From the NCBI RefSeq assembly GCF_016806065.1, contig NZ_CP032405.1, positions 3,996,001-4,060,000 of the forward strand: a stretch of DNA of 64,000 nt. Reading direction: 5' to 3'. The notes beneath the pieces were generated by a model, which saw only the letters and a program-made list of their open reading frames with translations, made no database searches and had not been told where the DNA came from. This stretch comes from Rhizobium rosettiformans (GTDB lineage: Bacteria; Pseudomonadota; Alphaproteobacteria; Rhizobiales; Rhizobiaceae). Shown here piece after piece: positions 1 to 64,000 of the stretch. Positions within the stretch are counted from its first letter, which is position 1; each line of letters begins with the position of its first letter. The position numbers and the translations under genes are program-made.

Positions 1-1
1 C

Positions 2-199
2 GCCCGCGAGCACATCGTCCATGGCGGCACGGTCACCGACAGCCGCGTCCGCGCACTTCTGCCCGAAGAGATCCTCGCGGACGAAATCATTTATCCCGAC
101 GAAGCAAAGCTGACACCGCTGGAGTTCGGATTGGCCGTCGCAATGACGGACCCGACCCGCGCCGAGATCATGAACCGCTTTCGTGCCGCCCGCGGCTGA
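2..199 (+). CDS. C-terminal end of a probable polyamine ABC-transporter substrate-binding protein (partial)
   Basis: An open frame runs from the window edge to a TGA at 197-199 and gives the last 65 residues of a protein that begins outside the window. The tail resembles the C-terminus of PotD/PotF-type periplasmic putrescine/spermidine-binding proteins: a conserved 'NxxVRxLLPxE' style stretch, then 'IYPDEAKLTPLEF' and a closing basic helix. This assignment rests on the pattern of a short fragment only. It reads in the same direction as the phosphatase gene that follows 75 bases later. Alternative: another solute-binding protein. Confidence 0.45.
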   Translation, partial: AREHIVHGGTVTDSRVRALLPEEILADEIIYPDEAKLTPLEFGLAVAMTDPTRAEIMNRFRAARG

Positions 200-274
200 C
201 GCCGCTCTTCCCGCGTGATAGGCAAGGCACGTGCCCGGGAGGCTCCGGCACGATCGATCAAGCACGGGATTGCC

Positions 275-1144
275 ATGCCGCAGATTTCCATCATCGACAC
301 CATTTCAGACCCCGGCAAAGACACGAGACCAAACGAGGATCGCCTCGGCTACAACAGCCACGCCGCTTTCGTCATCGACGGCGCAACCGGCCTTGGCGAC
401 CGCCAGTTCATGGATGGCTTCGGCTCGGACGCCGCCTGGATCGCGGAATTCGCAGCGCTGCGTTTTGCCGAGCGGCTCGACAGCAGTTCAGATCCCAAGG
501 CGGTGCTGAGAGCCGTGTCCGAAGAGGGGCGCGACGCCTTCCTGGCGACGGCGGGCGAACAGCCGCGCTACACTTGGCCGCTCTGCAGCCTGACTGCCCT
601 GCAGGCAACGTCATCAGGTTTCCGCTGGTTCGGCCTTGGCGACAGCTGCATGTATATCATGCATGACGACGGCCAGTCCGACTTCGTCATCCCGATCCCC
701 GGTGCCTATGAATGGGAGCAACACCGGGCGGCAGAGCACATCGCCCGCGTCGGCGGCATCGGCGCGGCAGGTGTCGCCAATGACGACCCGCAGACGCTGG
801 AAGATCTGCGTCGTGGCCGGGCATTGCAGAACACATCAGGTGGCTCGACCTGGACCTTCGGCATCGTCCCCGAAGCCGCCGATTACCTCGCCATGGTGGA
901 TGTCCCCGTCTACGGCGGCGGCGCCACAGCCCTCCTCTGCTCCGACGGCCTCGCCGATCTGGTCGCGCTCTACAAGCTCTACACCCCCGCCACGCTGATC
1001 CAGCACGCTGCGACGACGGGGCTGAAGTCACTGGTCTCAGAGCTTCGCCACATGGAGCGGGAGGTCGATCCGGATGGCTTGAAATATCCGCGCTACAAGC
1101 AGAGCGACGACACGACGGCGATCCTGCTGAGGCTGGAGGCGTGA
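275..1144 (+). CDS. PP2C-like serine/threonine protein phosphatase family protein
   Basis: This 289-residue protein carries PPM/PP2C landmarks in order: 'TRPNEDRLGY' and 'VIDGATGLG' near the N-terminus (metal-binding aspartates), 'LCSDGLADL' near residue 225, and 'QSDDTTAILL' at the C-terminus, where the last metal-binding Asp lies. Such enzymes remove phosphate from Ser/Thr in a metal-dependent way. A longer reading with an upstream ATG at 215 is possible, but that extra stretch is low-complexity and the fold starts at MPQISIID, so ATG 275 is chosen. There is no signal peptide, so it is probably cytosolic. The neighbours do not reveal its target. Confidence 0.75.
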   Translation: MPQISIIDTISDPGKDTRPNEDRLGYNSHAAFVIDGATGLGDRQFMDGFGSDAAWIAEFAALRFAERLDSSSDPKAVLRAVSEEGRDAFLATAGEQPRYTWPLCSLTALQATSSGFRWFGLGDSCMYIMHDDGQSDFVIPIPGAYEWEQHRAAEHIARVGGIGAAGVANDDPQTLEDLRRGRALQNTSGGSTWTFGIVPEAADYLAMVDVPVYGGGATALLCSDGLADLVALYKLYTPATLIQHAATTGLKSLVSELRHMEREVDPDGLKYPRYKQSDDTTAILLRLEA

Positions 1145-1232
1145 AGGCAATTAGGAATCTGCCTCAATAGCTTACTAGCGAATTCAGAATCGATTTGTGA
1201 GCGGCCTAATGGAAAGGTGGAACGCCCAGTTG

Positions 1233-1354
1233 GGCCCCTCATCCGCCCTTCGGGCACCTTCTCCCCGCAAGCGGGGAGAAGGCCGTGTGGCTGGCGTTTT
1301 GCCGCCTTCTCCCCGTTCACGGGGAGAAGGTCCCGGCAGGGGGATGAGGGGCAA
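1233..1354. repeat. Rhizobial-type intergenic mosaic palindromic repeat (RIME-like)
   Basis: The gap between the phosphatase gene and the metH stop holds two strong hairpins. The first is CCTTCTCCCCGC / GCGGGGAGAAGG at 1257-1282, the second CCTTCTCCCCG / CGGGGAGAAGG at 1305-1330. They are bracketed by an outer inverted repeat, gcccctcatc (from 1234) and gatgaggggc. This double-hairpin layout with 'TTCTCCCC' arms is typical of dispersed intergenic repeats in Rhizobium and Agrobacterium genomes. It lies where two genes converge and may also act in transcription termination or mRNA stability. Confidence 0.75.
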
Positions 1355-1369
1355 TTGCCCGCCAGCCGA

Positions 1370-4300
1370 TTACTCCGCGGCCACCGCCTTCGGCACATAA
1401 TTCAACACCGGCCCAAGCCAACGTTCCACTTCGCGCACATCCATAGCCTTGCGCGCCGCATAGTCCTCGACCTGGTCACGCTCGACCTTGGCGACGCCGA
1501 AGTAATAGCTGTCGGGATGGCCGATATAGAGACCGGAGACGGACGAGCCCGGCCACATGGCATAGCTCTCCGTCAGCGTCACACCGGTCGCCTTGGTCGC
1601 GTCGAGCAGCGAGAACAGCGTCACCTTTTCCGTATGGTCGGGCTGCGCCGGATAGCCAGGCGCCGGCCGGATGCCGGCATAGGTTTCCGAGATCAGCTCC
1701 TCGGGCGTTAGGGCCTCATCCGAAGCATAGCCCCAGAACTCCTTGCGTACCTGTTCATGCATGCGCTCGGCAAAGGCCTCGGCGAAACGGTCAGCCAAAG
1801 CCTTCACCAGGATCGAAGAGTAATCGTCATTCGCCCGCTCGAAGCGTTCGGCGATCGCCACCTCTTCGATACCGGCCGTCACAACGAACCCGCCGACATA
1901 ATCCGGAAGGCCCGTCTCCAGAGGTGCTACGAAATCCGACAAGGCGACATTCGCCCGTCCCTCGCGCTTGGCGATCTGCTGACGCAGCGTGAAGAAGGTT
2001 GCGAGTTCCTCCTTCCGGCTGTCATCCTTGAACAGCCGGATGTCATCACCCACAGCATTGGCCGGCCAGAAGCCGATGACTGCACGCGGCCGGAACCAGT
2101 TCTCCTCGATGATCTTCTTGAGCATCGCCTGCGCATCGGCAAACAGCTGTCGCGCCGCCTCGCCCTGCTTCTCGTCTTCCAGGATCGCCGGATAGCGACC
2201 CTTCAGCTCCCAGGTCTGGAAGAAGGGCGTCCAGTCGATATAGCGGGCAAGCTCGGCAAGATCATAGGTCTCGAACACCTTGGTGCCGGTAAAGCTCGGC
2301 TTCGTCGGTTTGTAGGCGCTCCAGTCGACTTTGACCGCATTCTCCCGGGCCGACGCCAGCGGCTGACGCTGCTTTTCGGCTTCCGCCCGCGCATGGGCCT
2401 CTGCCACCTTGGCATATTCGCCCTTGATGCCCTCGACATAGGTCTCGTTGCCATCTTCGGCCAGCAATGCGGAAACGACGCCGACGGCACGGCTGGCATC
2501 GGTCACATAGATCGCCTGCCCCGCCTTGTATTGCGGATGGATCTTGACGGCCGTGTGTACCCGGCTCGTTGTCGCCCCGCCGATCAGGAGTGGTATGCTA
2601 AAGCCCTGTCGCTGCATTTCGGAGGCCACATGCACCATCTCGTCCAGCGACGGCGTGATCAGGCCGGAGAGCCCGATGACATCGACATTCTCTGCTTTCG
2701 CCACTTCGAGGATCTTGGTGGCCGGCACCATGACGCCGAGATCGATGATCTCGTAATTGTTGCAGGCAAGCACGACACCGACGATGTTCTTGCCGATGTC
2801 GTGCACATCGCCCTTCACCGTCGCCATCAGTACCTTGCCGGCTGCCTGGCGATCGCCGGTACCGCCATTCAGCCGCTTCTCTTCTTCCATGTAAGGAAGA
2901 AGCACGGCCACCGCCTGCTTCATCACGCGGGCCGATTTCACCACCTGCGGCAGGAACATCTTGCCGGCGCCGAAGAGGTCGCCGACGACATTCATGCCCG
3001 CCATCAGCGGCCCTTCGATGACGTGAAGCGGACGGTCGGCCTTTTGGCGCGCCTCTTCCGTATCGATATCGATGAACTCGGTGATGCCGTTGACCAGCGC
3101 ATGCTCCAGCCGCTTTTCGACCGGCCATTCGCGCCACGTCATGTCCTGCGTGCGGGTCTTCGCCTCGCCAGTGCCACGATAGCGCTCAGCAATCTCCAGC
3201 AGCAGCTCGGTGCCGTCGCGGCGCCGGTTCAGCACGACGTCTTCGCAGGCCTCGCGCAGGTCAGGATCGATGCTTTCATAGACCGCCAGCTGGCCGGCAT
3301 TGACGATGCCCATATCCATGCCCGCCTGGATGGCGTGATAAAGGAAAACCGCATGCATGGCCTCCCGCACCGGCTCATTGCCACGGAAGGAGAATGAGAG
3401 GTTCGAAACACCGCCCGAGATATGCACCAGCGGCATTTCCTGCCGGATCGTCCGCGTCGCCTCGATGAAGTCGACACCGTAATTGTCGTGCTCCTCGATG
3501 CCGGTCGCGACCGCAAAGACGTTCGGATCGAAGATGATGTCTTCGGGCGCAAAGCCCGCCTCTTCCGTCAGGATGCGATAAGCGCGGCGGCAGATCTCGA
3601 CCTTTCGCTCATAGGTATCGGCCTGGCCCTTCTCGTCGAAGGCCATGACGACGACGGCAGCACCATACTTGCGGATGAGCTTCGCCTGGGCGACGAAATT
3701 CTCCTCGCCCTCCTTGAGCGAGATGGAATTCACCACCGCTTTGCCCTGCACGCATTTGAGGCCCGCTTCGATGATCGGGAACTTCGACGAGTCGATCATC
3801 ACGGGCACGCGGGCGATGTCGGGCTCGGCGGCGATCAGGTTCAGGAATTCGACCATGGCCTTCTCGGAATCGATGAGGCCCTCGTCCATGTTGATGTCGA
3901 TGATCTGCGCGCCGTTCTCCACCTGGTCGCGCGCAACGACAAGCGCTGCGGAATAGTCGCCAGCGGTGATCAGCTTGCGGAACTTGGCCGAGCCCGTGAC
4001 ATTGGTGCGCTCGCCAACATTGACGAAGGGAATGTCCTTGGTGAGCTCAAAGGGCTCGAGGCCGGAGAGGGACATGAACGGGCGGTGTTCGGCGGGCAGC
4101 CGCGGCGCCCTGCCCTTCACGGCCTCGGCAATGGCCGCGATATGCGCGGGCGTCGAGCCGCAGCAACCGCCAACGACATTGACGATACCCTCTTCGGCAA
4201 AACCGGCAACGAGCTCCGCCATCTCCTCCGGGCTCTGGTCATACTGGCCGAATTCATTCGGCAACCCGGCATTCGGATAAGCGGAAATGAATGTGTCGGC

Positions 4301-5131
4301 GACACCCGACAGCTCCTGCAAATGCGGGCGCATGGCGTCTGCCCCGAGCGCGCAGTTCAAACCGACGGCAAACGGCTTCGCATGGCGGATCGAGTTCCAG
4401 AAGGCCGTCGGCGTCTGGCCGGACAGCGTGCGGCCCGAAAGGTCTGTGATCGTTCCCGAAATCATCACCGGCAGGCGAATGCCCTTGGCAAGGAAACGCT
4501 CCTCACAGGCAAAGATCGCCGCCTTGGCATTCAGCGTATCGAAGATCGTCTCGATCAGGATGAGATCGGCACCGCCGTCGATCAACCCGTCGATCTGCTC
4601 GCCATAGGCGGCGCGCAAGTCATCGAAGGAAACAGCGCGGTACCCCGGATTGTTGACGTCAGGCGAAATCGACGCCGTGCGGTTTGTCGGCCCGATGGCA
4701 CCGGCGACGAAACGTCGCTTGCCGTCCTCGCGTTCGGCCCGGAAGGCCGCCCGGCGCACGAGTTCGGCGCCATGGCGATTGAGGTCATAGACCGCCCCTT
4801 CCATCTCGTAATCGGCTTGCGCAATGCGTGTCGACGAAAAGGTGTTGGTCTCGAGAATGTCGGCCCCCGCCATCGCATAGCGGAAATGGATGTCCTCGAT
4901 GGCATCAGGCTGCGTCAGGATCAGCAGGTCGTTATTGCCCTGCTGGTGACAGGCGCAGCCAAGGAAACGTTCGCCGCGAAAATCGTCTTCCGTCAGGCCG
5001 AGGCCTTGGATTTCCGTACCCATGGCGCCATCGAGGATCAGGATGCGTTCGCGCGCCGCCTCTTGCAGCGCCTTCAGGATCTCCGCCCCGTCACGGTTTG
5101 CGCCCTCGCGGCCGAACAGTTGATCGAGCAT
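1370..5131 (-). CDS. metH: Cobalamin-dependent methionine synthase MetH
   Basis: This 1253-residue protein has the full four-module MetH architecture. An N-terminal homocysteine S-methyltransferase domain carries zinc-ligand cysteines in 'GLNCALG' and '[10 protein letters not shown]' (about 260-325). It is followed by a pterin-binding domain with '[11 protein letters not shown]' (about 370), the cap and B12-binding domain with the cobalt-ligand motif 'DVHDIGKN' (about 775) and '[13 protein letters not shown]', and the C-terminal AdoMet reactivation domain with '[12 protein letters not shown]' (about 1180). The enzyme transfers a methyl group from 5-methyltetrahydrofolate to homocysteine via cobalamin. 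Its length matches the family. A perfect 20-bp palindrome lies 40 bases before the start codon and is probably its operator. Confidence 0.98.
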
Positions 5132-5170
5132 CTGCGAACTCTCCTATTGCGTATGCGACACGCCCAAATC

Positions 5171-5190
5171 ACATAAAGATATCTTTATGT
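5171..5190. promoter_or_regulatory. Perfect 20-bp palindrome between metH and the epimerase gene
   Basis: ACATAAAGAT followed by ATCTTTATGT forms an exact 20-bp inverted repeat. It lies 40 bases upstream of the metH ATG and about 100 bases upstream of the divergent epimerase gene. An AT-rich perfect dyad in front of a methionine-cycle gene fits the operator of a homodimeric repressor. ArsR-family regulators of the S-adenosylhomocysteine/methionine cycle (SahR-type) are my best guess, from memory of similar AT-rich motifs. The palindrome is observed; the regulator is inferred. Confidence 0.7.
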
Positions 5191-5288
5191 CAACATTTGA
5201 TCCATCTGTGCGTGACAAAGGTCAGGCGGTGGAAGCGACGTCGGCGATCGGCTATAGAAACGGCTACGATGCGTCCAGGGAGGAAGAA

Positions 5289-6545
5289 ATGTCGGAAAAT
5301 CAATCACAGCCGCTGCCATCCACCCCCTGGAGCGCCCGCCCCTATCATCGCAAATGGCTGCTGGCACGCGCCGACGAACTCTTCGATTTCTTCTCCGGCC
5401 CGGCCATCAACCCGAAGGGCGGCTTCTACGACCTGTCGCGCGATGGCAAGCCGCTGTCGACCGACAACCCCGCGCGTGGCATCCATGCCAGCGCCCGCAT
5501 GGTGCATTGCTACGCCATCGGCCACCTGCTCGGCCGGCCAGGTTCTGCCGACATCGTCGATCACGGCATGCGTTATCTCTGGGATCGCCACCGCGATGAG
5601 AAGAACGGCGGTTATTTCTGGCAGGCTGATAACACAGGTCCTGCCGACGACTCGAAACAGGGCTACGGCCACGCCTTCGTCCTGCTCGCGGCCTCCTCGG
5701 CCAAATGCGCCGGCCACCCGCTCGCCGACGCCATGCTCGCCGATATCACCGAGGTGATCGAGCAAAAATTCTGGGAAGAAGAGCACGGCGCAATCGCCGA
5801 GGAATTCTCCGCCGACTGGCAGCCGGTCCCAGGCTATCGCGGCCAGAACTCCAACATGCACCTGACCGAAAGCCTGATGGCCGCTTATGAGGCGACCGGC
5901 GAACGGCACTATCTCACAAAGGCCGAGCGCATCGCCGACCTGATCATCAACCGCCGCGCCCGCGAGGAAGCCTTCCGCGTCGCCGAGCATTTCGATGAAA
6001 ACTGGGTGGTCGACCGCAAATACTATCACCCGAACGAAATGTTCCGCCCGGCCGGCACCACACCGGGCCACTGGCTGGAATGGGCAAGGCTTCTCTTGCA
6101 GCTCTGGGTGCTCGGCGGCAAGCGCCAGGCCTGGATGCCGGATGCGGCACGCGGCCTCTTCTTCCAGTCCATGGCGCTCGGCTGGGACAAAGAGAAGGGC
6201 GGCTTCTTCTACACGCTCGACTGGGAAAACGCCCCCGACAAGCGCGCCAAACTCTGGTGGCCGCTTTGCGAGGGTGCCGCTGCCGCGCATTTTCTCAGCC
6301 AGCACCAGGAAAGCGACTTCCACGAAGAGAGCTACCGCAAGATCTGGAACTACATCGCGAACAACAATCTCGACCGCGAGTTCGGCGGCTGGCACGAGGA
6401 ACTGACCGAAGACGGCATCCCGTCCAACATCCTCTTCCCCGGCAAGGGCGACATCTACCACGCGCTTCAGGCCTGCCTGATCCCGCTCTTCCCGGCAGAC
6501 GGAAGCCTGACGAAGATGATCGCCGAGCATCCGCTCGACGTTTGA
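5289..6545 (+). CDS. AGE-family (N-acylglucosamine 2-epimerase / mannose isomerase-like) protein
   Basis: This 418-residue protein has features of the (alpha/alpha)6-barrel AGE superfamily: 'GGFYDLSRDGKP', 'ARMVHCYAIGHLLG', 'GYGHAFVLLAASSA', 'NSNMHLTESLMAAYEAT', 'PGHWLEWARLLLQL' and 'KLWWPLCEGAAAAHFL', including the conserved His residues expected at the active site. Family members interconvert aldoses and ketoses or epimerise C2 of hexoses; the exact sugar cannot be told from sequence. The ATG at 5289 is chosen because AGGGAGGAAG precedes it directly. Upstream in-frame codons from 5187 would start inside the palindromic operator. A clear terminator follows. Confidence 0.88.
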   Translation: MSENQSQPLPSTPWSARPYHRKWLLARADELFDFFSGPAINPKGGFYDLSRDGKPLSTDNPARGIHASARMVHCYAIGHLLGRPGSADIVDHGMRYLWDRHRDEKNGGYFWQADNTGPADDSKQGYGHAFVLLAASSAKCAGHPLADAMLADITEVIEQKFWEEEHGAIAEEFSADWQPVPGYRGQNSNMHLTESLMAAYEATGERHYLTKAERIADLIINRRAREEAFRVAEHFDENWVVDRKYYHPNEMFRPAGTTPGHWLEWARLLLQLWVLGGKRQAWMPDAARGLFFQSMALGWDKEKGGFFYTLDWENAPDKRAKLWWPLCEGAAAAHFLSQHQESDFHEESYRKIWNYIANNNLDREFGGWHEELTEDGIPSNILFPGKGDIYHALQACLIPLFPADGSLTKMIAEHPLDV

Positions 6546-6570
6546 ACGTCGTCGAGATAACTGAACACAA

Positions 6571-6594
6571 AAAGGGCCGGAAAACCGGCCCTTT
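6571..6594. terminator. Rho-independent terminator shared by the epimerase and SIMPL genes
   Basis: The stem AAAGGGCCGG / CCGGCCCTTT with an AAAA loop has A/T runs on both sides. It lies between convergent genes and can work in both directions. Confidence 0.9.
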
Positions 6595-6619
6595 CTCATA
6601 CTCGCAACGGTGGGCGCGC

Positions 6620-7363
6620 TTACTGTTCGATGGCGTAGGTGATGTTGACGGTCACCGAATAGCGGTTTTCGCCGGATGCGATCGGCACCGACTCGTCCGC
6701 CATCTTTGCCATCGGCGCTGCGGCATACATTTGCGGCATCGGCCGGGCGAAGTTTTCCGAGATCTCGACGATACGACCGATCCTCACGCCGGCGGCCTCC
6801 GTCAGCGTCTTTGCCTTGGCGGCAGCCTTCTCGACCGCCTGCTTGCGCGCAGCTTCGATAGCCGTCTCCGGATCGTCATTGGTGAACGTGATGCCACCGC
6901 CCTGGTTGACGCCGAGCGTCACCGACCGATCGATGATCTCACCCAGCTTGGCAAGGTCGCGAACCCGAACGGTCAAGCCGTTGCTGACCGTGTAGCCGAC
7001 GATCACAGGCGCCTCATAGGTGCCATCGGTTCTGTTTTCCTGCTTGTATTTCGGCTGGATCGAAAAATCCGTGGTCTGCACGTCCTTCTCGGCGATGCCC
7101 TGCTCCTTGAGGGCGGCAAGCACTTCACGCATGGCGGCACTGTTGGCCGACAGCGCCTCGCCAGCAGTCTCTGCATCGCGAACGACGGAGAGCGAAATGA
7201 CCGCCATATCGGGCGCGATCGCCGCCTCCCCCTCGCCCGAGACCATGATCGTCGCTTCGCGAAGCTGGCCTTCAGCCGCCACGGCTTGCGCAACAAAACC
7301 GGTCGAGAGAACCGAACCCGACAGAGCCGTGGCCATGACGAGCGCGCGTGTAATTTTCAGCAT
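6620..7363 (-). CDS. SIMPL-domain (DUF541) secreted protein
   Basis: This 247-residue protein starts with a signal peptide (Lys/Arg, then a hydrophobic stretch, ending near 'AQAVAAEG'). The body is a SIMPL/DUF541 domain: 'GEGEAAIAPDMAVISLSV', 'DVQTTDFSIQPKY', 'GYTVSNGLTVRVRDL', and a C-terminal 'ENRYSVTVNITYAIE'. Such proteins (BP26/YggE type) are periplasmic, form ring-like oligomers and are linked to oxidative-stress tolerance. The start at MLKITRALVM fits the signal peptide better than the ATG 18 codons upstream. The role in this organism is inferred from the family. Confidence 0.88.
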   Translation of the reverse strand: MLKITRALVMATALSGSVLSTGFVAQAVAAEGQLREATIMVSGEGEAAIAPDMAVISLSVVRDAETAGEALSANSAAMREVLAALKEQGIAEKDVQTTDFSIQPKYKQENRTDGTYEAPVIVGYTVSNGLTVRVRDLAKLGEIIDRSVTLGVNQGGGITFTNDDPETAIEAARKQAVEKAAAKAKTLTEAAGVRIGRIVEISENFARPMPQMYAAAPMAKMADESVPIASGENRYSVTVNITYAIEQ

Positions 7364-7554
7364 GGAATATGTCCTTTGTCCCGCAATGCCGGCGGAGCTC
7401 TTCGTCTCACCCGGCACAATGCCCTTCCGGCATCTGTGATGACGCGTGATTGTGAAGCCAATGCGGCAGAGGCTTGTCGCATACCGGAAATTGCGTTAGA
7501 GCCCGTGACCGGTGCGGGGTGACCATAACCCGCCCGACGGCTTTGCGCCGGGCT

Positions 7555-7630
7555 GGGCCTGTAGCTCAATGGTTAGAGCCGGCGGCTCATAACCGCTTGG
7601 TTGGGGGTTCGAGTCCCTCCGGGCCCACCA
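7555..7630 (+). tRNA. tRNA-Ile(CAT), lysidine type, with encoded CCA
   Basis: The acceptor stem GGGCCTG pairs with CGGGCCC. The D arm is GCTC...GAGC, the anticodon arm GGCGG-CTCATAA-CCGCT carries anticodon CAT, and the T arm GGGGGTTCGAGTCCCTC ends in ACCA with CCA encoded. The combination TGGTTAGAGC...CTCATAACCGCTTGGT resembles E. coli ileX rather than initiator or elongator tRNA-Met, so I call it the AUA-decoding tRNA-Ile whose C34 is converted to lysidine. The satellite element inserted 36 bases downstream and left the tRNA intact. Confidence 0.9.
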
Positions 7631-7661
7631 AAAACCCATTGCCCCGTCCGGCTGCCTGAAT

Positions 7662-7666
7662 ATCGT
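7662..7666. repeat. 5-bp target-site duplication (ATCGT), left copy, element 1
   Basis: ATCGT directly precedes the TG terminus at 7667 and recurs directly after the CA terminus at 15261-15265. The pentamer fits the Mu target preference N-Y-S-R-N. Confidence 0.93.
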
Positions 7667-7672
7667 TGTAGC

Positions 7673-7712
7673 TTGACACGCAAATCCGGAAATTTGACAC
7701 GCAAATCCGGAA
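7673..7712 (+). repeat. Tandem transposase-binding-type repeats at end A of element 1
   Basis: Two copies of TTGACACGCAAATCCGGAA start at 7673 and 7694, a 21-bp period of about two helical turns, immediately inside the TG terminus. Near-identical copies occur at 15332 and 15353 in element 2. Spaced repeats at the very ends of a Mu-type element are the expected layout for MuA-binding sites. Confidence 0.85.
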
Positions 7713-7723
7713 AAACCATTTTT

Positions 7724-8020
7724 TCAATTTGTCTCTTCAGCCGCACGAATGACGGCTTCCCGGCGGAGACGCGTCCAGTAGCGATAGATAGCCTGTCGCG
7801 ACGGTGTCCGCGATCCGCCAAACTGTCTCCGAACCGTTTTTTCAATCTCTCGTACTGTCAGATGGCCGAGCTTCATGGAGATGAAGACTGCAACCTCTGG
7901 GTCCCGTTCAATGGTGCTTCGACGGGGCTTCGAAAGCTGTTTGAAGCTAATGCCGCTTTGCTCTAAATCGAGCCTTGCTTTCAGCAGCGCCTGGTAGTCT
8001 GTCAGAGGGATCGTCACCAA
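7724..8020 (-). CDS. Small helix-turn-helix-like protein of the satellite
   Basis: This 98-residue basic protein is not matched to a named family. The segment 'HLTVREIEKTVRRQFGGSRTPSRQAIYRYWTRLRRE' looks like a helix-turn-helix with a recognition helix near residues 72-88, so DNA binding is likely. It is the last gene of the leftward satellite operon, ending 57 bases from end A. The start is uncertain: TTG at 8020 or GTG at 8017, with a weak ribosome-binding site. The position next to the end suggests a role in replication, packaging or end-site control, but that is a guess. Confidence 0.6.
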   Translation of the reverse strand: MVTIPLTDYQALLKARLDLEQSGISFKQLSKPRRSTIERDPEVAVFISMKLGHLTVREIEKTVRRQFGGSRTPSRQAIYRYWTRLRREAVIRAAEETN

Positions 8021-8029
8021 TCCCGGATA

Positions 8030-8050
8030 GCCCGCTTTTTTGAAGCGGGC
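8030..8050. other. Intercistronic hairpin in the satellite
   Basis: GCCCGCTT pairs with AAGCGGGC around a TTTTG loop between the Mor-like gene and the last satellite gene. Read on the transcribed minus strand there is no following U tract, so it is more likely an mRNA-processing or attenuating hairpin than a full terminator. Confidence 0.55.
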
Positions 8051-8073
8051 AGCCCTTCGGACATTGGGCCGGG

Positions 8074-8484
8074 TTATGCGACATTCGAGGTGACCTTTGT
8101 AGGTCTGGGCATCCGGCTCACTAGCCCCTGATCCCTGAGCCGCTTCACGTGGCGTTCAACACCGGACTCGGTGATGCGCAGGAGCATCGCGATTTCGCGA
8201 TTCTTGAGCCCCTGCTCATAGTACCTCTGGACAAGAAACGAGCGCGCCAGAGGCATCTTGATGTAGCCTCCCGGCATCTCGCTGCCCAGCTTCCTGACGC
8301 TGTCCCGCGAAATCGCTTTGAGGAGTGTCAGGTTCTCGCGTTCGGCATTCGCCGGAATGTAGCAGCGGAGACCGCCGAAATGCACAAAGAGACTATGCGC
8401 CTCATCGTCTCCGATCAGGTCGCGGATTTGGTTAACGTTGAGCGATTCATGGAAATGGCCGTCGATATCGTCATCATGAAACAT
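8074..8484 (-). CDS. Mor-like transcription activator of the satellite
   Basis: This 136-residue protein shows the Mor/C arrangement: an acidic N-terminus, then 'HFGGLRCYIP' (the GG-x3-IP turn typical of Mor) near residue 50, and a C-terminal helix-turn-helix 'NREIAMLLRITESGVERHVKRL'. Mor-family dimers switch on middle or late promoters of Mu-like phages. The ATG at 8484 is chosen because CAGGAG lies seven bases before it; the longer frame lacks such a site. The prophage encodes a comparable protein at 46391-46786 with 'HGGTRVSIP', so both elements may control late genes in the same manner. Confidence 0.7.
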   Translation of the reverse strand: MFHDDDIDGHFHESLNVNQIRDLIGDDEAHSLFVHFGGLRCYIPANAERENLTLLKAISRDSVRKLGSEMPGGYIKMPLARSFLVQRYYEQGLKNREIAMLLRITESGVERHVKRLRDQGLVSRMPRPTKVTSNVA

Positions 8485-8628
8485 GATCGCTCCTGGAAAT
8501 TTTGCCCCGGCAGTGAGGAAAGCGGCGGACTCACTGCCGGGGCTTAGACGTCGCACCACACGAGGAAATGGCGCGACGATCTGGCTAGTTCACGCTGCGG
8601 TCTGACATGGCTCTTCCATCTAAAGGGT

Positions 8629-8659
8629 GCGTCCAGGCGGCTGACGGTCGCCTGGACGC
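8629..8659. terminator. Perfect 11-bp stem after the satellite capsid gene
   Basis: GCGTCCAGGCG pairs exactly with CGCCTGGACGC around a 9-base loop. It lies between the capsid stop (8755) and the Mor-like gene. On the minus strand a short, imperfect T-rich stretch follows, so termination or partial read-through is plausible. Confidence 0.55.
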
Positions 8660-8754
8660 TTGAGGACGTTGGACCCATGGATATCGCCCAACGCATGCTT
8701 GCCGGGAAACCACTCCGGCGATCAGTGCCCGCCAGCAGGGAACGGGCACCGAAT

Positions 8755-9648
8755 TCAGGCGACGTGCGCCGTAACGATCAGCTCGACGGAATTTGCCCAG
8801 ATGTTGCTTTCGCCGCCGCTGATGAGCGTGGAACTGATCAGCCTGCGAGCTACGCCCTCAAGCGCCGGGGGAACCACCATGTGCGTTGCCATGATACTGA
8901 GGGGCTTGCCGCTGGGGCGGCGCAGGGTCGCCATCGCGGTTCGAGCGGCTTCGTAGCTTGCTTCGTTCAGGGTTGCGCCGGAGCAATAGGCAAGCTGCCA
9001 CAAACCGTAGCCTGCATTGCAGCGGCCATCGGTGCCGTAGATGTACTTGTTCTGGAAGAACACGTTGTCATCGTTCGGTGCCGTCTTCGAAGTGAAATCG
9101 AACGGTCGGCGCTCCTGGTAGATCATCGGCTTCAGGGGCTGACTGCAATCGAAGAGATACCATTTCGGACCAGCGCCGGCGACGTAGTTGGATGCAGCGA
9201 CCTGGTCGCCCTGTTCATCGAAGCCGACGTGATCGGTGTCGAAGAAGTACTGCCCGTCGAAGCACTTGGTCACGGTGCCGTCCTTGATCAAGTCGAAGAC
9301 CAGGCTGTCAGGAAACTGCGCGACATCGAAGCCAAGCTTCTCCAGGCGCGGCCCGAAAATGCCGTAGGTGTCGTCTTCGATGTTCTCGCGGGGAACCGAC
9401 ACCGTCTCTTCGAAGGTCCGGTTCTTGATCCGGTACTGCGCGCCCGAAAGATCGTGAATGATACGGTCGCCCAGCCATTCGCGAATGCCCGGCGTGTCTT
9501 CAAGCCAGCCGTAGTTTTCGGCGGCATGGCTGGAGCTGACCTTCATCGCGATCTTCAACCAGTGCGACGTGGCGCTGCTCAAGCCCTTGTTAAACGACGT
9601 GTTGAACCCGTCGTACAGTGACTTCATGGTGCTCGGGTTGATGTTCAT
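8755..9648 (-). CDS. Mu gpT-like major capsid protein of the satellite
   Basis: This 297-residue protein is homologous by eye to the prophage capsid at 36532-37428. Shared landmarks in order are 'YGWL', 'REWLGDR', 'NRTFEETVSVPRENIEDD' (prophage: 'NRKFEGTVTVARDDIEDD'), 'DGQYFFDTDH' and 'PLKP' with following Arg-rich residues. These define the Mu-like major head subunit family. The length is essentially the same as the prophage protein (298), so it is not a truncated remnant. Sequence identity is only moderate, so it is not a recent copy of the resident prophage. The start overlaps the protease stop by four bases, indicating translational coupling. It should form the satellite's own shell. Confidence 0.9.
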   Translation of the reverse strand: MNINPSTMKSLYDGFNTSFNKGLSSATSHWLKIAMKVSSSHAAENYGWLEDTPGIREWLGDRIIHDLSGAQYRIKNRTFEETVSVPRENIEDDTYGIFGPRLEKLGFDVAQFPDSLVFDLIKDGTVTKCFDGQYFFDTDHVGFDEQGDQVAASNYVAGAGPKWYLFDCSQPLKPMIYQERRPFDFTSKTAPNDDNVFFQNKYIYGTDGRCNAGYGLWQLAYCSGATLNEASYEAARTAMATLRRPSGKPLSIMATHMVVPPALEGVARRLISSTLISGGESNIWANSVELIVTAHVA

Positions 9649-10610
9649 TTGTCGGCCTTTCCGCCATAGGCTTTGACATCTTCAGCCGAGAGGCCGAGGT
9701 TGCGATGCACGTCCGTCACCTCCGAGCTTCCGCTCTGGTCACGCTCGCGCTGTTTCGAAAAATCGTGGGAGGATTGCAGACTGGAGATGAATTCACCCAC
9801 TGGCTTGCCGGAGCCGGTGAGGAAGTCATCAAACGCTGCCTTGTTGACCTGGCACAGGCTCACGGCCCAATCGCGCATGAACGGCAGGAGTTTTCCGCCC
9901 TTGATGTGACCGTCCACTTCCACTTCCGCCGCCTGGAGCGAGATGCCGGAGCGCAGTTTGTGCAGTTCCGCAACGGTCTGCTGGAACATGTCAATCGGCA
10001 CGAACTGCGCCGGATCGGCGCTGTTCATGCTCTTGCTGGTCTTGACCGTCTGAAGGATCGCGTCGGCATCCGCAGTCGCAGGAAGTCCGAGCGCCGTCCG
10101 CAGATCGCTCATGAATTTCTCGTAGTCCATGGAAAGGCCTTTCTCAGCCGCATTGAGAGACTTCAGGGTGAGGTTCGGGTTGTTGGTCAGCGAGGCGCGG
10201 GCAATCGCGAGGACCTTGAAATCCTTGGTGTGGAAAAGCACCGGAGACAGGAACCGAAATTCCTTGTCCTTCACCTGCTGCGCCGCCTTCGGGGTCCACT
10301 CGACAAGGCCCCAGATGCCATCAGCCCGCGCTTCCATCTGGGAAATCCAGCCAGCGGCAGGCGCTGGCAACCCTTGAGGCGCAAGCTTGTCGATTGCGTG
10401 CTCATAGTCGATGGGCAGCTTGTCGGTGCTGATGTTCTGGAATGAACGGCTGATGACGGCCTTCGCATCGTCAACCACGTAGGGGCCGCGACCGTCCACG
10501 GTCTTCATCGAGCCGAGCGTGACGAGCTGGACCCATTGTTGCCGTTCTCCCTGTTCGGAAGAGGCAAGACTGACGGCCTGGGCAGTCGATGATTGAAGAG
10601 AGAGGTCCAT
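9645..10610 (-). CDS. Mu gpI-like head maturation protease/scaffold of the satellite
   Basis: This 321-residue protein matches the Mu protease-scaffold family: 'VQLVTLGSMKTVDGRGPYVVDD' near the N-terminus, 'LPIDYEHAIDKLAPQG' (His about 90), 'PAAGWISQMEARADGIWGLVEWTP', then 'EFRFLSPVL' and 'IARASLTNNPNL'. The same blocks occur in the prophage protein at 37880-38881 ('LPVDIDHATVKK', 'APAVGWISKLEARADGLYGKVEW'). The C-terminal half is the expected scaffold region. It lies immediately upstream of, and overlaps, the capsid gene, as in Mu-like phages. A purine-rich GGAAAG precedes the ATG. Together the two genes can in principle assemble and mature a prohead. Confidence 0.88.
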   Translation of the reverse strand: MDLSLQSSTAQAVSLASSEQGERQQWVQLVTLGSMKTVDGRGPYVVDDAKAVISRSFQNISTDKLPIDYEHAIDKLAPQGLPAPAAGWISQMEARADGIWGLVEWTPKAAQQVKDKEFRFLSPVLFHTKDFKVLAIARASLTNNPNLTLKSLNAAEKGLSMDYEKFMSDLRTALGLPATADADAILQTVKTSKSMNSADPAQFVPIDMFQQTVAELHKLRSGISLQAAEVEVDGHIKGGKLLPFMRDWAVSLCQVNKAAFDDFLTGSGKPVGEFISSLQSSHDFSKQRERDQSGSSEVTDVHRNLGLSAEDVKAYGGKADK

Positions 10611-10663
10611 GGGGCTTTCCGGTGGTTAGCCCCGAAATTGCCCGGAAAAACGCCAGAAAACCA

Positions 10664-10681
10664 TGCCCGCCTAAGCGGGCA
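10664..10681. promoter_or_regulatory. Dyad upstream of the satellite head operon
   Basis: TGCCCGC and GCGGGCA flank CTAA, 54 bases before the protease start. It occupies the position that the GGCTGACA dyad has in front of the prophage protease but differs in sequence. It may be an operator or a hairpin ending the upstream transcript. Confidence 0.45.
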
Positions 10682-10850
10682 CGGTCTCGGAAAGACGCCA
10701 AACTGAGAGTTTTCTAGCGGAAAATCACTGTGGAACTAATGCCCGCCGTGGCGGAAAGTTCATCGAGTGGCTCCACTCCTCTAGCTCTCCTCATCTTCGC
10801 CCTGAGAAGAGCGTCAAGGGCGATTCCGGCCCGTCGCTCGTGCCAGGCCG

Positions 10851-11078
10851 TCAAATCGCGCCCACGGGCTTTGAAGGGGCCTCGAAATCGATTTTAGGCT
10901 GAAGCGATAGTGATTCCTCTTCCCGTTCGCGCTCGACGCGCCAAGGAATGTCCTCAACGCTGTGGTCATTAGCAAGATGGCAGGCCACCCAGAACTGCCC
11001 CTTTGCGTCCAGCTTCCGGCAGAATTCCACGGCCCAATGCTTGATACCAACCTCTTCTCGTTCCAGAAGGTTTGTCAC
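10851..11078 (-). CDS. Partial duplicate of the C-terminus of the satellite ParB-like protein
   Basis: A 75-residue frame starting at GTG reads 'TNLLEREEVGIKHWAVEFCR' and 'VEDIPWRVERERE'. This is a clear copy of the last 60 residues of the ParB-like gene just upstream ('TNLLEREEVGIAHWAAKYCR', 'VDDIPWKVERWRE'). The similarity continues upstream of the GTG ('FTKWFIPEL') until an in-frame stop, so the copy is a tandem duplication of the 3' end. Substitutions between copies are mostly conservative, which suggests it may still be made as a small protein. It could equally be a decaying fragment. The translation start is uncertain. Confidence 0.55.
   Translation of the reverse strand: MTNLLEREEVGIKHWAVEFCRKLDAKGQFWVACHLANDHSVEDIPWRVEREREEESLSLQPKIDFEAPSKPVGAI
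10857..10890. repeat. 34-bp block shared with the prophage (copy 1)
   Basis: The reverse complement of this block matches prophage 39018-39051 at 31 of 34 positions. A third, more diverged copy (27 of 34) lies at 11197-11230. The core is CTTCAAAGCCCGTGGGCGCG. Confidence 0.8.
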
Positions 11079-11196
11079 CAGCTCGGGGATGAACCATTTC
11101 GTGAATGCTCGCGCTGCGAAGAGATCTCACATTTTAGCGCGATCCACAAGCGCACCGCTTGCCTTCTGTGGTTGCCCCTCGGCCGCAGTCGTGAAG

Positions 11197-11230
11197 CGCG
11201 CCCAAGGGCTTCAAAAGTGCTTCAAAATCG
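11197..11230. repeat. 34-bp block shared with the prophage (copy 2, diverged)
   Basis: This lies just after the stop of the ParB-like gene and before the duplicated fragment. It matches copy 1 at 27 of 34 positions and forms part of the tandem duplication of the ParB 3' region. Confidence 0.65.
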
Positions 11231-11285
11231 ATTCTGCGAGCGTTCTTTCGAGATCGGCGCAGCCTTCAGCACCGAGATTGCCATT

Positions 11286-12713
11286 CTATTCGGTCGCGGA
11301 TCGCCCATTGCGCTTCTCCTCTTCCAGTTCCCTCGCCTCGTCTTCACGCCATCGCTCGACCTTCCAGGGAATGTCATCAACCCGATGGCCGTTACCGAGG
11401 TGGCATGCTACCCAATACTGTTCCTTCGCATTCAGCTTCCGGCAGTATTTTGCGGCCCAATGAGCAATGCCCACTTCCTCACGTTCGAGCAGATTGGTCG
11501 TAAGTTCGGGAATGAACCACTTCTGAAACGCCTTTTGCCGCTTCATTTCGGGTGTGTGGGCTGGACGGCCGCGCTTTGCTTTCCGCGCTTTCGCGGCCTT
11601 AGCTTTCGCGACGACCTGGTCGTGTTTTGGCCGGTTCGCCTTCTCCTGGGCATTCACCTTTTCGGAAACCCCAAGGGCTAGCCGCCATGCTCGCTGGTCT
11701 TCTTCCTTTTGCTCCTTCCGCGCAGCCACAATCTCCGCATAAGTGGGCGCGACATAAAGTGTCCCGTACGGGTCGCGCATCATCTCCCACAGCGGTGACT
11801 TGTTGCCCGGTGAAGGCAGCGGAGGCGGAGGCGGGAAGTCTGTCGGCCACGGATCGAGCGGCTTGGCAACCGCGCCGATCTTCTCCAGGGCGGCGGAGCG
11901 GCGGTCTCGCGGCATTCCCTCCCAGGCTTCCACAAACTGCTGTTCGCGCCAGTCACCCGTCTCCATGCGGCCGACAATCCTGTGGCCCGCCTGTATAGCG
12001 TCTATGCGCAATACCGCGTCAAGGTCTGGATTGATGGCGAGACTGGTGGCTATGCGGCCCTGCATCACAAAAATGGGCTCTAGTTTGCCTGGGTAGGGCT
12101 TTATCAGCTTCCGCAGGCAAGTCTGATCCTTGGCATATTTCGTGCCCCGTAGGGCAGAACGCAAGGAAGGATGCATGTTTCCTATCTTAAGCAATCGCCA
12201 AGCGGTACTCTTTGAAATGCCGAACTTGTCCGTTAAGTCTTTGTAAAATCCTGATTTTTCCAGAAAATCAAATTCACGTTTCAAGGTTTCCGTGTGAAAC
12301 CTTGATCGTCGGTCGCCGCCGTGGGAAATCGGCCCATTCATCTCGGTCCACAATTGAGCGAATCGTGCGACGTGTTCACCCTGCTCCAAAACATCCAACG
12401 TCGGCAAGGCCAGATTGTCGTCAATAGAGAGCAAAAGAGCTTCCGCCTTGGTGCGCAAAACCGCCTCAATTTCACTTCGACCAAGGATCGCCATCGCCCG
12501 AAGCCGACGCGCTCCATAGATCAGAGTATAGGGCTTTTCTCCGCCCTGCCTGGCCGAACTGCGGTAAACTGCAATCGGCGTCTTCTGCCCCTCGGTGTCA
12601 ATCAGTCGCGCCAGCCGCTGCGCTTCCGCCTCATCCAACGGACGCACATAATCGTCCGGCACGTGGACCTGATCAACCCGAACCGAAAAGGTCTTGGAAA
12701 TGTCGCTCAACAC
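11286..12713 (-). CDS. ParB/Srx-domain protein with a long C-terminal extension
   Basis: This 475-residue protein starts with a ParB N-terminal domain: 'VPDDYVRPLDEAEAQRLARL', 'TPIAVYR', and 'YTLIYGARRLRAMAILG' with the Arg-rich nucleotide/DNA loop. A helix-turn-helix follows ('LTDKFGISKSTAWRLLKIG', about 165-185). The middle holds a proline-rich linker and the C-terminal third is basic ('KAKAAKARKAKRGRP') before the conserved tail duplicated at 10851-11078. The prophage encodes a shorter relative (56136-56960) with the same ParB domain. ParB-like proteins bind centromere-like sites and may hydrolyse CTP. Here it may act in replication, segregation or packaging. No ParA is encoded nearby. Confidence 0.8.
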   Translation of the reverse strand: MLSDISKTFSVRVDQVHVPDDYVRPLDEAEAQRLARLIDTEGQKTPIAVYRSSARQGGEKPYTLIYGARRLRAMAILGRSEIEAVLRTKAEALLLSIDDNLALPTLDVLEQGEHVARFAQLWTEMNGPISHGGDRRSRFHTETLKREFDFLEKSGFYKDLTDKFGISKSTAWRLLKIGNMHPSLRSALRGTKYAKDQTCLRKLIKPYPGKLEPIFVMQGRIATSLAINPDLDAVLRIDAIQAGHRIVGRMETGDWREQQFVEAWEGMPRDRRSAALEKIGAVAKPLDPWPTDFPPPPPLPSPGNKSPLWEMMRDPYGTLYVAPTYAEIVAARKEQKEEDQRAWRLALGVSEKVNAQEKANRPKHDQVVAKAKAAKARKAKRGRPAHTPEMKRQKAFQKWFIPELTTNLLEREEVGIAHWAAKYCRKLNAKEQYWVACHLGNGHRVDDIPWKVERWREDEARELEEEKRNGRSATE

Positions 12714-13030
12714 TGCGCATCCCCGATCATCGTCAACCGACTACTCACGATAGACGCGAGAAGCACAGAAACGCTCGTTCCTCTCTTTTTGGCGGCTTCC
12801 TTGAGCTTTTGCCTAACGGCAATGGGAAGCCTCACGCTGATAGGCACGCCCAGTTCCTGCGGCACGTCGTTGGGTAGGTCGCTCTTGTCAAGCGCCGCGA
12901 TCACGACCGGCCGCAACATCGAACTGACGCTCTGTCCGCGCTTCTTGGCAAGGTCAAAGATCCGCGCCCGCAATTCGAGGCTGATCAACGCGCTGGTCGG
13001 TATTGCCGTTTGCAGGTCCGCGTCCGTCAA
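12707..13030 (-). CDS. Protein with two tandem ribbon-helix-helix-like repeats
   Basis: This 107-residue protein has two similar units. The first is 'LISLELRARIFDLAKKRGQS' (about 15-48), the second 'PISVRLPIAVRQKLKEAAKK' followed by 'RGTSVSVLLASIV' (about 62-98). Each reads as a beta strand followed by two helices, the ribbon-helix-helix pattern, so a single chain may mimic an RHH dimer and bind DNA. It overlaps the ParB-like gene (7 bases) and the DnaA-IV-like gene (4 bases), so the three are translationally coupled. Possible roles are repression of the operon or a partition adaptor. Confidence 0.65.
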   Translation of the reverse strand: MTDADLQTAIPTSALISLELRARIFDLAKKRGQSVSSMLRPVVIAALDKSDLPNDVPQELGVPISVRLPIAVRQKLKEAAKKRGTSVSVLLASIVSSRLTMIGDAQC

Positions 13031-13404
13031 AGCGCCGCCTCCATCCGTTCATAGCTCGCCGCAAACATCGGGCTTTCCAGCCGCCCGTTCACGGTCTGGA
13101 GCGCAAAGTGAATCGAGGTGCGTTGCCGCCCTTGAAGCCGGGCGATCTGTCGCTGCTCCATGCTCAAACAGTTGACCATCAGGTGAACGGCGATCTGCCG
13201 CGCCAGCTTCGCGTCCAGCATCGTGCGCGGCGGCTTCCGCACCTGGTCGATAGACAACCACTGGAATTCCGATTGAACAGCCCGGTAAGCCCGTTCGGCC
13301 CTTGCGACCGCGTCGGGGCCGTAATGCGCAGCACTCGGCTTGCCGGAATAGCGGCGATGCTTATGTTCGCGGCGCTGGGCCTGAGAAGCGATCATGTGCG
13401 TCAT
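13027..13404 (-). CDS. DnaA domain-IV-like DNA-binding protein of the satellite
   Basis: This 125-residue protein carries 'DAKLARQIAVHLMVNCLSME' followed by 'RQIARLQGRQRTSIHFALQTV'. It resembles the C-terminal DnaA-box-binding domain (basic loop, then helix-turn-helix and signature helix) without the AAA+ part. The prophage has a homologue at 56960-57334 ('DAALARQIVMHLIIREFSWP', 'RSREAINRALRTI'), also upstream of its ParB-like gene. Binding to host oriC-like DnaA boxes or interference with host DnaA is a reasonable idea but not shown. The N-terminus is basic ('RREHKHRRYSGKP'). Confidence 0.65.
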   Translation of the reverse strand: MTHMIASQAQRREHKHRRYSGKPSAAHYGPDAVARAERAYRAVQSEFQWLSIDQVRKPPRTMLDAKLARQIAVHLMVNCLSMEQRQIARLQGRQRTSIHFALQTVNGRLESPMFAASYERMEAAL

Positions 13405-13568
13405 TTCGAGAGGTAGCCCCTCTCTTTCAGATAGTCTGACAACAATTTCTCTATGAGAGACGTAAGGGACCGCTGATCGTCAGCTGCTGCGCGATCCGCA
13501 GCAGCCTTCATCTCCGGCTTGATGCGGATGTTCAACTGGGCTGATTTGTTTCTCGGATTATCTGCCAT
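13401..13568 (-). CDS. Small ribbon-helix-helix protein, probable autorepressor
   Basis: This 55-residue protein reads 'QLNIRIKPEMKAAADRAAAD' followed by 'LTSLIEKLLSDYLKERG', a textbook RHH (Arc/MetJ-type) fold. The start at 13568 is favoured because the frame upstream runs through an operator-like direct repeat. It is the first gene of the leftward satellite operon and faces the rightward regulator gene at 13700. Two 14-bp direct repeats lie at and just upstream of its start. It probably represses its own promoter and perhaps the divergent one. Confidence 0.75.
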   Translation of the reverse strand: MADNPRNKSAQLNIRIKPEMKAAADRAAADDQRSLTSLIEKLLSDYLKERGYLSK

Positions 13569-13618
13569 GTATAGCCTAAGGCTGTTGCCAATCACATTCA
13601 TTATGTGTATAGCCTTAG
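13567..13618. promoter_or_regulatory. Divergent control region with two operator-like direct repeats
   Basis: ATGTATAGCCTAAG (13567-13580) and GTGTATAGCCTTAG (13605-13618) are near-identical direct repeats 38 bases apart. They lie between the RHH gene (minus) and the regulator gene (plus). A TATACA -10-like element on the minus strand falls inside the outer repeat, so a bound protein would block it. Confidence 0.65.
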
Positions 13619-13699
13619 GAGTCACAAATCAAGCGGCCCGCTGAATGAGTTCGCACCTCATCCAACAGGCCTAACCCAACGGCAAAAGGAGAACCCCTC

Positions 13700-14428
13700 A
13701 TGCCACAGGCTGCTTTCGCAGATAGCACAACTGCGCGCTCGTTTCAGCACATCTTGCAGGTCGATTTCGACGTTTTTGGCGACACGATCGATGAGATCGA
13801 AGCGCTGGCCCATATGCTCGACGCCACCTTGCGTGAACCGGGGACGCTGCATCCCGATATCGTCTCCGGTATAACCGGTCTTTTTCGGGGGCGCATTTCG
13901 GACCTGCGGGACATCTGTGAGAAAGCCTTGGAAGAACGGCAGCGCTGGAGGGGATGGGCAGGGCCTCAGGAAGCGAGGGGAACCCCGGTGCGGCCCGAAA
14001 TCCTCGCTCTGGTTTTCGAGGTCGTGTCCGACAAGATGCGCGACGTGGGCTTCTACATGCCTCCTGACAACGTACTGGAGTGGGACAGCGCCGCGAAGGA
14101 TCGCGCTTGGCGTCTCGCGACACAGATTTTCAACGAACTGTGCAACAGGCTCCCCGATTCGGGCGACTTTATCGACGCTGCGAAGCAGATCCGATGGATC
14201 GAAGATCGGGTGATGGAGGAACTGGGCGAAGGTCCGGCCCAACCCGAGAAATCCAAGCAGCGGCCTACCTCCCTATCCATGCGCGAGCAATTCATTGCCC
14301 AGGCGCATGCGGATGGATACTCCTCCGCCGACATTTCGATGGCGCTAGGCCTGCGCCAGACAGCTGTGAGAAGGGCGATCCGGAAGATACTGGGTGTGAA
14401 GCCTGAGGATGAGGCCAAGACCGCCTAG
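13700..14428 (+). CDS. Divergent helix-turn-helix regulator of the satellite (unknown family)
   Basis: This 242-residue protein is the only sizeable rightward gene of the satellite, the usual place for a repressor. The N-terminal two thirds are helical and unrecognised ('VDFDVFGDTIDEIEALAHML'). The C-terminus carries 'AHADGYSSADISMALGLRQT' and 'AVRRAIRKILG', a helix-turn-helix. AAAGGAG sits ten bases before the ATG and a strong terminator follows the stop. By position it could maintain quiescence or respond to a helper, but the sequence gives no direct proof. Confidence 0.7.
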   Translation: MPQAAFADSTTARSFQHILQVDFDVFGDTIDEIEALAHMLDATLREPGTLHPDIVSGITGLFRGRISDLRDICEKALEERQRWRGWAGPQEARGTPVRPEILALVFEVVSDKMRDVGFYMPPDNVLEWDSAAKDRAWRLATQIFNELCNRLPDSGDFIDAAKQIRWIEDRVMEELGEGPAQPEKSKQRPTSLSMREQFIAQAHADGYSSADISMALGLRQTAVRRAIRKILGVKPEDEAKTA

Positions 14429-14454
14429 TCTCGCGTTCGGTTTTGGCCCAATGG

Positions 14455-14487
14455 GGGCGGTTCGGCATCCACCGGACCGCCCTTTTT
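14455..14487 (+). terminator. Rho-independent terminator after the satellite regulator gene
   Basis: An 11-bp stem starting GGGCGGTTCGG (one G-U pair), a six-base loop and TTTTT follow the stop codon at 14428 by 26 bases. Confidence 0.92.
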
Positions 14488-14581
14488 GCTGTCTAATCCA
14501 CCAAGCGCTTTCGGCATTCACAGCGGGCCGATTTCCAAACACCTTCGAAGCCACTTCAACACCAGCTCGAAGGTTGTTCCC

Positions 14582-14800
14582 ATGCGTTCTATTGCCCGTG
14601 CCGCTCGCCAGAAATACCCTCGCAACAACATCGTCCCCTTTTGGTTGCTCTGCTACTGGAAGTTGGTGCGAACCGAAGCCGAAGGCGACTTTGCAAAGGC
14701 GTGGAAAATGCTGCCGCGTCGCTTGCCGGCCGGCGTCCAATGCCCGACAATTGAGGTACTGGCGGTGGCCCTCGTGGATCACGGCTTGGCGGACAGATGA
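14582..14800 (+). CDS. Small hypothetical protein at the right side of the satellite
   Basis: This 72-residue frame begins 'MRSIARAARQKYPRNN' and has an aromatic middle ('VPFWLLCYWKLVRTEAEGDF'). A weak GAAGG lies upstream of the ATG at 14582. It follows the terminator of the regulator gene, so it would need its own promoter. I do not recognise the family. It is the last possible gene before the 460-base non-coding end. Confidence 0.4.
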   Translation: MRSIARAARQKYPRNNIVPFWLLCYWKLVRTEAEGDFAKAWKMLPRRLPAGVQCPTIEVLAVALVDHGLADR

Positions 14801-15260
14801 GGGGTTCGCGTGCAAATCTTCTTGGCATGTTTTTTCAATAATTCGGTCGATGTTTTGCGCCTGTAAGTCTTTGTTCGATATGGACTTTCAGCAACGCTGA
14901 TTTGGCTATAGTTTGAGGTTCCACCGAAACGCAAAACTTAAAATTAGGAATTCGCCCCACAAAGGCCGTCATTGGCCGATTTCGCGGGAAATCTCTGAAG
15001 GCCGCTCACGCGTTGAATTTCAATGGTTTGAAGAAGCTCTGAAGAAAAACAGGCGGTTTTTGAAGCCCTTTTCGAAGTCTGCCCCAATCTATGGGAAACT
15101 TCCGTCTTTCGGCGCGAATTTCCGATTTTGCGTGTCAAAAAGTTGGTGCTGCGATAGCCCGGCTCTCACTGCCAAGTGACTGACATTGTTTCGTATTGTC
15201 TTGTTTGGACGCACAATGGCACGTTTAGCCATAAATTCCGGAAATGGGTGTCAAACAACA
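14801..15260. other. Non-coding end B region of element 1
   Basis: These 460 bases hold no credible gene. Reading inward from the terminus at 15260, the complement strand shows TTTGACACCCATTTCCGGAA (15236-15255) and, about 100 bases further in, TTGACACGCAAAATCGGAA (15120-15138). Both are variants of the end-A repeat. AT-rich DNA and several TTTGAAG/CTTCAAA-like motifs (15037-15085) fill the rest. The region likely holds transposase-binding sites and could hold a packaging or replication signal. Confidence 0.75.
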
Positions 15261-15265
15261 ATCGT
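15261..15265. repeat. 5-bp target-site duplication (ATCGT), right copy, element 1
   Basis: Exact repeat of 7662-7666, directly after the CA terminus of element 1. Confidence 0.93.
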
Positions 15266-15320
15266 GCAGCCCCTTTCTCGCTCCGGGGCACATCGCGGAT
15301 TGCCTCGCAGCGGCGGCAAA

Positions 15321-15325
15321 ACCGA
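15321..15325. repeat. 5-bp target-site duplication (ACCGA), left copy, element 2
   Basis: ACCGA precedes the TG terminus at 15326 and recurs at 60017-60021 after the other terminus. It fits the Mu target preference N-Y-S-R-N. Confidence 0.93.
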
Positions 15326-15331
15326 TGTAGC

Positions 15332-15371
15332 CGGACGCGCAAATCCGGAAATTTGACACGCAAATCCGGAA
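15332..15371 (+). repeat. Tandem transposase-binding-type repeats at end A of element 2
   Basis: CGGACGCGCAAATCCGGAA (15332) and TTGACACGCAAATCCGGAA (15353) repeat with the same 21-bp period as at 7673/7694. A third, inverted variant with GTGTCAA lies near 15379-15400. Confidence 0.85.
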
Positions 15372-15597
15372 AAATGAATTTTCCACCGGTCGTGTCAAAA
15401 ACGCTCTTCAAGGCCTAATCGAAGACCCGTCACGCAGCCTTTGAATAGAATGCCACGGATTTCCTCAATCACTCGGTAATAATACCTTACGTTTCCAGTT
15501 AGCCGCTCATTGACCCTCTGGCTCGTCCGCCTCTACCGTTGGCCATCGGAGCTGCTGGCCCATCTCCGCTTCCCCAAAATTCATATTGGAGCATCCG

Positions 15598-16461
15598 ATG
15601 GACATTACGTCTCTCGGGGGAGAACGGGCCGCCCCTTTCGAACCCACTTTCGCCAGCGCTGCCGAGAGCTACCTGAAGCATGGAGGCGAGGAGCGCTATC
15701 TCGCACCGATCGTCGCATATTTCGGTGATCGGCCATTGAAGACGATCTACCCGTTCGACATCAAGGCGATGGCCGAAGCCCTCTACCCCTCGCAAAGCAA
15801 TGCCACGCGCAACAGGCAGGCCGTCACGCCGGCTCGGGCAGTTCTGATGCACGGCTATGACCGAGGTTGGTGCAATTTCATCCGAGTTCGACGGTTCAAA
15901 GAGGAGAAGCCGAAAAGGCGGAAACCGGCAACTGCTGTCTGGCTCCACGCGTTTTCTCGCCAGTGCGACAAGGATGGTTTAGAGCACCTGGCTGCGATCG
16001 TCCTGTTCATGGCTTCGACGGGAGCGAGAATCAGCGAAGCGATTGCCCTCCGTTGGGACGAGGTAGATCTGACCGCGAGAACGGCGCTCCTGTTGAAGAC
16101 AAAAACCAGTACGAACTCCATGCGCTATCTGACAGATGAGGTCGCCAGAAGGCTGCGAGGCCTGAAGGAGGGAAACAGCTCAACCGATCGCGTTTTCAGG
16201 TACAGCAACAGGCACTCTGTCAACGAGCGGATCCGTGCAGTCTGCGACCGCGCGGACATTCCCTACAAGCCCCCTCATACATGCGGACGACACACCTTCG
16301 CATCTACAGCCATCGAGCTTGGCATGGATGTGAAGACGACGATGATTGCGGGAGACTGGCGCAGCTCGTCGGTATTCCTGGAGACCTACGTCACGCCCAG
16401 GGGAACACCTGGGCGGGTCGTTGCTGATCGCATGAACGTCCACGATTTTGGCGATATCTAG
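15598..16461 (+). CDS. Tyrosine recombinase carried at the late end of the Mu-like prophage
   Basis: This 287-residue protein has the catalytic set of the phage-integrase family: Arg in 'STGARISEAIALRWDEV', a Lys in 'LLKTKTSTNS', the box 'PHTCGRHTFAS' (His and Arg), 'GDWRSSS' in the second His/Trp position, and the nucleophile Tyr in 'FLETYV'. The ATG at 15598 is chosen because TTGGAG lies just upstream. It reads opposite to the tail genes and ends at a shared terminator. Mu-like phages integrate through MuA and do not need such an enzyme, so it may be cargo, a DNA-inversion or dimer-resolving recombinase. No tRNA-type att repeat was found. Confidence 0.88.
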   Translation: MDITSLGGERAAPFEPTFASAAESYLKHGGEERYLAPIVAYFGDRPLKTIYPFDIKAMAEALYPSQSNATRNRQAVTPARAVLMHGYDRGWCNFIRVRRFKEEKPKRRKPATAVWLHAFSRQCDKDGLEHLAAIVLFMASTGARISEAIALRWDEVDLTARTALLLKTKTSTNSMRYLTDEVARRLRGLKEGNSSTDRVFRYSNRHSVNERIRAVCDRADIPYKPPHTCGRHTFASTAIELGMDVKTTMIAGDWRSSSVFLETYVTPRGTPGRVVADRMNVHDFGDI

Positions 16462-16482
16462 CGGTTAACGATGTCAAAGAAC

Positions 16483-16503
16483 GGCCCGCCTTTGAGGCGG
16501 GCC
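16483..16503. terminator. Bidirectional terminator between recombinase and tail-end genes
   Basis: GGCCCGCC pairs with GGCGGGCC around TTTGA between convergent genes. T-rich sequence follows on the plus strand (TTCC, weak). Confidence 0.75.
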
Positions 16504-16534
16504 TTCCACGCCCTTCGGTGATGGGGTGGTGGGG

Positions 16535-17881
16535 TTAAAGCGGAAGCTTCTGCAAGAATATGCTTCCGATACGGCATCTGTCAGCGCTCGCCGCAGCCCG
16601 CGCCTGCCGGAGCAAAAGTCTCACGGGATCGCCGGAAACATCAGATATGGTGAAGTCGAAAGACCCGGATGAAACGACATTGCCCATGAAGCCAGTCGCA
16701 ATTGGCGTAGGAGTTACGTTAGATCCGTTTGTCGCCTTGGTAATGAAGACGTCAGTGCCGCCATTGGGATTTCCGGCGAGCGACACATCGCCAAACAGCA
16801 GGCGATAGTCACCAGGCTCAGAGATACCCAAGATAAGAGAGACGCGATTGAATGGCGCACCAGTTCCGTCACCGTTAAGCAGAAGCGTGTCGGGCGTAGT
16901 CGCCGTGTCAATTGACGCTGTTCCGGCGTGTATCGTGACGCCGGAAAGCCCATCGTCCTCTGCAACGTAATTGAGAGGCGGGGTTGGATCTGGATCTGTT
17001 CGCCAGAACTTGGTCTGACGGTTTACAGTTGCGATAGAAAGAGGCGAAGACGTTGCCGGGTCAAACTCTGCGTAGAACTTAATGCGGCTCTGGCCTGTGT
17101 GCTGCCTGACGTAGTAGCGCATAAAGTTCGACTGTTCGTGGGCATCGCATGTTATCTGCGCCTGTATCCCGCTCGTCGGGTTTCGCAGTATGACCCCGCT
17201 ATCAACCGTAATTTTGTCGTTGACTACGATTTGCTCAAATGTCTCGCCCCCGTCAGTGCTGTACTGCGAGGCGTTCGACAAGATCTCGTGTGATACAAGC
17301 ACCTCGCTCCAGACCTGATCACTGGAAACAAAGGACATCGCGTCCCTGAAAATGCCATTCGGCAAGATCTGGCATTCAAACTCGGCGTCAACCTGCGCCG
17401 CTCCGGTCACGCCGACAGAGGAACGAGTCAGGCGGAATGTGCCGCGCTGCTCGCCGCTTGTGGAAACATCGGGGATATGAAGCTCAGATGTTGTCTCGCC
17501 GCCGTGGAAACTCATCACCCATTTAGACTCTGCGTTGCTGTAGAACGCATAATCGCGAGCGCCGAGGTCGAACTCGGACGCGATAATGACACGGTTCACA
17601 TTATCGTCGTGAGGGCTTTCAACGGAGGGCAGCCCGTAAATTCCGACCCGCCGCCAAGCATCCCAAGGAGATCCGGTGTCAGTCGCGCCTGAGCCCCCAT
17701 CATCTTTTATGAACTGGTAAGCGATTGCTCCGGAGACGCCTAAATCGGCAACAGCAACCTTTACCCAAAACTCATCGTCGCTGACATACTCGACAGCATA
17801 CACACCACCCTTGTTTGGGGCGAGGCCGAGCTTCATTCCGCCAAGACAGAGATTTCCATTCCCCAAAACAAGAGTGTTCAT
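16535..17881 (-). CDS. Phage structural protein of unknown class (possible tail-tip or decoration protein)
   Basis: This 448-residue protein is rich in Ser, Thr, Gly and beta-strand-forming residues. It has no recognised domain. Its C-terminal 130 residues look like a beta-sandwich ('GDYRLLFGDVSLAGNPNGGT', 'SGSFDFTISDVSGDPVRLLL'), as in carbohydrate-binding or receptor-binding modules. It is the last gene of the leftward late operon and overlaps the preceding small gene by four bases. A role in host recognition is a guess from composition and place. Confidence 0.6.
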   Translation of the reverse strand: MNTLVLGNGNLCLGGMKLGLAPNKGGVYAVEYVSDDEFWVKVAVADLGVSGAIAYQFIKDDGGSGATDTGSPWDAWRRVGIYGLPSVESPHDDNVNRVIIASEFDLGARDYAFYSNAESKWVMSFHGGETTSELHIPDVSTSGEQRGTFRLTRSSVGVTGAAQVDAEFECQILPNGIFRDAMSFVSSDQVWSEVLVSHEILSNASQYSTDGGETFEQIVVNDKITVDSGVILRNPTSGIQAQITCDAHEQSNFMRYYVRQHTGQSRIKFYAEFDPATSSPLSIATVNRQTKFWRTDPDPTPPLNYVAEDDGLSGVTIHAGTASIDTATTPDTLLLNGDGTGAPFNRVSLILGISEPGDYRLLFGDVSLAGNPNGGTDVFITKATNGSNVTPTPIATGFMGNVVSSGSFDFTISDVSGDPVRLLLRQARAAASADRCRIGSIFLQKLPL

Positions 17882-18171
17882 TCTGAAATGACCTCGAACG
17901 TAAGAGCGCCCTCACCAGACGGATAAGCGTAGACGTTGATGGGGCTGAACTCGCCGACCGACAGCGAGATTGGCTGGCCGCTTTTCACAGTGATGAAATC
18001 AAGTGCGTTACCGGTGCCTGACGGATTGGGCGCAGTACCAGGCGTAGAGGCGCCTGTCTTGATGTAGGCGACGCCAGGCGACCTGAGCGAAGCCAGAAAG
18101 TTGACAACACTTGTTGCGATCGGCGTCCACTGGCCGGCGGGGCAAACAACCCCTTTTGTGGTTACAGGCAT
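17878..18171 (-). CDS. Small phage protein of unknown function
   Basis: This 97-residue protein is hydrophilic, starting 'MPVTTKGVVCPAGQWTPIAT' and with Gly/Pro-rich loops. No family was recognised. It starts just after the end of the IS-interrupted gene and is coupled to the next gene, so the three form a late module at the end of the tail operon. Confidence 0.6.
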   Translation of the reverse strand: MPVTTKGVVCPAGQWTPIATSVVNFLASLRSPGVAYIKTGASTPGTAPNPSGTGNALDFITVKSGQPISLSVGEFSPINVYAYPSGEGALTFEVISE

Positions 18172-18297
18172 GGTTGCTTCCTCTCTTAGAAATTGCTCCA
18201 GGCCTTCGCAGCAGAACCGCCTTTGTTCTCGCGAACGGCAATCTTCACGAAGGGCAACTTGGCGAAGTGGCCTGCTGCCGGTTTTTCGGACACCGAG

Positions 18298-19158
18298 TTA
18301 GGCTAATCCCACTTTGTTTTCAAATTCCATAGGGCTGAGGTAGCCCAGTGTCGAATGGCGACGCTTTGGATTGTAGAAGCGCTCGATGTAATCGAACACG
18401 TCCGCCTTTGCATCGTCCCTGGTCCTGTAGACCTTGCGAGCTGTCCTTTCCGTTTTGAGTGATGAGAAGAAGCTTTCCATCGCGGCATTGTCCCAGACAT
18501 TGCCGGATCGGCTCATCGAGCATGTGATGCCGTGGTCGGCCATGAGACGCTGGAACTGCTCGCTTGTGTATTGGCTACCCTGGTCCGAATGGTGGAGGAG
18601 CGCATCTGGCTTGCCTCTGCGCCAGATGGCCATGATCAACGCATCTGTAACGAGCTGGGCTGTCATATTGGTGCTCATCGACCAGCCAACAACACGTCGC
18701 GAGAACAGGTCGATGACGACGGCCACATAGAGCCAGCCCTCAGCCGTCCATAGATAGGTAAAATCGGCCACCCACTTCTGGTTCGGTCTTGCTGCCGCGA
18801 ACTGTCGGTCTAGCACATTCGGCATGATGACAGGGCGCTCACCGTCGTCTTTCGGCAAGCCACGCCGTCTCGGCCTTGCTCTCAATGCATTTTCCCGCAT
18901 GAGACGCTCGACGCGATGCAGGCCACAGGAGAGGCCTTCGGCGAGGAGGTCGTGCCAGACACGCCGCGCGCCATAGGTGCGGTCGCTATCCTTGAAGCTG
19001 TCCTTGATCTTGTCGAGCAGAGCCTCGTCATACCGGGCATGCTGGCTCGGAGACCGGTTTAACCAGGCATGAAAGCCGGAACGCGATACACCCAGCGCTT
19101 CGCAGAGCCATGCCACCGGCCAGATCGAACGGTGCTTTGCAATGAACGCGAACTTCAT
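18298..19158 (-). CDS. IS3-family transposase OrfB (DDE integrase core)
   Basis: This 286-residue protein has an HTH_21-like N-terminus ('YGARRVWHDLL') and an rve integrase core with the DDE triad: Asp in 'WVADFTYLWT', Asp in 'HHSDQGSQYTS' and Glu in 'NAAMESFFSSLKTE', with the usual 35-residue spacing between the last two. It is normally made as an OrfAB fusion by -1 frameshifting. It overlaps OrfA by four bases. It appears intact, so the IS may be active. Confidence 0.95.
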   Translation of the reverse strand: MKFAFIAKHRSIWPVAWLCEALGVSRSGFHAWLNRSPSQHARYDEALLDKIKDSFKDSDRTYGARRVWHDLLAEGLSCGLHRVERLMRENALRARPRRRGLPKDDGERPVIMPNVLDRQFAAARPNQKWVADFTYLWTAEGWLYVAVVIDLFSRRVVGWSMSTNMTAQLVTDALIMAIWRRGKPDALLHHSDQGSQYTSEQFQRLMADHGITCSMSRSGNVWDNAAMESFFSSLKTERTARKVYRTRDDAKADVFDYIERFYNPKRRHSTLGYLSPMEFENKVGLA

Positions 19159-19445
19159 ATCACGTCCTTCGCAAAGTAGGCGGCGGCCTTTTTTAAGATG
19201 TCACGCTCCGCCTTCAGCTTGGCCACTTCTTTCCGAAGCCTCTCGATCTCAAGCTGCTCAGGCTTCATCTGTCCCTGACCAGGAAACGCCTGTGCTGGGT
19301 CCGAACCATATTCCCTGACCCACTTGCGCAGGACATTCTCATGAACATCCAGATCGCGGGATGCCTGCGCAACGCCGACCCCACGCTCTCGAACCAATCT
19401 CACCGCCTCAAGCTTGTACTCGCGGCTGAACTTCCTTCGTTGCAT
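19155..19445 (-). CDS. IS3-family OrfA (HTH protein)
   Basis: This 96-residue protein has an N-terminal helix-turn-helix ('YKLEAVRLVRERGVGVAQAS', 'RDLDVHENVLRKWV') and a C-terminal leucine-zipper-like coil ('EIERLRKEVAKLKAERDILK'), as expected for OrfA. The AAAAAAG heptamer at 19189-19195 on the minus strand, within the codons for 'LKKA', is the standard -1 frameshift signal that yields the OrfAB transposase. Confidence 0.94.
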   Translation of the reverse strand: MQRRKFSREYKLEAVRLVRERGVGVAQASRDLDVHENVLRKWVREYGSDPAQAFPGQGQMKPEQLEIERLRKEVAKLKAERDILKKAAAYFAKDVI

Positions 19446-19709
19446 TAATGCACTCCAGTTTCATTGGAAGCACCTTAACTCGGTGTCCAAGAAACCGGCA
19501 GCAGGCCAAAGCGCTCGAACTTCTTTTCGGGTTTGATGGTGGCTACAAGCATCCAGTCAGCAGCCCCATCAACCCGGCCCAGCACATCAAAGAGAGCCCC
19601 GCTATGATCCGCCTTCACCTGGATGATGAAATCATCGGCGGGCGACCATCCCACACCTTCACCAGTCACCGTGGTCACATCTAGTCTCGTTGGCATTTCA
19701 TGTCCCCTC

Positions 19710-20711
19710 TCAGGTCTTTGCGGCGCATTCGAATGACATCAGCCATCCGCCGCTCTCATCAAAAGTGAAGGTGTGAACGAGCGTTGGCGCGACCAGCTCG
19801 AAGCCAGCCCATCCACCGAAGCCCGAAAGGATGACAGGGGCGCCCGCCATAGCCTCGGGCCGCCCCTCGATGGTGATGCCGCCGCTCACCGTTGCCCTTG
19901 CCAGATCGAGCGCCTCGGCACGGCTTCGCTGCCTTGCTTCGCTTGCGGACGGTGCCGGATGAAGGCCTAAAAAGCGCGCGGCCTGGCCGAGGCCGGGAAC
20001 GGCCTCCAGGAACGAGATGCCAAGCCCTTCATCAAACCAGCTCGACTGCACCTCACCGAATTCCGGACGGCCTTCCGTCGTCAGGTCGCAATCGATCACC
20101 TCATCCATCGAGACGGTAATCGGCGGCAGGGTCGAACCGTTCGCCGTTTCGCCGCTGTTTTTCATGGTGATCAACCATTCACCGTTTGCCAGCTTAAGGG
20201 TCGCCCCGAGTTCATCGGCCAGCGTCTGGGCAAAGCCCACGGCCGATTGCTGATAACGCAGGCGGTACGGGATCTCGATCGCTTCGACGGACGGATGCAC
20301 CTTGGCGTTCTTGCCAACGCCGGCCGCAAGCCGCTTGAAGATTTGTCCTGCCGTGGCCTCTTCAAAGCTCTCAAGATCTGCGGCTTTGTCAGCATCGACG
20401 AAGTCTGCCGATCGGCAGGTAATTGTCATGATCCAGCCGCTCTCGGCGTCAAAGGTCAGGCCGGCGCTCTGGAAGGTGAAGAGGCCCGCGTCTTTCAGTC
20501 CTTGCCCTGTCCAGCCATAGATGAGCCGATACTGTGTGCCCTTGGCCGGCGCAGCCTGAAGCGGCGTAGAAACCGAGAACTGCATATTGATCTCGTCCGC
20601 ATCTCCGCCCTCATTGTCGGTGAAGGACAACGACATCAGCGAGCTGCCCCATCCGGGAACGAGGTCCGCTCCGGACTGACCGATTACCTGGACCAATGGC
20701 TTCCTCATCAA
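19710..20711 (-). CDS. P2 gpD-like baseplate hub / late control protein D
   Basis: This 333-residue protein matches the phage late-control D / baseplate hub family. It opens with a beta-rich start ('VQVIGQSGADLVPGWGSSLM' and 'SLSFTDNEGGDADEINMQFS'), then 'YRLIYGWTGQGLKDAGLFT', 'GWIMTITCRSADF', and 'YQQSAVGFAQTLADELGATL'. In P2 the protein forms the hub at the tail end. It follows the U and X genes in the P2 order U-X-D, one base after X, and is the last recognised tail gene. Confidence 0.88.
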   Translation of the reverse strand: MMRKPLVQVIGQSGADLVPGWGSSLMSLSFTDNEGGDADEINMQFSVSTPLQAAPAKGTQYRLIYGWTGQGLKDAGLFTFQSAGLTFDAESGWIMTITCRSADFVDADKAADLESFEEATAGQIFKRLAAGVGKNAKVHPSVEAIEIPYRLRYQQSAVGFAQTLADELGATLKLANGEWLITMKNSGETANGSTLPPITVSMDEVIDCDLTTEGRPEFGEVQSSWFDEGLGISFLEAVPGLGQAARFLGLHPAPSASEARQRSRAEALDLARATVSGGITIEGRPEAMAGAPVILSGFGGWAGFELVAPTLVHTFTFDESGGWLMSFECAAKT

Positions 20712-20933
20712 TCACTCCCAGGCCAGCGCAAAGCGCCTGCCGGCGCTCTTCGGTGAAAACTCTGCTGGCAGGCGGATGACTGTGCCTGCCGGCACAACGC
20801 CCGACTGCATCAGACCGGCAAGACCGGGATTGGCGTCGAGGAGTGCCTCGACGGTGCCCTCCAGTTCGGTCTGCATCAGCTTCTTGGCGATGCGGTCGAG
20901 GCGCTCGCCTCCATGGGCCACGGTGTAGCTCAT
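20712..20933 (-). CDS. P2 gpX-like tail protein (LysM-type)
   Basis: This 73-residue protein, 'MSYTVAHGGERLDRIAKKLM' to 'VPAGTVIRLPAEF', reads as a LysM-like fold seen in tail protein X. Members bind at the tail tube or baseplate and may contact peptidoglycan. It overlaps gpU by four bases and abuts gpD. Confidence 0.9.
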   Translation of the reverse strand: MSYTVAHGGERLDRIAKKLMQTELEGTVEALLDANPGLAGLMQSGVVPAGTVIRLPAEFSPKSAGRRFALAWE

Positions 20934-21397
20934 CTGATGATGCCTCCGAGGCTGACAATCTTCGCGCCACCGTTCAACGCAGACGTGGCCGGCAGCATCA
21001 GAAGCCCCAGCGAAACGTCAACTTGGCGACCGACGCCATCAAACGGGTGCAGCCGCTCTTCATCTGTGTCGATCGTCTCGATAACGCAAAGCCCACCCGA
21101 CTCCCCGAGATAGTTCCCGCGCAACCGGATGTAGGGCACGACCGCCTGGGAGCGATGAAGGGCTCTGAGGATTGCATAGGAATCGAGCCCGCCAACGACA
21201 TGGGGAAAGGTCTGGGCCTCGATCGTCACGCGCTCCGGGTCAACGCCAGTTGCCTGAGTGCGAAAACCTGCCTGCACCGGATGGATGGGAAAGCGCGCAG
21301 TCGATGAGTAGCTGATCCTCTGCGGGTTGAGCCCCACCGTGTAGAGGATGGCGCCGCCGATGGAGATCAATGCACCGTTGGGACGAAGAGCACTCAT
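20930..21397 (-). CDS. P2 gpU-like tail terminator/completion protein
   Basis: This 155-residue protein has family features of gpU: 'IGGAILYTVGLNPQRISYSS' near the start, 'TIEAQTFPHVVGGLDSYAIL' in the middle and 'GRQVDVSLGLLMLP' at the end. It probably closes the tail tube at the head-proximal side. It sits between the tape-measure gene and X, as in P2, with four-base overlaps on both sides. Confidence 0.85.
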   Translation of the reverse strand: MSALRPNGALISIGGAILYTVGLNPQRISYSSTARFPIHPVQAGFRTQATGVDPERVTIEAQTFPHVVGGLDSYAILRALHRSQAVVPYIRLRGNYLGESGGLCVIETIDTDEERLHPFDGVGRQVDVSLGLLMLPATSALNGGAKIVSLGGIIR

Positions 21398-23454
21398 GCG
21401 AGCCTCCTGCCGGTGTCATAGAGTGTCCGTGCCTGCGCCCTCTGGATCTCGCGAGCAGCATGCCGACCGGCGTGCTTGGCATTCGGCGAGGTGATCGTCT
21501 GGTTGATGTTGCCCGGAGAAAGAGAGGACTGCTTGCCGGGCGCTGGAGATGCCGGCGCTCCGGTTGGTGGCACATAGGTAGGCGCGATGACGGGCGACAC
21601 AGTGAAGCCGAGAAGCGCCTTGATCCGATCGGCAATCGATTGGGCTTCCTGCTCTGCCTTTGCGCCTTCCTCGGCAAGCCCCTCACGATAGCCCTCCATG
21701 GAGGTCTGCGCCGACGGCTTCAAACTGATCCCGAAGTGCTCTTTTGAATTGAACTCCGGATCAGCGGCGCTTCCCCAGAGCAAGCGGTCGACTGCAGAAG
21801 GCTCCTTGCGTCCGGATGAAGTGTGTTCGAGCCAGAGCCTCAGACCCTCCTGAAGCATGCCGCCGTTCGGCATCATCGAAACGGGGTTATTCTGCTGCTG
21901 CTCTCGCGCTTGTTCCATCGCCTCGGACATGGCCCGAGCAGCACCGGTGAGAAAGGGAAGCAAGGGCGCCGCGACGTCCTTTATGTTTTGCCCGACGTTC
22001 GAGCTGAGCCTTGAACCCTGCGAGTTCAAGTTGTCAGTCGCGTTTTGGTATTGGCCGTCGACGGTCCCGCTGGCCTCGTCCATCTTGGCCATCAGAGCCT
22101 CGACCGCTTCGAGATCATCGAAGATTGCAGACAGTCCTTTGAAGCTCTCATCGTTTCGGAAGAGATCGCGCATCTTCCTCTGATCGCCACCTACGGCTTT
22201 ACGGTAGGCCTTGATGAGCGCGAGAACCGGATCCTGACCTTCCTTTGCCGCAGCCTCCTGTACCGCGAAAGCATCAAGGCCGTAGTCCTTCTTTGCTCTT
22301 TCGGTCACCTCGGGCGCCAGCATGTCACGAAGCATCGCCTCAAACGACGTCTTGGTCTGGTCAGATGATCCAGAACGCTCTCGAATGGTCTGTGCCATGG
22401 AGGCTGCCAGGCTAACGCCCTTGCCGCCTGTCGAACCCTGTACTGCCATCGCCGCAAGCATCGATGGGAAGTTGCGAGCCATGTCACCGACTTCGAACAT
22501 GCCGGCATTGCCGCCGACGATGATCGAATCGTAGACGCCCGAGAGATCCTTGGGATCAATCTTCATATTGTTGCGTAACGCCGTCGCCATGCTGGCAGCA
22601 TCGCCGACGCCCGAATCCGAAGCCTTGGCGAACTTCAACACGCCCTCGGTCATCGCGGCCGCGTCGCCGTGCGTGAGCCCGCCTGCGAGGAGAGACCCGA
22701 AGGCGTCCATGGCGCCCGTCTTGCCTACACCATACTTAGGCCCGATGGCGCCAAGCATCTGATCATATCGCCGCTTCTCCTCATCGGTGAAGCCACCAAT
22801 ATTCTGGATCTGGTCGAGCCTGAACTCATCATTCCCGGCGGCACGAACCGCAGCGCCTGCCGCAACGGCCGCACCCGCCGGCACTGCGCCGGCCAGGTAG
22901 GCGCCGCCGGCACCCAATGCCAAGGGAACGCCGAACTGGTCGAGGGCTCCCTCGGCCGAGGACATCATTCCGCCAGCTGGTCGCCAGTGCCCGTCAGCAA
23001 TCAGACGCCCTCCGCCGGTCGTCATGGTGGAGTATCCAGGCCTGATCTGCCGGATTTTGTTCTGGGCGACGTCGGCTGCCTGACCGATCTCGGCAATTGC
23101 AGCCTTTGCGCTGGCGGCATCAGACTTCAGGCCTGCAAACGCGCCGTTGTCGATACTGGCGACAGCCTGACGTGCCTGGTCGGCCTCGGTCTTGATCCGG
23201 CCGACTGCGCTGGCGGCTTCCTTTGCTTCACCTGCGACACCGTTGAAGCTCGTGCCGATCGCAGAGATCTTTTGCTTGGCGTCATCGGCGGATCGTCCAA
23301 TTGCACGGATATCCTGGTTGAGCTGATCACCGCCCCGCGACCGGCCGATCTGGTCGGCTGCCTGTTTGATGTCCTTCAGGTCGCGTTCGGCTTCATCAGC
23401 TCCACGCTTCTGATAATCAAGGCGAAGCCTGAGGGCGACATCGATATTGGTCAT
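21394..23454 (-). CDS. Tail tape-measure protein
   Basis: This 686-residue protein begins with a long helical, Ala/Asp-rich coiled region ('RGADEAERDLKDIKQAADQI', about 20-130). A Gly/Ala-rich hydrophobic stretch (about 180-210, 'LGAGGAYLAGAVPAGAAVAA') follows, then the TP901-type core ('GEVGDMARNFPSMLAAMAVQ'-like block near 320). These are marks of tape-measure proteins, which set tail length and leave the tail on infection. The start at 23454 is used; the in-frame ATG five codons earlier is possible. It follows E/E' directly. Confidence 0.93.
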   Translation of the reverse strand: MTNIDVALRLRLDYQKRGADEAERDLKDIKQAADQIGRSRGGDQLNQDIRAIGRSADDAKQKISAIGTSFNGVAGEAKEAASAVGRIKTEADQARQAVASIDNGAFAGLKSDAASAKAAIAEIGQAADVAQNKIRQIRPGYSTMTTGGGRLIADGHWRPAGGMMSSAEGALDQFGVPLALGAGGAYLAGAVPAGAAVAAGAAVRAAGNDEFRLDQIQNIGGFTDEEKRRYDQMLGAIGPKYGVGKTGAMDAFGSLLAGGLTHGDAAAMTEGVLKFAKASDSGVGDAASMATALRNNMKIDPKDLSGVYDSIIVGGNAGMFEVGDMARNFPSMLAAMAVQGSTGGKGVSLAASMAQTIRERSGSSDQTKTSFEAMLRDMLAPEVTERAKKDYGLDAFAVQEAAAKEGQDPVLALIKAYRKAVGGDQRKMRDLFRNDESFKGLSAIFDDLEAVEALMAKMDEASGTVDGQYQNATDNLNSQGSRLSSNVGQNIKDVAAPLLPFLTGAARAMSEAMEQAREQQQNNPVSMMPNGGMLQEGLRLWLEHTSSGRKEPSAVDRLLWGSAADPEFNSKEHFGISLKPSAQTSMEGYREGLAEEGAKAEQEAQSIADRIKALLGFTVSPVIAPTYVPPTGAPASPAPGKQSSLSPGNINQTITSPNAKHAGRHAAREIQRAQARTLYDTGRRLA

Positions 23455-23666
23455 CGGCCTCGACCCCATGTCTCCGCATAGACGGATTGCGCTTCAGGAT
23501 ACCAAAGCAGCGCCTCGTCCCAAGGCATGCGCGAAAGCGCGTCCAGAGGAGTAGAGAAGCTGTTTGAAATTCGGGCCATCACGGAACGCCACCTCGCCAG
23601 ATCAATGATGACGCGGTTCAGTCCCTGGGGACCGGCCGCAACAACGGGGGCAAAAAATCGAAACAC
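23451..23666 (-). CDS. gpE' - frameshift extension of the tail assembly chaperone
   Basis: This frame is entered by -1 slippage on TTTTTTG (23657-23651 on the minus strand) inside the end of the gpE gene, giving an E+E' fusion. The E' part reads 'APVVAAGPQGLNRVIIDLAR' to 'YPEAQSVYAETWGRGR'. In P2 the identical T-TTT-TTG heptamer makes gpE+E'. It overlaps the tape-measure start by four bases. The 71-residue frame has no good start of its own, which supports frameshift expression. Confidence 0.88.
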   Translation of the reverse strand: MFRFFAPVVAAGPQGLNRVIIDLARWRSVMARISNSFSTPLDALSRMPWDEALLWYPEAQSVYAETWGRGR

Positions 23667-24124
23667 ACTCCGGTAACTCGCTCACCATCCTTGGCCTCCA
23701 GGCCGCGCAGCACATCGGCCTCCAGACCGGTCATGATGGCGTAGATGTCGAACATGTCAGGCGACTTCGGATCTCGCCGATCCAGAATGTCGCCCATCTG
23801 GCCGACCGTCAGCCTGTTCACCGCAACGGTTTCAACGACTCCCAGCGCCGGATGCTCGAACGGGAAGTCGAGAGCGACGGATTGGCTCATGTCCTTGAGG
23901 AATTTGAGGGCTGCGATCGGCCGATCAGCCGGAGCCAGAGCCAGAGCGACCGCCTTCACTACCGGCGTCTCAGCTTCCACCTTGCCCTTCGCCTTGCCAC
24001 TATTGTCCAGCTCCTCCCACATCTCCGGAGGCGGCAACGGGATCTCCTCAACCTTCACGTCGGCAGGATTGTTCTTCGACTGAGGGGTGGAGACGAGAGC
24101 GGTGTGAGGGCGGTTCGAAGTCAT
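23618..24124 (-). CDS. gpE-like tail assembly chaperone
   Basis: This 168-residue protein fits the tail-assembly protein E family: an acidic Pro-rich N-terminus, then 'VALDFPFEHPALGVVETVAV', 'LTVGQMGDILDR' and 'DMFDIYAIMTGLEADVLRGL'. It assists assembly of the tube around the tape measure. The gene ends shortly after the slippery TTTTTTG that leads into E'. The start codon adjoins a perfect palindrome, TTTTGAAG-CCT-CTTCAAAA. Confidence 0.88.
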   Translation of the reverse strand: MTSNRPHTALVSTPQSKNNPADVKVEEIPLPPPEMWEELDNSGKAKGKVEAETPVVKAVALALAPADRPIAALKFLKDMSQSVALDFPFEHPALGVVETVAVNRLTVGQMGDILDRRDPKSPDMFDIYAIMTGLEADVLRGLEAKDGERVTGVCFDFLPPLLRPVPRD

Positions 24125-24142
24125 TTTGAAGCCTCTTCAAAA
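24124..24142. promoter_or_regulatory. Perfect TTTGAAG/CTTCAAA palindrome before gpE
   Basis: TTTTGAAG-CCT-CTTCAAAA is an exact 8-3-8 inverted repeat touching the gpE start codon. Related sequences occur at 33319, 39020, 40405 and in element 1, often in gaps between genes. Confidence 0.5.
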
Positions 24143-24204
24143 GGAAGGCCGGCCGCGTCATTTCGCGGCCAGCACAGAAGGGATCAGACGCTCGGGGTCC
24201 GAGG

Positions 24205-24750
24205 TCAGGCCGCGATAATGCGATTGTGCTCGGCCGTGTAGTTCACACCGTCGATGATCAGCGTGTTGTTCTGGATGTCGAACTTATGCACGGTCCGGCC
24301 GTTGAAGATGTCGTGGTAGAGCACGATCGACGACCAGCGCAGCCGGGTGGCGCCGCTCGACTTCTGACCCTTCACACCGCCCTGGGCATACTCGTTGAGC
24401 AGCCCCTTCATGAACACGACACGACCCGTGAGCTGCGGCTGCCCGCCGCCCTCGACCTCGCCTGTCGAATTGTTCGGGAAGACGTTCAGAAGGTTCTCGT
24501 AATAGGTGACCGTCGTCCAGTCGCCCGGCTCGCGGCCGAAGCGCGACTTCAGATCCTCGTGTACGCCGTTGACCGACATTTCGCAGGAGAGCGGCTGGAT
24601 CTCGGCCGGCAGCTCCATCGCGAAATAACCGCCGCCCATGACGAAGCTCATCATTTCGCGGGTCAGTGCCGGCAACGTGGTTTCGTCGGCCCGCAGACGC
24701 TGGTTGATCTCGTTGCAGTACCAGTTTCCGCCTCGGATAATGCGATCCAT
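24205..24750 (-). CDS. Major tail tube protein (P2 FII-like)
   Basis: This 181-residue protein matches the FII tube family: 'RGGNWYCNEINQRLRADETT' near the start, 'FAMELPAEIQPLSCEMSVNG' and 'TGRVVFMKGLLNEYAQGGVK', with a late 'FDIQNNTLIIDGVNY'. It forms the rigid inner tube of the contractile tail. It follows the sheath gene by 12 bases in the FI-FII order of P2. Confidence 0.92.
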   Translation of the reverse strand: MDRIIRGGNWYCNEINQRLRADETTLPALTREMMSFVMGGGYFAMELPAEIQPLSCEMSVNGVHEDLKSRFGREPGDWTTVTYYENLLNVFPNNSTGEVEGGGQPQLTGRVVFMKGLLNEYAQGGVKGQKSSGATRLRWSSIVLYHDIFNGRTVHKFDIQNNTLIIDGVNYTAEHNRIIAA

Positions 24751-24762
24751 ATTCGGTCTCCT

Positions 24763-26019
24763 TTAAGCCGTGACGCGGATGTTCGAGAGGCCGAGCTGTG
24801 AGAGCGAAGACGCAATCGCGGCTTCCAGCAGGTCGAAGGCCTCCGGCATGGGTTCGTCGTAAAGCTGCAGATCGACCAGATCAGGCGTCTCCGCCCAGCG
24901 CATCTTGACGCGAAGGCCACCGGCTTCGAGCAGCGTTGCCGGGTTTTGGGCCTTCGACCAGATCAGCTCGTAGCTGATCAGCGCGCCAAGCGTCACAAGG
25001 TCAGACAGGAACTGGTCGGCTGCGCGATAGATTAGCGAGACGACGTGGGGCGTCATGTCCTCGGCTGCATATTGGCGCATCGGGCGCAGCATGGCCTTGG
25101 AGGCGGCAAGGCGCGTGCGGATCTTCTTGATCGAGCGCCAGCTTTTCACGGTCGGGTCGGTCGCCGTGGTGAACGGTGCCCATAGAAGATTGCCTTCGAT
25201 GATCGAACCGACGCCGGCCTGGGCAAGCTGGTTGGCTTCCGAGCTGACATCGCCGTCGGTGTAGCCGACCGGCACCGATGGAGCGAGCACGCCCTGAAGC
25301 GCACGGTTCCAGAAGGCCTTGTAAGGCCCACTCGTTTCCTTGTCCCGGCGCACCATGGCAGCGGCAACATGGGCTGAGAGCGGACGCGTGACATTCCCGG
25401 CCCCCAGATTGACGACGCCACCGGGATACATGCCGATGACGTTGAGCGCGGTCGCGAAGTCCTCAGCCCATTCGATCGAATTGGCAATCGAGGACGAAGG
25501 CGTGTCGGCGATGACCATGCAGTCGATGATGCGGTCGGCCACCGTGCGAGATGCCGCCACGATCGGGTTTGCAGCACCGCCCAGGCGGTGGGACATGTAG
25601 CCAGGCGCAATGATGCAGCCGGGTTCAAGCTTGATATGGCTCTTGGCATCGAGCAGCGCCCAGACACCCGTCTTTGCGCCGGCGCTGCCGACAATGCCGT
25701 TCACTTCCGCTTCAAGCTTCTGGGCGGGATCAGACAGCGTCGAATGCGGCGTGCGAACGAAGGCGACGTCGCCAACGATGCCTTCGGACAACATCTGATC
25801 GACCGCGTCGCGGGCCATGCTGGCGCCGAGCAGTTCAAGCTGTTCGGGATTGTCGAGCGAAAGAACCGTAGGCTCGTCGATCGGGAAGGCCGTATTGTCG
25901 GCAAGTGGCGCCGGCAGCGCCATGCCGATCACGGTCGAATTGCGCGTATCGATCCTGGCAACAGTGCTGCGGAGATTGGAAGACCGGCGTACGCCGACGA
26001 AATCCGTGGTGCCTGACAT
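24763..26019 (-). CDS. Tail sheath protein (P2 FI-like)
   Basis: This 418-residue protein shows sheath features: 'VGVRRSSNLRSTVARIDTRN' near the start, 'SDPAQKLEAEVNGIVGSAG', a mid-domain with 'YMSHRLGGAANPIVAASRTV' and 'NVIGMYPGGVVNL', and the conserved C-terminal domain 'FTTATDPTVKSWRSIKKIRT'. It contracts to drive the tube through the cell envelope. A GGCTGACA dyad 64 bases upstream of the ATG suggests this gene starts a late transcript. Confidence 0.95.
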   Translation of the reverse strand: MSGTTDFVGVRRSSNLRSTVARIDTRNSTVIGMALPAPLADNTAFPIDEPTVLSLDNPEQLELLGASMARDAVDQMLSEGIVGDVAFVRTPHSTLSDPAQKLEAEVNGIVGSAGAKTGVWALLDAKSHIKLEPGCIIAPGYMSHRLGGAANPIVAASRTVADRIIDCMVIADTPSSSIANSIEWAEDFATALNVIGMYPGGVVNLGAGNVTRPLSAHVAAAMVRRDKETSGPYKAFWNRALQGVLAPSVPVGYTDGDVSSEANQLAQAGVGSIIEGNLLWAPFTTATDPTVKSWRSIKKIRTRLAASKAMLRPMRQYAAEDMTPHVVSLIYRAADQFLSDLVTLGALISYELIWSKAQNPATLLEAGGLRVKMRWAETPDLVDLQLYDEPMPEAFDLLEAAIASSLSQLGLSNIRVTA

Positions 26020-26082
26020 CGGTCATCCCTGCCTTGTGTTTCGAAGCTTGGATGACGTTAGGCACTACGTGCCAAAATGGCC

Positions 26083-26100
26083 GGCTGACAGGTGTCAGCC
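26083..26100. promoter_or_regulatory. Late-operator dyad, tail copy
   Basis: GGCTGACA-GG-TGTCAGCC (with matching outer CC/GG) lies in the gap before the sheath gene. The same dyad precedes the protease gene (38916) and the lysis genes (46370). Confidence 0.75.
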
Positions 26101-26180
26101 GGCGAGTTGCCATTTGTTTTGAAGCGGGGATGGCCGGAGAATGATCGCTCCGGACTGCAAATGCAAGCCCGCTTGGCGGC

Positions 26181-26747
26181 CTATGGCCAATAGCTGTCGT
26201 CGGCGTAGTCCCGCGGGATCTGGGCCATGGCCTGAAGGTTGAAACTCGCCGCGAAGATTGGCTGGCGATGGGCTCCGGCAGCCAGCAGAACGGACTGCCA
26301 TTCCATCGCAGTCACCGATACGGCCCCCGTGTTGGTCGTGATGTGGATAGCGTGGTCAGGCATGCCGGAGTTGATAGCCGCCTGCGCAAGCTTGGTGACC
26401 TCATCCCATCCGTACATGTCGGCAGGCGTAGTGCCGATGAGATGCTGCCCGCGCTCATCACCGAAGTCATAGGCAAACCCGGATGAAAGCCGCATCTGGC
26501 GTTCCGCAATAACCATCAACTCCGTCACGACGGGGTCAGGTGTCGGCTCGACATCAGGCTCCTCGATCGGCGCATAGCCCCATTCACCATTGACGAAGCG
26601 GCGGATGAAGCCCTCCTGATGGGCCGGCGGGACAATCGTGGTGGCATATGCCGGAACAAGGATTACGCCTGGCTCAAGCGGGCTTTCATCTGCTGGCGAT
26701 GGCCCGAGATATTCGCCGGTCTCTGGTTGGTAGTTGAAAACGAACAT
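26181..26747 (-). CDS. Tail fibre accessory protein with DUF4376-like domain
   Basis: This 188-residue protein has a Pro/Glu-rich N-terminus with 'FNYQPETGEYLGPSPADESP' and 'FVNGEWGYAPIEEP'. Its C-terminal domain resembles DUF4376 ('GWDEVTKLAQAAINSGMPDH', 'MEWQSVLLAAGAHRQPIFAA'), common next to tail-fibre genes. It probably assists fibre attachment or assembly. It lies 10 bases after the fibre gene. Confidence 0.75.
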   Translation of the reverse strand: MFVFNYQPETGEYLGPSPADESPLEPGVILVPAYATTIVPPAHQEGFIRRFVNGEWGYAPIEEPDVEPTPDPVVTELMVIAERQMRLSSGFAYDFGDERGQHLIGTTPADMYGWDEVTKLAQAAINSGMPDHAIHITTNTGAVSVTAMEWQSVLLAAGAHRQPIFAASFNLQAMAQIPRDYADDSYWP

Positions 26748-26757
26748 GGGCGTATCC

Positions 26758-27684
26758 TCAGAAAGCGCGTATTATCTTGAGCTTGGCGATGTTTTTCATG
26801 CGAGCTTCGGGACCGCCAGAGGACTGGATGCTGATGCCGGTTGTTGCTGCGGAGGTAAGGGAAGCCCCGTAGTAGAGCCCCGGCCCGGTCGCGATGATCA
26901 GGCTACTGCCGCCAAAGCCAGTGTGCGGGTGCGCGTGTCCAGGATCATTGACGCCGTGCGTGTGTGGAGCGTTCGCATCTGCCTGATAAGACCCGAGTGT
27001 TCGGCCAGCATCGAGCCCACGACCGTCATCAAGACCGCGCGCCACCACGCCTCGACTGTCAGGCACATTAAAGGTCGTTGATCCGTCCCCTGCGCCGAAT
27101 GTGGTCCCGATCGTCTGGAACAGGGTGTTGTAAGTGCTCCTTGAGATTGCAGCCCCGTTCTCCTTGAGGAACCCGGTTGGTAGGGTCAGGCTGTTCCACT
27201 CGATCGTCTGACCGATCTTGATCCCACCGGCCGATATAAGGGCGTCTACTTCAGAGCGGGTGTAGACAGCGGACGCATCGGCCTTCGCGGCTAGTGCCTG
27301 GAGCAGGCCAACGATCTGGGCAATCGAATGCTCATGATTGCCCAATGCCGCCAATGGTGAGCTTGGCAGCCACTGCCCGTTTGCCGCCTTGACCAGCACA
27401 TAGCCGATAGCGGCAAGACCGGCCCCATTAACATCGCTCAAGCTGTCCAGCGAAAACGCCTGGTTGGCGTTCATCTTGCCCGCGAGTGCGGATAAAAGTC
27501 CTTCGATCTGCGCCATGGTGTGGGGGTGGGATACTGGGGCTCTCGTGTCCACGGCATCCGAAATCAACTTCATGACGGCATCGATCGTGTCGAAAGCCTC
27601 TGCCAACTTTCCGACATCAAGAGAGATGTCGTTTGCCGGGTTAGGCTTGGCAATGCCGAAGTTGGCTGTAACTGGATTGGTCAT
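26758..27684 (-). CDS. Tail fibre protein with phage tail collar domain
   Basis: This 308-residue protein has an N-terminal attachment region and coiled helices. Its tail-collar domain reads 'IEWNSLTLPTGFLKENGAAI' and then 'YNTLFQTIGTTFGAGDGSTT', and is followed by a His/Gly-rich tip ('PHTHGVNDPGHAHPHTGFGG') typical of short fibres with metal-binding HxH. The ATG at 27684 is chosen because GAGGAG stands before it. It is the receptor-binding fibre candidate. Confidence 0.88.
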   Translation of the reverse strand: MTNPVTANFGIAKPNPANDISLDVGKLAEAFDTIDAVMKLISDAVDTRAPVSHPHTMAQIEGLLSALAGKMNANQAFSLDSLSDVNGAGLAAIGYVLVKAANGQWLPSSPLAALGNHEHSIAQIVGLLQALAAKADASAVYTRSEVDALISAGGIKIGQTIEWNSLTLPTGFLKENGAAISRSTYNTLFQTIGTTFGAGDGSTTFNVPDSRGVVARGLDDGRGLDAGRTLGSYQADANAPHTHGVNDPGHAHPHTGFGGSSLIIATGPGLYYGASLTSAATTGISIQSSGGPEARMKNIAKLKIIRAF

Positions 27685-27695
27685 CAGTCCACTCC

Positions 27696-30600
27696 TCACA
27701 TGATGCCTGCACCGAGGTCTCCGATGACCAGCCGTGAGGCTGGACCGCCGGTCCCTGTGATTTTCAGTCGGACAAGATCAGCCGTCTGGCCGGTCAGCTC
27801 ATACTTGCGCTCCGTCCACTGCGGGAACGGAAGCTGCTCTACCTCATCAAGCGGCATATCCACCCAGGCTCCACCATCCTTGGAGATCTCCACAGTCAGG
27901 GCAGATCCGCCGGGCAGGAACGCCTTGAAATAGGTCGCGATGCGAACCGCCTCGCCAAGCTCAAAGGCGCGGGAGACATAAGTGAATTCCTGGGCAATCT
28001 CGCCGGCTATAAGCTCAACCGGTGCATACAGGATCGGGGAGAGCTTGTTGGTCCCGCGAAGGACGGCACGAAGCTCAACAGTTTCCGTGATGTACTCGGT
28101 CAGCTGCAGCACCTGGAATGGCGCCAGCCGGTAGATGGTCCCGTTCGGACGCTCAATTTCGAACTCGACAGAGCACCCGGCAGATGGAAGCTCAACCGCC
28201 GCCCTGACCTGAAGGTCCGAGCAATTCAAAAGATCAAAAGAGCCAAGCTCAACTGTCTTTGTCGTCACCGGGAACACAGCAGCGACAGTCCGGAATGCCA
28301 TGGCCTCGTCCTGGTGTGCCGTCCAGGTGGACGCATTGAGGGAAGAAAAACGGGGCGACACCACATACGGATGACGGCTGACCTTTTGCTGCTCAGCGAC
28401 ATCGATGCCGCCAAGCTTTGCAAATGAGATCGAATGCTCGGCATCGTCTGTCTTGATCACGTGCGCATGCAGCACCTGCGGCGACGTGGTCACCGGCAGC
28501 GTGTAGCGTGCCTGCTTCCAGCCCGCCGTCGCACCGACCATCGAGAGCAAGGCTTCCGCCCGGATATTCGTGGTCGGATAGCCATTTTCCATGGTGACCT
28601 GGTTGACGATGATATTGTTCGTCTCATCACCAATGGCGCAGAGGTGGAAGTCGATTCCGACGATCTGGCGAAGTTCCGGAACGGCAAAGCCTTGAGCCTG
28701 CGGATCGGAGGCGCGTTCCCCGCCGCCTGAGCGAAACTCGGTCACGATTTGCGGCGTCCAGGAGTTGATTGTGGTCACCTGTCGCATGACATTGACCTCG
28801 ATCGTTCCCTGCCCCGCGAAGAGCGCCGTGGCCTCTGTGTCGGCCATCGACCTGGCATAGACGATCTTGGTGCCTGCTGTGACATTGGCCGGGATCGTGA
28901 ATGTGCCGGTGATTATGCCTTGTGCATTCGCCGTCTGCGTTCCTGCCGGCTTCACATCGACGCCGTCAAAGGTCAGCTCTTCCAGGATCTCGCCTTCCAG
29001 GAAGCCGGCAATCTCGAAGGCAACCGGGATCTGGCGGAGGAATTCAATCTGCTGGACCCTGCGGTCCACCAGCTGATTGTCCGTCGAGGTCGTTCGAAGC
29101 GGCCCGCCATCGGCACGGGTGCCCCGATTGAACTCCTGTGTGACGCCTGATGTCCACTGTGTCTGGCGCTCGGTCCAGAAGTCTGCGGCTGGCGTCAGAC
29201 GAAGCTGTCCCGGCAAAAAGGTGAAATTTGCGTATGGATTGATCTCTTCGCAGAAGGTTCGAAGCTCCTGGGAGATTATGACCTCTTCCGTCCAATCCAG
29301 CATGACTGGCGCCGAGAGTGTGGCAGTGAAGAATGTCGGCTCAATCGCCAGCATCAACATGCCGTCCGCAATAGCCCCGCTCTGCGCGGTGCCCGCATCG
29401 CGGTAAGTGTCGTCAATGAACGGATCGACGAAGATGCCCTTCTTGGCCACCGGCTCACGAAAGTCGATGTCATACTTCAACCGGTCGAGCTGGATGAACC
29501 GCTGCACATCAATGATGAAGTCGAAATACCGCTCCATGTCATCACGGGTCCGGAAGATCGTCCCGTCATTGACAACCTTGGGCGCACCGATCCAGTCATT
29601 CTCGATGGTGGCCAGCTTCAGCAGTGTCGGCGATATGAGGGGCGCACGCGGGTTTCTCGCTGCCGATATGCCTTTCACATAGACCGGCGCACCTTCTTCG
29701 TTGAGGCAGAGGCGGTCGATGCGAGGAAGCTTGCGGGTATAGGCAAAGATAGCATCACCGTTTGCAGCACCACCAGCCAGTGTGATTGTGAAAGCCGTCG
29801 AGGCAACAGGTGTCACGCTGTCCCGGTAGCGGTAGACAACTGTGTAGGTTGAACCCGCCGCAGGCTCGGCCCCGGCACGCGCCCAATCGACCGTGTTGTT
29901 CACCCGGTCGAAGTCGACACCGGCCACATAGGTGGTCCCACCTTGCGTGACCGACACAATCGAAACGATAGAGTTGTTCGGTAACGCGTCGGCACCATTG
30001 GCGACGGCACCACGGGTGATGTTCGCCGTGACTTCCTTTGTCAACAGTATGGAGTTGATGACCCCGATAGGCCCTTCGGCCACCGTGAAGGTATGCTGTG
30101 CTCCACCCGGATAGATCTGTGTTTCGCCGGGTATGGCAAGCTCGTCCCAATCTTCCGGCTCGGCGTGGCGAAGAGCCGCGAAAGCAGTCCGCTTCATGCC
30201 GTTGATGTTGGCCTCGCCCTCGGAGATCGTGAACAGCTGGTTGCCGCCATTGGTACCAAGGGCCGTAACCTTTCTGCCCCTGACGATGTAATTGCCGTTC
30301 GGCTCATCATATTCCTTGATAAGCTGGAATGCAGGAGCAAGAACACTCGGGCCAACCTGATCAAGAATGGTGCCGTTCTGCAGAGTGTAAACCGAGTAGA
30401 ACTCACCGGCTCCGCCATCTCCGGCCCAGGCCCAGGTCGCAAAGCCTACCTCGCGCGCGGCACCCGGCTCGCCTTCGGACGGTTCGCCTGCTACGAGGCC
30501 CTTCAGGGCAGGCTCATCCTCATCCGTGAGGTAGCTCACGACAAGACGAATGCCGACCTCGACGCGGCCAACCATCGGGACCAACGTCAGGACACGCTCC

Positions 30601-30884
30601 GGCACGTCCCAGATATCGCCATCAGCGGCAACAACACCTGCAGTCAGCGTGACGGTCCCGGCAGCCGTGTCGACAATGGCTTCGCCGCGCTCGATCCGGT
30701 CGCCGTCACTGAAGATCAAGCGACCAAACCGCGCACTGCGGGCTCGCTGGATTGTCTGTGATTCAATCAGTTCCGCACCCTGGATGAACTTGCGTTTCCC
30801 GTAATGGACAACGCTTCGCCAGTGAGCGCGACCTTCGGCGCGATCGTAGGCATCTGGCAGTCCACTCTTGTGCTCGTAAGCCAT
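27696..30884 (-). CDS. Large DUF4815-type phage baseplate/fibre-associated protein
   Basis: This 1062-residue protein starts with a DUF4815-like region ('HKSGLPDAYDRAEGRAHWRS', 'FIQGAELIESQTIQRARSAR'), followed by multiple beta-rich segments, some Ig-like ('AVANGADALPNNSIVSIVSV'). Such proteins replace or anchor gpH-type fibres between gpI and the distal fibre in several contractile phages. It overlaps the fibre frame and follows gpI by one base. The exact role is inferred from place. Confidence 0.75.
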   Translation of the reverse strand: MAYEHKSGLPDAYDRAEGRAHWRSVVHYGKRKFIQGAELIESQTIQRARSARFGRLIFSDGDRIERGEAIVDTAAGTVTLTAGVVAADGDIWDVPERVLTLVPMVGRVEVGIRLVVSYLTDEDEPALKGLVAGEPSEGEPGAAREVGFATWAWAGDGGAGEFYSVYTLQNGTILDQVGPSVLAPAFQLIKEYDEPNGNYIVRGRKVTALGTNGGNQLFTISEGEANINGMKRTAFAALRHAEPEDWDELAIPGETQIYPGGAQHTFTVAEGPIGVINSILLTKEVTANITRGAVANGADALPNNSIVSIVSVTQGGTTYVAGVDFDRVNNTVDWARAGAEPAAGSTYTVVYRYRDSVTPVASTAFTITLAGGAANGDAIFAYTRKLPRIDRLCLNEEGAPVYVKGISAARNPRAPLISPTLLKLATIENDWIGAPKVVNDGTIFRTRDDMERYFDFIIDVQRFIQLDRLKYDIDFREPVAKKGIFVDPFIDDTYRDAGTAQSGAIADGMLMLAIEPTFFTATLSAPVMLDWTEEVIISQELRTFCEEINPYANFTFLPGQLRLTPAADFWTERQTQWTSGVTQEFNRGTRADGGPLRTTSTDNQLVDRRVQQIEFLRQIPVAFEIAGFLEGEILEELTFDGVDVKPAGTQTANAQGIITGTFTIPANVTAGTKIVYARSMADTEATALFAGQGTIEVNVMRQVTTINSWTPQIVTEFRSGGGERASDPQAQGFAVPELRQIVGIDFHLCAIGDETNNIIVNQVTMENGYPTTNIRAEALLSMVGATAGWKQARYTLPVTTSPQVLHAHVIKTDDAEHSISFAKLGGIDVAEQQKVSRHPYVVSPRFSSLNASTWTAHQDEAMAFRTVAAVFPVTTKTVELGSFDLLNCSDLQVRAAVELPSAGCSVEFEIERPNGTIYRLAPFQVLQLTEYITETVELRAVLRGTNKLSPILYAPVELIAGEIAQEFTYVSRAFELGEAVRIATYFKAFLPGGSALTVEISKDGGAWVDMPLDEVEQLPFPQWTERKYELTGQTADLVRLKITGTGGPASRLVIGDLGAGIM

Positions 30885-30885
30885 C

Positions 30886-32049
30886 TCAGAACCTCACAAG
30901 GAATTTGAAGCGCTCACGGACCGTTCTCCGAAGCGGCAATGTTATTGTTCGGTAGGCAAAGGACGGAAAGTCAGCCGCTCCCATCCAGAACCGGCCGGAC
31001 GGAAACGACGCCTGCTTGACTACCTCGTCTGGCCGGATGAGCGCCTTACCCGGCTTGACCCCGTGGGCCAGTACGACATCACTCACGATCTCGACCGCCG
31101 CAAGTTCGACACCGTCGAAGTCGTCGAAGTCGGTCATGAACTCAACATAGGCGACCTGACCATCTGGCGACTTGGAGTATTTCTCGCCGCCAAACACAAA
31201 CAGGCCATCGAAGCTTGGCGAGACTGCATGGCTGGACTTGACCCGGCGATATCCGAGCACATTGCCGTTGCCATCCATCAGCTTCAGGTACAAAAGCCGC
31301 CCATTGAACCAGGAGGCCATGAGCTTCCTTCGCTGGGCATCGGGATTGTCTGACCAGGCAAAGGTTGCGGTCGACCAGGGATAAGTCATTTCCGACCAAG
31401 AGAGACCGCCATTCTCCGGCAGGTCGACCCAGTTGCCGATCGCATCTCCCTCGCCACGATCAAGTGTGTGCTCGAACTCATTGCTGCGGCCAAATGACCA
31501 GACAGCAGTGCCACCCGGCAGACGGATGCCGCTCTCGCAGTCAAGCAGGCTGCCATCAAGCCGGGTATGGTCACCCTCCGCAGCCGGGATGTCGTACTCG
31601 TGAACGCCACGCCGGAAGTCCTGCCGGAACGGCAGCGAGAGTTGCATGATCCCCTCGATCCGCCCCAGCAAGGGGCTATCGTCGGCCGGCAGATCGGGGA
31701 AGCGCAGCTGCGTCGAGTTCCACCAGGCGCGGCGGTGATCTGCCGCTTCCGTGGTCGCTGTCAGGCCAAGGAACGCAAGTCCGCGCTCAACGGCTTCATA
31801 GGTGCCGCGCTTGCCCATCCAGTCCCGGCCACGTCCGTCGAGCAGATCATAGACATTGGCGACGAAGGGCGTGAGCATGCCAAGCCCGTCCTCAAAGACC
31901 AGGAAAGGCAGAACGCCTGGAGCAGGCGACACCCGCTTACCTGTGCGAACGGCAGGCACCGCAGCTCGAAGCATTGCCCAGCGCTGCTCGCGCGACTGTT
32001 CGACCACACGTTCATAGATGTCGGCGCTGTCTGGCTGGAAGGAAATCAA
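30886..32049 (-). CDS. gpI-like tail protein with extended C-terminus
   Basis: This 387-residue protein starts like P2 gpI: 'SREQRWAMLRAAVPAVRTG' and 'VANVYDLLDGRGRDWMGKRG'. The rest is a long extension rich in aromatic residues ('RRAWWNSTQLRFPDLPADDS'), unusual for gpI of about 180 residues. It may link the baseplate to the large DUF4815 protein. It overlaps gpJ by four bases. Confidence 0.72.
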   Translation of the reverse strand: MISFQPDSADIYERVVEQSREQRWAMLRAAVPAVRTGKRVSPAPGVLPFLVFEDGLGMLTPFVANVYDLLDGRGRDWMGKRGTYEAVERGLAFLGLTATTEAADHRRAWWNSTQLRFPDLPADDSPLLGRIEGIMQLSLPFRQDFRRGVHEYDIPAAEGDHTRLDGSLLDCESGIRLPGGTAVWSFGRSNEFEHTLDRGEGDAIGNWVDLPENGGLSWSEMTYPWSTATFAWSDNPDAQRRKLMASWFNGRLLYLKLMDGNGNVLGYRRVKSSHAVSPSFDGLFVFGGEKYSKSPDGQVAYVEFMTDFDDFDGVELAAVEIVSDVVLAHGVKPGKALIRPDEVVKQASFPSGRFWMGAADFPSFAYRTITLPLRRTVRERFKFLVRF

Positions 32050-32918
32050 TAGGCCCTCCCTCGCAATGCAAGGGTGATGCTCCCAATCGAAATTGCTTCG
32101 GTTGGAGCGGCAACGACATCGACAGTCGAATCCAGCTCAACTTTCTGGACGCCAGAGATCATCAGTTTCGACAAACGCCAGGCATACGTCAGGTCACGTC
32201 CAAGCTTGCGCTCGGCCTCCCATGCGGACTTCAGGTTCTGCTCGGCGCGGGCAACTGTTGCCTCCTCTGCATCCGGCAACAACCAGATGTCGCCTCTCAC
32301 GTCGACGACCTTGCGCACAGCCGGCTGCACGATGATCGTGTCGCCGACCAGCTGCGCGCCGGCTTGCGTCAATGCAGCCTGGACGATTGCCAAGAGATTG
32401 GCACTGGGCACGCCGTCAGGCTCGGTCGAGAAAATAGCCACATAGATGAGCGGGCTTCGCTCTATGCGGTAAGGCTCCGCCCAGGCAACACGTGGATCCG
32501 CTTGCATGGCTATTGCCTGGTAGCGTTCCTTTGGCCCACCGGTGGAGCGCCCCATGACTGCCAGCAGCACACGGTCCAACAGGCGGCTGTCCTCTTCGCC
32601 GGGCATGCGGGCCACGTCATAAAAGGCTGCCAGATGGTCAAGGTTACCGCCCCTTGCGAAGTAAAGGAGCGTTGCCCGGAAAACATCGTTGATCTCGGCT
32701 CGCAGCAGGACTTCGCGATAGCTCTCGGCCTCGTTGTCGATCGCGAACGGATCGCTTTGAAGCATTTCGACTGTGTATTCCGGCAGGTCCGGATAGGTAA
32801 CGCGCTTCTCGTTCCAAAGCGTCACGAAGAGCTGCTTCTGGCGCTCGACGATCGCCTGGTGATCCAGCTCCTGGATCACGGTCGGCTTTGGCAAGATTGA
32901 CAGGTCAATAGTGGCCAT
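32046..32918 (-). CDS. Baseplate assembly protein J
   Basis: This 290-residue protein fits the gpJ family: 'QELDHQAIVERQKQLFVTLW' near the start, 'DNEAESYREVLLRAEINDVF', 'LAAFYDVAR', and 'YQAIAMQADPRVAWAEPYRI' in the middle. J forms the edge of the baseplate with I. It overlaps W by one base and I by four. Confidence 0.9.
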   Translation of the reverse strand: MATIDLSILPKPTVIQELDHQAIVERQKQLFVTLWNEKRVTYPDLPEYTVEMLQSDPFAIDNEAESYREVLLRAEINDVFRATLLYFARGGNLDHLAAFYDVARMPGEEDSRLLDRVLLAVMGRSTGGPKERYQAIAMQADPRVAWAEPYRIERSPLIYVAIFSTEPDGVPSANLLAIVQAALTQAGAQLVGDTIIVQPAVRKVVDVRGDIWLLPDAEEATVARAEQNLKSAWEAERKLGRDLTYAWRLSKLMISGVQKVELDSTVDVVAAPTEAISIGSITLALRGRAY

Positions 32919-33316
32919 CAGACACCCAGCGCGGTTGGTGTGGTGGATCGAAGGCCGAGATCGACAGCCACGTCATAGTTTCCAAAACGACCTTCGGGAA
33001 AGTAGATGCCACCGTCGCGGATCCCGAGTGTGCCGGTATCTCTCAGTGTCACGAGCTGGAGCTGTGTGATCAGATATTCAGGCTCCCAGCGCGCGGCAGA
33101 AGCCACCATCTCATTGTAGATGAGGAGCGCGATGGCAGGCGTCAGGTCCTCGGAAAGCAGCGAGCGCAGATCAGCACCGAAGGCGAGCAGCATAACGCGG
33201 CTGTCGAGGCGTGTGCGCCAGATCTTTGAGAGGGATTGGGCAAGATGTGCCGGCCCGGTCAGGATCTGGCCTGTCCGTGCATCGATGCCTGTCCTGTACC
33301 GGATCTCGCCTGCCAT
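32918..33316 (-). CDS. gpW/gp25-like baseplate wedge protein
   Basis: This 132-residue protein has the lysozyme-related W/gp25 signature 'HLAQSLSKIWRTRLDSRVML' with 'FGADLRSLL' and a late 'EPEYLITQLQLV'. It starts baseplate wedge assembly. A near-palindromic CTTTGAA motif pair lies directly before its start. Confidence 0.88.
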   Translation of the reverse strand: MAGEIRYRTGIDARTGQILTGPAHLAQSLSKIWRTRLDSRVMLLAFGADLRSLLSEDLTPAIALLIYNEMVASAARWEPEYLITQLQLVTLRDTGTLGIRDGGIYFPEGRFGNYDVAVDLGLRSTTPTALGV

Positions 33317-33342
33317 GGTTTCAAAGGCCCTTCAAAATGTCT

Positions 33343-33579
33343 TTACGCATCGTTCGAGGCCGGCGGCTCGACGGCTTCTGGTCGGATGTGAAGCGCGAGC
33401 AGCTCGGCGCGCGCCTGGTCATCGGTGAGCGTGATGGTGTCGCCGGCCTTCACGCGCTTGCCCGCGACTCGAGGTGGAGCCGTCTCTGTGACGACATACG
33501 TCTTGGCGCCAGTTTCCACGGGTGCGCCGACGGCTGCTGTTTCGGCTGGACTGCTCTTTGCTCTGCTGGCCTTGGCCAT
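33343..33579 (-). CDS. Small basic phage protein of unknown function
   Basis: This 78-residue protein has an Ala/Lys-rich start and a short beta module ('RVAGKRVKAGDTITLTDDQA'), followed by 'ELLALHIRP'. Similar small proteins lie near tail or head genes of Mu-like phages. No function is assigned. It sits between V and W, where P2 has none. Confidence 0.7.
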   Translation of the reverse strand: MAKASRAKSSPAETAAVGAPVETGAKTYVVTETAPPRVAGKRVKAGDTITLTDDQARAELLALHIRPEAVEPPASNDA

Positions 33580-33590
33580 AGGTCTCTCCT

Positions 33591-34127
33591 TCAGACGGGT
33601 TCGCCGGGAATGCCCGGAGGTGCGGATATGTGGCCGTGGGTGTCGCCCACGTTCTTTTCGTTGTGGCGGAAGCTGCCGTCGCGCGCCTGGAAGTCGCCCT
33701 TGATCTCGACCGGGCCTTCAAAGAGGAAGCCGTCAGGTGCGACCAGGTGGAACTTGCCGGACTGGCGCTTCATCACGGTCTCGTCGCTGGCAGCCGAAGG
33801 CGACGGGTTGTCCTGGTCGAAGGCCGCCGGGATCGCAATCGAGCCGGCGCCGACCGTGCCTGACGTCGAAAGCATCAGCATCTGCTCGCCCTCGGCCGGC
33901 TCGCTATGGATCGAGAGCGCGCCGACGCCGGCCTCCTGCCAGCGGATCCACGGGCCAAGCACGTCTTCACCCTTTGAGTTCTTGCCGAGCTTCAGCCGCA
34001 GCCGGCGCTTGTCGCCATCGACGCGGCCGACCTTGCCGGTGATCACCAACATGGACATGCGGCGCTCGGCCGCTTCAAGCCGCGCCATCTGCCGGCGGAA
34101 CTCCAGGGCGACGGGATCACGCATCAT
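33591..34127 (-). CDS. Baseplate assembly protein V (tail spike tip)
   Basis: This 178-residue protein has the gpV pattern: an OB-fold start ('LVITGKVGRVDGDKRRLRLK', 'GPWIRWQEAGVGALSIHSEP'), then 'EGEQMLMLSTSGTVGAGSIA', and a C-terminal His-rich apex 'HNEKNVGDTHGHI' that may bind iron. It forms the membrane-piercing spike. It overlaps the gp37-like gene by 11 bases. Confidence 0.9.
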   Translation of the reverse strand: MMRDPVALEFRRQMARLEAAERRMSMLVITGKVGRVDGDKRRLRLKLGKNSKGEDVLGPWIRWQEAGVGALSIHSEPAEGEQMLMLSTSGTVGAGSIAIPAAFDQDNPSPSAASDETVMKRQSGKFHLVAPDGFLFEGPVEIKGDFQARDGSFRHNEKNVGDTHGHISAPPGIPGEPV

Positions 34128-34746
34128 CCGCCTCCTCGACAGCCGGGATCCAGGGGCCGAGCTCGTTGATCATCCGGCCTTCTTCGTAGTCGATCAGGCC
34201 AGTCTCTTCGTTGTAGCGGCCCACATGCTCGGGGAAGACGCTTGCGCCCTGGTCAGCCATGATCTGGGTCCAGGTGACAGTGTAGTAAGCCACGCCCTGT
34301 GACTGATCCTTGATCGTGAACAGCGGCTTCAGTTCTGCCGGAGGCGTAGTCTCGGGTGGCAGCACGCCGGTGCGGCCCCAGAGAGAGGTCTGAAGGTCAG
34401 CCAGGATCTCCAGCACCCGACCGCCGATCGCGAGACCGACAGCCTCCTTCTCGATGCGGCGATTGCCGACCACCTTGGCTTCGGCAACAACATAGGCGAC
34501 CCATTCGATCGCCAGCCAGAAATGACCCTCGGCCTGCTGGCCGGTCTTGATCTTCGAGAAGCCGATCCCGAGACCAGGCGCTTTGACCACTGTCTTGTTC
34601 ACCAGCTCGGAGATATCGACCTTGCCCGGATGAGCGACGACGGTCACGCCCGGGTTGAGCGTGGCAAGCGTCGAGACGATCGCAGCCTGGAGCGGCCCGA
34701 GTGCATCGGTGGCAAGAAGCTGATCGAGGGGCTTCGGCGCAATCAT
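34117..34746 (-). CDS. Mu gp37-like (DUF1834 family) tail protein
   Basis: This 209-residue protein resembles the gp37 family of Mu-like phages: 'LQAAIVSTLATLNPGVTVVA', 'HFWLAIEWVAYVVAEAKVVG', and a late 'YYTVTWTQIMAD'. The role is thought to be in head-tail joining or tail completion. It lies between the virion morphogenesis gene and V. Confidence 0.65.
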   Translation of the reverse strand: MIAPKPLDQLLATDALGPLQAAIVSTLATLNPGVTVVAHPGKVDISELVNKTVVKAPGLGIGFSKIKTGQQAEGHFWLAIEWVAYVVAEAKVVGNRRIEKEAVGLAIGGRVLEILADLQTSLWGRTGVLPPETTPPAELKPLFTIKDQSQGVAYYTVTWTQIMADQGASVFPEHVGRYNEETGLIDYEEGRMINELGPWIPAVEEADDA

Positions 34747-35219
34747 TGCATCACTCCGAAGTGGTCAGTGACAACGTCGATGATCTCCTTGATGTTGTCA
34801 TCGGACAGGCCAACGAAAGGACGCGGCGGGATCGTGACCTCCTTGGCGAAAATTGTGTTTCCGCCGAGCGCAAAGACCAGCGCCTTGCCGTTCTTCGGCA
34901 CGATCGTCATGCCGTCCTGGTGAACATGGGCATATTCCCAGGTGGCGCCCCATTCAGCCTGGTCGGCCGACGCCGTCCAGACCAGCGACGACAGCAGGTG
35001 CTGCCCGGTTTCCATGAGGATCGAGGTGCCCTTCGTGTTGGGCTTCCACGGCGTACCATCGGGCGCGGTCTTTTCCTCTTCGATGCGCCGACGTGTCTGG
35101 CTTTCGCCCAGCGCGCCGATCGCCGTCATCAGCTCGGTCGGTTCAAACTCGAAGATGGGACGAAGGCGAAGGAAAGCTTCGTCCAGGTCGGTGACATCGA
35201 TGATGATCGAGGTGCTCAT
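34743..35219 (-). CDS. Phage virion morphogenesis protein (Mu gpG / P2 gpS-like)
   Basis: This 158-residue protein has family features: 'LGESQTRRRIEEEKTAPDGT' with 'PWKPNTKGTSILMETGQHLL', then 'YAHVHQDGMTIVPKNGKALV' and 'PPRPFVGLSDDNIKEIIDVV'. It helps tail completion. It overlaps its neighbours by four bases on each side. Confidence 0.9.
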   Translation of the reverse strand: MSTSIIIDVTDLDEAFLRLRPIFEFEPTELMTAIGALGESQTRRRIEEEKTAPDGTPWKPNTKGTSILMETGQHLLSSLVWTASADQAEWGATWEYAHVHQDGMTIVPKNGKALVFALGGNTIFAKEVTIPPRPFVGLSDDNIKEIIDVVTDHFGVMQ

Positions 35220-35680
35220 ATGCTGCCCAACCGACCACGAGTAAACACGCGCTCCGGCGCCTGCAGTACGACTTCATTCTGACCGATCTCGCCGACATCG
35301 CCACCGCCGTCGCCACCGGCTGGCGGCATGGTCGTGGTCAGCGCACCCTTGCCGGCCGCGATCTGTTCCAGCCGCTTGATGGTCTGGTCGTAGCGTTCCT
35401 TGATGTTCTCGCTCGACCGCGAGAAATCGAGCGCGATCCGGTAGAAGGCGACGTCGATGCAATAGAGCCGCAGCAGCGAAAGCGAGTCGGCATCGAGGCT
35501 AGCAAGCTCAGCCGGCGAATAGCGGCCGGCAAGTATGCCGCGGATCTCGATCGAGGCGTCGAGGAGCCCCTTCTCGATGCGCAGATCATCGCGCAAGCCG
35601 GTCTGTTCGTCAGCAGCCACCAGCGTGAGCTGATCGCGGAACCGGGCTTCGATGTCTGCGATGGTGGCGTAGGGCTGCAT
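35216..35680 (-). CDS. Mu gp36-like (DUF1320) head-tail connector protein
   Basis: This 154-residue protein reads 'YATIADIEARFRDQLTLVAA', 'DASIEIRGILAGRYSPAELA' and 'LSLLRLYCIDVAFYRIAL', the DUF1320/gp36 pattern. It probably forms part of the neck. The ATG at 35680 (MQPYATIAD) is chosen on the family start; longer frames are low-complexity. The C-terminus is Gly-rich. Confidence 0.88.
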   Translation of the reverse strand: MQPYATIADIEARFRDQLTLVAADEQTGLRDDLRIEKGLLDASIEIRGILAGRYSPAELASLDADSLSLLRLYCIDVAFYRIALDFSRSSENIKERYDQTIKRLEQIAAGKGALTTTMPPAGGDGGGDVGEIGQNEVVLQAPERVFTRGRLGSI

Positions 35681-35860
35681 GGTGTCCTCTTGAATTTTGG
35701 TTGCCGGTCTCTCCCGACTGTCACGTCCATTGTCAGACGTTGCAGGCACCGTGCGCGCGGGCCTCGCCTACTCGCATCTCCCGTCATCAGATCCGCCGTT
35801 TCAGTTCTTCAGCGGGTGGCCTGACCGTTGTCGCCGGATGCTTTCGCTCGGTATTCCTGA
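35681..35860. other. Gap between gp36-like and next head gene
   Basis: These 180 bases have no convincing gene or late-operator dyad. They may contain a leader for the gp36-like gene. Confidence 0.4.
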
Positions 35861-36400
35861 TCAGTCCTCGTCTGCCGGGCGCTCTTCGAAGCGTCCGTCG
35901 ATCTTCAGCAACGGATCGCCGCGCAACAGTTCCAAGACCACAGCCGGATCATCGCCCAGATCCTCCGCGCGGAGTTCCACCGGGACCGGACCGAAGCTGA
36001 AGCCGGCGCGACGGCGCGGGCCACCAGGTGCGGAGACGATCAGCACCTGTTCGGCAACCATCATCTCGAATTCCTGCGGCTCCTCTGGATCTGCCAGCAG
36101 GGCTCCGGTCGAGGGATCGACCAGCTTGCCCTTGATTTCTTCCGGCAGCGCGTCCGCAGCGTGGGCAGCCTTGATGTCTGCGATGACAGTGTTCAGCCGT
36201 TCATCACGATCGACTTCGGAAAGCGCGTTCCAGGCATCGACGGCGAGACCAGACAGCGTGTGAGCCACGCCCACGACCGAGCCCAGCTGGAGCGCCTGGC
36301 CCTCGGCAATCTCAATGAGCGCCGGCAGCGTGTTCGAGCCGTTCAAGGTTTCTTCTTCGGTCGACTTGGCGACCTTCTTTGCCTGGGGACGCTTCGACAT
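35861..36400 (-). CDS. Mu gp35-like head-region protein (unknown function)
   Basis: This 179-residue protein begins with a basic stretch ('MSKRPQAKKVAKSTEEE'). It then reads 'IAEGQALQLGSVVGVAHTLS' and 'WNALSEVDRDERLNTVIADI', and ends acidic. Its place after the capsid gene matches Mu gp35. The ATG at 36400 is favoured, with a GGAGAACC-type site upstream. The function is not known. Confidence 0.6.
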   Translation of the reverse strand: MSKRPQAKKVAKSTEEETLNGSNTLPALIEIAEGQALQLGSVVGVAHTLSGLAVDAWNALSEVDRDERLNTVIADIKAAHAADALPEEIKGKLVDPSTGALLADPEEPQEFEMMVAEQVLIVSAPGGPRRRAGFSFGPVPVELRAEDLGDDPAVVLELLRGDPLLKIDGRFEERPADED

Positions 36401-36531
36401 GAGGTTCTCCTGATCTTTGCACTTCGGGTTCTCGGGAAAGGGGCAACCCCTGCCGCTTTCCGGAAAACCCGGTGGCCCGCAAACTACTCGGGCCACCGGA
36501 TCGCTCGCCGCACCCCCCAAGGGTCCGTGGA

Positions 36532-37428
36532 TTAGCCGAGACGCGGCGCGTGCATGATCTGCACGAGGTTCTGGTTGGTGTTGGTGGTGCCGTTGATCTC
36601 CTTGGAGAGCAGGACATCACGCGCCTTGAAGTGATTGGTGTTGCCGACGATCAGATGAGTTGGCGCGATGTTGAGCTTGCGCCCCTCGTCGTCAGTGAAC
36701 TCCGTCATGGCGACGTAAGCCGCGCGCAGGTTCGCTTCGTTCAGCTCGGCCTTGGAGCCGAAAGCCATCTGCCAGAAACCAAAACCGGCCGCGACGCGCG
36801 CATCAACGCCGTAGATGTATTCGTCACGCATGAACACATGGTCGGACGTTGCACCGTCTTCCTTGGTCGTGAAGGCGTAGTCACGGCGCTTCTGGAAGAC
36901 GAAGGGTTTCAGCGGACGGGAGAGGTCCGCGAGGATCCACATCTCGCCGGAGCCGGCCTGCATGTTCGAAACGGAAACCTGGGCGCCTTCCTTGCCGACC
37001 GGGTGATCGGTGTCGAAGAAGTTCTGTCCATCGTAGCAGAGCGACGTGAAACCCGAGTTGATCAGGTCGAAGACAATTTCATCCGGATGCTGTGCCGCCG
37101 ACTGCCCCATCATCTCGAAGCGTGGTGTGTAGAGGCCGAGGCGGTCATCCTCGATGTCGTCACGAGCAACGGTCACCGTGCCCTCGAACTTGCGATTGAC
37201 GATGCTGTAGCTGTGCGTCTTCATCGTCTGGAACTGGCGATCGCCAATCCACTCGCGCATCTTCGGGAAGTCTCCGAGCCAGCCGTAAACCTCCTCACGC
37301 GTATTCGAGTTGATGATCGTCGCGACCGAGGCATACATGCTGGGCGTGCTGCTGAACGCCCCCTGGAAGGCAGTCTTGAAGCCGCGCTGTGCGGCGGCGA
37401 GGATGGCGGCTGTAATCACGCGGGCCAT
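36532..37428 (-). CDS. Mu gpT-like major capsid protein
   Basis: This 298-residue protein has 'VYGWLGDFPKMREWIGDRQF', 'NRKFEGTVTVARDDIEDDRL', 'DGQNFFDTDHPVGKEG', 'LSRPLKPFVFQKRRDYAFT' and 'YGVDARVAAGFGFWQMAFGS', the classic Mu-like major head subunit order. It is the shell protein of the prophage. The satellite protein at 8755-9648 is a full-length homologue. It follows the protease and the DUF2190-like gene. Confidence 0.95.
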   Translation of the reverse strand: MARVITAAILAAAQRGFKTAFQGAFSSTPSMYASVATIINSNTREEVYGWLGDFPKMREWIGDRQFQTMKTHSYSIVNRKFEGTVTVARDDIEDDRLGLYTPRFEMMGQSAAQHPDEIVFDLINSGFTSLCYDGQNFFDTDHPVGKEGAQVSVSNMQAGSGEMWILADLSRPLKPFVFQKRRDYAFTTKEDGATSDHVFMRDEYIYGVDARVAAGFGFWQMAFGSKAELNEANLRAAYVAMTEFTDDEGRKLNIAPTHLIVGNTNHFKARDVLLSKEINGTTNTNQNLVQIMHAPRLG

Positions 37429-37449
37429 GGTCAGTCCTTTCTGGAGAGC

Positions 37450-37854
37450 TTAGGAACCGACGCGAACGAAGACACGCCCGCTGTCGAGTTCGATGATTTT
37501 GCCCGCGATCGAGCGGGTGTTGCCGCCGGAAGTCTTGGCCACCGTCTGGTCATCAACGATGAAACAATCCTTGCCGATATCAGCCTCGGTCACGGCATCC
37601 GCGCCGTGATTGGCAAAGTCGAAGGTACCGCGCTCGACAGGAACCTTCGTCGCACCGTCAGCGCCGGAGTTGACCACGGTCTCCTGTGCGATGCCGAGAG
37701 CGATCAGGCCGACAGCCGTGCGGCCGGGAACGGCGAGACCTGTGTCCATCACGACAAGGGCGCCCTGGTGGATGGTGGTTGCGCCCTTGACGGGCGGGTT
37801 GGACTGGCGGCCCTCGGTGCGGATCACGCGGCGGGCCTGGCTCAATGCGGTCAT
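37450..37854 (-). CDS. DUF2190-like / capsid decoration-type protein
   Basis: This 134-residue protein is beta-rich: 'GALVVMDTGLAVPGRTAVGL', 'ALGIAQETVVNSGADGATKV', 'RGTFDFANHG' and 'GKIIELDSGRVFVRVG'. This composition and its place between protease and capsid fit the decoration or capsid-cement proteins of Mu-like phages. The satellite lacks it. Confidence 0.7.
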   Translation of the reverse strand: MTALSQARRVIRTEGRQSNPPVKGATTIHQGALVVMDTGLAVPGRTAVGLIALGIAQETVVNSGADGATKVPVERGTFDFANHGADAVTEADIGKDCFIVDDQTVAKTSGGNTRSIAGKIIELDSGRVFVRVGS

Positions 37855-37879
37855 GTCACTCTCCAGATCTTGGGGCTTT

Positions 37880-38881
37880 TCAGGCAGCCGTCAGGCCGTT
37901 GTGTTTGCGATAGTCCTCCTCGGAGAGACCCATCATCCGCATGACCTCGCGGTCCTCGGCCGTCAGTGTGGCGGTCTTTTCGCCGGGCCGCTTGTCGTCG
38001 AGACCGGAGGCACTGAGCGTCGCGGTCAGGGTGGCAAACAGCGCCGTGACCTGGACGAGGCCTTCAGGGGTCGCGCAGAGGGCGGCGTACTGATCACGCT
38101 GCGCCGGCACGATCCTCTTTTCCTTCAGCGCGCCGTCGAGCAGCGCATCGACCTTGGCCTGGTGGTCGGCCGCGTTGCGGGCGTCGAGATCAGCCGACAG
38201 CGTCTTCACCTGGTCGAGTGCGGCCTGGTGAACCGCAGGATCGATGCGGGCCTTCAGATTGGTGACGGCAGAAAGGCACGAGGCCTCGGACGCGTCCTCG
38301 GAAAGGCCGAGGGCTGCAGCAATGGCTTTCAGCATGGTGGGTTCCTTGAGAGTTGAAAGGTCAGCCGATGCGACGGCCGCCATCGAAGCAGCCGGCGCAG
38401 CGACGAGCGCGGCCGAATGCAGCCAGTAGGCCTTGCCGTTCTCGTCGTGTTTAAGGGTGGGAGAAATGTAGCGGTGGGTCCGCGCCGCGAGCACGGCCAG
38501 ACCATCGGCCAGCCACTCGACCTTGCCGTAGAGGCCATCGGCGCGGGCTTCGAGCTTCGAGATCCAGCCGACAGCCGGGGCCGCCTCTCCGAACATGGCC
38601 TTCTTCACCGTCGCATGATCGATATCGACAGGCAGATCGACGCCGTCCTGGACGAAGCGCGCGGCCAGCAGCTCGGGGTCCACATCGAAGACGCGGCCAT
38701 CGCGGGCGGTGAACTTTCCGCGCGGGGTGAGCTTGATCCATTCCGGGCCAACCTGCTTGGCAGCGGCGGTCGGATCGGCAAGATAGGCATCGAGGACGGT
38801 CAGGCCGGTCATGGCCTCGGCAATGCCGGGGACAGCAGGAGCGAGCGTCGATAGGGTGAGTGTCGGCGATTTCGTGAACAT
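37880..38881 (-). CDS. Mu gpI-like head maturation protease/scaffold
   Basis: This 333-residue protein has 'EWIKLTPRGKFTARDGRVFD', 'VDLPVDIDHATVKK', 'APAVGWISKLEARADGLYGK' and 'RTHRYISPTLKHDENG', matching the Mu protease. The C-terminal half ('LDQVKTLSADLDARNAADHQ') is the scaffold part. An internal start (MLKAIAAALG, about residue 182) may give the scaffold alone, as in Mu gpZ. A late-operator dyad lies 35 bases upstream of the start. Confidence 0.93.
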   Translation of the reverse strand: MFTKSPTLTLSTLAPAVPGIAEAMTGLTVLDAYLADPTAAAKQVGPEWIKLTPRGKFTARDGRVFDVDPELLAARFVQDGVDLPVDIDHATVKKAMFGEAAPAVGWISKLEARADGLYGKVEWLADGLAVLAARTHRYISPTLKHDENGKAYWLHSAALVAAPAASMAAVASADLSTLKEPTMLKAIAAALGLSEDASEASCLSAVTNLKARIDPAVHQAALDQVKTLSADLDARNAADHQAKVDALLDGALKEKRIVPAQRDQYAALCATPEGLVQVTALFATLTATLSASGLDDKRPGEKTATLTAEDREVMRMMGLSEEDYRKHNGLTAA

Positions 38882-38915
38882 GGCGGCAAACTGCCACCGT
38901 TCTTTGCCGCCTTGA

Positions 38916-38933
38916 GGCTGACATCTGTCAGCC
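38916..38933. promoter_or_regulatory. Late-operator dyad, head-protease copy
   Basis: GGCTGACA-TC-TGTCAGCC lies 35 bases before the protease start, within the 232-base gap between the protease and gpF genes. Confidence 0.75.
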
Positions 38934-39017
38934 TGTCATGAGGAGGCCCGCTGAAGGGGCGATCACCTCACATGCGCGCATCTAACCCTGACCGGGGGAT
39001 AGGATCAAGCCCCGATC

Positions 39018-39051
39018 CGTTTTCGAAGCCTCTTCAAAGCCCGTGGGCGCG
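39018..39051. repeat. 34-bp block shared with the satellite
   Basis: This matches the reverse complement of 10857-10890 at 31 of 34 positions. It lies in the gap before the protease gene. Confidence 0.8.
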
Positions 39052-39113
39052 TTTTCAGGGTCAGCTGCGGCCCACCGCCCGTCCGAGGGGCGTCAAGCGC
39101 GTCTGTGGCCTTC

Positions 39114-40301
39114 CTATTTGTCGCCCTGTTCAAGCCGTTCGATGCGCATCAGGCCGCCCTGGGCAAGCCGAAGAATGCTCCGCCAGATCACCGATCCCAG
39201 GCGGGCGATGATCTCGATCTCCGGACGTTCGTCTGTCGGGTAGCTTTTCACCGCTGTCGAGGAAAGCACATCGGGCAGAACAGAGAGATCGTCGATGTCG
39301 AGACCGGCGCCGAGCAACGTCCCGATCGCCTCCCCCGTGATCGAGATGACTGGCGATGAAGCACCAAGCTCAGCCGCGACGCCGGTATTGTGACCGGCCG
39401 GCAAGGCGAATGCCTGGGGAAGTCGCGGCGCAATCCTCAGGTATGGATCCGACCAGAGATCCTTGAGCACACGGTTTGCATCCTCGGGCGCAGCCGCTGC
39501 AAGTTTGGTGTCCAGGTTCTGCACGAGCGTCGAAGCGCGCGCCAGACCGGGGTTTGTCTGCCAGCCAGGATCAATCCCCGGCGGCACGATCGAGATCTCA
39601 CCGGTGCGCCGGTTGCGGTACTGAAGGTCAGGTCCGAGATCTGGCACCTGATCGGTGTAGCGGATCTTGATGTCATTGCCGTCCGAATCCTGACCGATGA
39701 CGCGCTCGGTACCGAGGATGCGATCGCGCTCGCGGGCGGAGATCATTCGCACCTGGCATTTGCACTGCCAGCCGTTCGGCGGCCAGTGGGTTGTCCAGAA
39801 CGGGTCGTCGATCGGTAGAATGAGGCCGACCCATTGCAGATGCTCGACGCGCGGGTCACCAGACGTGGTCCGGACGTAGAGCACATAGGGGAGCACTCGC
39901 TTCGAGCGCTGCGCCCGCTCCCACTGGCCGGCAGCGCGCGCCGAGTTCATGTTCGCCCAGAATGTTGTCTTCAGCCGGCGATCGCTCGCGAAGTTCACCA
40001 TCCGGTCGGGCTGGACACCGGTCGGATCGGTGACCATGCGCGGTCCCCACCAGCCGAGCCTGGTCAGCTCTTTCTCGATCTGCGGCTTCCAGCGCTCAAA
40101 GCCTTGACCCTCTGAGATCGCGGTCGAGATCGTCGATCGGAAGGCGTTCAGCACGTCGAGCTCGACGGCCTTGGCAACCGTGAACTTGTAGGCATGCTCC
40201 TCCGCCCAGACATCGGCCCAGGAGAAGGCCGGCGTAGAGACCTTGCCGTCGAAGTAGCCGGTGACCTCGGCAGGAACTGCGAACTTCTTGCGCTCTGCCA
40301 T
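39114..40301 (-). CDS. Mu gp30/gpF-like head morphogenesis protein
   Basis: This 395-residue protein has the phage Mu F-like pattern: 'AFSWADVWAEEHAYKFTVAK', 'ARAAGQWERAQRSKRVLPYV', 'RTTSGDPRVEHLQWVGLILP', then 'FWTTHWPPNGWQCKCQVRMI'. It is a minor head component near the portal. The C-terminal part ('YPTDERPEIEIIARLGS') is variable. It follows the portal gene by two bases. Confidence 0.93.
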   Translation of the reverse strand: MAERKKFAVPAEVTGYFDGKVSTPAFSWADVWAEEHAYKFTVAKAVELDVLNAFRSTISTAISEGQGFERWKPQIEKELTRLGWWGPRMVTDPTGVQPDRMVNFASDRRLKTTFWANMNSARAAGQWERAQRSKRVLPYVLYVRTTSGDPRVEHLQWVGLILPIDDPFWTTHWPPNGWQCKCQVRMISARERDRILGTERVIGQDSDGNDIKIRYTDQVPDLGPDLQYRNRRTGEISIVPPGIDPGWQTNPGLARASTLVQNLDTKLAAAAPEDANRVLKDLWSDPYLRIAPRLPQAFALPAGHNTGVAAELGASSPVISITGEAIGTLLGAGLDIDDLSVLPDVLSSTAVKSYPTDERPEIEIIARLGSVIWRSILRLAQGGLMRIERLEQGDK

Positions 40302-40303
40302 CG

Positions 40304-41968
40304 TCAGTCCACGATATCGCCGACGCCGCGCGCGATCGCGGTGAGCCGGCCGAGCCGATCGGCGAGCTTCGAAGCGTCCGGGAAGCGCGTTTGAAGCATG
40401 CTTGTCGCCTCTTCAAAGCTTCCCGCCTTCTCGATGATCTCGGCGATCGGTGCGATGATCGGGCTGGCCATTGCCTCCCAATCGTCCATGGCAGACGCGA
40501 ACAGTGCCTCTACCTGGTCAAGCGCCTCCGGCTCTCCGGCCTCCGCTGCGAGCAGTGAGGTGCAGGCACCGCAGCGGCAGGCGCGCTTGTGGTCAGAGAC
40601 AATGGCCGACAGCGCCGCGACCTTCGCCTTTACATCCTCGGCCGGTTTTTCCTTCTCCTGCTTAGCCTCCGGTGCGGGTTTTTGCTCTGGCGCCGTCTTG
40701 TCGGCTTCGGGTGCCGCTGCCTTCGGTGCCGGTGCGACCAGGAGTTCGTCGTCATCAGCTGGATCAGAAAGACCGAGCTTCTCGCGGATCTCGGTCTGCT
40801 TCACCCGTAAACCGAGCGGCACCAACGTGCCGAGGCTGTCGGCCAGCGCCTTTACGTCTTCGGGATCTGGTACCGGCAGCTCGACGAGCGGATACTTGTC
40901 CTGGACGCCGAAGTTCATATCGACGAAGGGCTTGATCAGGTCGCGGTTGATCGTGGCCGCGACCTGCTTGCAGTCGGCCCGGAGGATATCGAGGCGGACC
41001 TCGTTGTGGATCTTGGCCTGGCCAAGCGAAGAACCATCGTCGCTGGTCATGGTCTGGCCGACGATCAGCTTGGAGATTTGCTTGTCGACATAGTCGAGCA
41101 GGCCGGAGAAGACGGCAGCGCCATTCGTGCCGTTCACTTCGTGGAACTCGATGTCCATGCCCTGGGGAATGATGGCGGCGGCATCATTGGCGATCGAGGC
41201 GACGGCCTTCAGCAGCGTCCGCTTGTCGGCGGGGCTTGCGCTGGCATTGTATTTGCCGACCCGGAGAGGCATGCCGTAGACCTCGGAGAAGGCAGCCCAA
41301 TCCTGCAGGGTGAACTGCTGGATGAGGTAGGCCCAGGCGGCAGGCCGCGCCATGCCTCGGCGCAAGGGCAGACCGAGCTTCGTGCGCGGCATATGTCGGA
41401 TAAACTTCGCCTCGGGCAGCTGCTCGCCTTCGAACGAGCCGTCGACGGCCAGGCGCAGACTGCGCAGCGTCATGCGATCGAGTTGGAAGAAGCGCGGATC
41501 CCGATCTATGTACTGGACAGGTCGAAGCGCCTTGCGCTCGTATTCCCACATCATCTCGACGACGGCGTAGCCCTTCGAGATACCGTCGGGCAGATGACCG
41601 CGCGCCTCATTGAAGCCGTCGTCGTGGATCAGCTCCGTCACTGCATCGACGATCTTGGAGGAGACGCCGTCCGACTCGATCGTGAAGTCGACACTCTCGA
41701 TCGCCAGACGCCGGGTCTGAAGCTGGGAGGCGTAGTGGAGATAGCGCTCCTCCATCTCCTCGGCGAGGGTGAGATAGGAACGAGCATTGCCCTCGGCCGC
41801 ATCGCGCAGGATGGTGCCGAGCCGCTCCGGGGTTAGCCCGGCCGCGACCCGCTCTTCATGGGTGCGGCGAACGCCCGCGATCGTCGGTGTCGCGACTTCC
41901 TGGGACAGAGTGCGAATGACGATCGGATTGCCGTCCGGCCCGAGGATGGATGATTTGCGCTCTACCAA
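40304..41968 (-). CDS. Portal protein (Mu gp29-like, DUF935)
   Basis: This 554-residue protein matches DUF935 portals: 'DAAEGNARSYLTLAEEMEER', 'GYAVVEMMWEYERKALRPVQ', 'WAYLIQQFTLQDWAAFSEVY', 'LIVGQTMTSDDGSSLGQAKI' and 'ILRADCKQVAATINRDLIKP'. The C-terminal 150 residues include a Lys/Ala-rich charged stretch and a 'CRCGACTSLL' Cys cluster. The ring forms the packaging and ejection vertex. It overlaps the terminase gene by seven bases. Confidence 0.95.
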   Translation of the reverse strand: MVERKSSILGPDGNPIVIRTLSQEVATPTIAGVRRTHEERVAAGLTPERLGTILRDAAEGNARSYLTLAEEMEERYLHYASQLQTRRLAIESVDFTIESDGVSSKIVDAVTELIHDDGFNEARGHLPDGISKGYAVVEMMWEYERKALRPVQYIDRDPRFFQLDRMTLRSLRLAVDGSFEGEQLPEAKFIRHMPRTKLGLPLRRGMARPAAWAYLIQQFTLQDWAAFSEVYGMPLRVGKYNASASPADKRTLLKAVASIANDAAAIIPQGMDIEFHEVNGTNGAAVFSGLLDYVDKQISKLIVGQTMTSDDGSSLGQAKIHNEVRLDILRADCKQVAATINRDLIKPFVDMNFGVQDKYPLVELPVPDPEDVKALADSLGTLVPLGLRVKQTEIREKLGLSDPADDDELLVAPAPKAAAPEADKTAPEQKPAPEAKQEKEKPAEDVKAKVAALSAIVSDHKRACRCGACTSLLAAEAGEPEALDQVEALFASAMDDWEAMASPIIAPIAEIIEKAGSFEEATSMLQTRFPDASKLADRLGRLTAIARGVGDIVD

Positions 41969-43380
41969 TGCCGTCTCCCGAATTCTGTGTCGTCATCGTC
42001 GTCGTCTGTCGCTCGGCTGGCGCGGGGCTGGTCCTTGACGGACTGATATGCATATTCGCCATGAGAACCCTTAGCGGCCTCCAAGGCTAGGGCCAGAGCC
42101 CAGAAACGGTCCGCGTGACCGTCTGGTGTTCGTTCCGCCGTGAACCGTACATTACCGGCGGCGGTAACCTGCTTGGTGACCGATCGCAGATCTGCCCGGA
42201 TCTCACGATCATAGGGAATGCGAAGGGTGCGTTCCTCCATGTAAGACCGGACAGGGTAGGCAAGCGCCTCTTTCACCTTCGTGGTGAAGGTCACGGCCTC
42301 CACGGCATAGCTGCCGAACTTCGCCTGGGCGTCGTCCGCCCAGCCAATCCCCAGGCCGGTCGCATCGATGCAGCTGCGCACGCACTTCTCAAGCCAGGGC
42401 CACAGGATCTTCTCCTGGTTCGGCTTGCTCATGTTCTTCATAGTTTCGATGTGCCGCGTGTAGACGACGTCACCCAGAACCTCGACAACCCAGAGCACCG
42501 TCAGGTCATGCTTGCGGCCAATATCGACGCCGGCAAACAGATTGCGGCCTTCGATCGTCTGCCAGTCCATTCGTTCAGGGTATTCACTGGCAGCGATCAG
42601 GTCGTATTCCAGGAACGCCGCGTCGTCGTCTGCCGGCTGGCACATGTATTCCTGGAGAAAGCTCTCCTCGTCGGCAGCACCGGATTTGACCCAGTCGAAG
42701 TATTGCGCCTCGGTCATCTCCTGGCGTTCATCATCGTCTGGCAGCGACTGTTGAAGCTTGTAGAGAAAGCCGTCGTTCAAGGCGTCTTCAAGGGTGACGC
42801 GGTGCAGGCTGATCCTCTTAGGGTTTCCCTTTTCTCGGGCCTCACGAACAAGGCCGTTGAAGAAATTGTGGCTGCCGCGATGGGTAGAGATGACCTCCAT
42901 CGAGCCGCCCCAGGTGATACCAGGATAGGCGATCGTCCAGAGCTTGCGCGGATCGGGATGTAGTGCGAACTCGTCGAGAACGCGGCCGCCACGCTTACCG
43001 GCTTGAGCGTCCGGATTGGAAGACATGGAATTGATCCGCTTGCCGTTGGCAAAACGCAGCGTGTAAGCCGTGTGCTTGCCCTCTTCGTCCAGGGCGACTT
43101 CGCCCATGTCGCGAGCGGCGAGATCAAGATTTCCGGACCACAGCTTGCAGTCTTCGAGGAAGAGCCGCGCCTGAATATCATCACGGGAAGACACCCATTG
43201 ATCATGGCGGGCCGAAATCAGCGAAGTCCGCGAAACCGTGGCATAAGCCGTCGACCAGGAGAGGCCGATCTGTCGCCCCTTCTCCATCAGCTTCAGCCGC
43301 GAATTGTCGGTGATCCATCTGCTTTGATAGGGCAGAAAGATCGCCTTCGGGTTCTCAGGGATGATTAGCGCGCGACCCAT
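41962..43380 (-). CDS. Terminase large subunit (Mu gp28-like)
   Basis: This 472-residue protein has an ATPase part with 'LKLMEKGRQIGLSWSTAYAT' (Walker A type) and a nuclease part with 'LFAGVDIGRKHDLTVLWVVE' and 'CIDATGLGIGWADD' carrying the acidic residues. It packages DNA headful-wise into proheads. It starts one base before the end of the gp27-like gene. Confidence 0.95.
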   Translation of the reverse strand: MGRALIIPENPKAIFLPYQSRWITDNSRLKLMEKGRQIGLSWSTAYATVSRTSLISARHDQWVSSRDDIQARLFLEDCKLWSGNLDLAARDMGEVALDEEGKHTAYTLRFANGKRINSMSSNPDAQAGKRGGRVLDEFALHPDPRKLWTIAYPGITWGGSMEVISTHRGSHNFFNGLVREAREKGNPKRISLHRVTLEDALNDGFLYKLQQSLPDDDERQEMTEAQYFDWVKSGAADEESFLQEYMCQPADDDAAFLEYDLIAASEYPERMDWQTIEGRNLFAGVDIGRKHDLTVLWVVEVLGDVVYTRHIETMKNMSKPNQEKILWPWLEKCVRSCIDATGLGIGWADDAQAKFGSYAVEAVTFTTKVKEALAYPVRSYMEERTLRIPYDREIRADLRSVTKQVTAAGNVRFTAERTPDGHADRFWALALALEAAKGSHGEYAYQSVKDQPRASRATDDDDDDTEFGRRHW

Positions 43381-43934
43381 CAGACAATGCCCAGGCGACG
43401 GTTGATCTCGTCCATGGTTTCGTCGGAGACGCCGGCCTTGCGCACAACGTCGGTGACCTCGGTTACGGCCTTCTTCAGCTTCGCGTTGGCTCTGGCTTCG
43501 GCCTTCTCCTGCAGCTCGGCCGAGTGCCGCTGCGCCATCACCGTATCCTTGTAGGCGCGGGCAAGCTCCATCGCACCCTTGGTCCCGATACCGTCCTCAT
43601 CGAGCAGCTCGTCGAGAAGCGTTTTCAGGAACTCGCCGAGAACCAGATCTGCATTGCCGATCTCTTCCGGGGTCAGCCGCTCGGCAATGCCGGCATAGAT
43701 GTGACGGCGCTCTTCGAGTTGCATCGATCGCTTCGCCAGGCGCATGGCTTTGCGGTTGAACGCCGAGCGCGAGATGGTCTCGATGCCCTTCGCTTCCAGA
43801 CGGTCGTTCAGTTCAAAGTGGATATCGGCTTGCGTGCGTTCGCGCTTGTTCAGCTCGGCGATTGCCCAGAGGACATCGTCGCGCGCTTCTTCAGGCAAAA
43901 GGTCGAGATTGGAGAGACGCCCACGGCCTGCCAT
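43380..43934 (-). CDS. DUF3486 (Mu gp27-like) protein
   Basis: This 184-residue protein (MAGRGRLSN) has 'DVLWAIAELNKRERTQADIH' and 'ETISRSAFNRKAMRLAKRSM', the DUF3486 pattern. It is small-terminase-like by place and probably binds phage DNA for packaging. A second ATG one codon upstream is possible. Confidence 0.9.
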   Translation of the reverse strand: MAGRGRLSNLDLLPEEARDDVLWAIAELNKRERTQADIHFELNDRLEAKGIETISRSAFNRKAMRLAKRSMQLEERRHIYAGIAERLTPEEIGNADLVLGEFLKTLLDELLDEDGIGTKGAMELARAYKDTVMAQRHSAELQEKAEARANAKLKKAVTEVTDVVRKAGVSDETMDEINRRLGIV

Positions 43935-43937
43935 CAC

Positions 43938-44237
43938 TTACTCCGGCCGTGCGCTGGTCGGCATGACGCCGGGAATATTGATAAGGCCCGTCAAATGATG
44001 CTGGCCTCGCGCCTCAAGGCGAGCAATCTTGACAGTGTCACGCGACACAACGGATACGGCACCCATATCCTTGAGATATTGGTACTGAGCCTCAACCCAT
44101 TCGCGCGGCTTGTCGATCAGAAAGCCCGTCAGCAGAAAGCCCTGCATCCGGGCCGACGACATGGCCTTGTTGTCCTCTTTGGCCAGCTCCTTCAGGATGG
44201 CCAGCCGCGCTTCCTCTTCCATCGAAATCCTCATCAT
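43938..44237 (-). CDS. Mu gp26-like protein
   Basis: This 99-residue winged-helix-like protein has 'LSSARMQGFLLTGF'-type helices and 'WVEAQYQYLKDMGAVSVVSR'. Its position between DUF2730 and gp27 fits the gp26 family. It overlaps the DUF2730 gene by four bases. The function is unknown. Confidence 0.8.
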   Translation of the reverse strand: MMRISMEEEARLAILKELAKEDNKAMSSARMQGFLLTGFLIDKPREWVEAQYQYLKDMGAVSVVSRDTVKIARLEARGQHHLTGLINIPGVMPTSARPE

Positions 44238-44587
44238 GACTTGTTAGCCTGCTCCAGCATGAATTCCTGAAGGCGGATGCTGACCTGCGCGATCGGTCGC
44301 AGTCGCTCCTCAAGGGCGGCGAATTTCCCGTTCATCTCGGCTAGCTGCAGCTCCATCCGGTGCTGTGCTTCCCGGTCGGGGAGATGCTTCATCTCGCCTT
44401 CGATCGTCTGGATACGCCGGGCCTGGCCGACCAGCTCGTTCTGGCAATCTTCGACCTCTTCCCTGAGGGCTGCCACGTCCTTGGAGAGCTGTTTTTCACC
44501 GGATGAGAAGTAGCCCTTGGCATGTCCAAGAAGGGCAATGATTGCGAGCGCCAGCCCGAGGTATTGAGAGATTTCGGCTGGGGTCAT
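44234..44587 (-). CDS. DUF2730 (Mu gp25-like) membrane/coiled-coil protein
   Basis: This 117-residue protein has one membrane segment ('YLGLALAIIALLGHAKGYFS') then a coiled coil ('LSKDVAALREEVEDCQNELV', 'RMELQLAEMNGKFAALEERL'). It fits DUF2730. A role in lysis (spanin-like) or packaging has been suggested for the position. The ATG at 44587 overlaps the next gene by four bases. Confidence 0.85.
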   Translation of the reverse strand: MTPAEISQYLGLALAIIALLGHAKGYFSSGEKQLSKDVAALREEVEDCQNELVGQARRIQTIEGEMKHLPDREAQHRMELQLAEMNGKFAALEERLRPIAQVSIRLQEFMLEQANKS

Positions 44588-44799
44588 CTTAAGTATGCTT
44601 CCTTCTCGGCAATCTGCTGGCATTCCAGGCAACGGGTGGCGGATGGGTAGACACGGCGGCGCGCGGCGGAGATGGTTGCGCCGCAGTCGCACTCTTCGCG
44701 GCCTTCGGCTTTCAGTGCGGCGCTGGCTGCCCTGATGCGCGCCTGGCGCTCCTGCTCGACACGCTCCTCGCCGATCTCACGGTCAAAATCACTGTACAT
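44584..44799 (-). CDS. DksA/TraR C4 zinc-finger protein
   Basis: This 71-residue protein has 'CDCGATISAARRRVYPSATR' and 'CLECQQI', a C4 zinc finger of the TraR/DksA type common in Mu-like phages. It may bind RNA polymerase and tune transcription without ppGpp. It overlaps the holin gene by 11 bases. Confidence 0.9.
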   Translation of the reverse strand: MYSDFDREIGEERVEQERQARIRAASAALKAEGREECDCGATISAARRRVYPSATRCLECQQIAEKEAYLR

Positions 44800-45322
44800 G
44801 CGGACCCCGCCAGGTCTTGACCGCTTCGACCGCCTGGCGACCGATCTCCTTCACGGTATGGCCGCCCATGTAGAGGCTGATGAACCAGCCAGTGAGCGTC
44901 ATGAGGGTGGCGCTGTCGATCGGGTCGAGCGCGATGCCGAAGGCCTTCAGCACCGGGAAAAGCAGGAAGGCGCAGACCCAGAGGAATGCGAGCAGATACA
45001 TCCAGCCCCAGCGCCAGGCGCTCTGCCAGAACCCCTCCTGCAGCTCGGCCTGAAGCAGCTCGAACTGTCCCTTCAAACCCGCTTCATAGAGCGCGACCAT
45101 TTCGGGCGCCTGCGCCTCGACCTGGCGCACGGCCTCCTCGATCTTGCTGACGGGTGCCGCCGATAGCTGATCGGGTGCGACACCAGCCCTCTCGGCGACG
45201 GCGTCGACGACGGCGCCGGCCAGATCGCCGCTCACGCCGCCAATCTTCTTTTCGATGATGCTTTTGATGAACGGAGCCCCGATCTTGGCGGCTATGCCGA
45301 GGATAACTGCGGATGCAGACAT
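44789..45322 (-). CDS. Holin of the 3-TM type
   Basis: This 177-residue protein has an N-terminal hydrophobic helix ('MSASAVILGIAAKIGAPFIK'), a long amphipathic region and two late membrane segments ('WGWMYLLAFLWVCAFLLFPV', 'LMTLTGWFISLYMGG'). This fits the 3TM holin family near endolysins. It forms lesions that release the endolysin. It lies one base after the endolysin gene. Confidence 0.85.
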   Translation of the reverse strand: MSASAVILGIAAKIGAPFIKSIIEKKIGGVSGDLAGAVVDAVAERAGVAPDQLSAAPVSKIEEAVRQVEAQAPEMVALYEAGLKGQFELLQAELQEGFWQSAWRWGWMYLLAFLWVCAFLLFPVLKAFGIALDPIDSATLMTLTGWFISLYMGGHTVKEIGRQAVEAVKTWRGPHVQ

Positions 45323-45323
45323 G

Positions 45324-46295
45324 TCAGAAGCTCCGGAGGAAAGCGGTGAGACGAGGAGCCTTGTCGCCGATGCGCGCCGCGATCACGTCGCGGTAGCGAT
45401 AAGCCTGCCAGGCGAGATAGACGACGGAGACGGCTGCGATGCCGAGGCCGACGATGGTGGCCATCTGATCGGGGGCCACGGCCGTGGGATCGACCGGCGC
45501 CGGCCCGGTGACAGCTCCTGCCACCTGGTCACCGCCGACAACACCAGCGCCGCCGGCTGTTGCGAAGGAGCCTTGAGTGGCCTTCGAGCGGGCGTCGAGT
45601 TCGCGTTGAAGGGTGGCGAGCGTGGCCATGCCGACCTTGCCGTCGACGGTCAGGTCATGCGCCTTCTGGAACATCTCGACGGCCGTACGATCGATGGCAC
45701 CGGTTGGCGCGCTGGCATTGTAGCCCAGCTTCACCAGCGCCTTCTTGGCCTCCTCGATCTCGGCCGTCGTCAGCGAGATCACGATTGCGGCGTAGGAGTC
45801 GGCTGCCGTCTGGATGCCGATCACCGATCGCTCGATTTCGACCGGGAAGCGGCCGCTGAGCAGAAGCGTCGCCTCTTCGCCGCGTCTACGTGTCAGGCCG
45901 GGCAGAACCTTGCCGTTCCCTTTGTTCCACATCAGCAAGCGGCGGCGGGTATCGACAGGATCATTGGCAAGGAAGGATTTGACCCAGGAGGCCGAGTGGA
46001 TCTTGCCGGTGTTGTAATCAAAGCTCGTGCCCGCATCGAGCGCGTGCTGGCTACAGCTATTACCCAGCGCTTTCAGAACGCGCGGCAAATAGTTGCGCTT
46101 CAGGGCGAGATCGACCAGGCGATCATTCTCGGCCTCGGTGATGACCATGCCAGGCTTGACGGTAATCACGCCCGACGACGTGGTCAGGCCAGCGCCGATC
46201 GTCCAGATCCCGGCCGGACACCGATAGGCCTTCTTCACCACGCCCTCGTGAGCGTAGAGGAACTTGCGCCCTTTCGGGCTCACGGATCTTGTCAT
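45324..46295 (-). CDS. Endolysin: GH24-type lysozyme with peptidoglycan-binding and membrane segment
   Basis: This 323-residue protein has a lysozyme domain with catalytic Glu in 'FLYAHEGVVKKAYRCPAGIW' and 'TIGAGLTTSSG' and 'SQHALDAGTSFDYNTGKI'. A peptidoglycan-binding-1 domain follows (about 180-235, 'ALVKLGYNASAPTGAIDRTA', 'LTVDGKVGMATLATLQ'), and a C-terminal membrane helix ('VGLGIAAVSVVYLAWQAYRY'). It degrades the wall at lysis. A late-operator dyad is 75 bases upstream. Confidence 0.92.
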   Translation of the reverse strand: MTRSVSPKGRKFLYAHEGVVKKAYRCPAGIWTIGAGLTTSSGVITVKPGMVITEAENDRLVDLALKRNYLPRVLKALGNSCSQHALDAGTSFDYNTGKIHSASWVKSFLANDPVDTRRRLLMWNKGNGKVLPGLTRRRGEEATLLLSGRFPVEIERSVIGIQTAADSYAAIVISLTTAEIEEAKKALVKLGYNASAPTGAIDRTAVEMFQKAHDLTVDGKVGMATLATLQRELDARSKATQGSFATAGGAGVVGGDQVAGAVTGPAPVDPTAVAPDQMATIVGLGIAAVSVVYLAWQAYRYRDVIAARIGDKAPRLTAFLRSF

Positions 46296-46369
46296 GATGG
46301 GCTCCAGAAGCGCGAACGGCCGGCTGGCCGTGATCTGGAGCGACTATGCAATCTGTGGGGGATTTGGAG

Positions 46370-46387
46370 GGCTGACAGCTGTCAGCC
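46370..46387. promoter_or_regulatory. Late-operator dyad, lysis copy
   Basis: GGCTGACAGCTGTCAGCC is an exact 18-bp palindrome in the gap between the Mor-like gene and the endolysin gene. On the minus strand a GCATAGT -10-like element follows about 25 bases on. Confidence 0.8.
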
Positions 46388-46390
46388 GGA

Positions 46391-46786
46391 TCAGAAGAGA
46401 CTGCCTTGGCCGTCGTCTTCCTTAGCTTTCATGCGCCAAATCGTGCGCTCATGCAAGCCTGCGATACGCGCCGCCTCGCGGGCGCTCTTGCCCTCGTCTA
46501 GCGCTTCCTGGGCGCGTCGGCGGGCGGCTGTCAGGATCGCGGCCGGCCCACGCGGAATGATCTCATTCTGGACACCACGGAGCTTTCCATCCGGATCGAG
46601 CGTCGCAAGACCCTGGCAGATCTTGTCGGCCGTCTCAAACCCGAGCAGCTCCGTCAGCCAATGGCCTTGGACTGCGCGAGGCGGAATCGAAACCCTCGTG
46701 CCGCCGTGGCTTCGCGCCACTTCATAGGCCGCGTCGATGCCAGCGATATCCGCGATGTCGGCAAGGATGCCTTGAAGAGTGCTCAT
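46391..46786 (-). CDS. Mor-like transcription activator
   Basis: This 131-residue protein has 'ARSHGGTRVSIPPRAVQGHW' (GG-x3-IP turn, about 25-45) and a C-terminal helix-turn-helix 'GKSAREAARIAGLHERTIWR'. This is the Mor/C family arrangement. It ends four bases before the dyad and is the last gene before the lysis operon, so it probably activates the late promoters. Confidence 0.85.
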   Translation of the reverse strand: MSTLQGILADIADIAGIDAAYEVARSHGGTRVSIPPRAVQGHWLTELLGFETADKICQGLATLDPDGKLRGVQNEIIPRGPAAILTAARRRAQEALDEGKSAREAARIAGLHERTIWRMKAKEDDGQGSLF

Positions 46787-46977
46787 CTCTTCCCCGCTAT
46801 TCCGAGGCGAAGCTCGATCTCGATCTGTCGGGCGGTAAGCACGCGCAGCTGCTCTTCCCGGTGAATGCGCGTGCGAGCTTCCACACCGCCGCGTTGAAGC
46901 TTGCGCTGCAGCTCAAGGCGCTCGCGCCGGATCTTGTCCAGCTCCATGGCGTCGAAGAGCGGCAGCGCACGGGCCAT
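46783..46977 (-). CDS. Small coiled-coil phage protein
   Basis: This 64-residue protein is highly charged and helical ('MELDKIRRERLELQRKLQRG', 'EEQLRVLTARQIEIELRLG'). It is coupled to both neighbours by short overlaps. It has no known function. Confidence 0.65.
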   Translation of the reverse strand: MARALPLFDAMELDKIRRERLELQRKLQRGGVEARTRIHREEQLRVLTARQIEIELRLGIAGKR

Positions 46978-47414
46978 CAGGGTCGGACCTCCCAACGGAT
47001 GATCACGCCCTGGAAGATCGAGCCGGGGTTTTCGGCTGCCCAGAAGCGGCCCATGGTTTCGCGAGCGGTGGACCCGATCAGCTTGGCCGGTGCGATGCCA
47101 TTCAGGCGGGCTGGATCGAAACCGTCGGACACGGCAAAGGCCTCGATCTCATCCCGGTGCAGCGGCGTCCCGTCGACCTCAATGTAAGCGATGCCTGCCT
47201 CTATCAGGTCCGACGACATGATCACGACCGGCAGGACAGCGATGCAGATCGGGTCCGGGATGATCTTCCGGCAATGGCGGGTGCGCAGGCCGGTGAAAAG
47301 CTGTACCGGCTCGCCGACATGGGCGTGGCGGCGACGATGGCCCCGGATGGTGTGGACCTTGGCTCCGTCCTCGATCTGCGAGGCAAAGTATGCCTTGAAG
47401 CCGTAGGCGACCAT
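46977..47414 (-). CDS. ASCH/PUA-like domain protein
   Basis: This 145-residue protein has 'YGFKAYFASQIEDGAKVHTI', 'RRRHAHVGEPVQLFTGLRTR' and 'CRKIIPDPI', a pattern seen in ASCH/PUA-type RNA-binding or RNA-modifying proteins. It lies among the middle genes, next to an HD protein. The role is unknown. Confidence 0.65.
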   Translation of the reverse strand: MVAYGFKAYFASQIEDGAKVHTIRGHRRRHAHVGEPVQLFTGLRTRHCRKIIPDPICIAVLPVVIMSSDLIEAGIAYIEVDGTPLHRDEIEAFAVSDGFDPARLNGIAPAKLIGSTARETMGRFWAAENPGSIFQGVIIRWEVRP

Positions 47415-48052
47415 CACAACACCTCCCTCGATTGGGGCGATGGGTTCTTGGTCAGTTCAGCGTATCTGGCAAGGAACGCCTCGGCCGCTTGTTCTGGCGA
47501 CCATGGCGAAATGTGAAAATCATAGGGCTCAATGTCGGTCAGAGACCATTTCTCACCCCGCCACAGCAGCAGGTCGCGCCGCTCAGTCGCCAGCATTCGA
47601 ACGTCAGCCTGCTTGAGCGCCACGCGGTCGGTCATGGTGATCCCGAACCTCTTGAGGATTGCCGCTTCGCACCGCTTCTCGATCGCCTTGAAGGATGGGT
47701 TCAAGGACTTGAGCGGCGCAGTCATGTCGCCGCAGACCGCTTCGCCCACCTCGTGCATCAGTGCCTGGAGTTGAAGCTCCGGCGGCACCATCAGGCTCAT
47801 CAGGACGCAATGCTGCGCCACAGAATAGAACACGCGCCGCTGCAGTAGCCGACTGAAGCACTGGCCCGCGCACCGACCTTCGAAGGCCAGTCCATAGGCG
47901 ATGTCCTCGATGGTGATCTCGCTGCTCTCCGGATCTTCGAAATCGAAGTATGTGCCAGAGCCGAGCAGTATTGTGGGGCCGATAGCCTTGCGGATCACGC
48001 TCGCGCGCATCGTCTCAATGGCTGCCTCTTCGTGTGTGACAGTTTTCGTCAT
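47414..48052 (-). CDS. HD-domain phosphohydrolase (YfbR-like)
   Basis: This 212-residue protein has an HD fold with metal ligands in 'FYSVAQHCVLMSLMV', 'LQALMHEVGEAVCGDM' (HE in place of the usual HD) and 'KQADVRMLATERRDLL' (Asp). It is related to 5'-nucleotidase YfbR or phage nucleotide hydrolases. It may adjust dNTP pools during replication. Overlaps of 1 and 4 bases couple it to its neighbours. Confidence 0.8.
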   Translation of the reverse strand: MTKTVTHEEAAIETMRASVIRKAIGPTILLGSGTYFDFEDPESSEITIEDIAYGLAFEGRCAGQCFSRLLQRRVFYSVAQHCVLMSLMVPPELQLQALMHEVGEAVCGDMTAPLKSLNPSFKAIEKRCEAAILKRFGITMTDRVALKQADVRMLATERRDLLLWRGEKWSLTDIEPYDFHISPWSPEQAAEAFLARYAELTKNPSPQSREVL

Positions 48053-48414
48053 GCTCTTCCGGCCTCCTTGGCGCGAAGGTGCGATTTCATCTTCACGTAT
48101 TCGATGAAGGACAGGCTGCTGTCGTAGTTCAGCCAGTCCTGATAGTTTTGCTGGCTGCGGGTGAGCTTTGGCGGAGATGGGCTGTGTTCAGCGACTGCGG
48201 CCTTGCCGGCGTCGGTCACCCGAAACACCTCATCGCCGCCGCTCAAGGCGTTGCCAGTCCGGACGGTCATTAGGCCAACCCTGACGAGGGCCATGCAGTC
48301 CGCGTGGTCTTTGCTGCCTTCACCGGTCACGAAATGGTTCCGGTAGAACGTGCCGCGTCCGTACTCGTCGAGGCCAAGCGAGTGCTGCAGGATGTGGAGC
48401 TGCTTAGCGTCCAT
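48049..48414 (-). CDS. Phage protein of unknown function
   Basis: This 121-residue protein begins 'MDAKQLHILQHSLGLDEYGR' with a small winged-helix-like pattern ('LVRVGLMTVRTGNALSGGDE', 'FRVTDAGKAAVAE') like phage proteins that act on host or phage DNA. ATG 48414 is chosen; the longer frame overlaps the previous gene strongly. No confident family. Confidence 0.6.
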   Translation of the reverse strand: MDAKQLHILQHSLGLDEYGRGTFYRNHFVTGEGSKDHADCMALVRVGLMTVRTGNALSGGDEVFRVTDAGKAAVAEHSPSPPKLTRSQQNYQDWLNYDSSLSFIEYVKMKSHLRAKEAGRA

Positions 48415-49258
48415 CGGTCGCGCCCTCCATGGTGGAGAGGGCGGCTTTGATGCTCGGCATATCCTCACCGAGGCTTTCGAACGAATAGCCCGTGCCGAGA
48501 TTTGAGAAGTGAGCGGCCATGTGCTCGATGTGGTCGATCGCCAGTTTCAGTGCTCGGCGAAGCTGCCCGTGTTGGCTTTTGATAAGGTCGACGCTCTCCC
48601 AGGCGGCGTAAGGATCTTCCGGCTCGCCGATGTCGCTGGCGATCTTGATCATCTCGCAAGCCAGCGCCGTAACCTGCTCTTGCGTCGTGTGGCCTTTGCC
48701 TTCGCAGATGCCGCAAAGTAGGGAGGGATAGCCAATGGGGCAGTCTTCGTCCTGCTCGATCAACGTGCAGGGGCAAGGCACCAAATTCGATACGGGCGCG
48801 GGGGCGTTGTCGCCCCACTCCTGATCGCGGCCGGTCTTCTCAGCGTCGTGAAGTAGGTTGAGCGTTTCGAAGCGATCAACGATGCGCCGGATCATGGAAG
48901 TCGCATCAGGCGTATGGCGTTCGTCATCAACGCCGCCACCCACCAGCATTGAGACGCGGTATTCGCCGTCGCCCCCGGTTAGCTGGTCGATCTCCTGCAC
49001 GGCCTTTTCGTAGCCGTCGCGCTCTGCGATCTCGCACATTTCATCGCATTCCGCCTGGGTGTAAGTCACCGCCACATGTGATAAGGGCGTGAGGGCCGAA
49101 GCCGCGGCAAGAGCATCGCTGATTGCTCTTCGTAATTCTTCTTCAGCCTTCTGAGCTGTGCCGTCTTCGTCGTCATGGTCTCGTTGATCTCGTCCCTGCT
49201 CGTAAGCAGCATGCCAAAACAAATCCAAGGCTGTCTCAATCTGTTCGCTCAACTTCAT
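48404..49258 (-). CDS. Phage protein with Cys-rich zinc-ribbon-like segment
   Basis: This 284-residue acidic protein is helical at both ends. Its middle has 'VPCPCTLIEQDEDCPIGYPS' and 'LLCGICEGKGH', a zinc-ribbon-like cluster similar to DnaJ zinc repeats. The function is unknown. It belongs to the middle gene cluster. Confidence 0.6.
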   Translation of the reverse strand: MKLSEQIETALDLFWHAAYEQGRDQRDHDDEDGTAQKAEEELRRAISDALAAASALTPLSHVAVTYTQAECDEMCEIAERDGYEKAVQEIDQLTGGDGEYRVSMLVGGGVDDERHTPDATSMIRRIVDRFETLNLLHDAEKTGRDQEWGDNAPAPVSNLVPCPCTLIEQDEDCPIGYPSLLCGICEGKGHTTQEQVTALACEMIKIASDIGEPEDPYAAWESVDLIKSQHGQLRRALKLAIDHIEHMAAHFSNLGTGYSFESLGEDMPSIKAALSTMEGATDGR

Positions 49259-49578
49259 CACGCCACCGCCTTTCCAGCCACAAGACGCTCCAGGCGGTAG
49301 CCGTGGCCCTTCTGGACACGGATGGTCCAGCCTGCTTTCTCAAGTTTCTTGCGGGCGTGGCAGATGTGTGTGCGGATTCCTTCAGCGGCGCTGAGAGGCC
49401 CGCCATTCGGGCAGTGGCCCCACACCTTCTCGATGAGAACATCGATCGACGTCAGACGATGGTTCGCCTCAACCAACGCCTCGACGATCAGCACCTCGTT
49501 GCGGGTGAGATTGGCAACGTCGATCTTGGAGAAATCGCCCATGGGCTGGCCGCAGTGGGTGCAACGAAGCTTCGCCAT
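49258..49578 (-). CDS. Zinc-ribbon plus winged-helix DNA-binding protein
   Basis: This 106-residue protein starts with a CxxC ('LRCTHCGQPMG') and continues with an OmpR-type winged helix ('VANLTRNEVLIVEALVEANH', 'LSAAEGIRTHICHARKKLEK', 'VQKGHGYRLERL'). There is no receiver domain. It is likely a phage regulator in the early-to-middle switch. ATG 49578 is preferred. Confidence 0.75.
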   Translation of the reverse strand: MAKLRCTHCGQPMGDFSKIDVANLTRNEVLIVEALVEANHRLTSIDVLIEKVWGHCPNGGPLSAAEGIRTHICHARKKLEKAGWTIRVQKGHGYRLERLVAGKAVA

Positions 49579-50225
49579 CACGCACCGCCTTTCGCCGCAC
49601 GCACTTGGCTGCCGAGAGCGTTCATCACCCGCTGCCAGTCGCTGTCCACGAGGTGGCTCAGCACCTGAGCATCAGCCCGGCCTGAAAGCCGGATGGCTTC
49701 CTGGTCGAAGCCCTGGCGGGTGATGAGGCCCGCACCTGGATAAAGAATGCGCCACTGCGCCCAGGCGATCTTTGCACCGTCGCGCTGCAGCCAATCGTAT
49801 CCGTTGGTATTGCCGAAACCGACGCCGGCCTCCCGCTTCAGCCAGCCCTTCAGCGCCTCGATCGCGGCCCGGCCGTCGTCTGCGTAGTGCAGGAACCGAG
49901 TGTGATCGAGGCCAGTCTGCCGCTTGACGAAAGCGAGCAGAGCCGCGTCCCGACGGTCCTTGACGACTCCGAGATTGTAGCCGGCGATCCAGAGAGCTTG
50001 GAGCTTCTTGGCATATTTGCCTGACAGCCCCTTGGCCTTCTCTTTCCCTTCAGCCGGCTTGAAGCCGTCGTTCCGGAGAACGGTCAGGACGCGCTGCCGC
50101 TCCTGCTCGGTCATGTCCTTCACCGACGACTTGCCGGTGATGTTGGTGAGTTTGGCCCGGTAGGTATCTTCGTCCAGGCCGAGTTGCTTCTTGGCAACGT
50201 GGATGGCGGCGATCGAGGAGGTCAT
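49578..50225 (-). CDS. gemA: GemA-like regulatory protein (DUF1018)
   Basis: This 215-residue protein has 'IAAIHVAKKQLGLDEDTYRA' and 'LTNITGKSSVKDMTEQERQR', then 'KLQALWIAGYNLGVVKDRRD' and 'FVKRQTGLDHTRFLH', the DUF1018/GemA pattern. In Mu, GemA changes host gene expression and DNA topology. It overlaps both neighbours by one to four bases in the early operon. Confidence 0.9.
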   Translation of the reverse strand: MTSSIAAIHVAKKQLGLDEDTYRAKLTNITGKSSVKDMTEQERQRVLTVLRNDGFKPAEGKEKAKGLSGKYAKKLQALWIAGYNLGVVKDRRDAALLAFVKRQTGLDHTRFLHYADDGRAAIEALKGWLKREAGVGFGNTNGYDWLQRDGAKIAWAQWRILYPGAGLITRQGFDQEAIRLSGRADAQVLSHLVDSDWQRVMNALGSQVRAAKGGA

Positions 50226-50416
50226 TTCAGCCTCCTGTCGATCTGGCTCGCCAGCGTATCGAGATTGATCTCGAGAAGGATGATGGTGCAGCTGCCGGCC
50301 TTCGCGACCAAGCGGGCATAGGTCTCGCCTTCATGGACCGCCAGTTGATGGCCATCGTCTTTAAAATACTCGATTGCGGCGGCGAGGATATGCTCCCTGC
50401 GGGTGAGTTCGGTCAT
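50222..50416 (-). CDS. Small early phage protein of unknown function
   Basis: This 64-residue protein ('MTELTRREHILAAAIEYFKD') has one amphipathic helix and a beta pair. It overlaps genes on both sides by four bases. No family recognised. Confidence 0.6.
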   Translation of the reverse strand: MTELTRREHILAAAIEYFKDDGHQLAVHEGETYARLVAKAGSCTIILLEINLDTLASQIDRRLK

Positions 50417-50709
50417 GCCGCACCTGCCACTGCGTTGGCTGCAACAAGCCAGCCGCTCATGAGCTGCTCATAGGCAGTACGACCAACGACGGCGACGCCA
50501 GCGATCTCCAGCCGGTGGTTGCCGATATCGCCCGTATACTTGCCGCCGCCCGATTGCTCGATCGCATCGAGCATCAACTGGCGTGACGCTTTGCGACGGC
50601 GGGCAAAGCTTTCCTCCCAGGCACTCACGCCCCGATCATCGACGTAGGGCGGCAGCGCCTGCAGGCCGCCTTCGATGAGCTTCGCGGTATCCATTACAGT
50701 GCTGTTCAT
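50413..50709 (-). CDS. Small early phage protein of unknown function
   Basis: This 98-residue protein has a basic middle ('AWEESFARRRKASRQLMLDA') and a C-terminal hydrophobic part ('YEQLMSGWLVAANAVAGAA'). No family recognised. It lies between DUF3164 and GemA. Confidence 0.6.
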   Translation of the reverse strand: MNSTVMDTAKLIEGGLQALPPYVDDRGVSAWEESFARRRKASRQLMLDAIEQSGGGKYTGDIGNHRLEIAGVAVVGRTAYEQLMSGWLVAANAVAGAA

Positions 50710-50720
50710 CGGAGCCTCCT

Positions 50721-51374
50721 TCAGGCGTTAGCGAGGTCGATGGTGATCGGCATCCATCTGTCCTCGACTTTTTCGCGATAGTGAAAACGGACGTATTCCT
50801 TGGAGCCAGTGACCCGCATGGAGGCGCGGATCGCGTCCATGGCTCGGTTCCAGCGATCGTCAGGGATGTCGAGGCGGAGCAGCATGAACAGCTCGCTCTT
50901 GTTGATCTTGCCTTCTTGGTCGGTGTTGAAGGCGCGGGTGACGATCGCCTGGATTTCTGGGCGGCTGTCAGCGGACCATTCGTTCAGGCACTCGTCGATG
51001 AGGGTCTTGGCGATCTGAAGCTGCGGTCCAAACGTGATCTGATCAGCCACCTGAAGGGTGACCCGCATCAGCCCGTCAAAGCTGTGGTAGGTCTTGTTGC
51101 CCTTACGCCCGCCTTTGAACACGCCGTACTCCTGCGCCAGGAGCGCGTCGAAGCTGTTCATGTCGCCGATCGTATGGTCCCTGAACCGCGCGATCTGAGC
51201 GCTCAGCTCCTTGGCATAGCCGATGATCTTGCGAACGGTTTCGTCTTCCAGCTTGTCCTGGGCAGACACGTTCGCAAGCGGGACCAGACGTCCCTTCGCA
51301 TCGGTCATGAACTCGCGACCGTTCATGACGATCACGCCGGTCTCTGGCTTTTCTTCAACGATGACGGCTTCCAT
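50721..51374 (-). CDS. DUF3164 family protein
   Basis: This 217-residue protein has 'VNAQDKLEDE'-type start followed by 'KELSAQIARFRDHTIGDMNS', 'LLAQEYGVFKGGRKGNKTYH', 'FDGLMRVTLQVADQITFGPQ' and 'INKSELFMLLRLDIPDDRWN'. This is DUF3164, found in early operons of Mu-like phages. The function is unknown; it may link to replication. Confidence 0.88.
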   Translation of the reverse strand: MEAVIVEEKPETGVIVMNGREFMTDAKGRLVPLANVSAQDKLEDETVRKIIGYAKELSAQIARFRDHTIGDMNSFDALLAQEYGVFKGGRKGNKTYHSFDGLMRVTLQVADQITFGPQLQIAKTLIDECLNEWSADSRPEIQAIVTRAFNTDQEGKINKSELFMLLRLDIPDDRWNRAMDAIRASMRVTGSKEYVRFHYREKVEDRWMPITIDLANA

Positions 51375-51376
51375 GA

Positions 51377-51670
51377 TCAGGACACCTTGTGCTTGAGGTA
51401 GGACGTGCGCAGCCGCAGAAGGGCTTCATGCAGGCGCTGGCGGGCTTCCTTCTCGCCAGCGGTACCGCTGGCGAGCTGTTGTTGATCGAAAGCAGCTACG
51501 ACCTGTTCGACGCGCTGCATGACGAAGAAGGTGCGGCTCTTCTTGGTGCCGCTCTTCGGGTTGGTGCTGGCGCCGACCAGGGTGCTGGAGACACCGGCTC
51601 CGACTTGATCGACGATGCGATCAAGCGGGATGCGGATCTCAGCGAGGACGAGGATGTGATCGTCACTCAT
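51377..51670 (-). CDS. Small early phage protein of unknown function
   Basis: This 97-residue protein ends with a helical, basic stretch ('EARQRLHEALLRLRTSYLKH'). It overlaps the upstream gene by four bases. No family recognised. Confidence 0.55.
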   Translation of the reverse strand: MSDDHILVLAEIRIPLDRIVDQVGAGVSSTLVGASTNPKSGTKKSRTFFVMQRVEQVVAAFDQQQLASGTAGEKEARQRLHEALLRLRTSYLKHKVS

Positions 51671-51987
51671 GCCGCGTCACCTCCATCCGGGCCGTGCTCG
51701 ATGACACGGATCCGTGTCGGCAGGCGGTAGACATTGCCGCCGATCTGAGTGTCGACACGATCGGTGGCGAGACGGGGGCGCAGTTCAGACGGCGTAAATG
51801 AAAGTTTGCGCAACTCCATCTGGATCACCAGCTCCTGCTCATATTCGCGAGCAAGCTCCTCGATTGTCCGCAAGTTCCTGATGAGTGTGTCCACGGCCTT
51901 TGGTGCGAGGATCATCCCGGTTTCGCGGTGTGGCCGGAACGCCTGGATGACGTTGCGGATAAGGTCTGAGGCGAAGGGGCTCGTCAT
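51667..51987 (-). CDS. Small early phage protein, paralogue of its upstream neighbour
   Basis: This 106-residue protein has 'VIQAFRPHRETGMILAPKAV' and 'TLIRNLRTIEELAREYEQEL'. It aligns with the next upstream gene ('IVRQLRPHIGSEEVTLPGAS', 'MLVSMLINIRKMAENLEREA'), suggesting a tandem duplication. ATG 51987 is chosen because GGAGG lies nine bases before. No function is known. Confidence 0.6.
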   Translation of the reverse strand: MTSPFASDLIRNVIQAFRPHRETGMILAPKAVDTLIRNLRTIEELAREYEQELVIQMELRKLSFTPSELRPRLATDRVDTQIGGNVYRLPTRIRVIEHGPDGGDAA

Positions 51988-51989
51988 AA

Positions 51990-52292
51990 TCACTTGCCTC
52001 CCTTCCCGAACTCGGGACGGATGATCTTGCCGTCAGGATCAATCACCAGTGCTTCGAACTGTTCTGTTGCCAACTTCTCGACAGCAGCCCTGCCGTGGCG
52101 GGAGGCCTCGGCAAGCCTTAGAGCCCCCGCCTCCCGCTCAAGGTTTTCTGCCATCTTGCGAATGTTGATCAGCATGCTAACAAGCATGTCGAAAGAAGCG
52201 CCTGGGAGCGTCACTTCCTCGCTCCCGATGTGCGGACGAAGCTGGCGGACGATCCGATCCAGCTCCTTGCTGGGCTTTGGGAGTGGACGCAT
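51990..52292 (-). CDS. Small early phage protein, paralogue of its downstream neighbour
   Basis: This 100-residue protein starts 'MRPLPKPSKELDRIVRQLRP'. It is a helical, dimer-forming candidate with a basic C-terminus ('GKIIRPEFGKGGK'). The start touches the MuB stop. It shares a pattern with the gene after it. Confidence 0.6.
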   Translation of the reverse strand: MRPLPKPSKELDRIVRQLRPHIGSEEVTLPGASFDMLVSMLINIRKMAENLEREAGALRLAEASRHGRAAVEKLATEQFEALVIDPDGKIIRPEFGKGGK

Positions 52293-53314
52293 CAAACATC
52301 CTCCACATCGCGATTGCGCCATGCAGCTTCGATGTGCTTTTTCTCAAGCTCTCCGGGAGGACGTTTCGCAGCAAGGCAAGCGATCTTGATTGTCCGGTCG
52401 ATCTGGCGCAGTGCGCCGCCCTTCATGCCGAGCCCCGTCAGAAACCGCACACAAGAAGCATCGGTCACGCCCCAGGCTTCGATGAAGGTGCGAACATCCT
52501 CGGCCTTGCCTGGGTCGCGCTTCAGGTTTTTATCGATACGGCTGACAATCTGGTCGCGACTGGCCGCGTTCGGCCCCTCCTGATTGATGCGGCGACGGAT
52601 ATCGGCATTGCCGACAAGGGCAACACCCGTCTTGTAGCGATCGGAGAAATGGCGGAACTGGTTGACAGCGCGCCGGTCCGCATGCTGTGCCTCATCGACG
52701 ATCAGAAGCGAGTTGCCAGAGCGCTTCAGCTTTTCACCGACGATCTCGACCACTTCGCCCTGATTGAACACCCGCACACCCATCTGGCGCGCAAGCATGT
52801 TGATTGCTCCAGTAACAGTGCTTGCCTTCTCGTGCAGCGTCACCATGTGGACGGTCGGCTTGTCGCGCGCAAACTCCTCGCATGCCACCGTCTTGCCTCG
52901 GCCTGCATCGAGAGTAACAGTCACGAAACCCGGCAAGGTCTGTGCCAATGTCAGAGTGCGGTGGATTTCAGCGGCCGCATAGGTCATCAGGAAACCCGGC
53001 GACTGAGGCAGAACAGAAACAATCCCTGCACTGTCTTCCAACCCGTCGAGCCACCGCATAACCGGCGTGTTGGTGTTTTCGAGGATGCCCTCCAGGGTAC
53101 CCGAAATCCATTGGGAGAAGGTGCTCTCCTTGATCCCCATGCGCCGCCCGGTTTCGCTCTTCGTCCAGCCGGACTTGGCGGCAATATCCACCACGCGAGA
53201 ACGCAGATCGCGCCAGACCGCGACCTCTTCAGGGGAGTGCTTGGCGAGGAACCTCTGGGAAGGCTCCGGTTCGTGCCACCTGCTATTGGGGCTTGCGCCC
53301 ATCATGTCATTCAT
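52292..53314 (-). CDS. MuB-like AAA+ ATPase, target-capture protein
   Basis: This 340-residue protein has an N-terminal Cro/HTH domain ('RVVDIAAKSGWTKSETGRRM', 'GIKESTFSQWISGTL') and an AAA+ ATPase with Walker A 'TLDAGRGKTVACEEFA' and Walker B 'NSLLIVDEAQHAD', then sensor 'GVALVGNADIRRR'. It binds target DNA and gives it to MuA. The ATG at 53314 (MNDMMGASP) is chosen. It follows MuA with an 88-base gap containing a strong hairpin. Confidence 0.92.
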   Translation of the reverse strand: MNDMMGASPNSRWHEPEPSQRFLAKHSPEEVAVWRDLRSRVVDIAAKSGWTKSETGRRMGIKESTFSQWISGTLEGILENTNTPVMRWLDGLEDSAGIVSVLPQSPGFLMTYAAAEIHRTLTLAQTLPGFVTVTLDAGRGKTVACEEFARDKPTVHMVTLHEKASTVTGAINMLARQMGVRVFNQGEVVEIVGEKLKRSGNSLLIVDEAQHADRRAVNQFRHFSDRYKTGVALVGNADIRRRINQEGPNAASRDQIVSRIDKNLKRDPGKAEDVRTFIEAWGVTDASCVRFLTGLGMKGGALRQIDRTIKIACLAAKRPPGELEKKHIEAAWRNRDVEDV

Positions 53315-53353
53315 TACAGTGGTCCCTTGTGTATGGCCCTCGGGCCTGTTTGT

Positions 53354-53388
53354 TGGCCGGGGCATCACCCCGGCCGCTTTTTTTTGAT
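53354..53388 (+). terminator. Intercistronic hairpin with plus-strand T tract between MuA and MuB
   Basis: GGCCGGGG pairs with CCCCGGCC around CATCA and, after GC, eight T residues follow on the plus strand. It would stop antisense transcription. On the MuA-MuB mRNA it is just a hairpin. Confidence 0.6.
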
Positions 53389-53402
53389 GGGAACCGTACG
53401 CA

Positions 53403-55451
53403 CTATTTTTCGGTTCTGCGGTTGCGGCCGGACGCAATACCTCCCGGCCTATTCCCAGTCGGGAATGGAATGATCGAGCCGTCGCCCGAAAGACTGGAGA
53501 GCGCGTCGGCAAGACCCGCCTCGAATTCATCATCGCTGAAGACATCGCTCTGGGCCTTCACAGCCAGATTGCCGGTAAAGGCCCGCGTCACGGCAGAGCG
53601 GACTGGCTTCTTCTGCTTGGGCTCTGCTGGCTCCCCGGCGCTGTAGACATCGGCCAACTGGTCCGCTGACAGGACACGATGCAGATCGGCCCGTGCCTTC
53701 TGCAGCTTCAGGAAGGCCTTGCGATTGCGGTTGTGGATATTGGCGGCTTCGACATCGTTGAACCGGCCCTTCTGCGTGCACGCGGCCTCGCAGATCAGCT
53801 TTCCGTTCGGCGCATAGACCTTCACCGGCTCATGCAGTTTGTCCGGATCGAAGCGGATCTTGACCTTCTTGCCACACCATGCGGTGAGGTCAGCTGACCA
53901 GTAGATGTTGTTGAGGTAGTGGACCTCGCCGCGGTTCTTCCGCACCTGGACAATCTTTTCGGCCAGAAGCCAGAAATCGCGCTGGGCCGCTGTCGCCCGC
54001 GTCACGATCGTTGCGGGATGCGCCATGCTCTCTTCAAACGTCTGGTCAAAACTGCGGCCCTTGGCGGTGTCCGACTTCCGGCCCGTGCGCGCATTGTGCT
54101 CGGCAATCCGCTCGGCCACATGCGCCTGCAGGACATCGAGTGGAATAGCGCGCTTGCGATAGTTCTCGGGCTTGGCGTCTGGCTTGTTGCCCGTATAGGC
54201 GCCAGACATCGCGGGGTGCTTTGATATCTCCTCGGCCAGGTCTTTCCAGGCCCGCTCGATCGGCTTCGACTGGCCGGCATAAGGCCTTGTGAAGTGCGGA
54301 TCGACGCCGAAATTCTTCAGGATACCGCCGACCTCTTCTTCGTCGATGCTGAAGCGGTTGACCTTCGCCTTGCGGAACCTGTTGCGGTGCTTCGCTCCGC
54401 CAGAAATCGCCTGGCTCGCGAAGGCGCGGCCATTGTCCATGTAGAAGTGTTTCGGGATGCCGAAATCTTCGATCATGTCGCCGATGCAGGCTCTGACCAC
54501 GTCCCATGTCTCGGCCTCGGAAAGCCGCCATGACAGGATCTTGCCCGAGAAGATGTCCTGAATGCCGAGCAGGATCAGCCGCACCGGTTTCAGGGGCTTC
54601 CACGGCACTTTCACAAATAGGTCGATCTGGTGTCCGTCCGTATTCACCAGCTCCATCGCATGCAGGTGATCCTTGGTGCGAACCTGCGGCGGATAGAGCG
54701 CCTCGGCCTTCTTTGCGCCCTCGCGGGCATAGGCCTGCACAACCTTGTCGACTTCGCTGTCCATGCGACGGCGCAACGCCCGCTCTGATGGAAGCCGACC
54801 CCATCCATGCTTTTTCGCAGCAGCCTCGACACGTCGGTAGCAGGCCGAAAATCCCGGCTTTTCAGGCCTGAGAAAGTCGGATTTCAAGGCAGCCCAGGCA
54901 TCGGGATGAATGTCTGCCTTGGGTCCGCGCACCTCGCCGGTGGCGAAGTATTTGGGAGCAAGAGCAGGCAGCCAGTCTTCCGAATCGACATCGTGCAAAG
55001 CTTTGCGCCAGTCGTAATAGGTGCTGAACGATACGCCGAAGGGTTCGAGCTCCCGCGCAAGCGTTTCTTCGACCGTCTCGACACGCCCGATGGCGCGATT
55101 GAGGGCAAAAGCCTCATCGACTGTGCGGATGACATGGAGACGCGCATGGCAAATCTGCCGCTGGTCATCCGTCATCGCATCCCAGTGTGTCCAGTAGAGA
55201 GCCTTGCGCCTCTCGCGGCTCTCTTCCCGCGCAGTGTCAACGGATGTGATAGCCGCGAGCTTCACCTGGGCACGATGCGGCAGAAGCGACATATGAAACT
55301 CCAGACCGCCGCCCCGGCGCTCTCGCTTGCGGCAAAGCGATCCACCGCGCCAGTTCTGGCGAATGGCCATATCGTGGATGCCGCGCTCTGTTTTCGGCAT
55401 GTCTGGCAGCATCAGCTCCGCCAGCTCGGGCACTGTGAACCACTCCCTCAT
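53403..55451 (-). CDS. MuA-like DDE transposase
   Basis: This 682-residue protein has an N-terminal DNA-binding domain ('MREWFTVPELAELMLPDMPK', 'TERGIHDMAIRQNWRGGSLC'), typical of Mu transposase, and an rve catalytic core with Asp in 'MELVNTDGHQIDLFVKVPW', Asp in 'FYMDNGRAFASQA' and Glu in 'GQSKPIERAWKDLAEE'. The C-terminal tail is basic ('GRNRRTEK'). It cuts at TG/CA ends, makes 5-bp duplications and replicates by transposition. It is the obvious candidate to mobilise both elements. Confidence 0.96.
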   Translation of the reverse strand: MREWFTVPELAELMLPDMPKTERGIHDMAIRQNWRGGSLCRKRERRGGGLEFHMSLLPHRAQVKLAAITSVDTAREESRERRKALYWTHWDAMTDDQRQICHARLHVIRTVDEAFALNRAIGRVETVEETLARELEPFGVSFSTYYDWRKALHDVDSEDWLPALAPKYFATGEVRGPKADIHPDAWAALKSDFLRPEKPGFSACYRRVEAAAKKHGWGRLPSERALRRRMDSEVDKVVQAYAREGAKKAEALYPPQVRTKDHLHAMELVNTDGHQIDLFVKVPWKPLKPVRLILLGIQDIFSGKILSWRLSEAETWDVVRACIGDMIEDFGIPKHFYMDNGRAFASQAISGGAKHRNRFRKAKVNRFSIDEEEVGGILKNFGVDPHFTRPYAGQSKPIERAWKDLAEEISKHPAMSGAYTGNKPDAKPENYRKRAIPLDVLQAHVAERIAEHNARTGRKSDTAKGRSFDQTFEESMAHPATIVTRATAAQRDFWLLAEKIVQVRKNRGEVHYLNNIYWSADLTAWCGKKVKIRFDPDKLHEPVKVYAPNGKLICEAACTQKGRFNDVEAANIHNRNRKAFLKLQKARADLHRVLSADQLADVYSAGEPAEPKQKKPVRSAVTRAFTGNLAVKAQSDVFSDDEFEAGLADALSSLSGDGSIIPFPTGNRPGGIASGRNRRTEK

Positions 55452-55675
55452 CCCCGGCGAACCTCCGCCCTTGACGCCATGAAGGCACGGATATCGGCCT
55501 CATGCTCGCGGCAGAACATCAGCGTGGCCCGGATGGCGAGCGCCCGCTCCATCAGCATCTCGGCCTCTGCCTGGCGCATCTTGCCGGTGCGAACCCGCTC
55601 GGGATAAACGCGCTCCCGCATGGCGATCTCTCGCTCGATTTCGGCAATCTGGCCGATAATGGAGATCTTCTTCAT
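55448..55675 (-). CDS. Small helical early phage protein
   Basis: This 75-residue protein is a coiled, charged helix ('GQIAEIEREIAMRERVYPER', 'GKMRQAEAEMLMERALAIRA'). It overlaps MuA by four bases. Similar small proteins occur upstream of MuA in Mu-like phages. Function unknown. Confidence 0.65.
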   Translation of the reverse strand: MKKISIIGQIAEIEREIAMRERVYPERVRTGKMRQAEAEMLMERALAIRATLMFCREHEADIRAFMASRAEVRRG

Positions 55676-56139
55676 CAGCGCTTGCCCCGCGAGGAAATGC
55701 CGATCGGCCGTGAGGTCAAAGCTCGAAGCTCCGCAGCAAGTCGCCTCTGCTCCTGCTGGCGATAGGCGATTTCGGCAAGCAGTGCTTCCTCGCCGATCAG
55801 CATGGTCACACCCTGCATCCGCGCCGCTTCGTCCCATAGCCACACAGCGCCGGTTGCATGCACAAAGGCTGCAAATCGGGGGAGAGTGATGTCGTGGCCG
55901 GTCTTGCTTTCCGCCGTATAGGCATCGATCACCGACTTGCTGATCGAGCCGAGGCCGAGATATTGGGCCATGCGTGCTGCAATCGTCGGTCGGTCATAGG
56001 GGCATTCGCGGATCGCCCGCGCCATCGCGCGCTTCATTTGCGCCCGGTAGCGGTCGAGATCGAGCCGGCCATGCGCCTGGCGAACGGGGAACAGCGGCTC
56101 GTGAAAGAAGTCCAGCTGGCAGGGGTCGATCTTTGTCAT
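55675..56139 (-). CDS. Early phage protein of unknown function
   Basis: This 154-residue protein has an HTH-like middle ('PYDRPTIAARMAQYLGLGSI', 'SKSVIDAYTAESKTGHDITL', 'PRFAAFVHATGAVWLWDEAA'), a pattern resembling phage transcription regulators. It overlaps ParB by four bases. Confidence 0.6.
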   Translation of the reverse strand: MTKIDPCQLDFFHEPLFPVRQAHGRLDLDRYRAQMKRAMARAIRECPYDRPTIAARMAQYLGLGSISKSVIDAYTAESKTGHDITLPRFAAFVHATGAVWLWDEAARMQGVTMLIGEEALLAEIAYRQQEQRRLAAELRALTSRPIGISSRGKR

Positions 56140-56960
56140 GCCGCACTCTCCAGAAATGAGAGATCGCGGCTCTCGCCGATATGGTCGAGAATGCGTTGCA
56201 GGGTGGCGTCATCGGCCCCTTGAAGCAGCTTCACAACCTTGTCGAAGATCGCGTCCTGCGGATCGGCTTTCACCTTTTCCGGCTTCAGAATGTCCAGTGC
56301 CTTGTAGATGTCGGGCTCGACCTTCAGCGCGCCGACAATGCCCGCCTGCTCGGTTTCCGGCAGCGAAGCAAGTTTCAGCAGCAGGTTCTGGTCGTCCTCC
56401 GCAGGCGTGCCCCGCACCGCAGCGCGGAGAGCGGGTGTGAGTTTCAGGCCGATGCTGGTGGCGCGCTGATACGTTTTCGGACCAATTCCGAGTCGCTCCT
56501 GCACGCGCTCAGAAAGGTGTTTCCCGGGCGCAAAGATCAAAGGGTCACCGTGACCCTTTGATTTCCGATCGCCGCCACGTGCGATTTTCCCGTGCTTCTC
56601 CTCGAATATCTCGCGGAACTTGACGACGAAAATACCCCGGTCGAGCGCGGATAGCTCGTTGCGAAACAGGTTCTCCGAGATCTCGATAAGCTGCGCTTCC
56701 GCAACATCGGTTGAAACCACGAGAACATCGATCTCGTCCCAGCCGTTAAGCTCGGCGGCCCGCAGCCGATGTCCGCCGGCAACCAGTGTGTAGGGTGTTG
56801 CGCCGCCATTGGCAGCCGGTGTGGACCGCACCGTGATCGGATTGATCAGGCCGCGATCGACCATCGATCCGGCAATTGCAAGCGCATGATCTTCGTCAAC
56901 CGGACGGGCGCGTTCGCCCACATGGATCTGGCTGATCAGAATGGTCTTGAGCGTAGCCAT
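56136..56960 (-). CDS. ParB-like nuclease/DNA-binding domain protein
   Basis: This 274-residue protein has a ParB N-terminal domain ('RPVDEDHALAIAGSMVDRGL', 'INPITVR', 'YTLVAGGHRLRAAELNGWDE', 'ENLFRNELSALDR') and a helix-turn-helix ('RVQERLGIGPKTYQRATSI'). It is related to the satellite protein at 11286-12713 but lacks the long C-terminal extension. The role may be segregation of the phage or control of early genes. It overlaps the next gene by one base. Confidence 0.85.
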   Translation of the reverse strand: MATLKTILISQIHVGERARPVDEDHALAIAGSMVDRGLINPITVRSTPAANGGATPYTLVAGGHRLRAAELNGWDEIDVLVVSTDVAEAQLIEISENLFRNELSALDRGIFVVKFREIFEEKHGKIARGGDRKSKGHGDPLIFAPGKHLSERVQERLGIGPKTYQRATSIGLKLTPALRAAVRGTPAEDDQNLLLKLASLPETEQAGIVGALKVEPDIYKALDILKPEKVKADPQDAIFDKVVKLLQGADDATLQRILDHIGESRDLSFLESAA

Positions 56961-57334
56961 CAGGCAACCTCGCTGTAATCGATTGAAGATGTGCCGTGGA
57001 TCAGGCCGTGAAGGAGCGTCTGCGCGCGCTCGGCCATGTCGAGATAGTGACCGGCAAAGCGGTCGTTGCGCATGCGCTGATCGATGGTTCTGAGCGCACG
57101 GTTGATGGCCTCGCGGGAGCGCTCTTCCATCGCCACCACGCGCCGTTTCGGCCAGGAGAATTCCCGGATGATGAGATGCATGACGATCTGCCGGGCAAGA
57201 GCGGCATCAAACCAGTCATGCGGCGGGTCGATGATGTCGCGTATGGTCAGATGCGGAAAACCTTCCTGCACCGCGACAAGGCAGACCTGCACCGTCGCCT
57301 CATAAATCGCTTCCTGGTCGCAGACGTCGATCAC
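56960..57334 (-). CDS. DnaA domain-IV-like DNA-binding protein
   Basis: This 124-residue protein has 'DAALARQIVMHLIIREFSWP', 'KRRVVAMEERSREAINRALR' and 'NDRFAGHYLDMAERAQ'. The order resembles the C-terminal domain of DnaA. It is homologous to the satellite protein at 13027-13404. In both elements it stands upstream of ParB, which suggests a shared module acting on replication origin or DnaA boxes. Confidence 0.68.
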   Translation of the reverse strand: MIDVCDQEAIYEATVQVCLVAVQEGFPHLTIRDIIDPPHDWFDAALARQIVMHLIIREFSWPKRRVVAMEERSREAINRALRTIDQRMRNDRFAGHYLDMAERAQTLLHGLIHGTSSIDYSEVA

Positions 57335-57564
57335 CGGATTTTCTCCTCAATAAGGAATGCGGTGAACGCCTGTCGGGCACCCGACAGAAGCTCCTCGAAG
57401 ACGCCGGCCACGGCATCATAGGAGCGATCCTCGCCGATCCGCAGGTCAATCGAGATTGATCCTATGACGAGGGTCCGCCCTTCTGAAGTCGCGAGAACTT
57501 CTCCCTCGTACTTCTCCTGCAGCGCCACGCATTCGAGCGGTGGATGGCTATGCTTGGCCGTCAT
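57331..57564 (-). CDS. Small early phage protein of unknown function
   Basis: This 77-residue protein starts 'MTAKHSHPPLECVALQEKYE', continues 'VIGSISIDLRIGEDRSYDAV' and ends in a short helix. It overlaps the DnaA-IV-like gene by four bases. No family recognised. Confidence 0.6.
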   Translation of the reverse strand: MTAKHSHPPLECVALQEKYEGEVLATSEGRTLVIGSISIDLRIGEDRSYDAVAGVFEELLSGARQAFTAFLIEEKIR

Positions 57565-57566
57565 GG

Positions 57567-57722
57567 TCAGCCTCCGATCTGCCGCAGCACCACCGCTCCA
57601 GCGGCCACCAGGCCGAACAGCACGACGCTGAACAAAAGCGCTGCATCGGCCAGGCGGCACACCGGGGAGAGGCTGGGAATGAAGGGGTTCCGATTGTCTA
57701 TTTTTCGCTGCTCTTTAGGCAT
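57567..57722 (-). CDS. Possible single-pass membrane peptide
   Basis: This 51-residue frame has one clear membrane segment ('AALLFSVVLFGLVAAGAVVL'). There is no good ribosome-binding site, but the frame sits neatly two bases before the next gene. It could be a small superinfection or lysis-inhibition protein. Low confidence. Confidence 0.4.
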   Translation of the reverse strand: MPKEQRKIDNRNPFIPSLSPVCRLADAALLFSVVLFGLVAAGAVVLRQIGG

Positions 57723-57780
57723 TGGCAGCAACCTGAAAATGCGGAACCCTGCAAGCGTATTCAGATCACGGAGGTTTGTG

Positions 57781-58233
57781 ATGATCAGAAGAAGAAATCG
57801 GAAGGCGAAACGCCTCACTGAATTGAGGCTGGCGGAGCTGGAGCGGCAAATGTCCCACTTGGAAGATTTGACGGGCATACACACGGACGAGGAACTGCCA
57901 GATGTGGAAGAACCCACATTGACCGAAGCGCTGGTGGCACAAGAACGGATCATCAAGCACCTGTTGATCACGCTCGAAGTTCTTTTGCCGAGCTTTTCAA
58001 TTGATGGATTCAGAAAGGCGATGCCGCGCCTGGACGAAAGCTTGACCGCGCAAGGCGAGACTGTGTGTCCCTCGATCGACCGTGAGAGGCTTTTGCAGAT
58101 CATGGAAAGCATCATTCCTGCCCCCCTTCTCCAGCCGCAGCCTGATGAACCCCGTAGATTTCGGCCAGTTCTTGTTTCGAAAGAGAGCGAACAGGAGGGA
58201 GATCTGGGTCGACCTCAGGTTCCTGATCGGTAA
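57781..58233 (+). CDS. Rightward gene inside the early region, unknown function
   Basis: This 150-residue protein begins 'MIRRRNRKAKRLTELRLAEL' with a basic helix, then an acidic stretch ('HTDEELPDVEEPTLTEALVA') and a helical end. GGAGG lies six bases before ATG 57781. It points opposite to the early operon and its end overlaps the end of the next gene by 122 bases. It may be a moron expressed in the lysogen. Confidence 0.6.
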   Translation: MIRRRNRKAKRLTELRLAELERQMSHLEDLTGIHTDEELPDVEEPTLTEALVAQERIIKHLLITLEVLLPSFSIDGFRKAMPRLDESLTAQGETVCPSIDRERLLQIMESIIPAPLLQPQPDEPRRFRPVLVSKESEQEGDLGRPQVPDR

Positions 58234-58498
58234 GTGGTTCCTCAGAGGGAGTGGGGCGTTGAGCATAGCTTGAGTGTTTGAGATGCCTCCGCCCTGAAGA
58301 ACGTCGGCTGACACAAGCGATACTCGCCTCTGCGAGATCGATAGCAGCCTTCGCTTGCCCGGAATCAAGCACCCGCCTCGCGCCCAGATAAGCAGACATG
58401 AGCGCAATCTCAGCTTTGGATCGCTTTTCAGTTTTGCGGTCGATCTCTTCGGCAACTTCGCCAAGAAAGTCACTGATGGACTGTTGGTTTTCATCCAT
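58112..58498 (-). CDS. Early phage protein of unknown function
   Basis: This 128-residue protein starts 'MDENQQSISDFLGEVAEEID' and has a charged helical region ('KRSKAEIALMSAYLGARRVL', 'GQAKAAIDLAEASIACVSRR') and a Pro/Glu tail. The start overlaps the stop of the Ner-like gene. No family recognised. Confidence 0.6.
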   Translation of the reverse strand: MDENQQSISDFLGEVAEEIDRKTEKRSKAEIALMSAYLGARRVLDSGQAKAAIDLAEASIACVSRRSSGRRHLKHSSYAQRPTPSEEPLTDQEPEVDPDLPPVRSLSKQELAEIYGVHQAAAGEGGQE

Positions 58499-58815
58499 CA
58501 CGCGGCCTCCATCTGCGGGCTCGGGCGTCGCCCGTAGCGATAGTTCTCCGCAGGCTGCGGGCTCCGTCTCTGCCCGTCTGCATGGTAGCGCGAGCGCCAC
58601 AGCATCTCCGGGCGCGTCTTGAGCGCAGCCGCAATGGCGCGCTCGCCTGCGAGATGCGGCTCGTGAACGGCATTACCCGCCGTCCCGGCGGGTAGCCCAT
58701 AGGCCTTGTCGATTTGCGAAAGCGTCAGCTTGGCAAGGATGAGCCGGGACTTGATCCGGGCCACCTCTTCCAGCCGTCGACGCTGTGTCTTGTCTGCGGA
58801 AGCATCGCGATGCAT
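58498..58815 (-). CDS. Ner-like DNA-binding regulator
   Basis: This 105-residue protein has the Ner signature 'RIKSRLILAKLTLSQIDKAY', 'GLPAGTAGNAVHEPHLAGER', and 'LKTRPEMLWRSRYHADGQR', with the WxSRY end. In Mu, Ner turns down early and repressor promoters during lytic growth. ATG 58815 is favoured over an upstream TTG since AAGGAA lies eight bases before. It faces the repressor gene. Confidence 0.9.
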   Translation of the reverse strand: MHRDASADKTQRRRLEEVARIKSRLILAKLTLSQIDKAYGLPAGTAGNAVHEPHLAGERAIAAALKTRPEMLWRSRYHADGQRRSPQPAENYRYGRRPSPQMEAA

Positions 58816-58839
58816 AAACAATTCCTTCGAGACCAAGTG

Positions 58840-58865
58840 GGAGGCCCTGGCCGGCCTCCTTTTTT
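58840..58865 (+). terminator. Hairpin with T tract in the Ner-repressor control region
   Basis: GGAGGCC pairs with GGCCTCC around a short loop followed by TTTTTT on the plus strand, between the divergent Ner-like and repressor genes. It could end readthrough towards the repressor. As the leader of the Ner mRNA it forms a 5' hairpin. Confidence 0.6.
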
Positions 58866-58899
58866 GGAGTGGTGAAATCTGCGAACACAGAAAGGGATA

Positions 58900-58934
58900 T
58901 CACAATTTGGTAGATAGTAAATACCGTTTTGTGA
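58900..58934. promoter_or_regulatory. Operator-like inverted repeat between Ner and repressor
   Basis: TCACAATTTGGTA (58900-58912) and TACCGTTTTGTGA (58922-58934) form an imperfect 13-bp inverted repeat (10 of 13 matches) with a 9-base spacer in the divergent promoter gap. It is the natural binding site for Ner or the repressor. Confidence 0.65.
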
Positions 58935-58946
58935 GATCGACGAATT

Positions 58947-59468
58947 TTGGGAAAGAAACCGAAGCCTTCAAAGACGCCACTGGGTGAGCGACTACTTGAG
59001 GTCCGTGAAAGGTTGGGATTTGCTAATCGGAGAGCGGCGTTTGCTGAAACCGTGAGCCTGACTGAGCCAATGTTGGGCTATTATGAGAGGGGCGATCGGA
59101 CGCCTGACGCTCTAGCGCTGTCGGAATATCGGATGCGCCACGGCGTAAGCCTATCTTGGCTCATCACAGGCGAGGGAGAGCCGTTCGACGATCCGTCGCA
59201 AGCGCCGCCGCCAAGCACGGCCATTGACCCCTGGGCCATGGCGCGCGCCTGGGCAGTGACTGAGCGGATCTGCAAGGAAATTGGCCGGCCAGCAACTGGC
59301 AGCCAGATCGCCGAGGAAGCCTCGATACTCTACAGCGCCCTTCTCACTCGGATCGTCGACCTGCGCGACCGACCCATGGTCGAGGCGGCTCTGGCCGTGC
59401 TGGCCGAAGAGCACAAACAGCGCATCCTCAACGTCGTGCCCGGTACCGGCAAACGCTCGGCTTCATGA
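58947..59468 (+). CDS. XRE-type phage repressor
   Basis: This 173-residue protein has an N-terminal helix-turn-helix ('LGERLLEVRERLGFANRRAA', 'FAETVSLTEPMLGYYERGDR', 'YRMRHGVSLSWLITGEGEP'). The C-terminal part is helical without a LexA-type Ser-Lys protease, so induction is unlikely to use RecA cleavage. The start appears to be TTG at 58947. It is divergent from the early operon and should keep lysogeny. Confidence 0.82.
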   Translation: MGKKPKPSKTPLGERLLEVRERLGFANRRAAFAETVSLTEPMLGYYERGDRTPDALALSEYRMRHGVSLSWLITGEGEPFDDPSQAPPPSTAIDPWAMARAWAVTERICKEIGRPATGSQIAEEASILYSALLTRIVDLRDRPMVEAALAVLAEEHKQRILNVVPGTGKRSAS

Positions 59469-60016
59469 TTGTAACAAACCCAGCGGATACATGAGCGCAA
59501 AACTACGGTTGAGGATCAACTCCCCGCAACCAGAGTTTGAGCGTTAGAGTTATCAATTAAGGTTGATGGAGATCCGCCGAAGGGATGTCGAAACGCCGGT
59601 CGTCTCCGCTAATGCTTCATTCTTGAATTCGCCGAAAACGGGCGCTAACCTGTTGTAAAATATCTGTTTTCATCCAAGAATGAACTAACTTCATTCTTAA
59701 AATTGGATTTCGCACCAGTTTCGTCGCCCGAAAGCGGCGCATGAAGAATGCCTCTGAAGAAACGAGTTCGTTATTTTTCAAGCCTTTGAAGACGCCTTAA
59801 AGCCATTTCGACAATTTCTGAAGCCGCGCTTGAAGGTCGAGTTCCAATCTGGCAGAACGAAGCAGGATGACACAGTATTGCGCCTCCTTCTGTCAAATCG
59901 CGTCGATCGCGGATCCCGCGCCGTATAGCGAAACACACTGTAATTGCAGCGCTTTTCACCTTATCCCAGATCTTCCCGGATATTCCCGGTTTTCCAGTAT
60001 CTAGTGACAAACAACA
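59469..60016. other. Non-coding end B region of the prophage with operator cluster
   Basis: These 548 bases show no gene. A 9-bp inverted pair AAGAATGAA (59676-59684) and TTCATTCTT (59690-59698) has further copies at 59616-59624 and, shorter, at 59744-59750. On the complement strand the terminus reads TGTTGTTTGTCAC with a diverged end repeat (TTTGTCACTAGATACTGGAA). The region holds transposase sites and probably repressor or enhancer sites. Confidence 0.75.
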
Positions 60017-60021
60017 ACCGA
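60017..60021. repeat. 5-bp target-site duplication (ACCGA), right copy, element 2
   Basis: Exact repeat of 15321-15325, directly after the CA terminus of the prophage. Confidence 0.93.
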
Positions 60022-60100
60022 GCACTGTCTAAAATTGTAACTGTCAGTTTGACCTGAAGTTCAGCGCTCTGTGTCCAAAGTGTCTTCAACGGAGGCACCT

Positions 60101-60574
60101 ATGACCATTTCGAAATTCAGCCTGACACTGACCGCGGTCGCTCTCTCTCTGTCGGCTTTCAACGCCAACGCTGTGCCGCGCACGGGCAATGAGCATGTGA
60201 TCCGTCACGACCGCGGCGGCTACGTGATCGACTATGCGATCGATATGCTGAAAATGGAAAAGTCTCGGCGTCTGGTAAAGTTCGCTGGGCGCTGTGATTC
60301 CGCCTGCACCATCTACCTCGGGCTCAACAAAGCCCAGACATGCATTACCACTGCAGCCAAGTTCGGGTTCCACCTGCCGTTCGGCAGCGATCGACGAGGC
60401 AACCAGGTTGCGGCGAACTTCATGATGAAGAAATACCCCAAATGGGTGCATAAGTGGCTGGAAGCCAATGGCGGTCTGAGTGCCAAGCTGAAGGTGATGC
60501 CTTACTCATATGCAAGTCAGTATATCAAACCTTGCGATGGCCGCTCGAACATGGCGCAGCAGGCAAGTTTCTGA
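60101..60574 (+). CDS. Secreted ClpP/crotonase-like periplasmic protein
   Basis: This 157-residue protein has a signal peptide ('FSLTLTAVALSLSAFNANA'). It then reads 'RGGYVIDYAIDMLKMEKSRR' and 'GRCDSACTIYLGLNKAQTC' with 'AAKFGFHLPFG'. The Ser in 'DSACT' and the following 'FGFH' match periplasmic proteins of the COG3904 type. The ATG at 60101 is chosen on the signal peptide. The role is unknown. It is the first host gene after the prophage. Confidence 0.75.
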   Translation: MTISKFSLTLTAVALSLSAFNANAVPRTGNEHVIRHDRGGYVIDYAIDMLKMEKSRRLVKFAGRCDSACTIYLGLNKAQTCITTAAKFGFHLPFGSDRRGNQVAANFMMKKYPKWVHKWLEANGGLSAKLKVMPYSYASQYIKPCDGRSNMAQQASF

Positions 60575-60618
60575 GCGAACATGCCAACGCCCGTCCAGCG
60601 ACATGAGTTCGAAAAAAA

Positions 60619-60642
60619 GGCCGGGGTGTCCGTTCCCCGGCC
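60619..60642. terminator. Rho-independent terminator
   Basis: GGCCGGGG / CCCCGGCC with an 8-base loop and an A-run before it lies between convergent genes. The run acts as a U tract for the minus-strand gene; the other side has CCAAAA. Confidence 0.85.
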
Positions 60643-60669
60643 CAAAAGCTCGAAACTCAAAGACTGATA

Positions 60670-61407
60670 TCAGTCCTTTTTAGGTCCGTTCCCGTTTCCA
60701 CCGGCATTCTCGCTTTTGCCGTTGTTACCGCTGTTGTTATTGCCGTTGTCGTTGGAGTCACTCTTGTCGGCCTGACCTTCGCTGGCAACTCCATTGCCGC
60801 CGCCATTGCCGCCGCCGACACCCCGATTGCCATCGCTGGGGGCGTTGTCGCTTTTGGCGGCATTGCCTTCATTAGCAGTCCCATTGCCACCGCCATTGCC
60901 ACCGCCGTTGCCGCGGTTGCCGCCGCGGGCATTGCCACCGCCGTCGGGTCCGCTTTCGGTGCCGCCACCCGTGCCAGTGTCTGCGCCAGCGTCACCGTCA
61001 TTTGGGCCGCCAGTACTGTCATCGGTCGCCTGCCCGCCGCTGGAATTGTCAGCGACCTCCGTGGCACCAGAACCGCTGCCAGAGTTGACCGCGGCACCTC
61101 CGCCAAAGCCACCAAAGACAGCCTCGACAAATGACCTTTCGCTGCGAGCGCCGCCTTCGGAAGAACCGGTACGGGAAGCGGGTGCTGCGGCTGTGGATGC
61201 GCGAGCGGAACAGGCGGTAACGACCGATTTGTATTCTTTCCGGACCTTTTCCAGCGCCGCAAGGTCACCAGACATGAGTGCTGCTTCGCAGGCACTGTTC
61301 GCCATGGAAACCAATTGAGCGCGTGTCTGCTTAGCCACTGCTTCCGAATTCAAGCCGAAGAGAACCGTCACTGCCGCAGCAGCGAACAACGCTTTATTAC
61401 CATACAT
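60670..61407 (-). CDS. Secreted Gly/Asn/Asp-rich low-complexity protein
   Basis: This 245-residue protein has a signal peptide ('LFAAAAVTVLFGLNSEAVA'), a short globular helical part ('LVSMANSACEAALMSGDLAA') and a long tail of Gly, Asn, Asp and Ser with repeats such as 'GGGNGGGNG' (about 175-225). It is likely exported, perhaps a matrix-like protein. The start at MYGNKALF is used. Repeats may vary in length between strains. Confidence 0.75.
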   Translation of the reverse strand: MYGNKALFAAAAVTVLFGLNSEAVAKQTRAQLVSMANSACEAALMSGDLAALEKVRKEYKSVVTACSARASTAAAPASRTGSSEGGARSERSFVEAVFGGFGGGAAVNSGSGSGATEVADNSSGGQATDDSTGGPNDGDAGADTGTGGGTESGPDGGGNARGGNRGNGGGNGGGNGTANEGNAAKSDNAPSDGNRGVGGGNGGGNGVASEGQADKSDSNDNGNNNSGNNGKSENAGGNGNGPKKD

Positions 61408-61692
61408 AAGGGGAACCTCTGAGAATGCGGCAGCAGCCATCCGCGCCGTTAACGGTCTGTTAGTCACAAATGCATCTATGCGCAAGATCTTTTTAGAGAT
61501 GCATAATTTAACGTTAACGAGCAAACGGAAGCGGCAATGCAGCAGGCGGCCGAGGCAAGCCCCATGCTGTTGCTCGACACCTCCAATGTATTGGTGAGTG
61601 GCACACAGAAGGAGTTGCCGACCGCGCAAGGTCGGCAACCGTCAGAGATCGTAGCCCGGCCAAACAGACGATCCGTCTAGTGACCGCAATCT
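61408..61692. other. Intergenic region
   Basis: These 285 bases show no convincing gene. An AT-rich stretch near 61480-61515 could hold the promoter of the Gly/Asn-rich gene. Confidence 0.5.
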
Positions 61693-62064
61693 TCAGGCGT
61701 CCGCCGTCTCGCGAACGTCGTCGAGCAGGAAATGCACCACGACATAGTGTGTCGAGTAGGGACGGCCGCCGTCGGAGACGCTTTCGACCGTGCCGCCGTC
61801 GGCGGGGTGCCATTGACCATAGTGGGGATTGTTGACGATCAGGGTGATTGCTTTGCCGCTCCGCTGGCCCTGCAGGCGGTAGCGCGCTTCCGCAAGTGGC
61901 CAGATTCGCTCGAAGTCGGCCTGCGTCAGGCGCACCTTGAGTGCCTGGCGACGGATCGCTTCACTATGCGCACCATCCTCACGGGTTCGTGCCGGACTGG
62001 TCAGTGTGACCTCCTCCGCACCATCGAGAAGTGAACTGAATTCCTCCGGCCACATACGTCTCAT
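61693..62064 (-). CDS. Hypothetical protein
   Basis: This 123-residue protein starts 'MRRMWPEEFSSLLDGAEEVT' and has 'RLTQADFERIWPLAEARYRL' and 'SVSDGGRPYSTHYVVVHFLL'. The family is not recognised. It may be an acidic cytosolic enzyme subunit or toxin-like protein. The start at 62064 is chosen. Confidence 0.55.
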   Translation of the reverse strand: MRRMWPEEFSSLLDGAEEVTLTSPARTREDGAHSEAIRRQALKVRLTQADFERIWPLAEARYRLQGQRSGKAITLIVNNPHYGQWHPADGGTVESVSDGGRPYSTHYVVVHFLLDDVRETADA

Positions 62065-62211
62065 GACAGTGCTCCTCCCCGAGCGCGTTGATGGTGACAG
62101 GGGGAGTGTAGCGTGTCTTGCGCCGGAAACAACGCCAGATCGGGCAATCATCGAACGACGCCTGAGCGGCGCCACGCGATTGCCCATCTGGACAGGCTTT
62201 AGACCGACCGC

Positions 62212-62556
62212 TTATTCCGTGCAGCCGGTGTCCTTCAGCGCCTGGGCGTGGAAACGGCGCAGTGCCGCCTCGATATCGGTCTTGCTCAACGAGTGCCCGG
62301 CGGTCGCCAGATCCCGCGACAGCCGCGCGATCACGTCGCCGTCGCCTGTCACCACGTGATCGACGGCGTGTAGATCGCGAGCATAGCGGCCGAGGTCGTC
62401 GCCGGTGAAGCCGATCAGCGAGCCGGCCCAGTAGCCGGCAAGGAGATTGCGGCGGGCACGGATGCTGCCGAGGCCATCGTCCTCATGCGGGTGAGCGGAT
62501 TGGGCGACGGTCTTCACAATGGTCAGCGTCATGGATCGATTTTCCTCCTCGGTCAT
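62212..62556 (-). CDS. DUF1476-like protein (ATP synthase zeta-subunit homologue)
   Basis: This 114-residue protein has 'IRARRNLLAGYWAGSLIGFT' and 'GDGDVIARLSRDLATAGHSL', the DUF1476 order found in alphaproteobacterial inhibitors of the F1-ATPase. Compared with the typical protein the N-terminus ('KTVAQSAHPHEDDGLG') is variable, so it may be a paralogue. It overlaps no gene. A start at 62532 is also possible. Confidence 0.65.
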   Translation of the reverse strand: MTEEENRSMTLTIVKTVAQSAHPHEDDGLGSIRARRNLLAGYWAGSLIGFTGDDLGRYARDLHAVDHVVTGDGDVIARLSRDLATAGHSLSKTDIEAALRRFHAQALKDTGCTE

Positions 62557-62559
62557 GAA

Positions 62560-62862
62560 TCAGGCTTCCGCTTCTGCGGAGATGAGATAGTTGGCGACAG
62601 GCGCGCAGGCCGCATTGTTGGCATCGAGCAATTCTGCCGGGCTTGTAAGCCCGGTCGTCACCGATATTGCCGTTGTCGCGGCCCACCACAGATCACCGCT
62701 CGCGCGATCGACGAGCGCAGGGCCGGTCGTGCGAAGACAGTCACCCACCTGGGCAACGACCTGGACGGGCGCCTGCATCTCCTCGAGCCTCTGGCGGATA
62801 TCTGCTTCGACAGGATCGATGACAAATGCGGCAAAAAGCGATGCGATCCAGTCACCGATCAT
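62560..62862 (-). CDS. Hypothetical protein
   Basis: This 100-residue protein starts 'MIGDWIASLFAAFVIDPVEA' and has 'EMQAPVQVVAQVGDCLRTTG'. It lies three bases from the DUF1476-like gene and may be co-transcribed. No family recognised. Confidence 0.5.
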   Translation of the reverse strand: MIGDWIASLFAAFVIDPVEADIRQRLEEMQAPVQVVAQVGDCLRTTGPALVDRASGDLWWAATTAISVTTGLTSPAELLDANNAACAPVANYLISAEAEA

Positions 62863-63271
62863 CGGAAGGTCTCCGACCTCGCCGACATCAGACCATGCGG
62901 AATCGGCTGGCGAATACGCGGCTTCGGCATGCCTGGGCGAGGATGGGCAGCGTCATGGGCCGGGAAACGCCCCGGTGAAATCAGGATGGAGTGGTGGTGT
63001 CTCATGGACTGGTCCTTGGACCGGCAGCGGTGTCGAAAAAGGTCCGACATCGCAAGAGCGCCGGAGGCTCTTGCCAGAGGGGCCCGGACCAGCGGGTTGA
63101 CGCTGATATGACAATCGATTCGGGCGTCTTCAAGGCATCGGGATCAACCGATATGAAAAAGTCGGGCCATGCAGCCGGGGTCTTGTCTGGCCCCTTGTTG
63201 CATGGCCCGGGCTGCGGGCGATCAAGGCTCACGCGTTCGGGCGAAAGCCGATCGGCTCCGCAGCCATGGCG
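62863..63271. other. Intergenic region with a long stem-loop
   Basis: These 409 bases have no convincing protein gene. A stem GGGCCATGCA (63164-63173) / TGCATGGCCC (63199-63208), extended by an inner GGGG/CCCC, encloses a small loop. It could be part of a small RNA or a transcript end. Confidence 0.5.
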
Positions 63272-63640
63272 TCAGTGGCGAATGACCGGGCAGCCGCGGA
63301 CATTGGCGAAGACCATCCGGTCGCGACCGCCGTGACGCACACCGGCCACCACCACGCGCCGCGGCGTCACATCGGCGACGAAGGCGCGGCGCAAACCGTT
63401 CCAGCGCGCCTTTTCCACGGCCTGATGCGGACGGCATTCACCGCGACGGGGCCCATCCCAGCCCGGACGGTCCCAACCCGGGCGGTGGCCGGGGCGATCC
63501 CAGCCGGGGCCGCCATGGCGGGGACCTTCGATATAGACACCCCAGCCGAAGCTGTCGGCCGAAGCCGTGCCGGCAAGGCCCGTGGTCGCCATGACCGAGA
63601 CGATGGCTGCGAGACCGATTTTGCGAAGCATGCCGATCAT
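63272..63640 (-). CDS. Secreted Gly/Pro/Trp/Arg-rich small protein
   Basis: This 122-residue protein has a signal peptide ('RKIGLAAIVSVMATTGLAGT' ending near 'ASADS'). A repeat-like section ('GPGWDRPGHRPGWDRP') follows, then a basic C-terminal part with two Cys residues. The start at MIGMLRKIG is chosen. It is probably periplasmic. The role is unknown. Confidence 0.7.
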   Translation of the reverse strand: MIGMLRKIGLAAIVSVMATTGLAGTASADSFGWGVYIEGPRHGGPGWDRPGHRPGWDRPGWDGPRRGECRPHQAVEKARWNGLRRAFVADVTPRRVVVAGVRHGGRDRMVFANVRGCPVIRH

Positions 63641-63794
63641 TTTCTCTCTCCTAGGACTGGCGCATCCCGGCGCCTTGGTTTCCATCCCGCCGTTACGAGC
63701 GATTGAGGAGAGAGTAGATGCGCCTCACTGAACGCAGTCCGAATCCGTCATTCAGGCACGGTTCACCTTGCCATGGCAGATGCACCGCGACCCC

Positions 63795-64000
63795 TCAGAC
63801 ATGAAGGATGACCTCTCGGCGATGCGGGCTGTCGCGGTGTTCGAAGAGATAGATGCCCTGCCATGTTCCGAGCAACAGGCGCCCCTCGGAAAAGGGAACG
63901 GAGAGTGACACCGGCAGAAGAGCCGCCTTGATATGCGCCGGCATGTCATCCGGCCCCTCGTCGCGATGGGTGATGTAGTTCATCGCCGGATCCGTCGTCG
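63795..64000 (-). CDS. YjbQ/UPF0047 family protein (secondary thiamine-phosphate synthase type), partial
   Basis: The gene is cut by the window end. The visible C-terminal part reads 'MNYITHRDEGPDDMPAHIKA', 'LSVPFSEGRLLLGTWQGIYL' and 'FEHRDSPHRREVILHV', the UPF0047/YjbQ signature with the conserved His, Asp and 'GTWQGIY'. Some members have thiamine-phosphate synthase activity. In-frame codons continue upstream of the Met at 63983, so the protein is longer. Confidence 0.92.
   Translation of the reverse strand, partial: TTDPAMNYITHRDEGPDDMPAHIKAALLPVSLSVPFSEGRLLLGTWQGIYLFEHRDSPHRREVILHV

Follow-up and report, generated by a model that had tools for sequence, protein, structure and literature searches.

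Organization of the element and its insertion site

The window analysed here, a 64,000-bp stretch of Rhizobium rosettiformans DNA, holds a 7.6-kb element (E1) and, 66 bp further on, the Mu-like prophage E2 (Table 1). E1 has TG/CA termini (TGTAGC on the left, CAAACAACA on the right) and lies between two perfect 5-bp copies of its target. At its left end two direct copies of an 18-mer were found (7675-7692 and 7696-7713), with counterparts in the left end of E2 at 15334-15351 (17/18) and 15355-15372 (18/18), and inverted copies of the repeat at 15117-15139 are 90-91% complementary. The first 50 bases of E1 and of the E2 left end are identical at 46 positions. The ends, duplication and transposase-type repeats described in the initial annotation were thus recovered, and judging by these termini E1 bears the marks of Mu-type transposition. 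When the flanks of E1 were joined, they aligned unbroken (86%) across both junctions in one of the 63 genus genomes (G048), where no more than the end of the tRNA stands before the empty site and an intact tRNA copy lies on another contig; joined-flank matches in the other genus genomes consisted mainly of the tRNA part.

Table 1. Features of E1, its flanks and the neighbouring prophage (window coordinates).
Feature	Position	Strand	Details
Host tRNA-Met	7555..7630	+	36 bases from E1 left end
Target duplication ATCGT, left copy	7662..7666	.	
Putative satellite element E1	7667..15260	.	7,594 bp, TGTAGC...CAAACAACA
E1 left end, two direct 18-mer repeats (putative transposase sites)	7667..7713	+	
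Small terminal-gene protein	7724..8020	-	phrog_16319, weak; common to several satellites
Mor-type late transcription activator	8074..8559	-	phrog_836, 5.7e-12
gpT-type major capsid protein	8755..9648	-	297 aa; PF10124, 1.1e-115, profile 2-288 of 289
gpI-type head maturation protease	9645..10610	-	321 aa; PF10123, 2.3e-53; phrog_328 over 13-316 of 321 aa
Partial duplicate of ParB-like C-terminus	10851..11078	-	186 nt, 73%
ParB-like protein	11286..12713	-	475 aa; phrog_3264, 3.3e-32
Ribbon-helix-helix protein	12707..13030	-	PF07878
DnaA-C-like protein	13027..13404	-	phrog_9734
Ribbon-helix-helix protein (second)	13401..13625	-	PHROG/Pfam
HTH protein	13700..14428	+	confined to satellites among loci compared
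orf14486, protein without assignment	14486..14800	+	confined to satellites among loci compared
E1 right end, inverted repeat copies and terminal GTGTCAAACAACA	15117..15260	-	
Target duplication ATCGT, right copy	15261..15265	.	
Mu-like prophage E2 (candidate helper)	15326..60016	.	44,691 bp, duplication ACCGA
E2 gpT capsid	36532..37428	-	
E2 gpI protease	37880..38881	-	
E2 portal	40304..41968	-	
E2 large terminase	41962..43380	-	
E2 MuB	52292..53545	-	
E2 MuA transposase	53403..55451	-	phrog_310, 1.1e-148

The gpI and gpT genes of E1, whose stop and start overlap, are both full-length by Pfam and PHROG profiles, as had been claimed, and the element does carry regulators of its own. Profiles built from the loci found in this study detected no terminase, portal, gpF, tape measure, MuA or MuB between 7667 and 15260, in agreement with the reported absence of transposition, packaging, portal and tail genes. 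Neither the small terminase nor connectors had a PHROG or Pfam match in E1, and no integrase was matched among the E1 proteins scanned. The claim that lysis genes are missing as well holds as far as PHROG and Pfam matches go, but small ORFs of E1 remain without assignment.

A family of related elements

According to the initial annotation, a failure to find independent copies in other genomes, or relatives in which these genes always belong to full-length phages, would point to a one-off deletion remnant. We found a second such element in the same genome (L032, 8,027 bp, duplication CGGAA); like it, a further eight from other genomes or metagenomes have matched ends and differing 5-bp duplications: L101 (8,524 bp, GCCCT), L183 (8,870 bp, GCGAG), L187 (8,815 bp, GCGGC), L195 (8,139 bp, TGTAG), L200 (8,757 bp, CCGAT), L201 (8,782 bp, CGGGA), L258 (7,290 bp, TCCGT) and L268 (9,505 bp, CCAGA). 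Two others, L189 (9,246 bp, GATTT) and L133 (8,968 bp, TGTGT), are less sure. This tally of ten elements plus two, which leaves out L031, L036, L182, L134, L038, L040 and L147, spans 7.3-9.5 kb for elements with matched ends.

The gene set proposed for E1 (capsid, protease and regulators) is wider in its relatives, as 12 of 21 elements have a tape-measure gene and six have their own MuA and MuB (L031, L036, L114, L133, L182 and L189); MuA is not present in L134. Most members of the capsid-bearing set encode a Mor-type late activator. The spacing of the two head genes also differs among the loci compared, with a gpI-gpT gap of 401-1128 bp in loci with terminase and portal versus -4 to 216 bp, or a reversed order, in satellites. 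The right end of L258 is a 96% match to that of E1, yet its capsid, which reads in two frames, belongs to a different family. L032 sits inside the left end of a phage, where it was inserted with a 5-bp duplication; a similar nesting considered for L195 was dropped, as the sequence beyond the right terminus of L195 does not read on like a left end. The idea that satellites build clearly shorter tails with shorter tape measures was not supported either, the median being 741 aa in 11 satellites versus 808 aa in 34 partly redundant phage ORFs, with fragments, broken ORFs and L147 left out. A class-wide search, which matched 12 of 385 genomes, added no clear satellite to the list; the group may therefore occur largely within a single order.

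Capsid lineages and selection

In a gpT tree of 122 rows, only 2 changes between satellite and phage labels were counted, compared with a mean of 18.0 after shuffling (none of 500 shuffles was as low); the labels were assigned from gene context and the phages had been found by their likeness to satellite gpT. Satellite capsids thus form lineages apart from the 103 phage capsids sampled. The tree left out 7 duplicates, L202 and L203 (repeats of L247 and L246) and 30 unclassified loci, mostly on short contigs, which have no terminase or portal in view and were not judged satellites; L064 and L068, whose contigs stop just upstream of gpI, were moved from the satellites to the unclassified loci. 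The dN/dS ratios are 0.088 for gpT and 0.084 for gpI, values by which both genes are under purifying selection. The marks of a defective prophage, neutral decay and a capsid from an intact-phage lineage, were therefore not found. Coverage of E1 reached 80% in no phage record, and 76 records match small parts of it, all of them capsid DNA among the 15 listed. Protein relatives of gpT were all below 60% identity among the best 20 of 57 plasmid and the best 20 of 210 phage records.

Association with full-sized Mu-like phages

A full phage was found in 6 of 10 satellite-bearing genomes versus 32 of 384 others (Fisher p 8.6e-5), and in 5 of 9 when the genome of the window was set aside (p 5.4e-4). 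The 53 placed matches comprised 11 satellites, 41 phages with terminase and/or portal in view and one unclassified locus (L244). In four of the ten satellite-bearing genomes, two of which carry MuA, a second gpT was not found at the cut-off. Shared host susceptibility alone may account for this co-occurrence. Among 14 left ends compared, that of the co-resident phage was the best match for E1 and L032 (46/50 each) and for L201 (47/50); L040 matched the end from another genome at 44 and its neighbour's at 43, and left ends of the L187, L147 and L195 types had no match above 25/50. Gene-checked prophages stand behind only four of these 14 ends (E2, two more of this genome and G601), and the G041 end (L150) turned out to adjoin a short element.

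Insertion preference

MuA-type transposases are usually regarded as near-random in their insertion. The insertion of these elements is strikingly far from random: they often lie directly downstream of tRNA genes or, in the case of members that carry MuA, beside lexA. One tentative reading, which we hold to be somewhat less probable than its negation, is that transposing satellites keep only the parts that set virion dimensions, take the rest from a Mu-like helper, aim their insertion (tRNA genes or lexA) and swap capsid modules. The dimension-setting parts would be the capsid and the protease-scaffold, plus the tape measure in the majority of members, and a shared backbone would receive whichever capsid module fits the helper. 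Satellites moved by a helper would in many cases lie downstream of tRNA genes in a single orientation, and the kind bearing MuA and MuB, adjoining the lexA promoter, would be next to the SOS switch. Such satellites would offer a natural system for aimed MuA-type insertion next to tRNA genes and lexA.

A probable capsid-bearing satellite of Mu-like phages

The most probable explanation (about 0.7) is that E1 belongs to a family of capsid-bearing satellites of Mu-like phages, which move by Mu-type transposition and take portal, terminase and tail from a helper. The initial annotation had proposed a capsid-forming satellite moved in this way, a proposal which the independent elements and separate capsid lineages support. 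The family has its own regulators and multiple independent insertions, both traits of phage satellites, and genes for an autonomous virion cycle are missing, with no terminase, portal or gpF found by profile search across 19 satellite loci. It is scattered and probably travels by exploiting full-sized Mu-like phages; its genes run partly in the order of a reduced Mu-like phage, from which it probably descends.

Upon induction of a co-resident Mu-like phage, the satellite would be replicated by the phage's MuA and MuB acting on the ends that both have in common; members that encode these two proteins would replicate on their own. The Mor-type activator would then turn on the late genes, and gpI, a protease and presumably, by analogy with Mu, a scaffold, would assemble with gpT into a satellite-specific prohead. 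Portal, terminase and tail would come from the helper, whose terminase would package from the helper-like left end of the satellite. We predict that particles form, are small and carry E1 DNA. Head size is governed by the scaffold-protease and the capsid protein, so the satellite would probably gain a head that fits about 8-10 kb of DNA and shuts out the helper of about 39-45 kb. Head-size control would become directly testable with the protease-scaffold and capsid pair alone and a helper portal.

That such elements are deletion remnants of Mu-like prophages, stripped of internal genes after insertion and with capsid genes still undecayed, is very improbable. The order of right-end regulators, ParB and then gpI-gpT is in part that of a reduced Mu-like phage, and E1 holds a partial ParB duplicate, as a remnant might. 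However, the satellite capsids are separate lineages, many insertions of 7.3-9.5 kb are independent, dN/dS is low, two proteins occur only in satellites among the loci compared, and L258 joins the right end of E1 to another capsid family. A one-off deletion was rejected on the strength of the independent elements, the capsid tree and dN/dS, which also bear out the earlier doubt about simple decay.

It is unlikely, if less so, that satellite gpI and gpT act by interference, poisoning or diverting the assembly of helper heads, and form no transfer particle of their own. This would explain why the assembly-setting pair was retained without portal or terminase, and satellites that remodel helper capsids are reported in the available part of PMC10945586; yet a fragment would suffice for poisoning, and a complete capsid and protease, both under strong purifying selection, are what particle formation would lead one to expect. 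As improbable as the deletion remnant is a third alternative, helper-free Mu-type transposons whose capsid genes are cargo or make up a domesticated particle resembling a gene transfer agent. Six members do have MuA and MuB, but elements with the capsid-bearing set were found repeatedly at different sites, in most cases together with a Mor-type activator, and tend to share genomes with phages; moreover, no portal or terminase was found, so such an element could not package alone.

Comparison with known systems

To our knowledge, the phage satellites described so far either insert through a site-specific integrase or move about as free genomes. No transposing or Mu-like capsid-bearing satellite appeared in the titles and abstract openings of the matches listed in our search, which covered few subscription journals. 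If the satellite reading is correct, these elements would be, in the literature as searched, the first satellite family spread by Mu-type transposition and the first satellites of Mu-like phages.

E1 shares its TG/CA ends, 5-bp duplication, gpI, gpT, Mor and ParB-type regulators with Mu-like phages, but is only about one sixth to one fifth of their size and lacks their combination of MuA, MuB, terminase, portal and tail genes. Nor does it have the complete head, terminase and tail cluster with which gene transfer agents package host DNA. P4 and PLE are small satellites that alter helper heads, using a small factor to redirect the capsid protein of the helper, whereas the elements described here encode their own capsid protein and protease.

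The cf-PICIs use helper tails and move by integrase, in contrast to the Mu-type transposition seen here, where a 5-bp duplication takes the place of a tyrosine or serine integrase with att sites. Like our satellites they encode their own capsid and head protease, but the available part of PMC10690885 also gives them portal, connectors and both terminase subunits, which were not found here (portal, large terminase and gpF being absent by profile). The Streptomyces satellites MulchRoom and MiniFlayer likewise have their own capsid genes; unlike our elements they encode terminase, portal and scaffold as well and have virulent helpers, as far as the same text goes (PMC10690885). Helper-embedded PICIs, according to the accessible portion of PMC10111431, reside in the helper prophage as L032 does in a phage left end, but they enter late genes by integrase, whereas L032 lies at the phage end with a 5-bp duplication.

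Element structure and relatives

E1, the satellite element studied here (7,594 bp), and E2, the neighbouring Mu-like prophage that starts 65 bases beyond its right end, have common left-end repeats, the first 50 bases being identical at 46/50 positions, and a common terminal CAAACAACA. E1 encodes a small terminal protein, a Mor-type activator, the major capsid protein gpT and the head maturation protease gpI (both full-length by profile), a ParB-like protein, two RHH proteins, a DnaA-C-like protein and two plus-strand proteins, and its interior gave no match to terminase, portal, gpF, tape, MuA or MuB profiles. Uninterrupted joined E1 flanks were found in 1/63 genomes of the genus (G048; 86% over both junctions), whose intact tRNA-Met copy sits on a contig other than that of this match. 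By its sequence, the element bears the marks of Mu-type insertion.

Coordinates of the elements and associated features
Feature	Position	Details
E1 element	window 7667-15260	TG/CA ends, perfect ATCGT duplication
HTH protein gene of E1	window 13700-14428	plus strand
orf14486 of E1	window 14486-14800	plus strand
ParB-like gene 3' part, partly duplicated in E1	window 10851-11078 vs 11286-11523	186 nt, 73%
E2 Mu-like prophage	window 15326-60016	duplication ACCGA; own MuA, MuB, terminase, portal, gpI, gpT
Tyrosine-recombinase-like gene	window 15586-16461	phrog_1; just inside E2 left end
tRNA-Arg inside E2	window 51461-51552	ARAGORN prediction; no Rfam match at gathering threshold
terC RNA	window 63035-63095	Rfam, 64.5 bits
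Satellite right end abutting or within phage left end (4 cases)	L032:2659-10710, L259:7747, L258:10777, window 15260-15326	same orientation
tRNA-adjacent left ends	window 7555-7667, L032, L038, L040, L101, L145, L146, L148-L151, L200, L205	
Further small element of the R. rosettiformans genome (C1)	L132:2118-9079	6,962 bp; duplication TTCTC; 17/18 terminal inverted repeat; MuA, MuB, gp16-like, three copies of small terminal gene, no capsid; adjoins ABC-transporter-like genes
Short element in G041	L150:1-10769	beside tRNA-Met

The tyrosine-recombinase-like gene is odd in a transposing phage, and a 73% relative occupies the same position in the phage of L042.

E1 belongs to a family of such elements. 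The R. rosettiformans genome holds a second one, L032 (8,027 bp, duplication CGGAA), with gpT 93% and gpI 95% identical to those of E1 and a right half that for the most part differs. This element is inserted 25 bp into the left end of a further Mu-like prophage (duplication CCGAT), in which terminase, portal, gpI, gpT, MuA and MuB are all in view. Outside this genome, paired ends with an individual duplication were found for L101, L183, L187, L195, L200, L201, L258 and L268 (7.3-9.5 kb), and likely ones for L189 and L133, picked among 1 and 8 candidate pairs respectively. Gene sets of this kind are also present in L031 (from Rhizobium sp. SL86), L036, L038, L040, L042, L114, L147, L182 and L033/L034, whose ends are either cut off or unsettled.

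A tape-measure gene is present in 12/21 elements (L032, where it encodes 749 aa (phrog_794, 3e-60), L033, L042, L101, L133, L147, L183, L187, L195, L200, L201, L268); the profile search found none in E1, L031, L036, L038, L040, L114, L182 or L189, and L258 yielded nothing beyond a 90-aa ORF without profile match. Six members (L031, L036, L114, L133, L182, L189) carry MuA and MuB, which the others lack, and since both kinds are intermixed in the capsid tree, the transposition genes have been lost, acquired or exchanged on more than one occasion. Capsids have also been exchanged as modules, because L258 resembles E1 in the last 1.6 kb (96%) and the ParB region (84%), yet has a shorter gpI and a capsid of a different family (phrog_1005, reading in two frames).

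Separation from phages

Among the gene-context loci compared, the gpI-gpT distance is 401-1128 bp where terminase and portal are present, and a small extra gene lies between the two in 5/5 such phage loci inspected. Satellites that have gpI ahead of gpT show gaps of -4 to 216 bp; L033, L195, L200 and L201 have the two genes in reverse order, and gpI was not found in L042, L133 and L189. With 19 satellites and 103 phages, the gpT tree requires 2 label changes (2-3 in bootstraps), as did an earlier tree of 96 rows, against a mean of 18.0 in label shuffles (0/500 as low as 2). Satellites are thus not one clade, yet are unmixed with the sampled phages; as the phage rows were retrieved through their similarity to satellite gpT, a broader sample could bring in some mixing. 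Between E1 and L032, dN/dS was 0.088 (gpT), 0.084 (gpI) and 0.124 (small terminal protein), while comparing gpT of L038 with that of L040 gave 0.089; these values indicate that capsid and protease are under selection.

Among 173 loci searched, the HTH protein occurs in 13 besides E1 (12 elements; the match in the MuA-carrying L036 scores weakly) and orf14486 in 12; both are absent from the remaining loci, which include only four full phage right ends and were searched with models built from satellites. Relatives of orf14486 were found in 3/296 further genomes, and the protein search gave 17 clusters in total. L268 combines it with the satellite set. In L266 and L267, from order relatives, it is found together with Mor-like genes and gpT is absent, so these two might represent another branch that lacks a capsid. 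In L150, genes of small and large terminase, portal, ParB-like and regulator type all occur within 10 kb of the left end, and gpT, gpI and tail genes gave no match; it is possibly a complementary short element keeping packaging genes instead of the capsid.

Association with Mu-like phages

We placed 53 gpT matches in 394 family genomes: 11 satellite (10 genomes), 41 phage and 1 unclassified. A full phage is present in 6/10 satellite genomes versus 32/384 others (Fisher p 8.6e-5), and in 5/9 when the window's genome is excluded (p 5.4e-4). When 14 left ends were compared, only 4 of them from prophages with genes seen, the co-resident phage was the best match for E1, L032 and L201 and not for L040, while L183, L187, L147 and L195 reached at most 30/50 to any. 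A class-wide search matched 12/385 genomes, the window's genome included, and nothing in the others could be clearly called a satellite, although some few of their contigs were too short for a judgement. Packaging genes were not found in the element, and the sequences show an association with Mu-like phages.

Insertion sites

Insertion appears to be aimed, often in one orientation downstream of tRNA genes and, for MuA carriers with a capsid, upstream of lexA. By a hand count in which several loci were fetched via the left-end match, 13/22 left-end sites with flank in view begin downstream of a tRNA gene, at a distance of 14-66 bp and in one fixed orientation, the element behind several of these ends not being read through. 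The tRNAs are mostly tRNA-Met, plus tRNA-Ser and tRNA-Phe, and most tRNA-Met cases are a single chromosomal locus across species, at varying distances. No tRNA adjoins L144, L183, L187, L195, L201, L202, L207, L258 and L268 (9/22). Truncated older left ends are stacked at tRNA-adjacent sites, as if one such site had been hit repeatedly.

All five capsid and MuA elements with host flank (L031, L036, L133, L182, L189) are found immediately upstream of lexA, across different genera, about 0.2-1.1 kb separating the lexA start from the nearest element gene or end. So is L134, where searches found neither MuA nor gpT; the small element in L132 is not at lexA. GTTC-N7-GTTC-like operator sequences are seen beside the junction in several elements. 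For comparison, insertion hotspots beside repeats, without orientation bias, are described for Pseudomonas phage Ab30 (PMC5977238), as is a Tn7-like transposon that homes to a position 30-33 nt downstream of a tRNA (PMC10293859).

Proposed mechanism and known systems

A helper transposase would act on the ends common to satellite and helper; satellite gpT would form a head, which the helper's portal, terminase and tail may complete. By analogy with P4, the 7-9 kb element size might entail a smaller head. No such satellite was found among the papers listed by the literature searches; the elements are classed as phage satellites, with a mobility mode that this literature does not describe for satellites. 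The closest systems are cf-PICIs (PMC10690885) and Streptomyces satellites, both carrying portal and terminase, and helper-embedded PICIs, which are moved by an integrase (PMC10111431).
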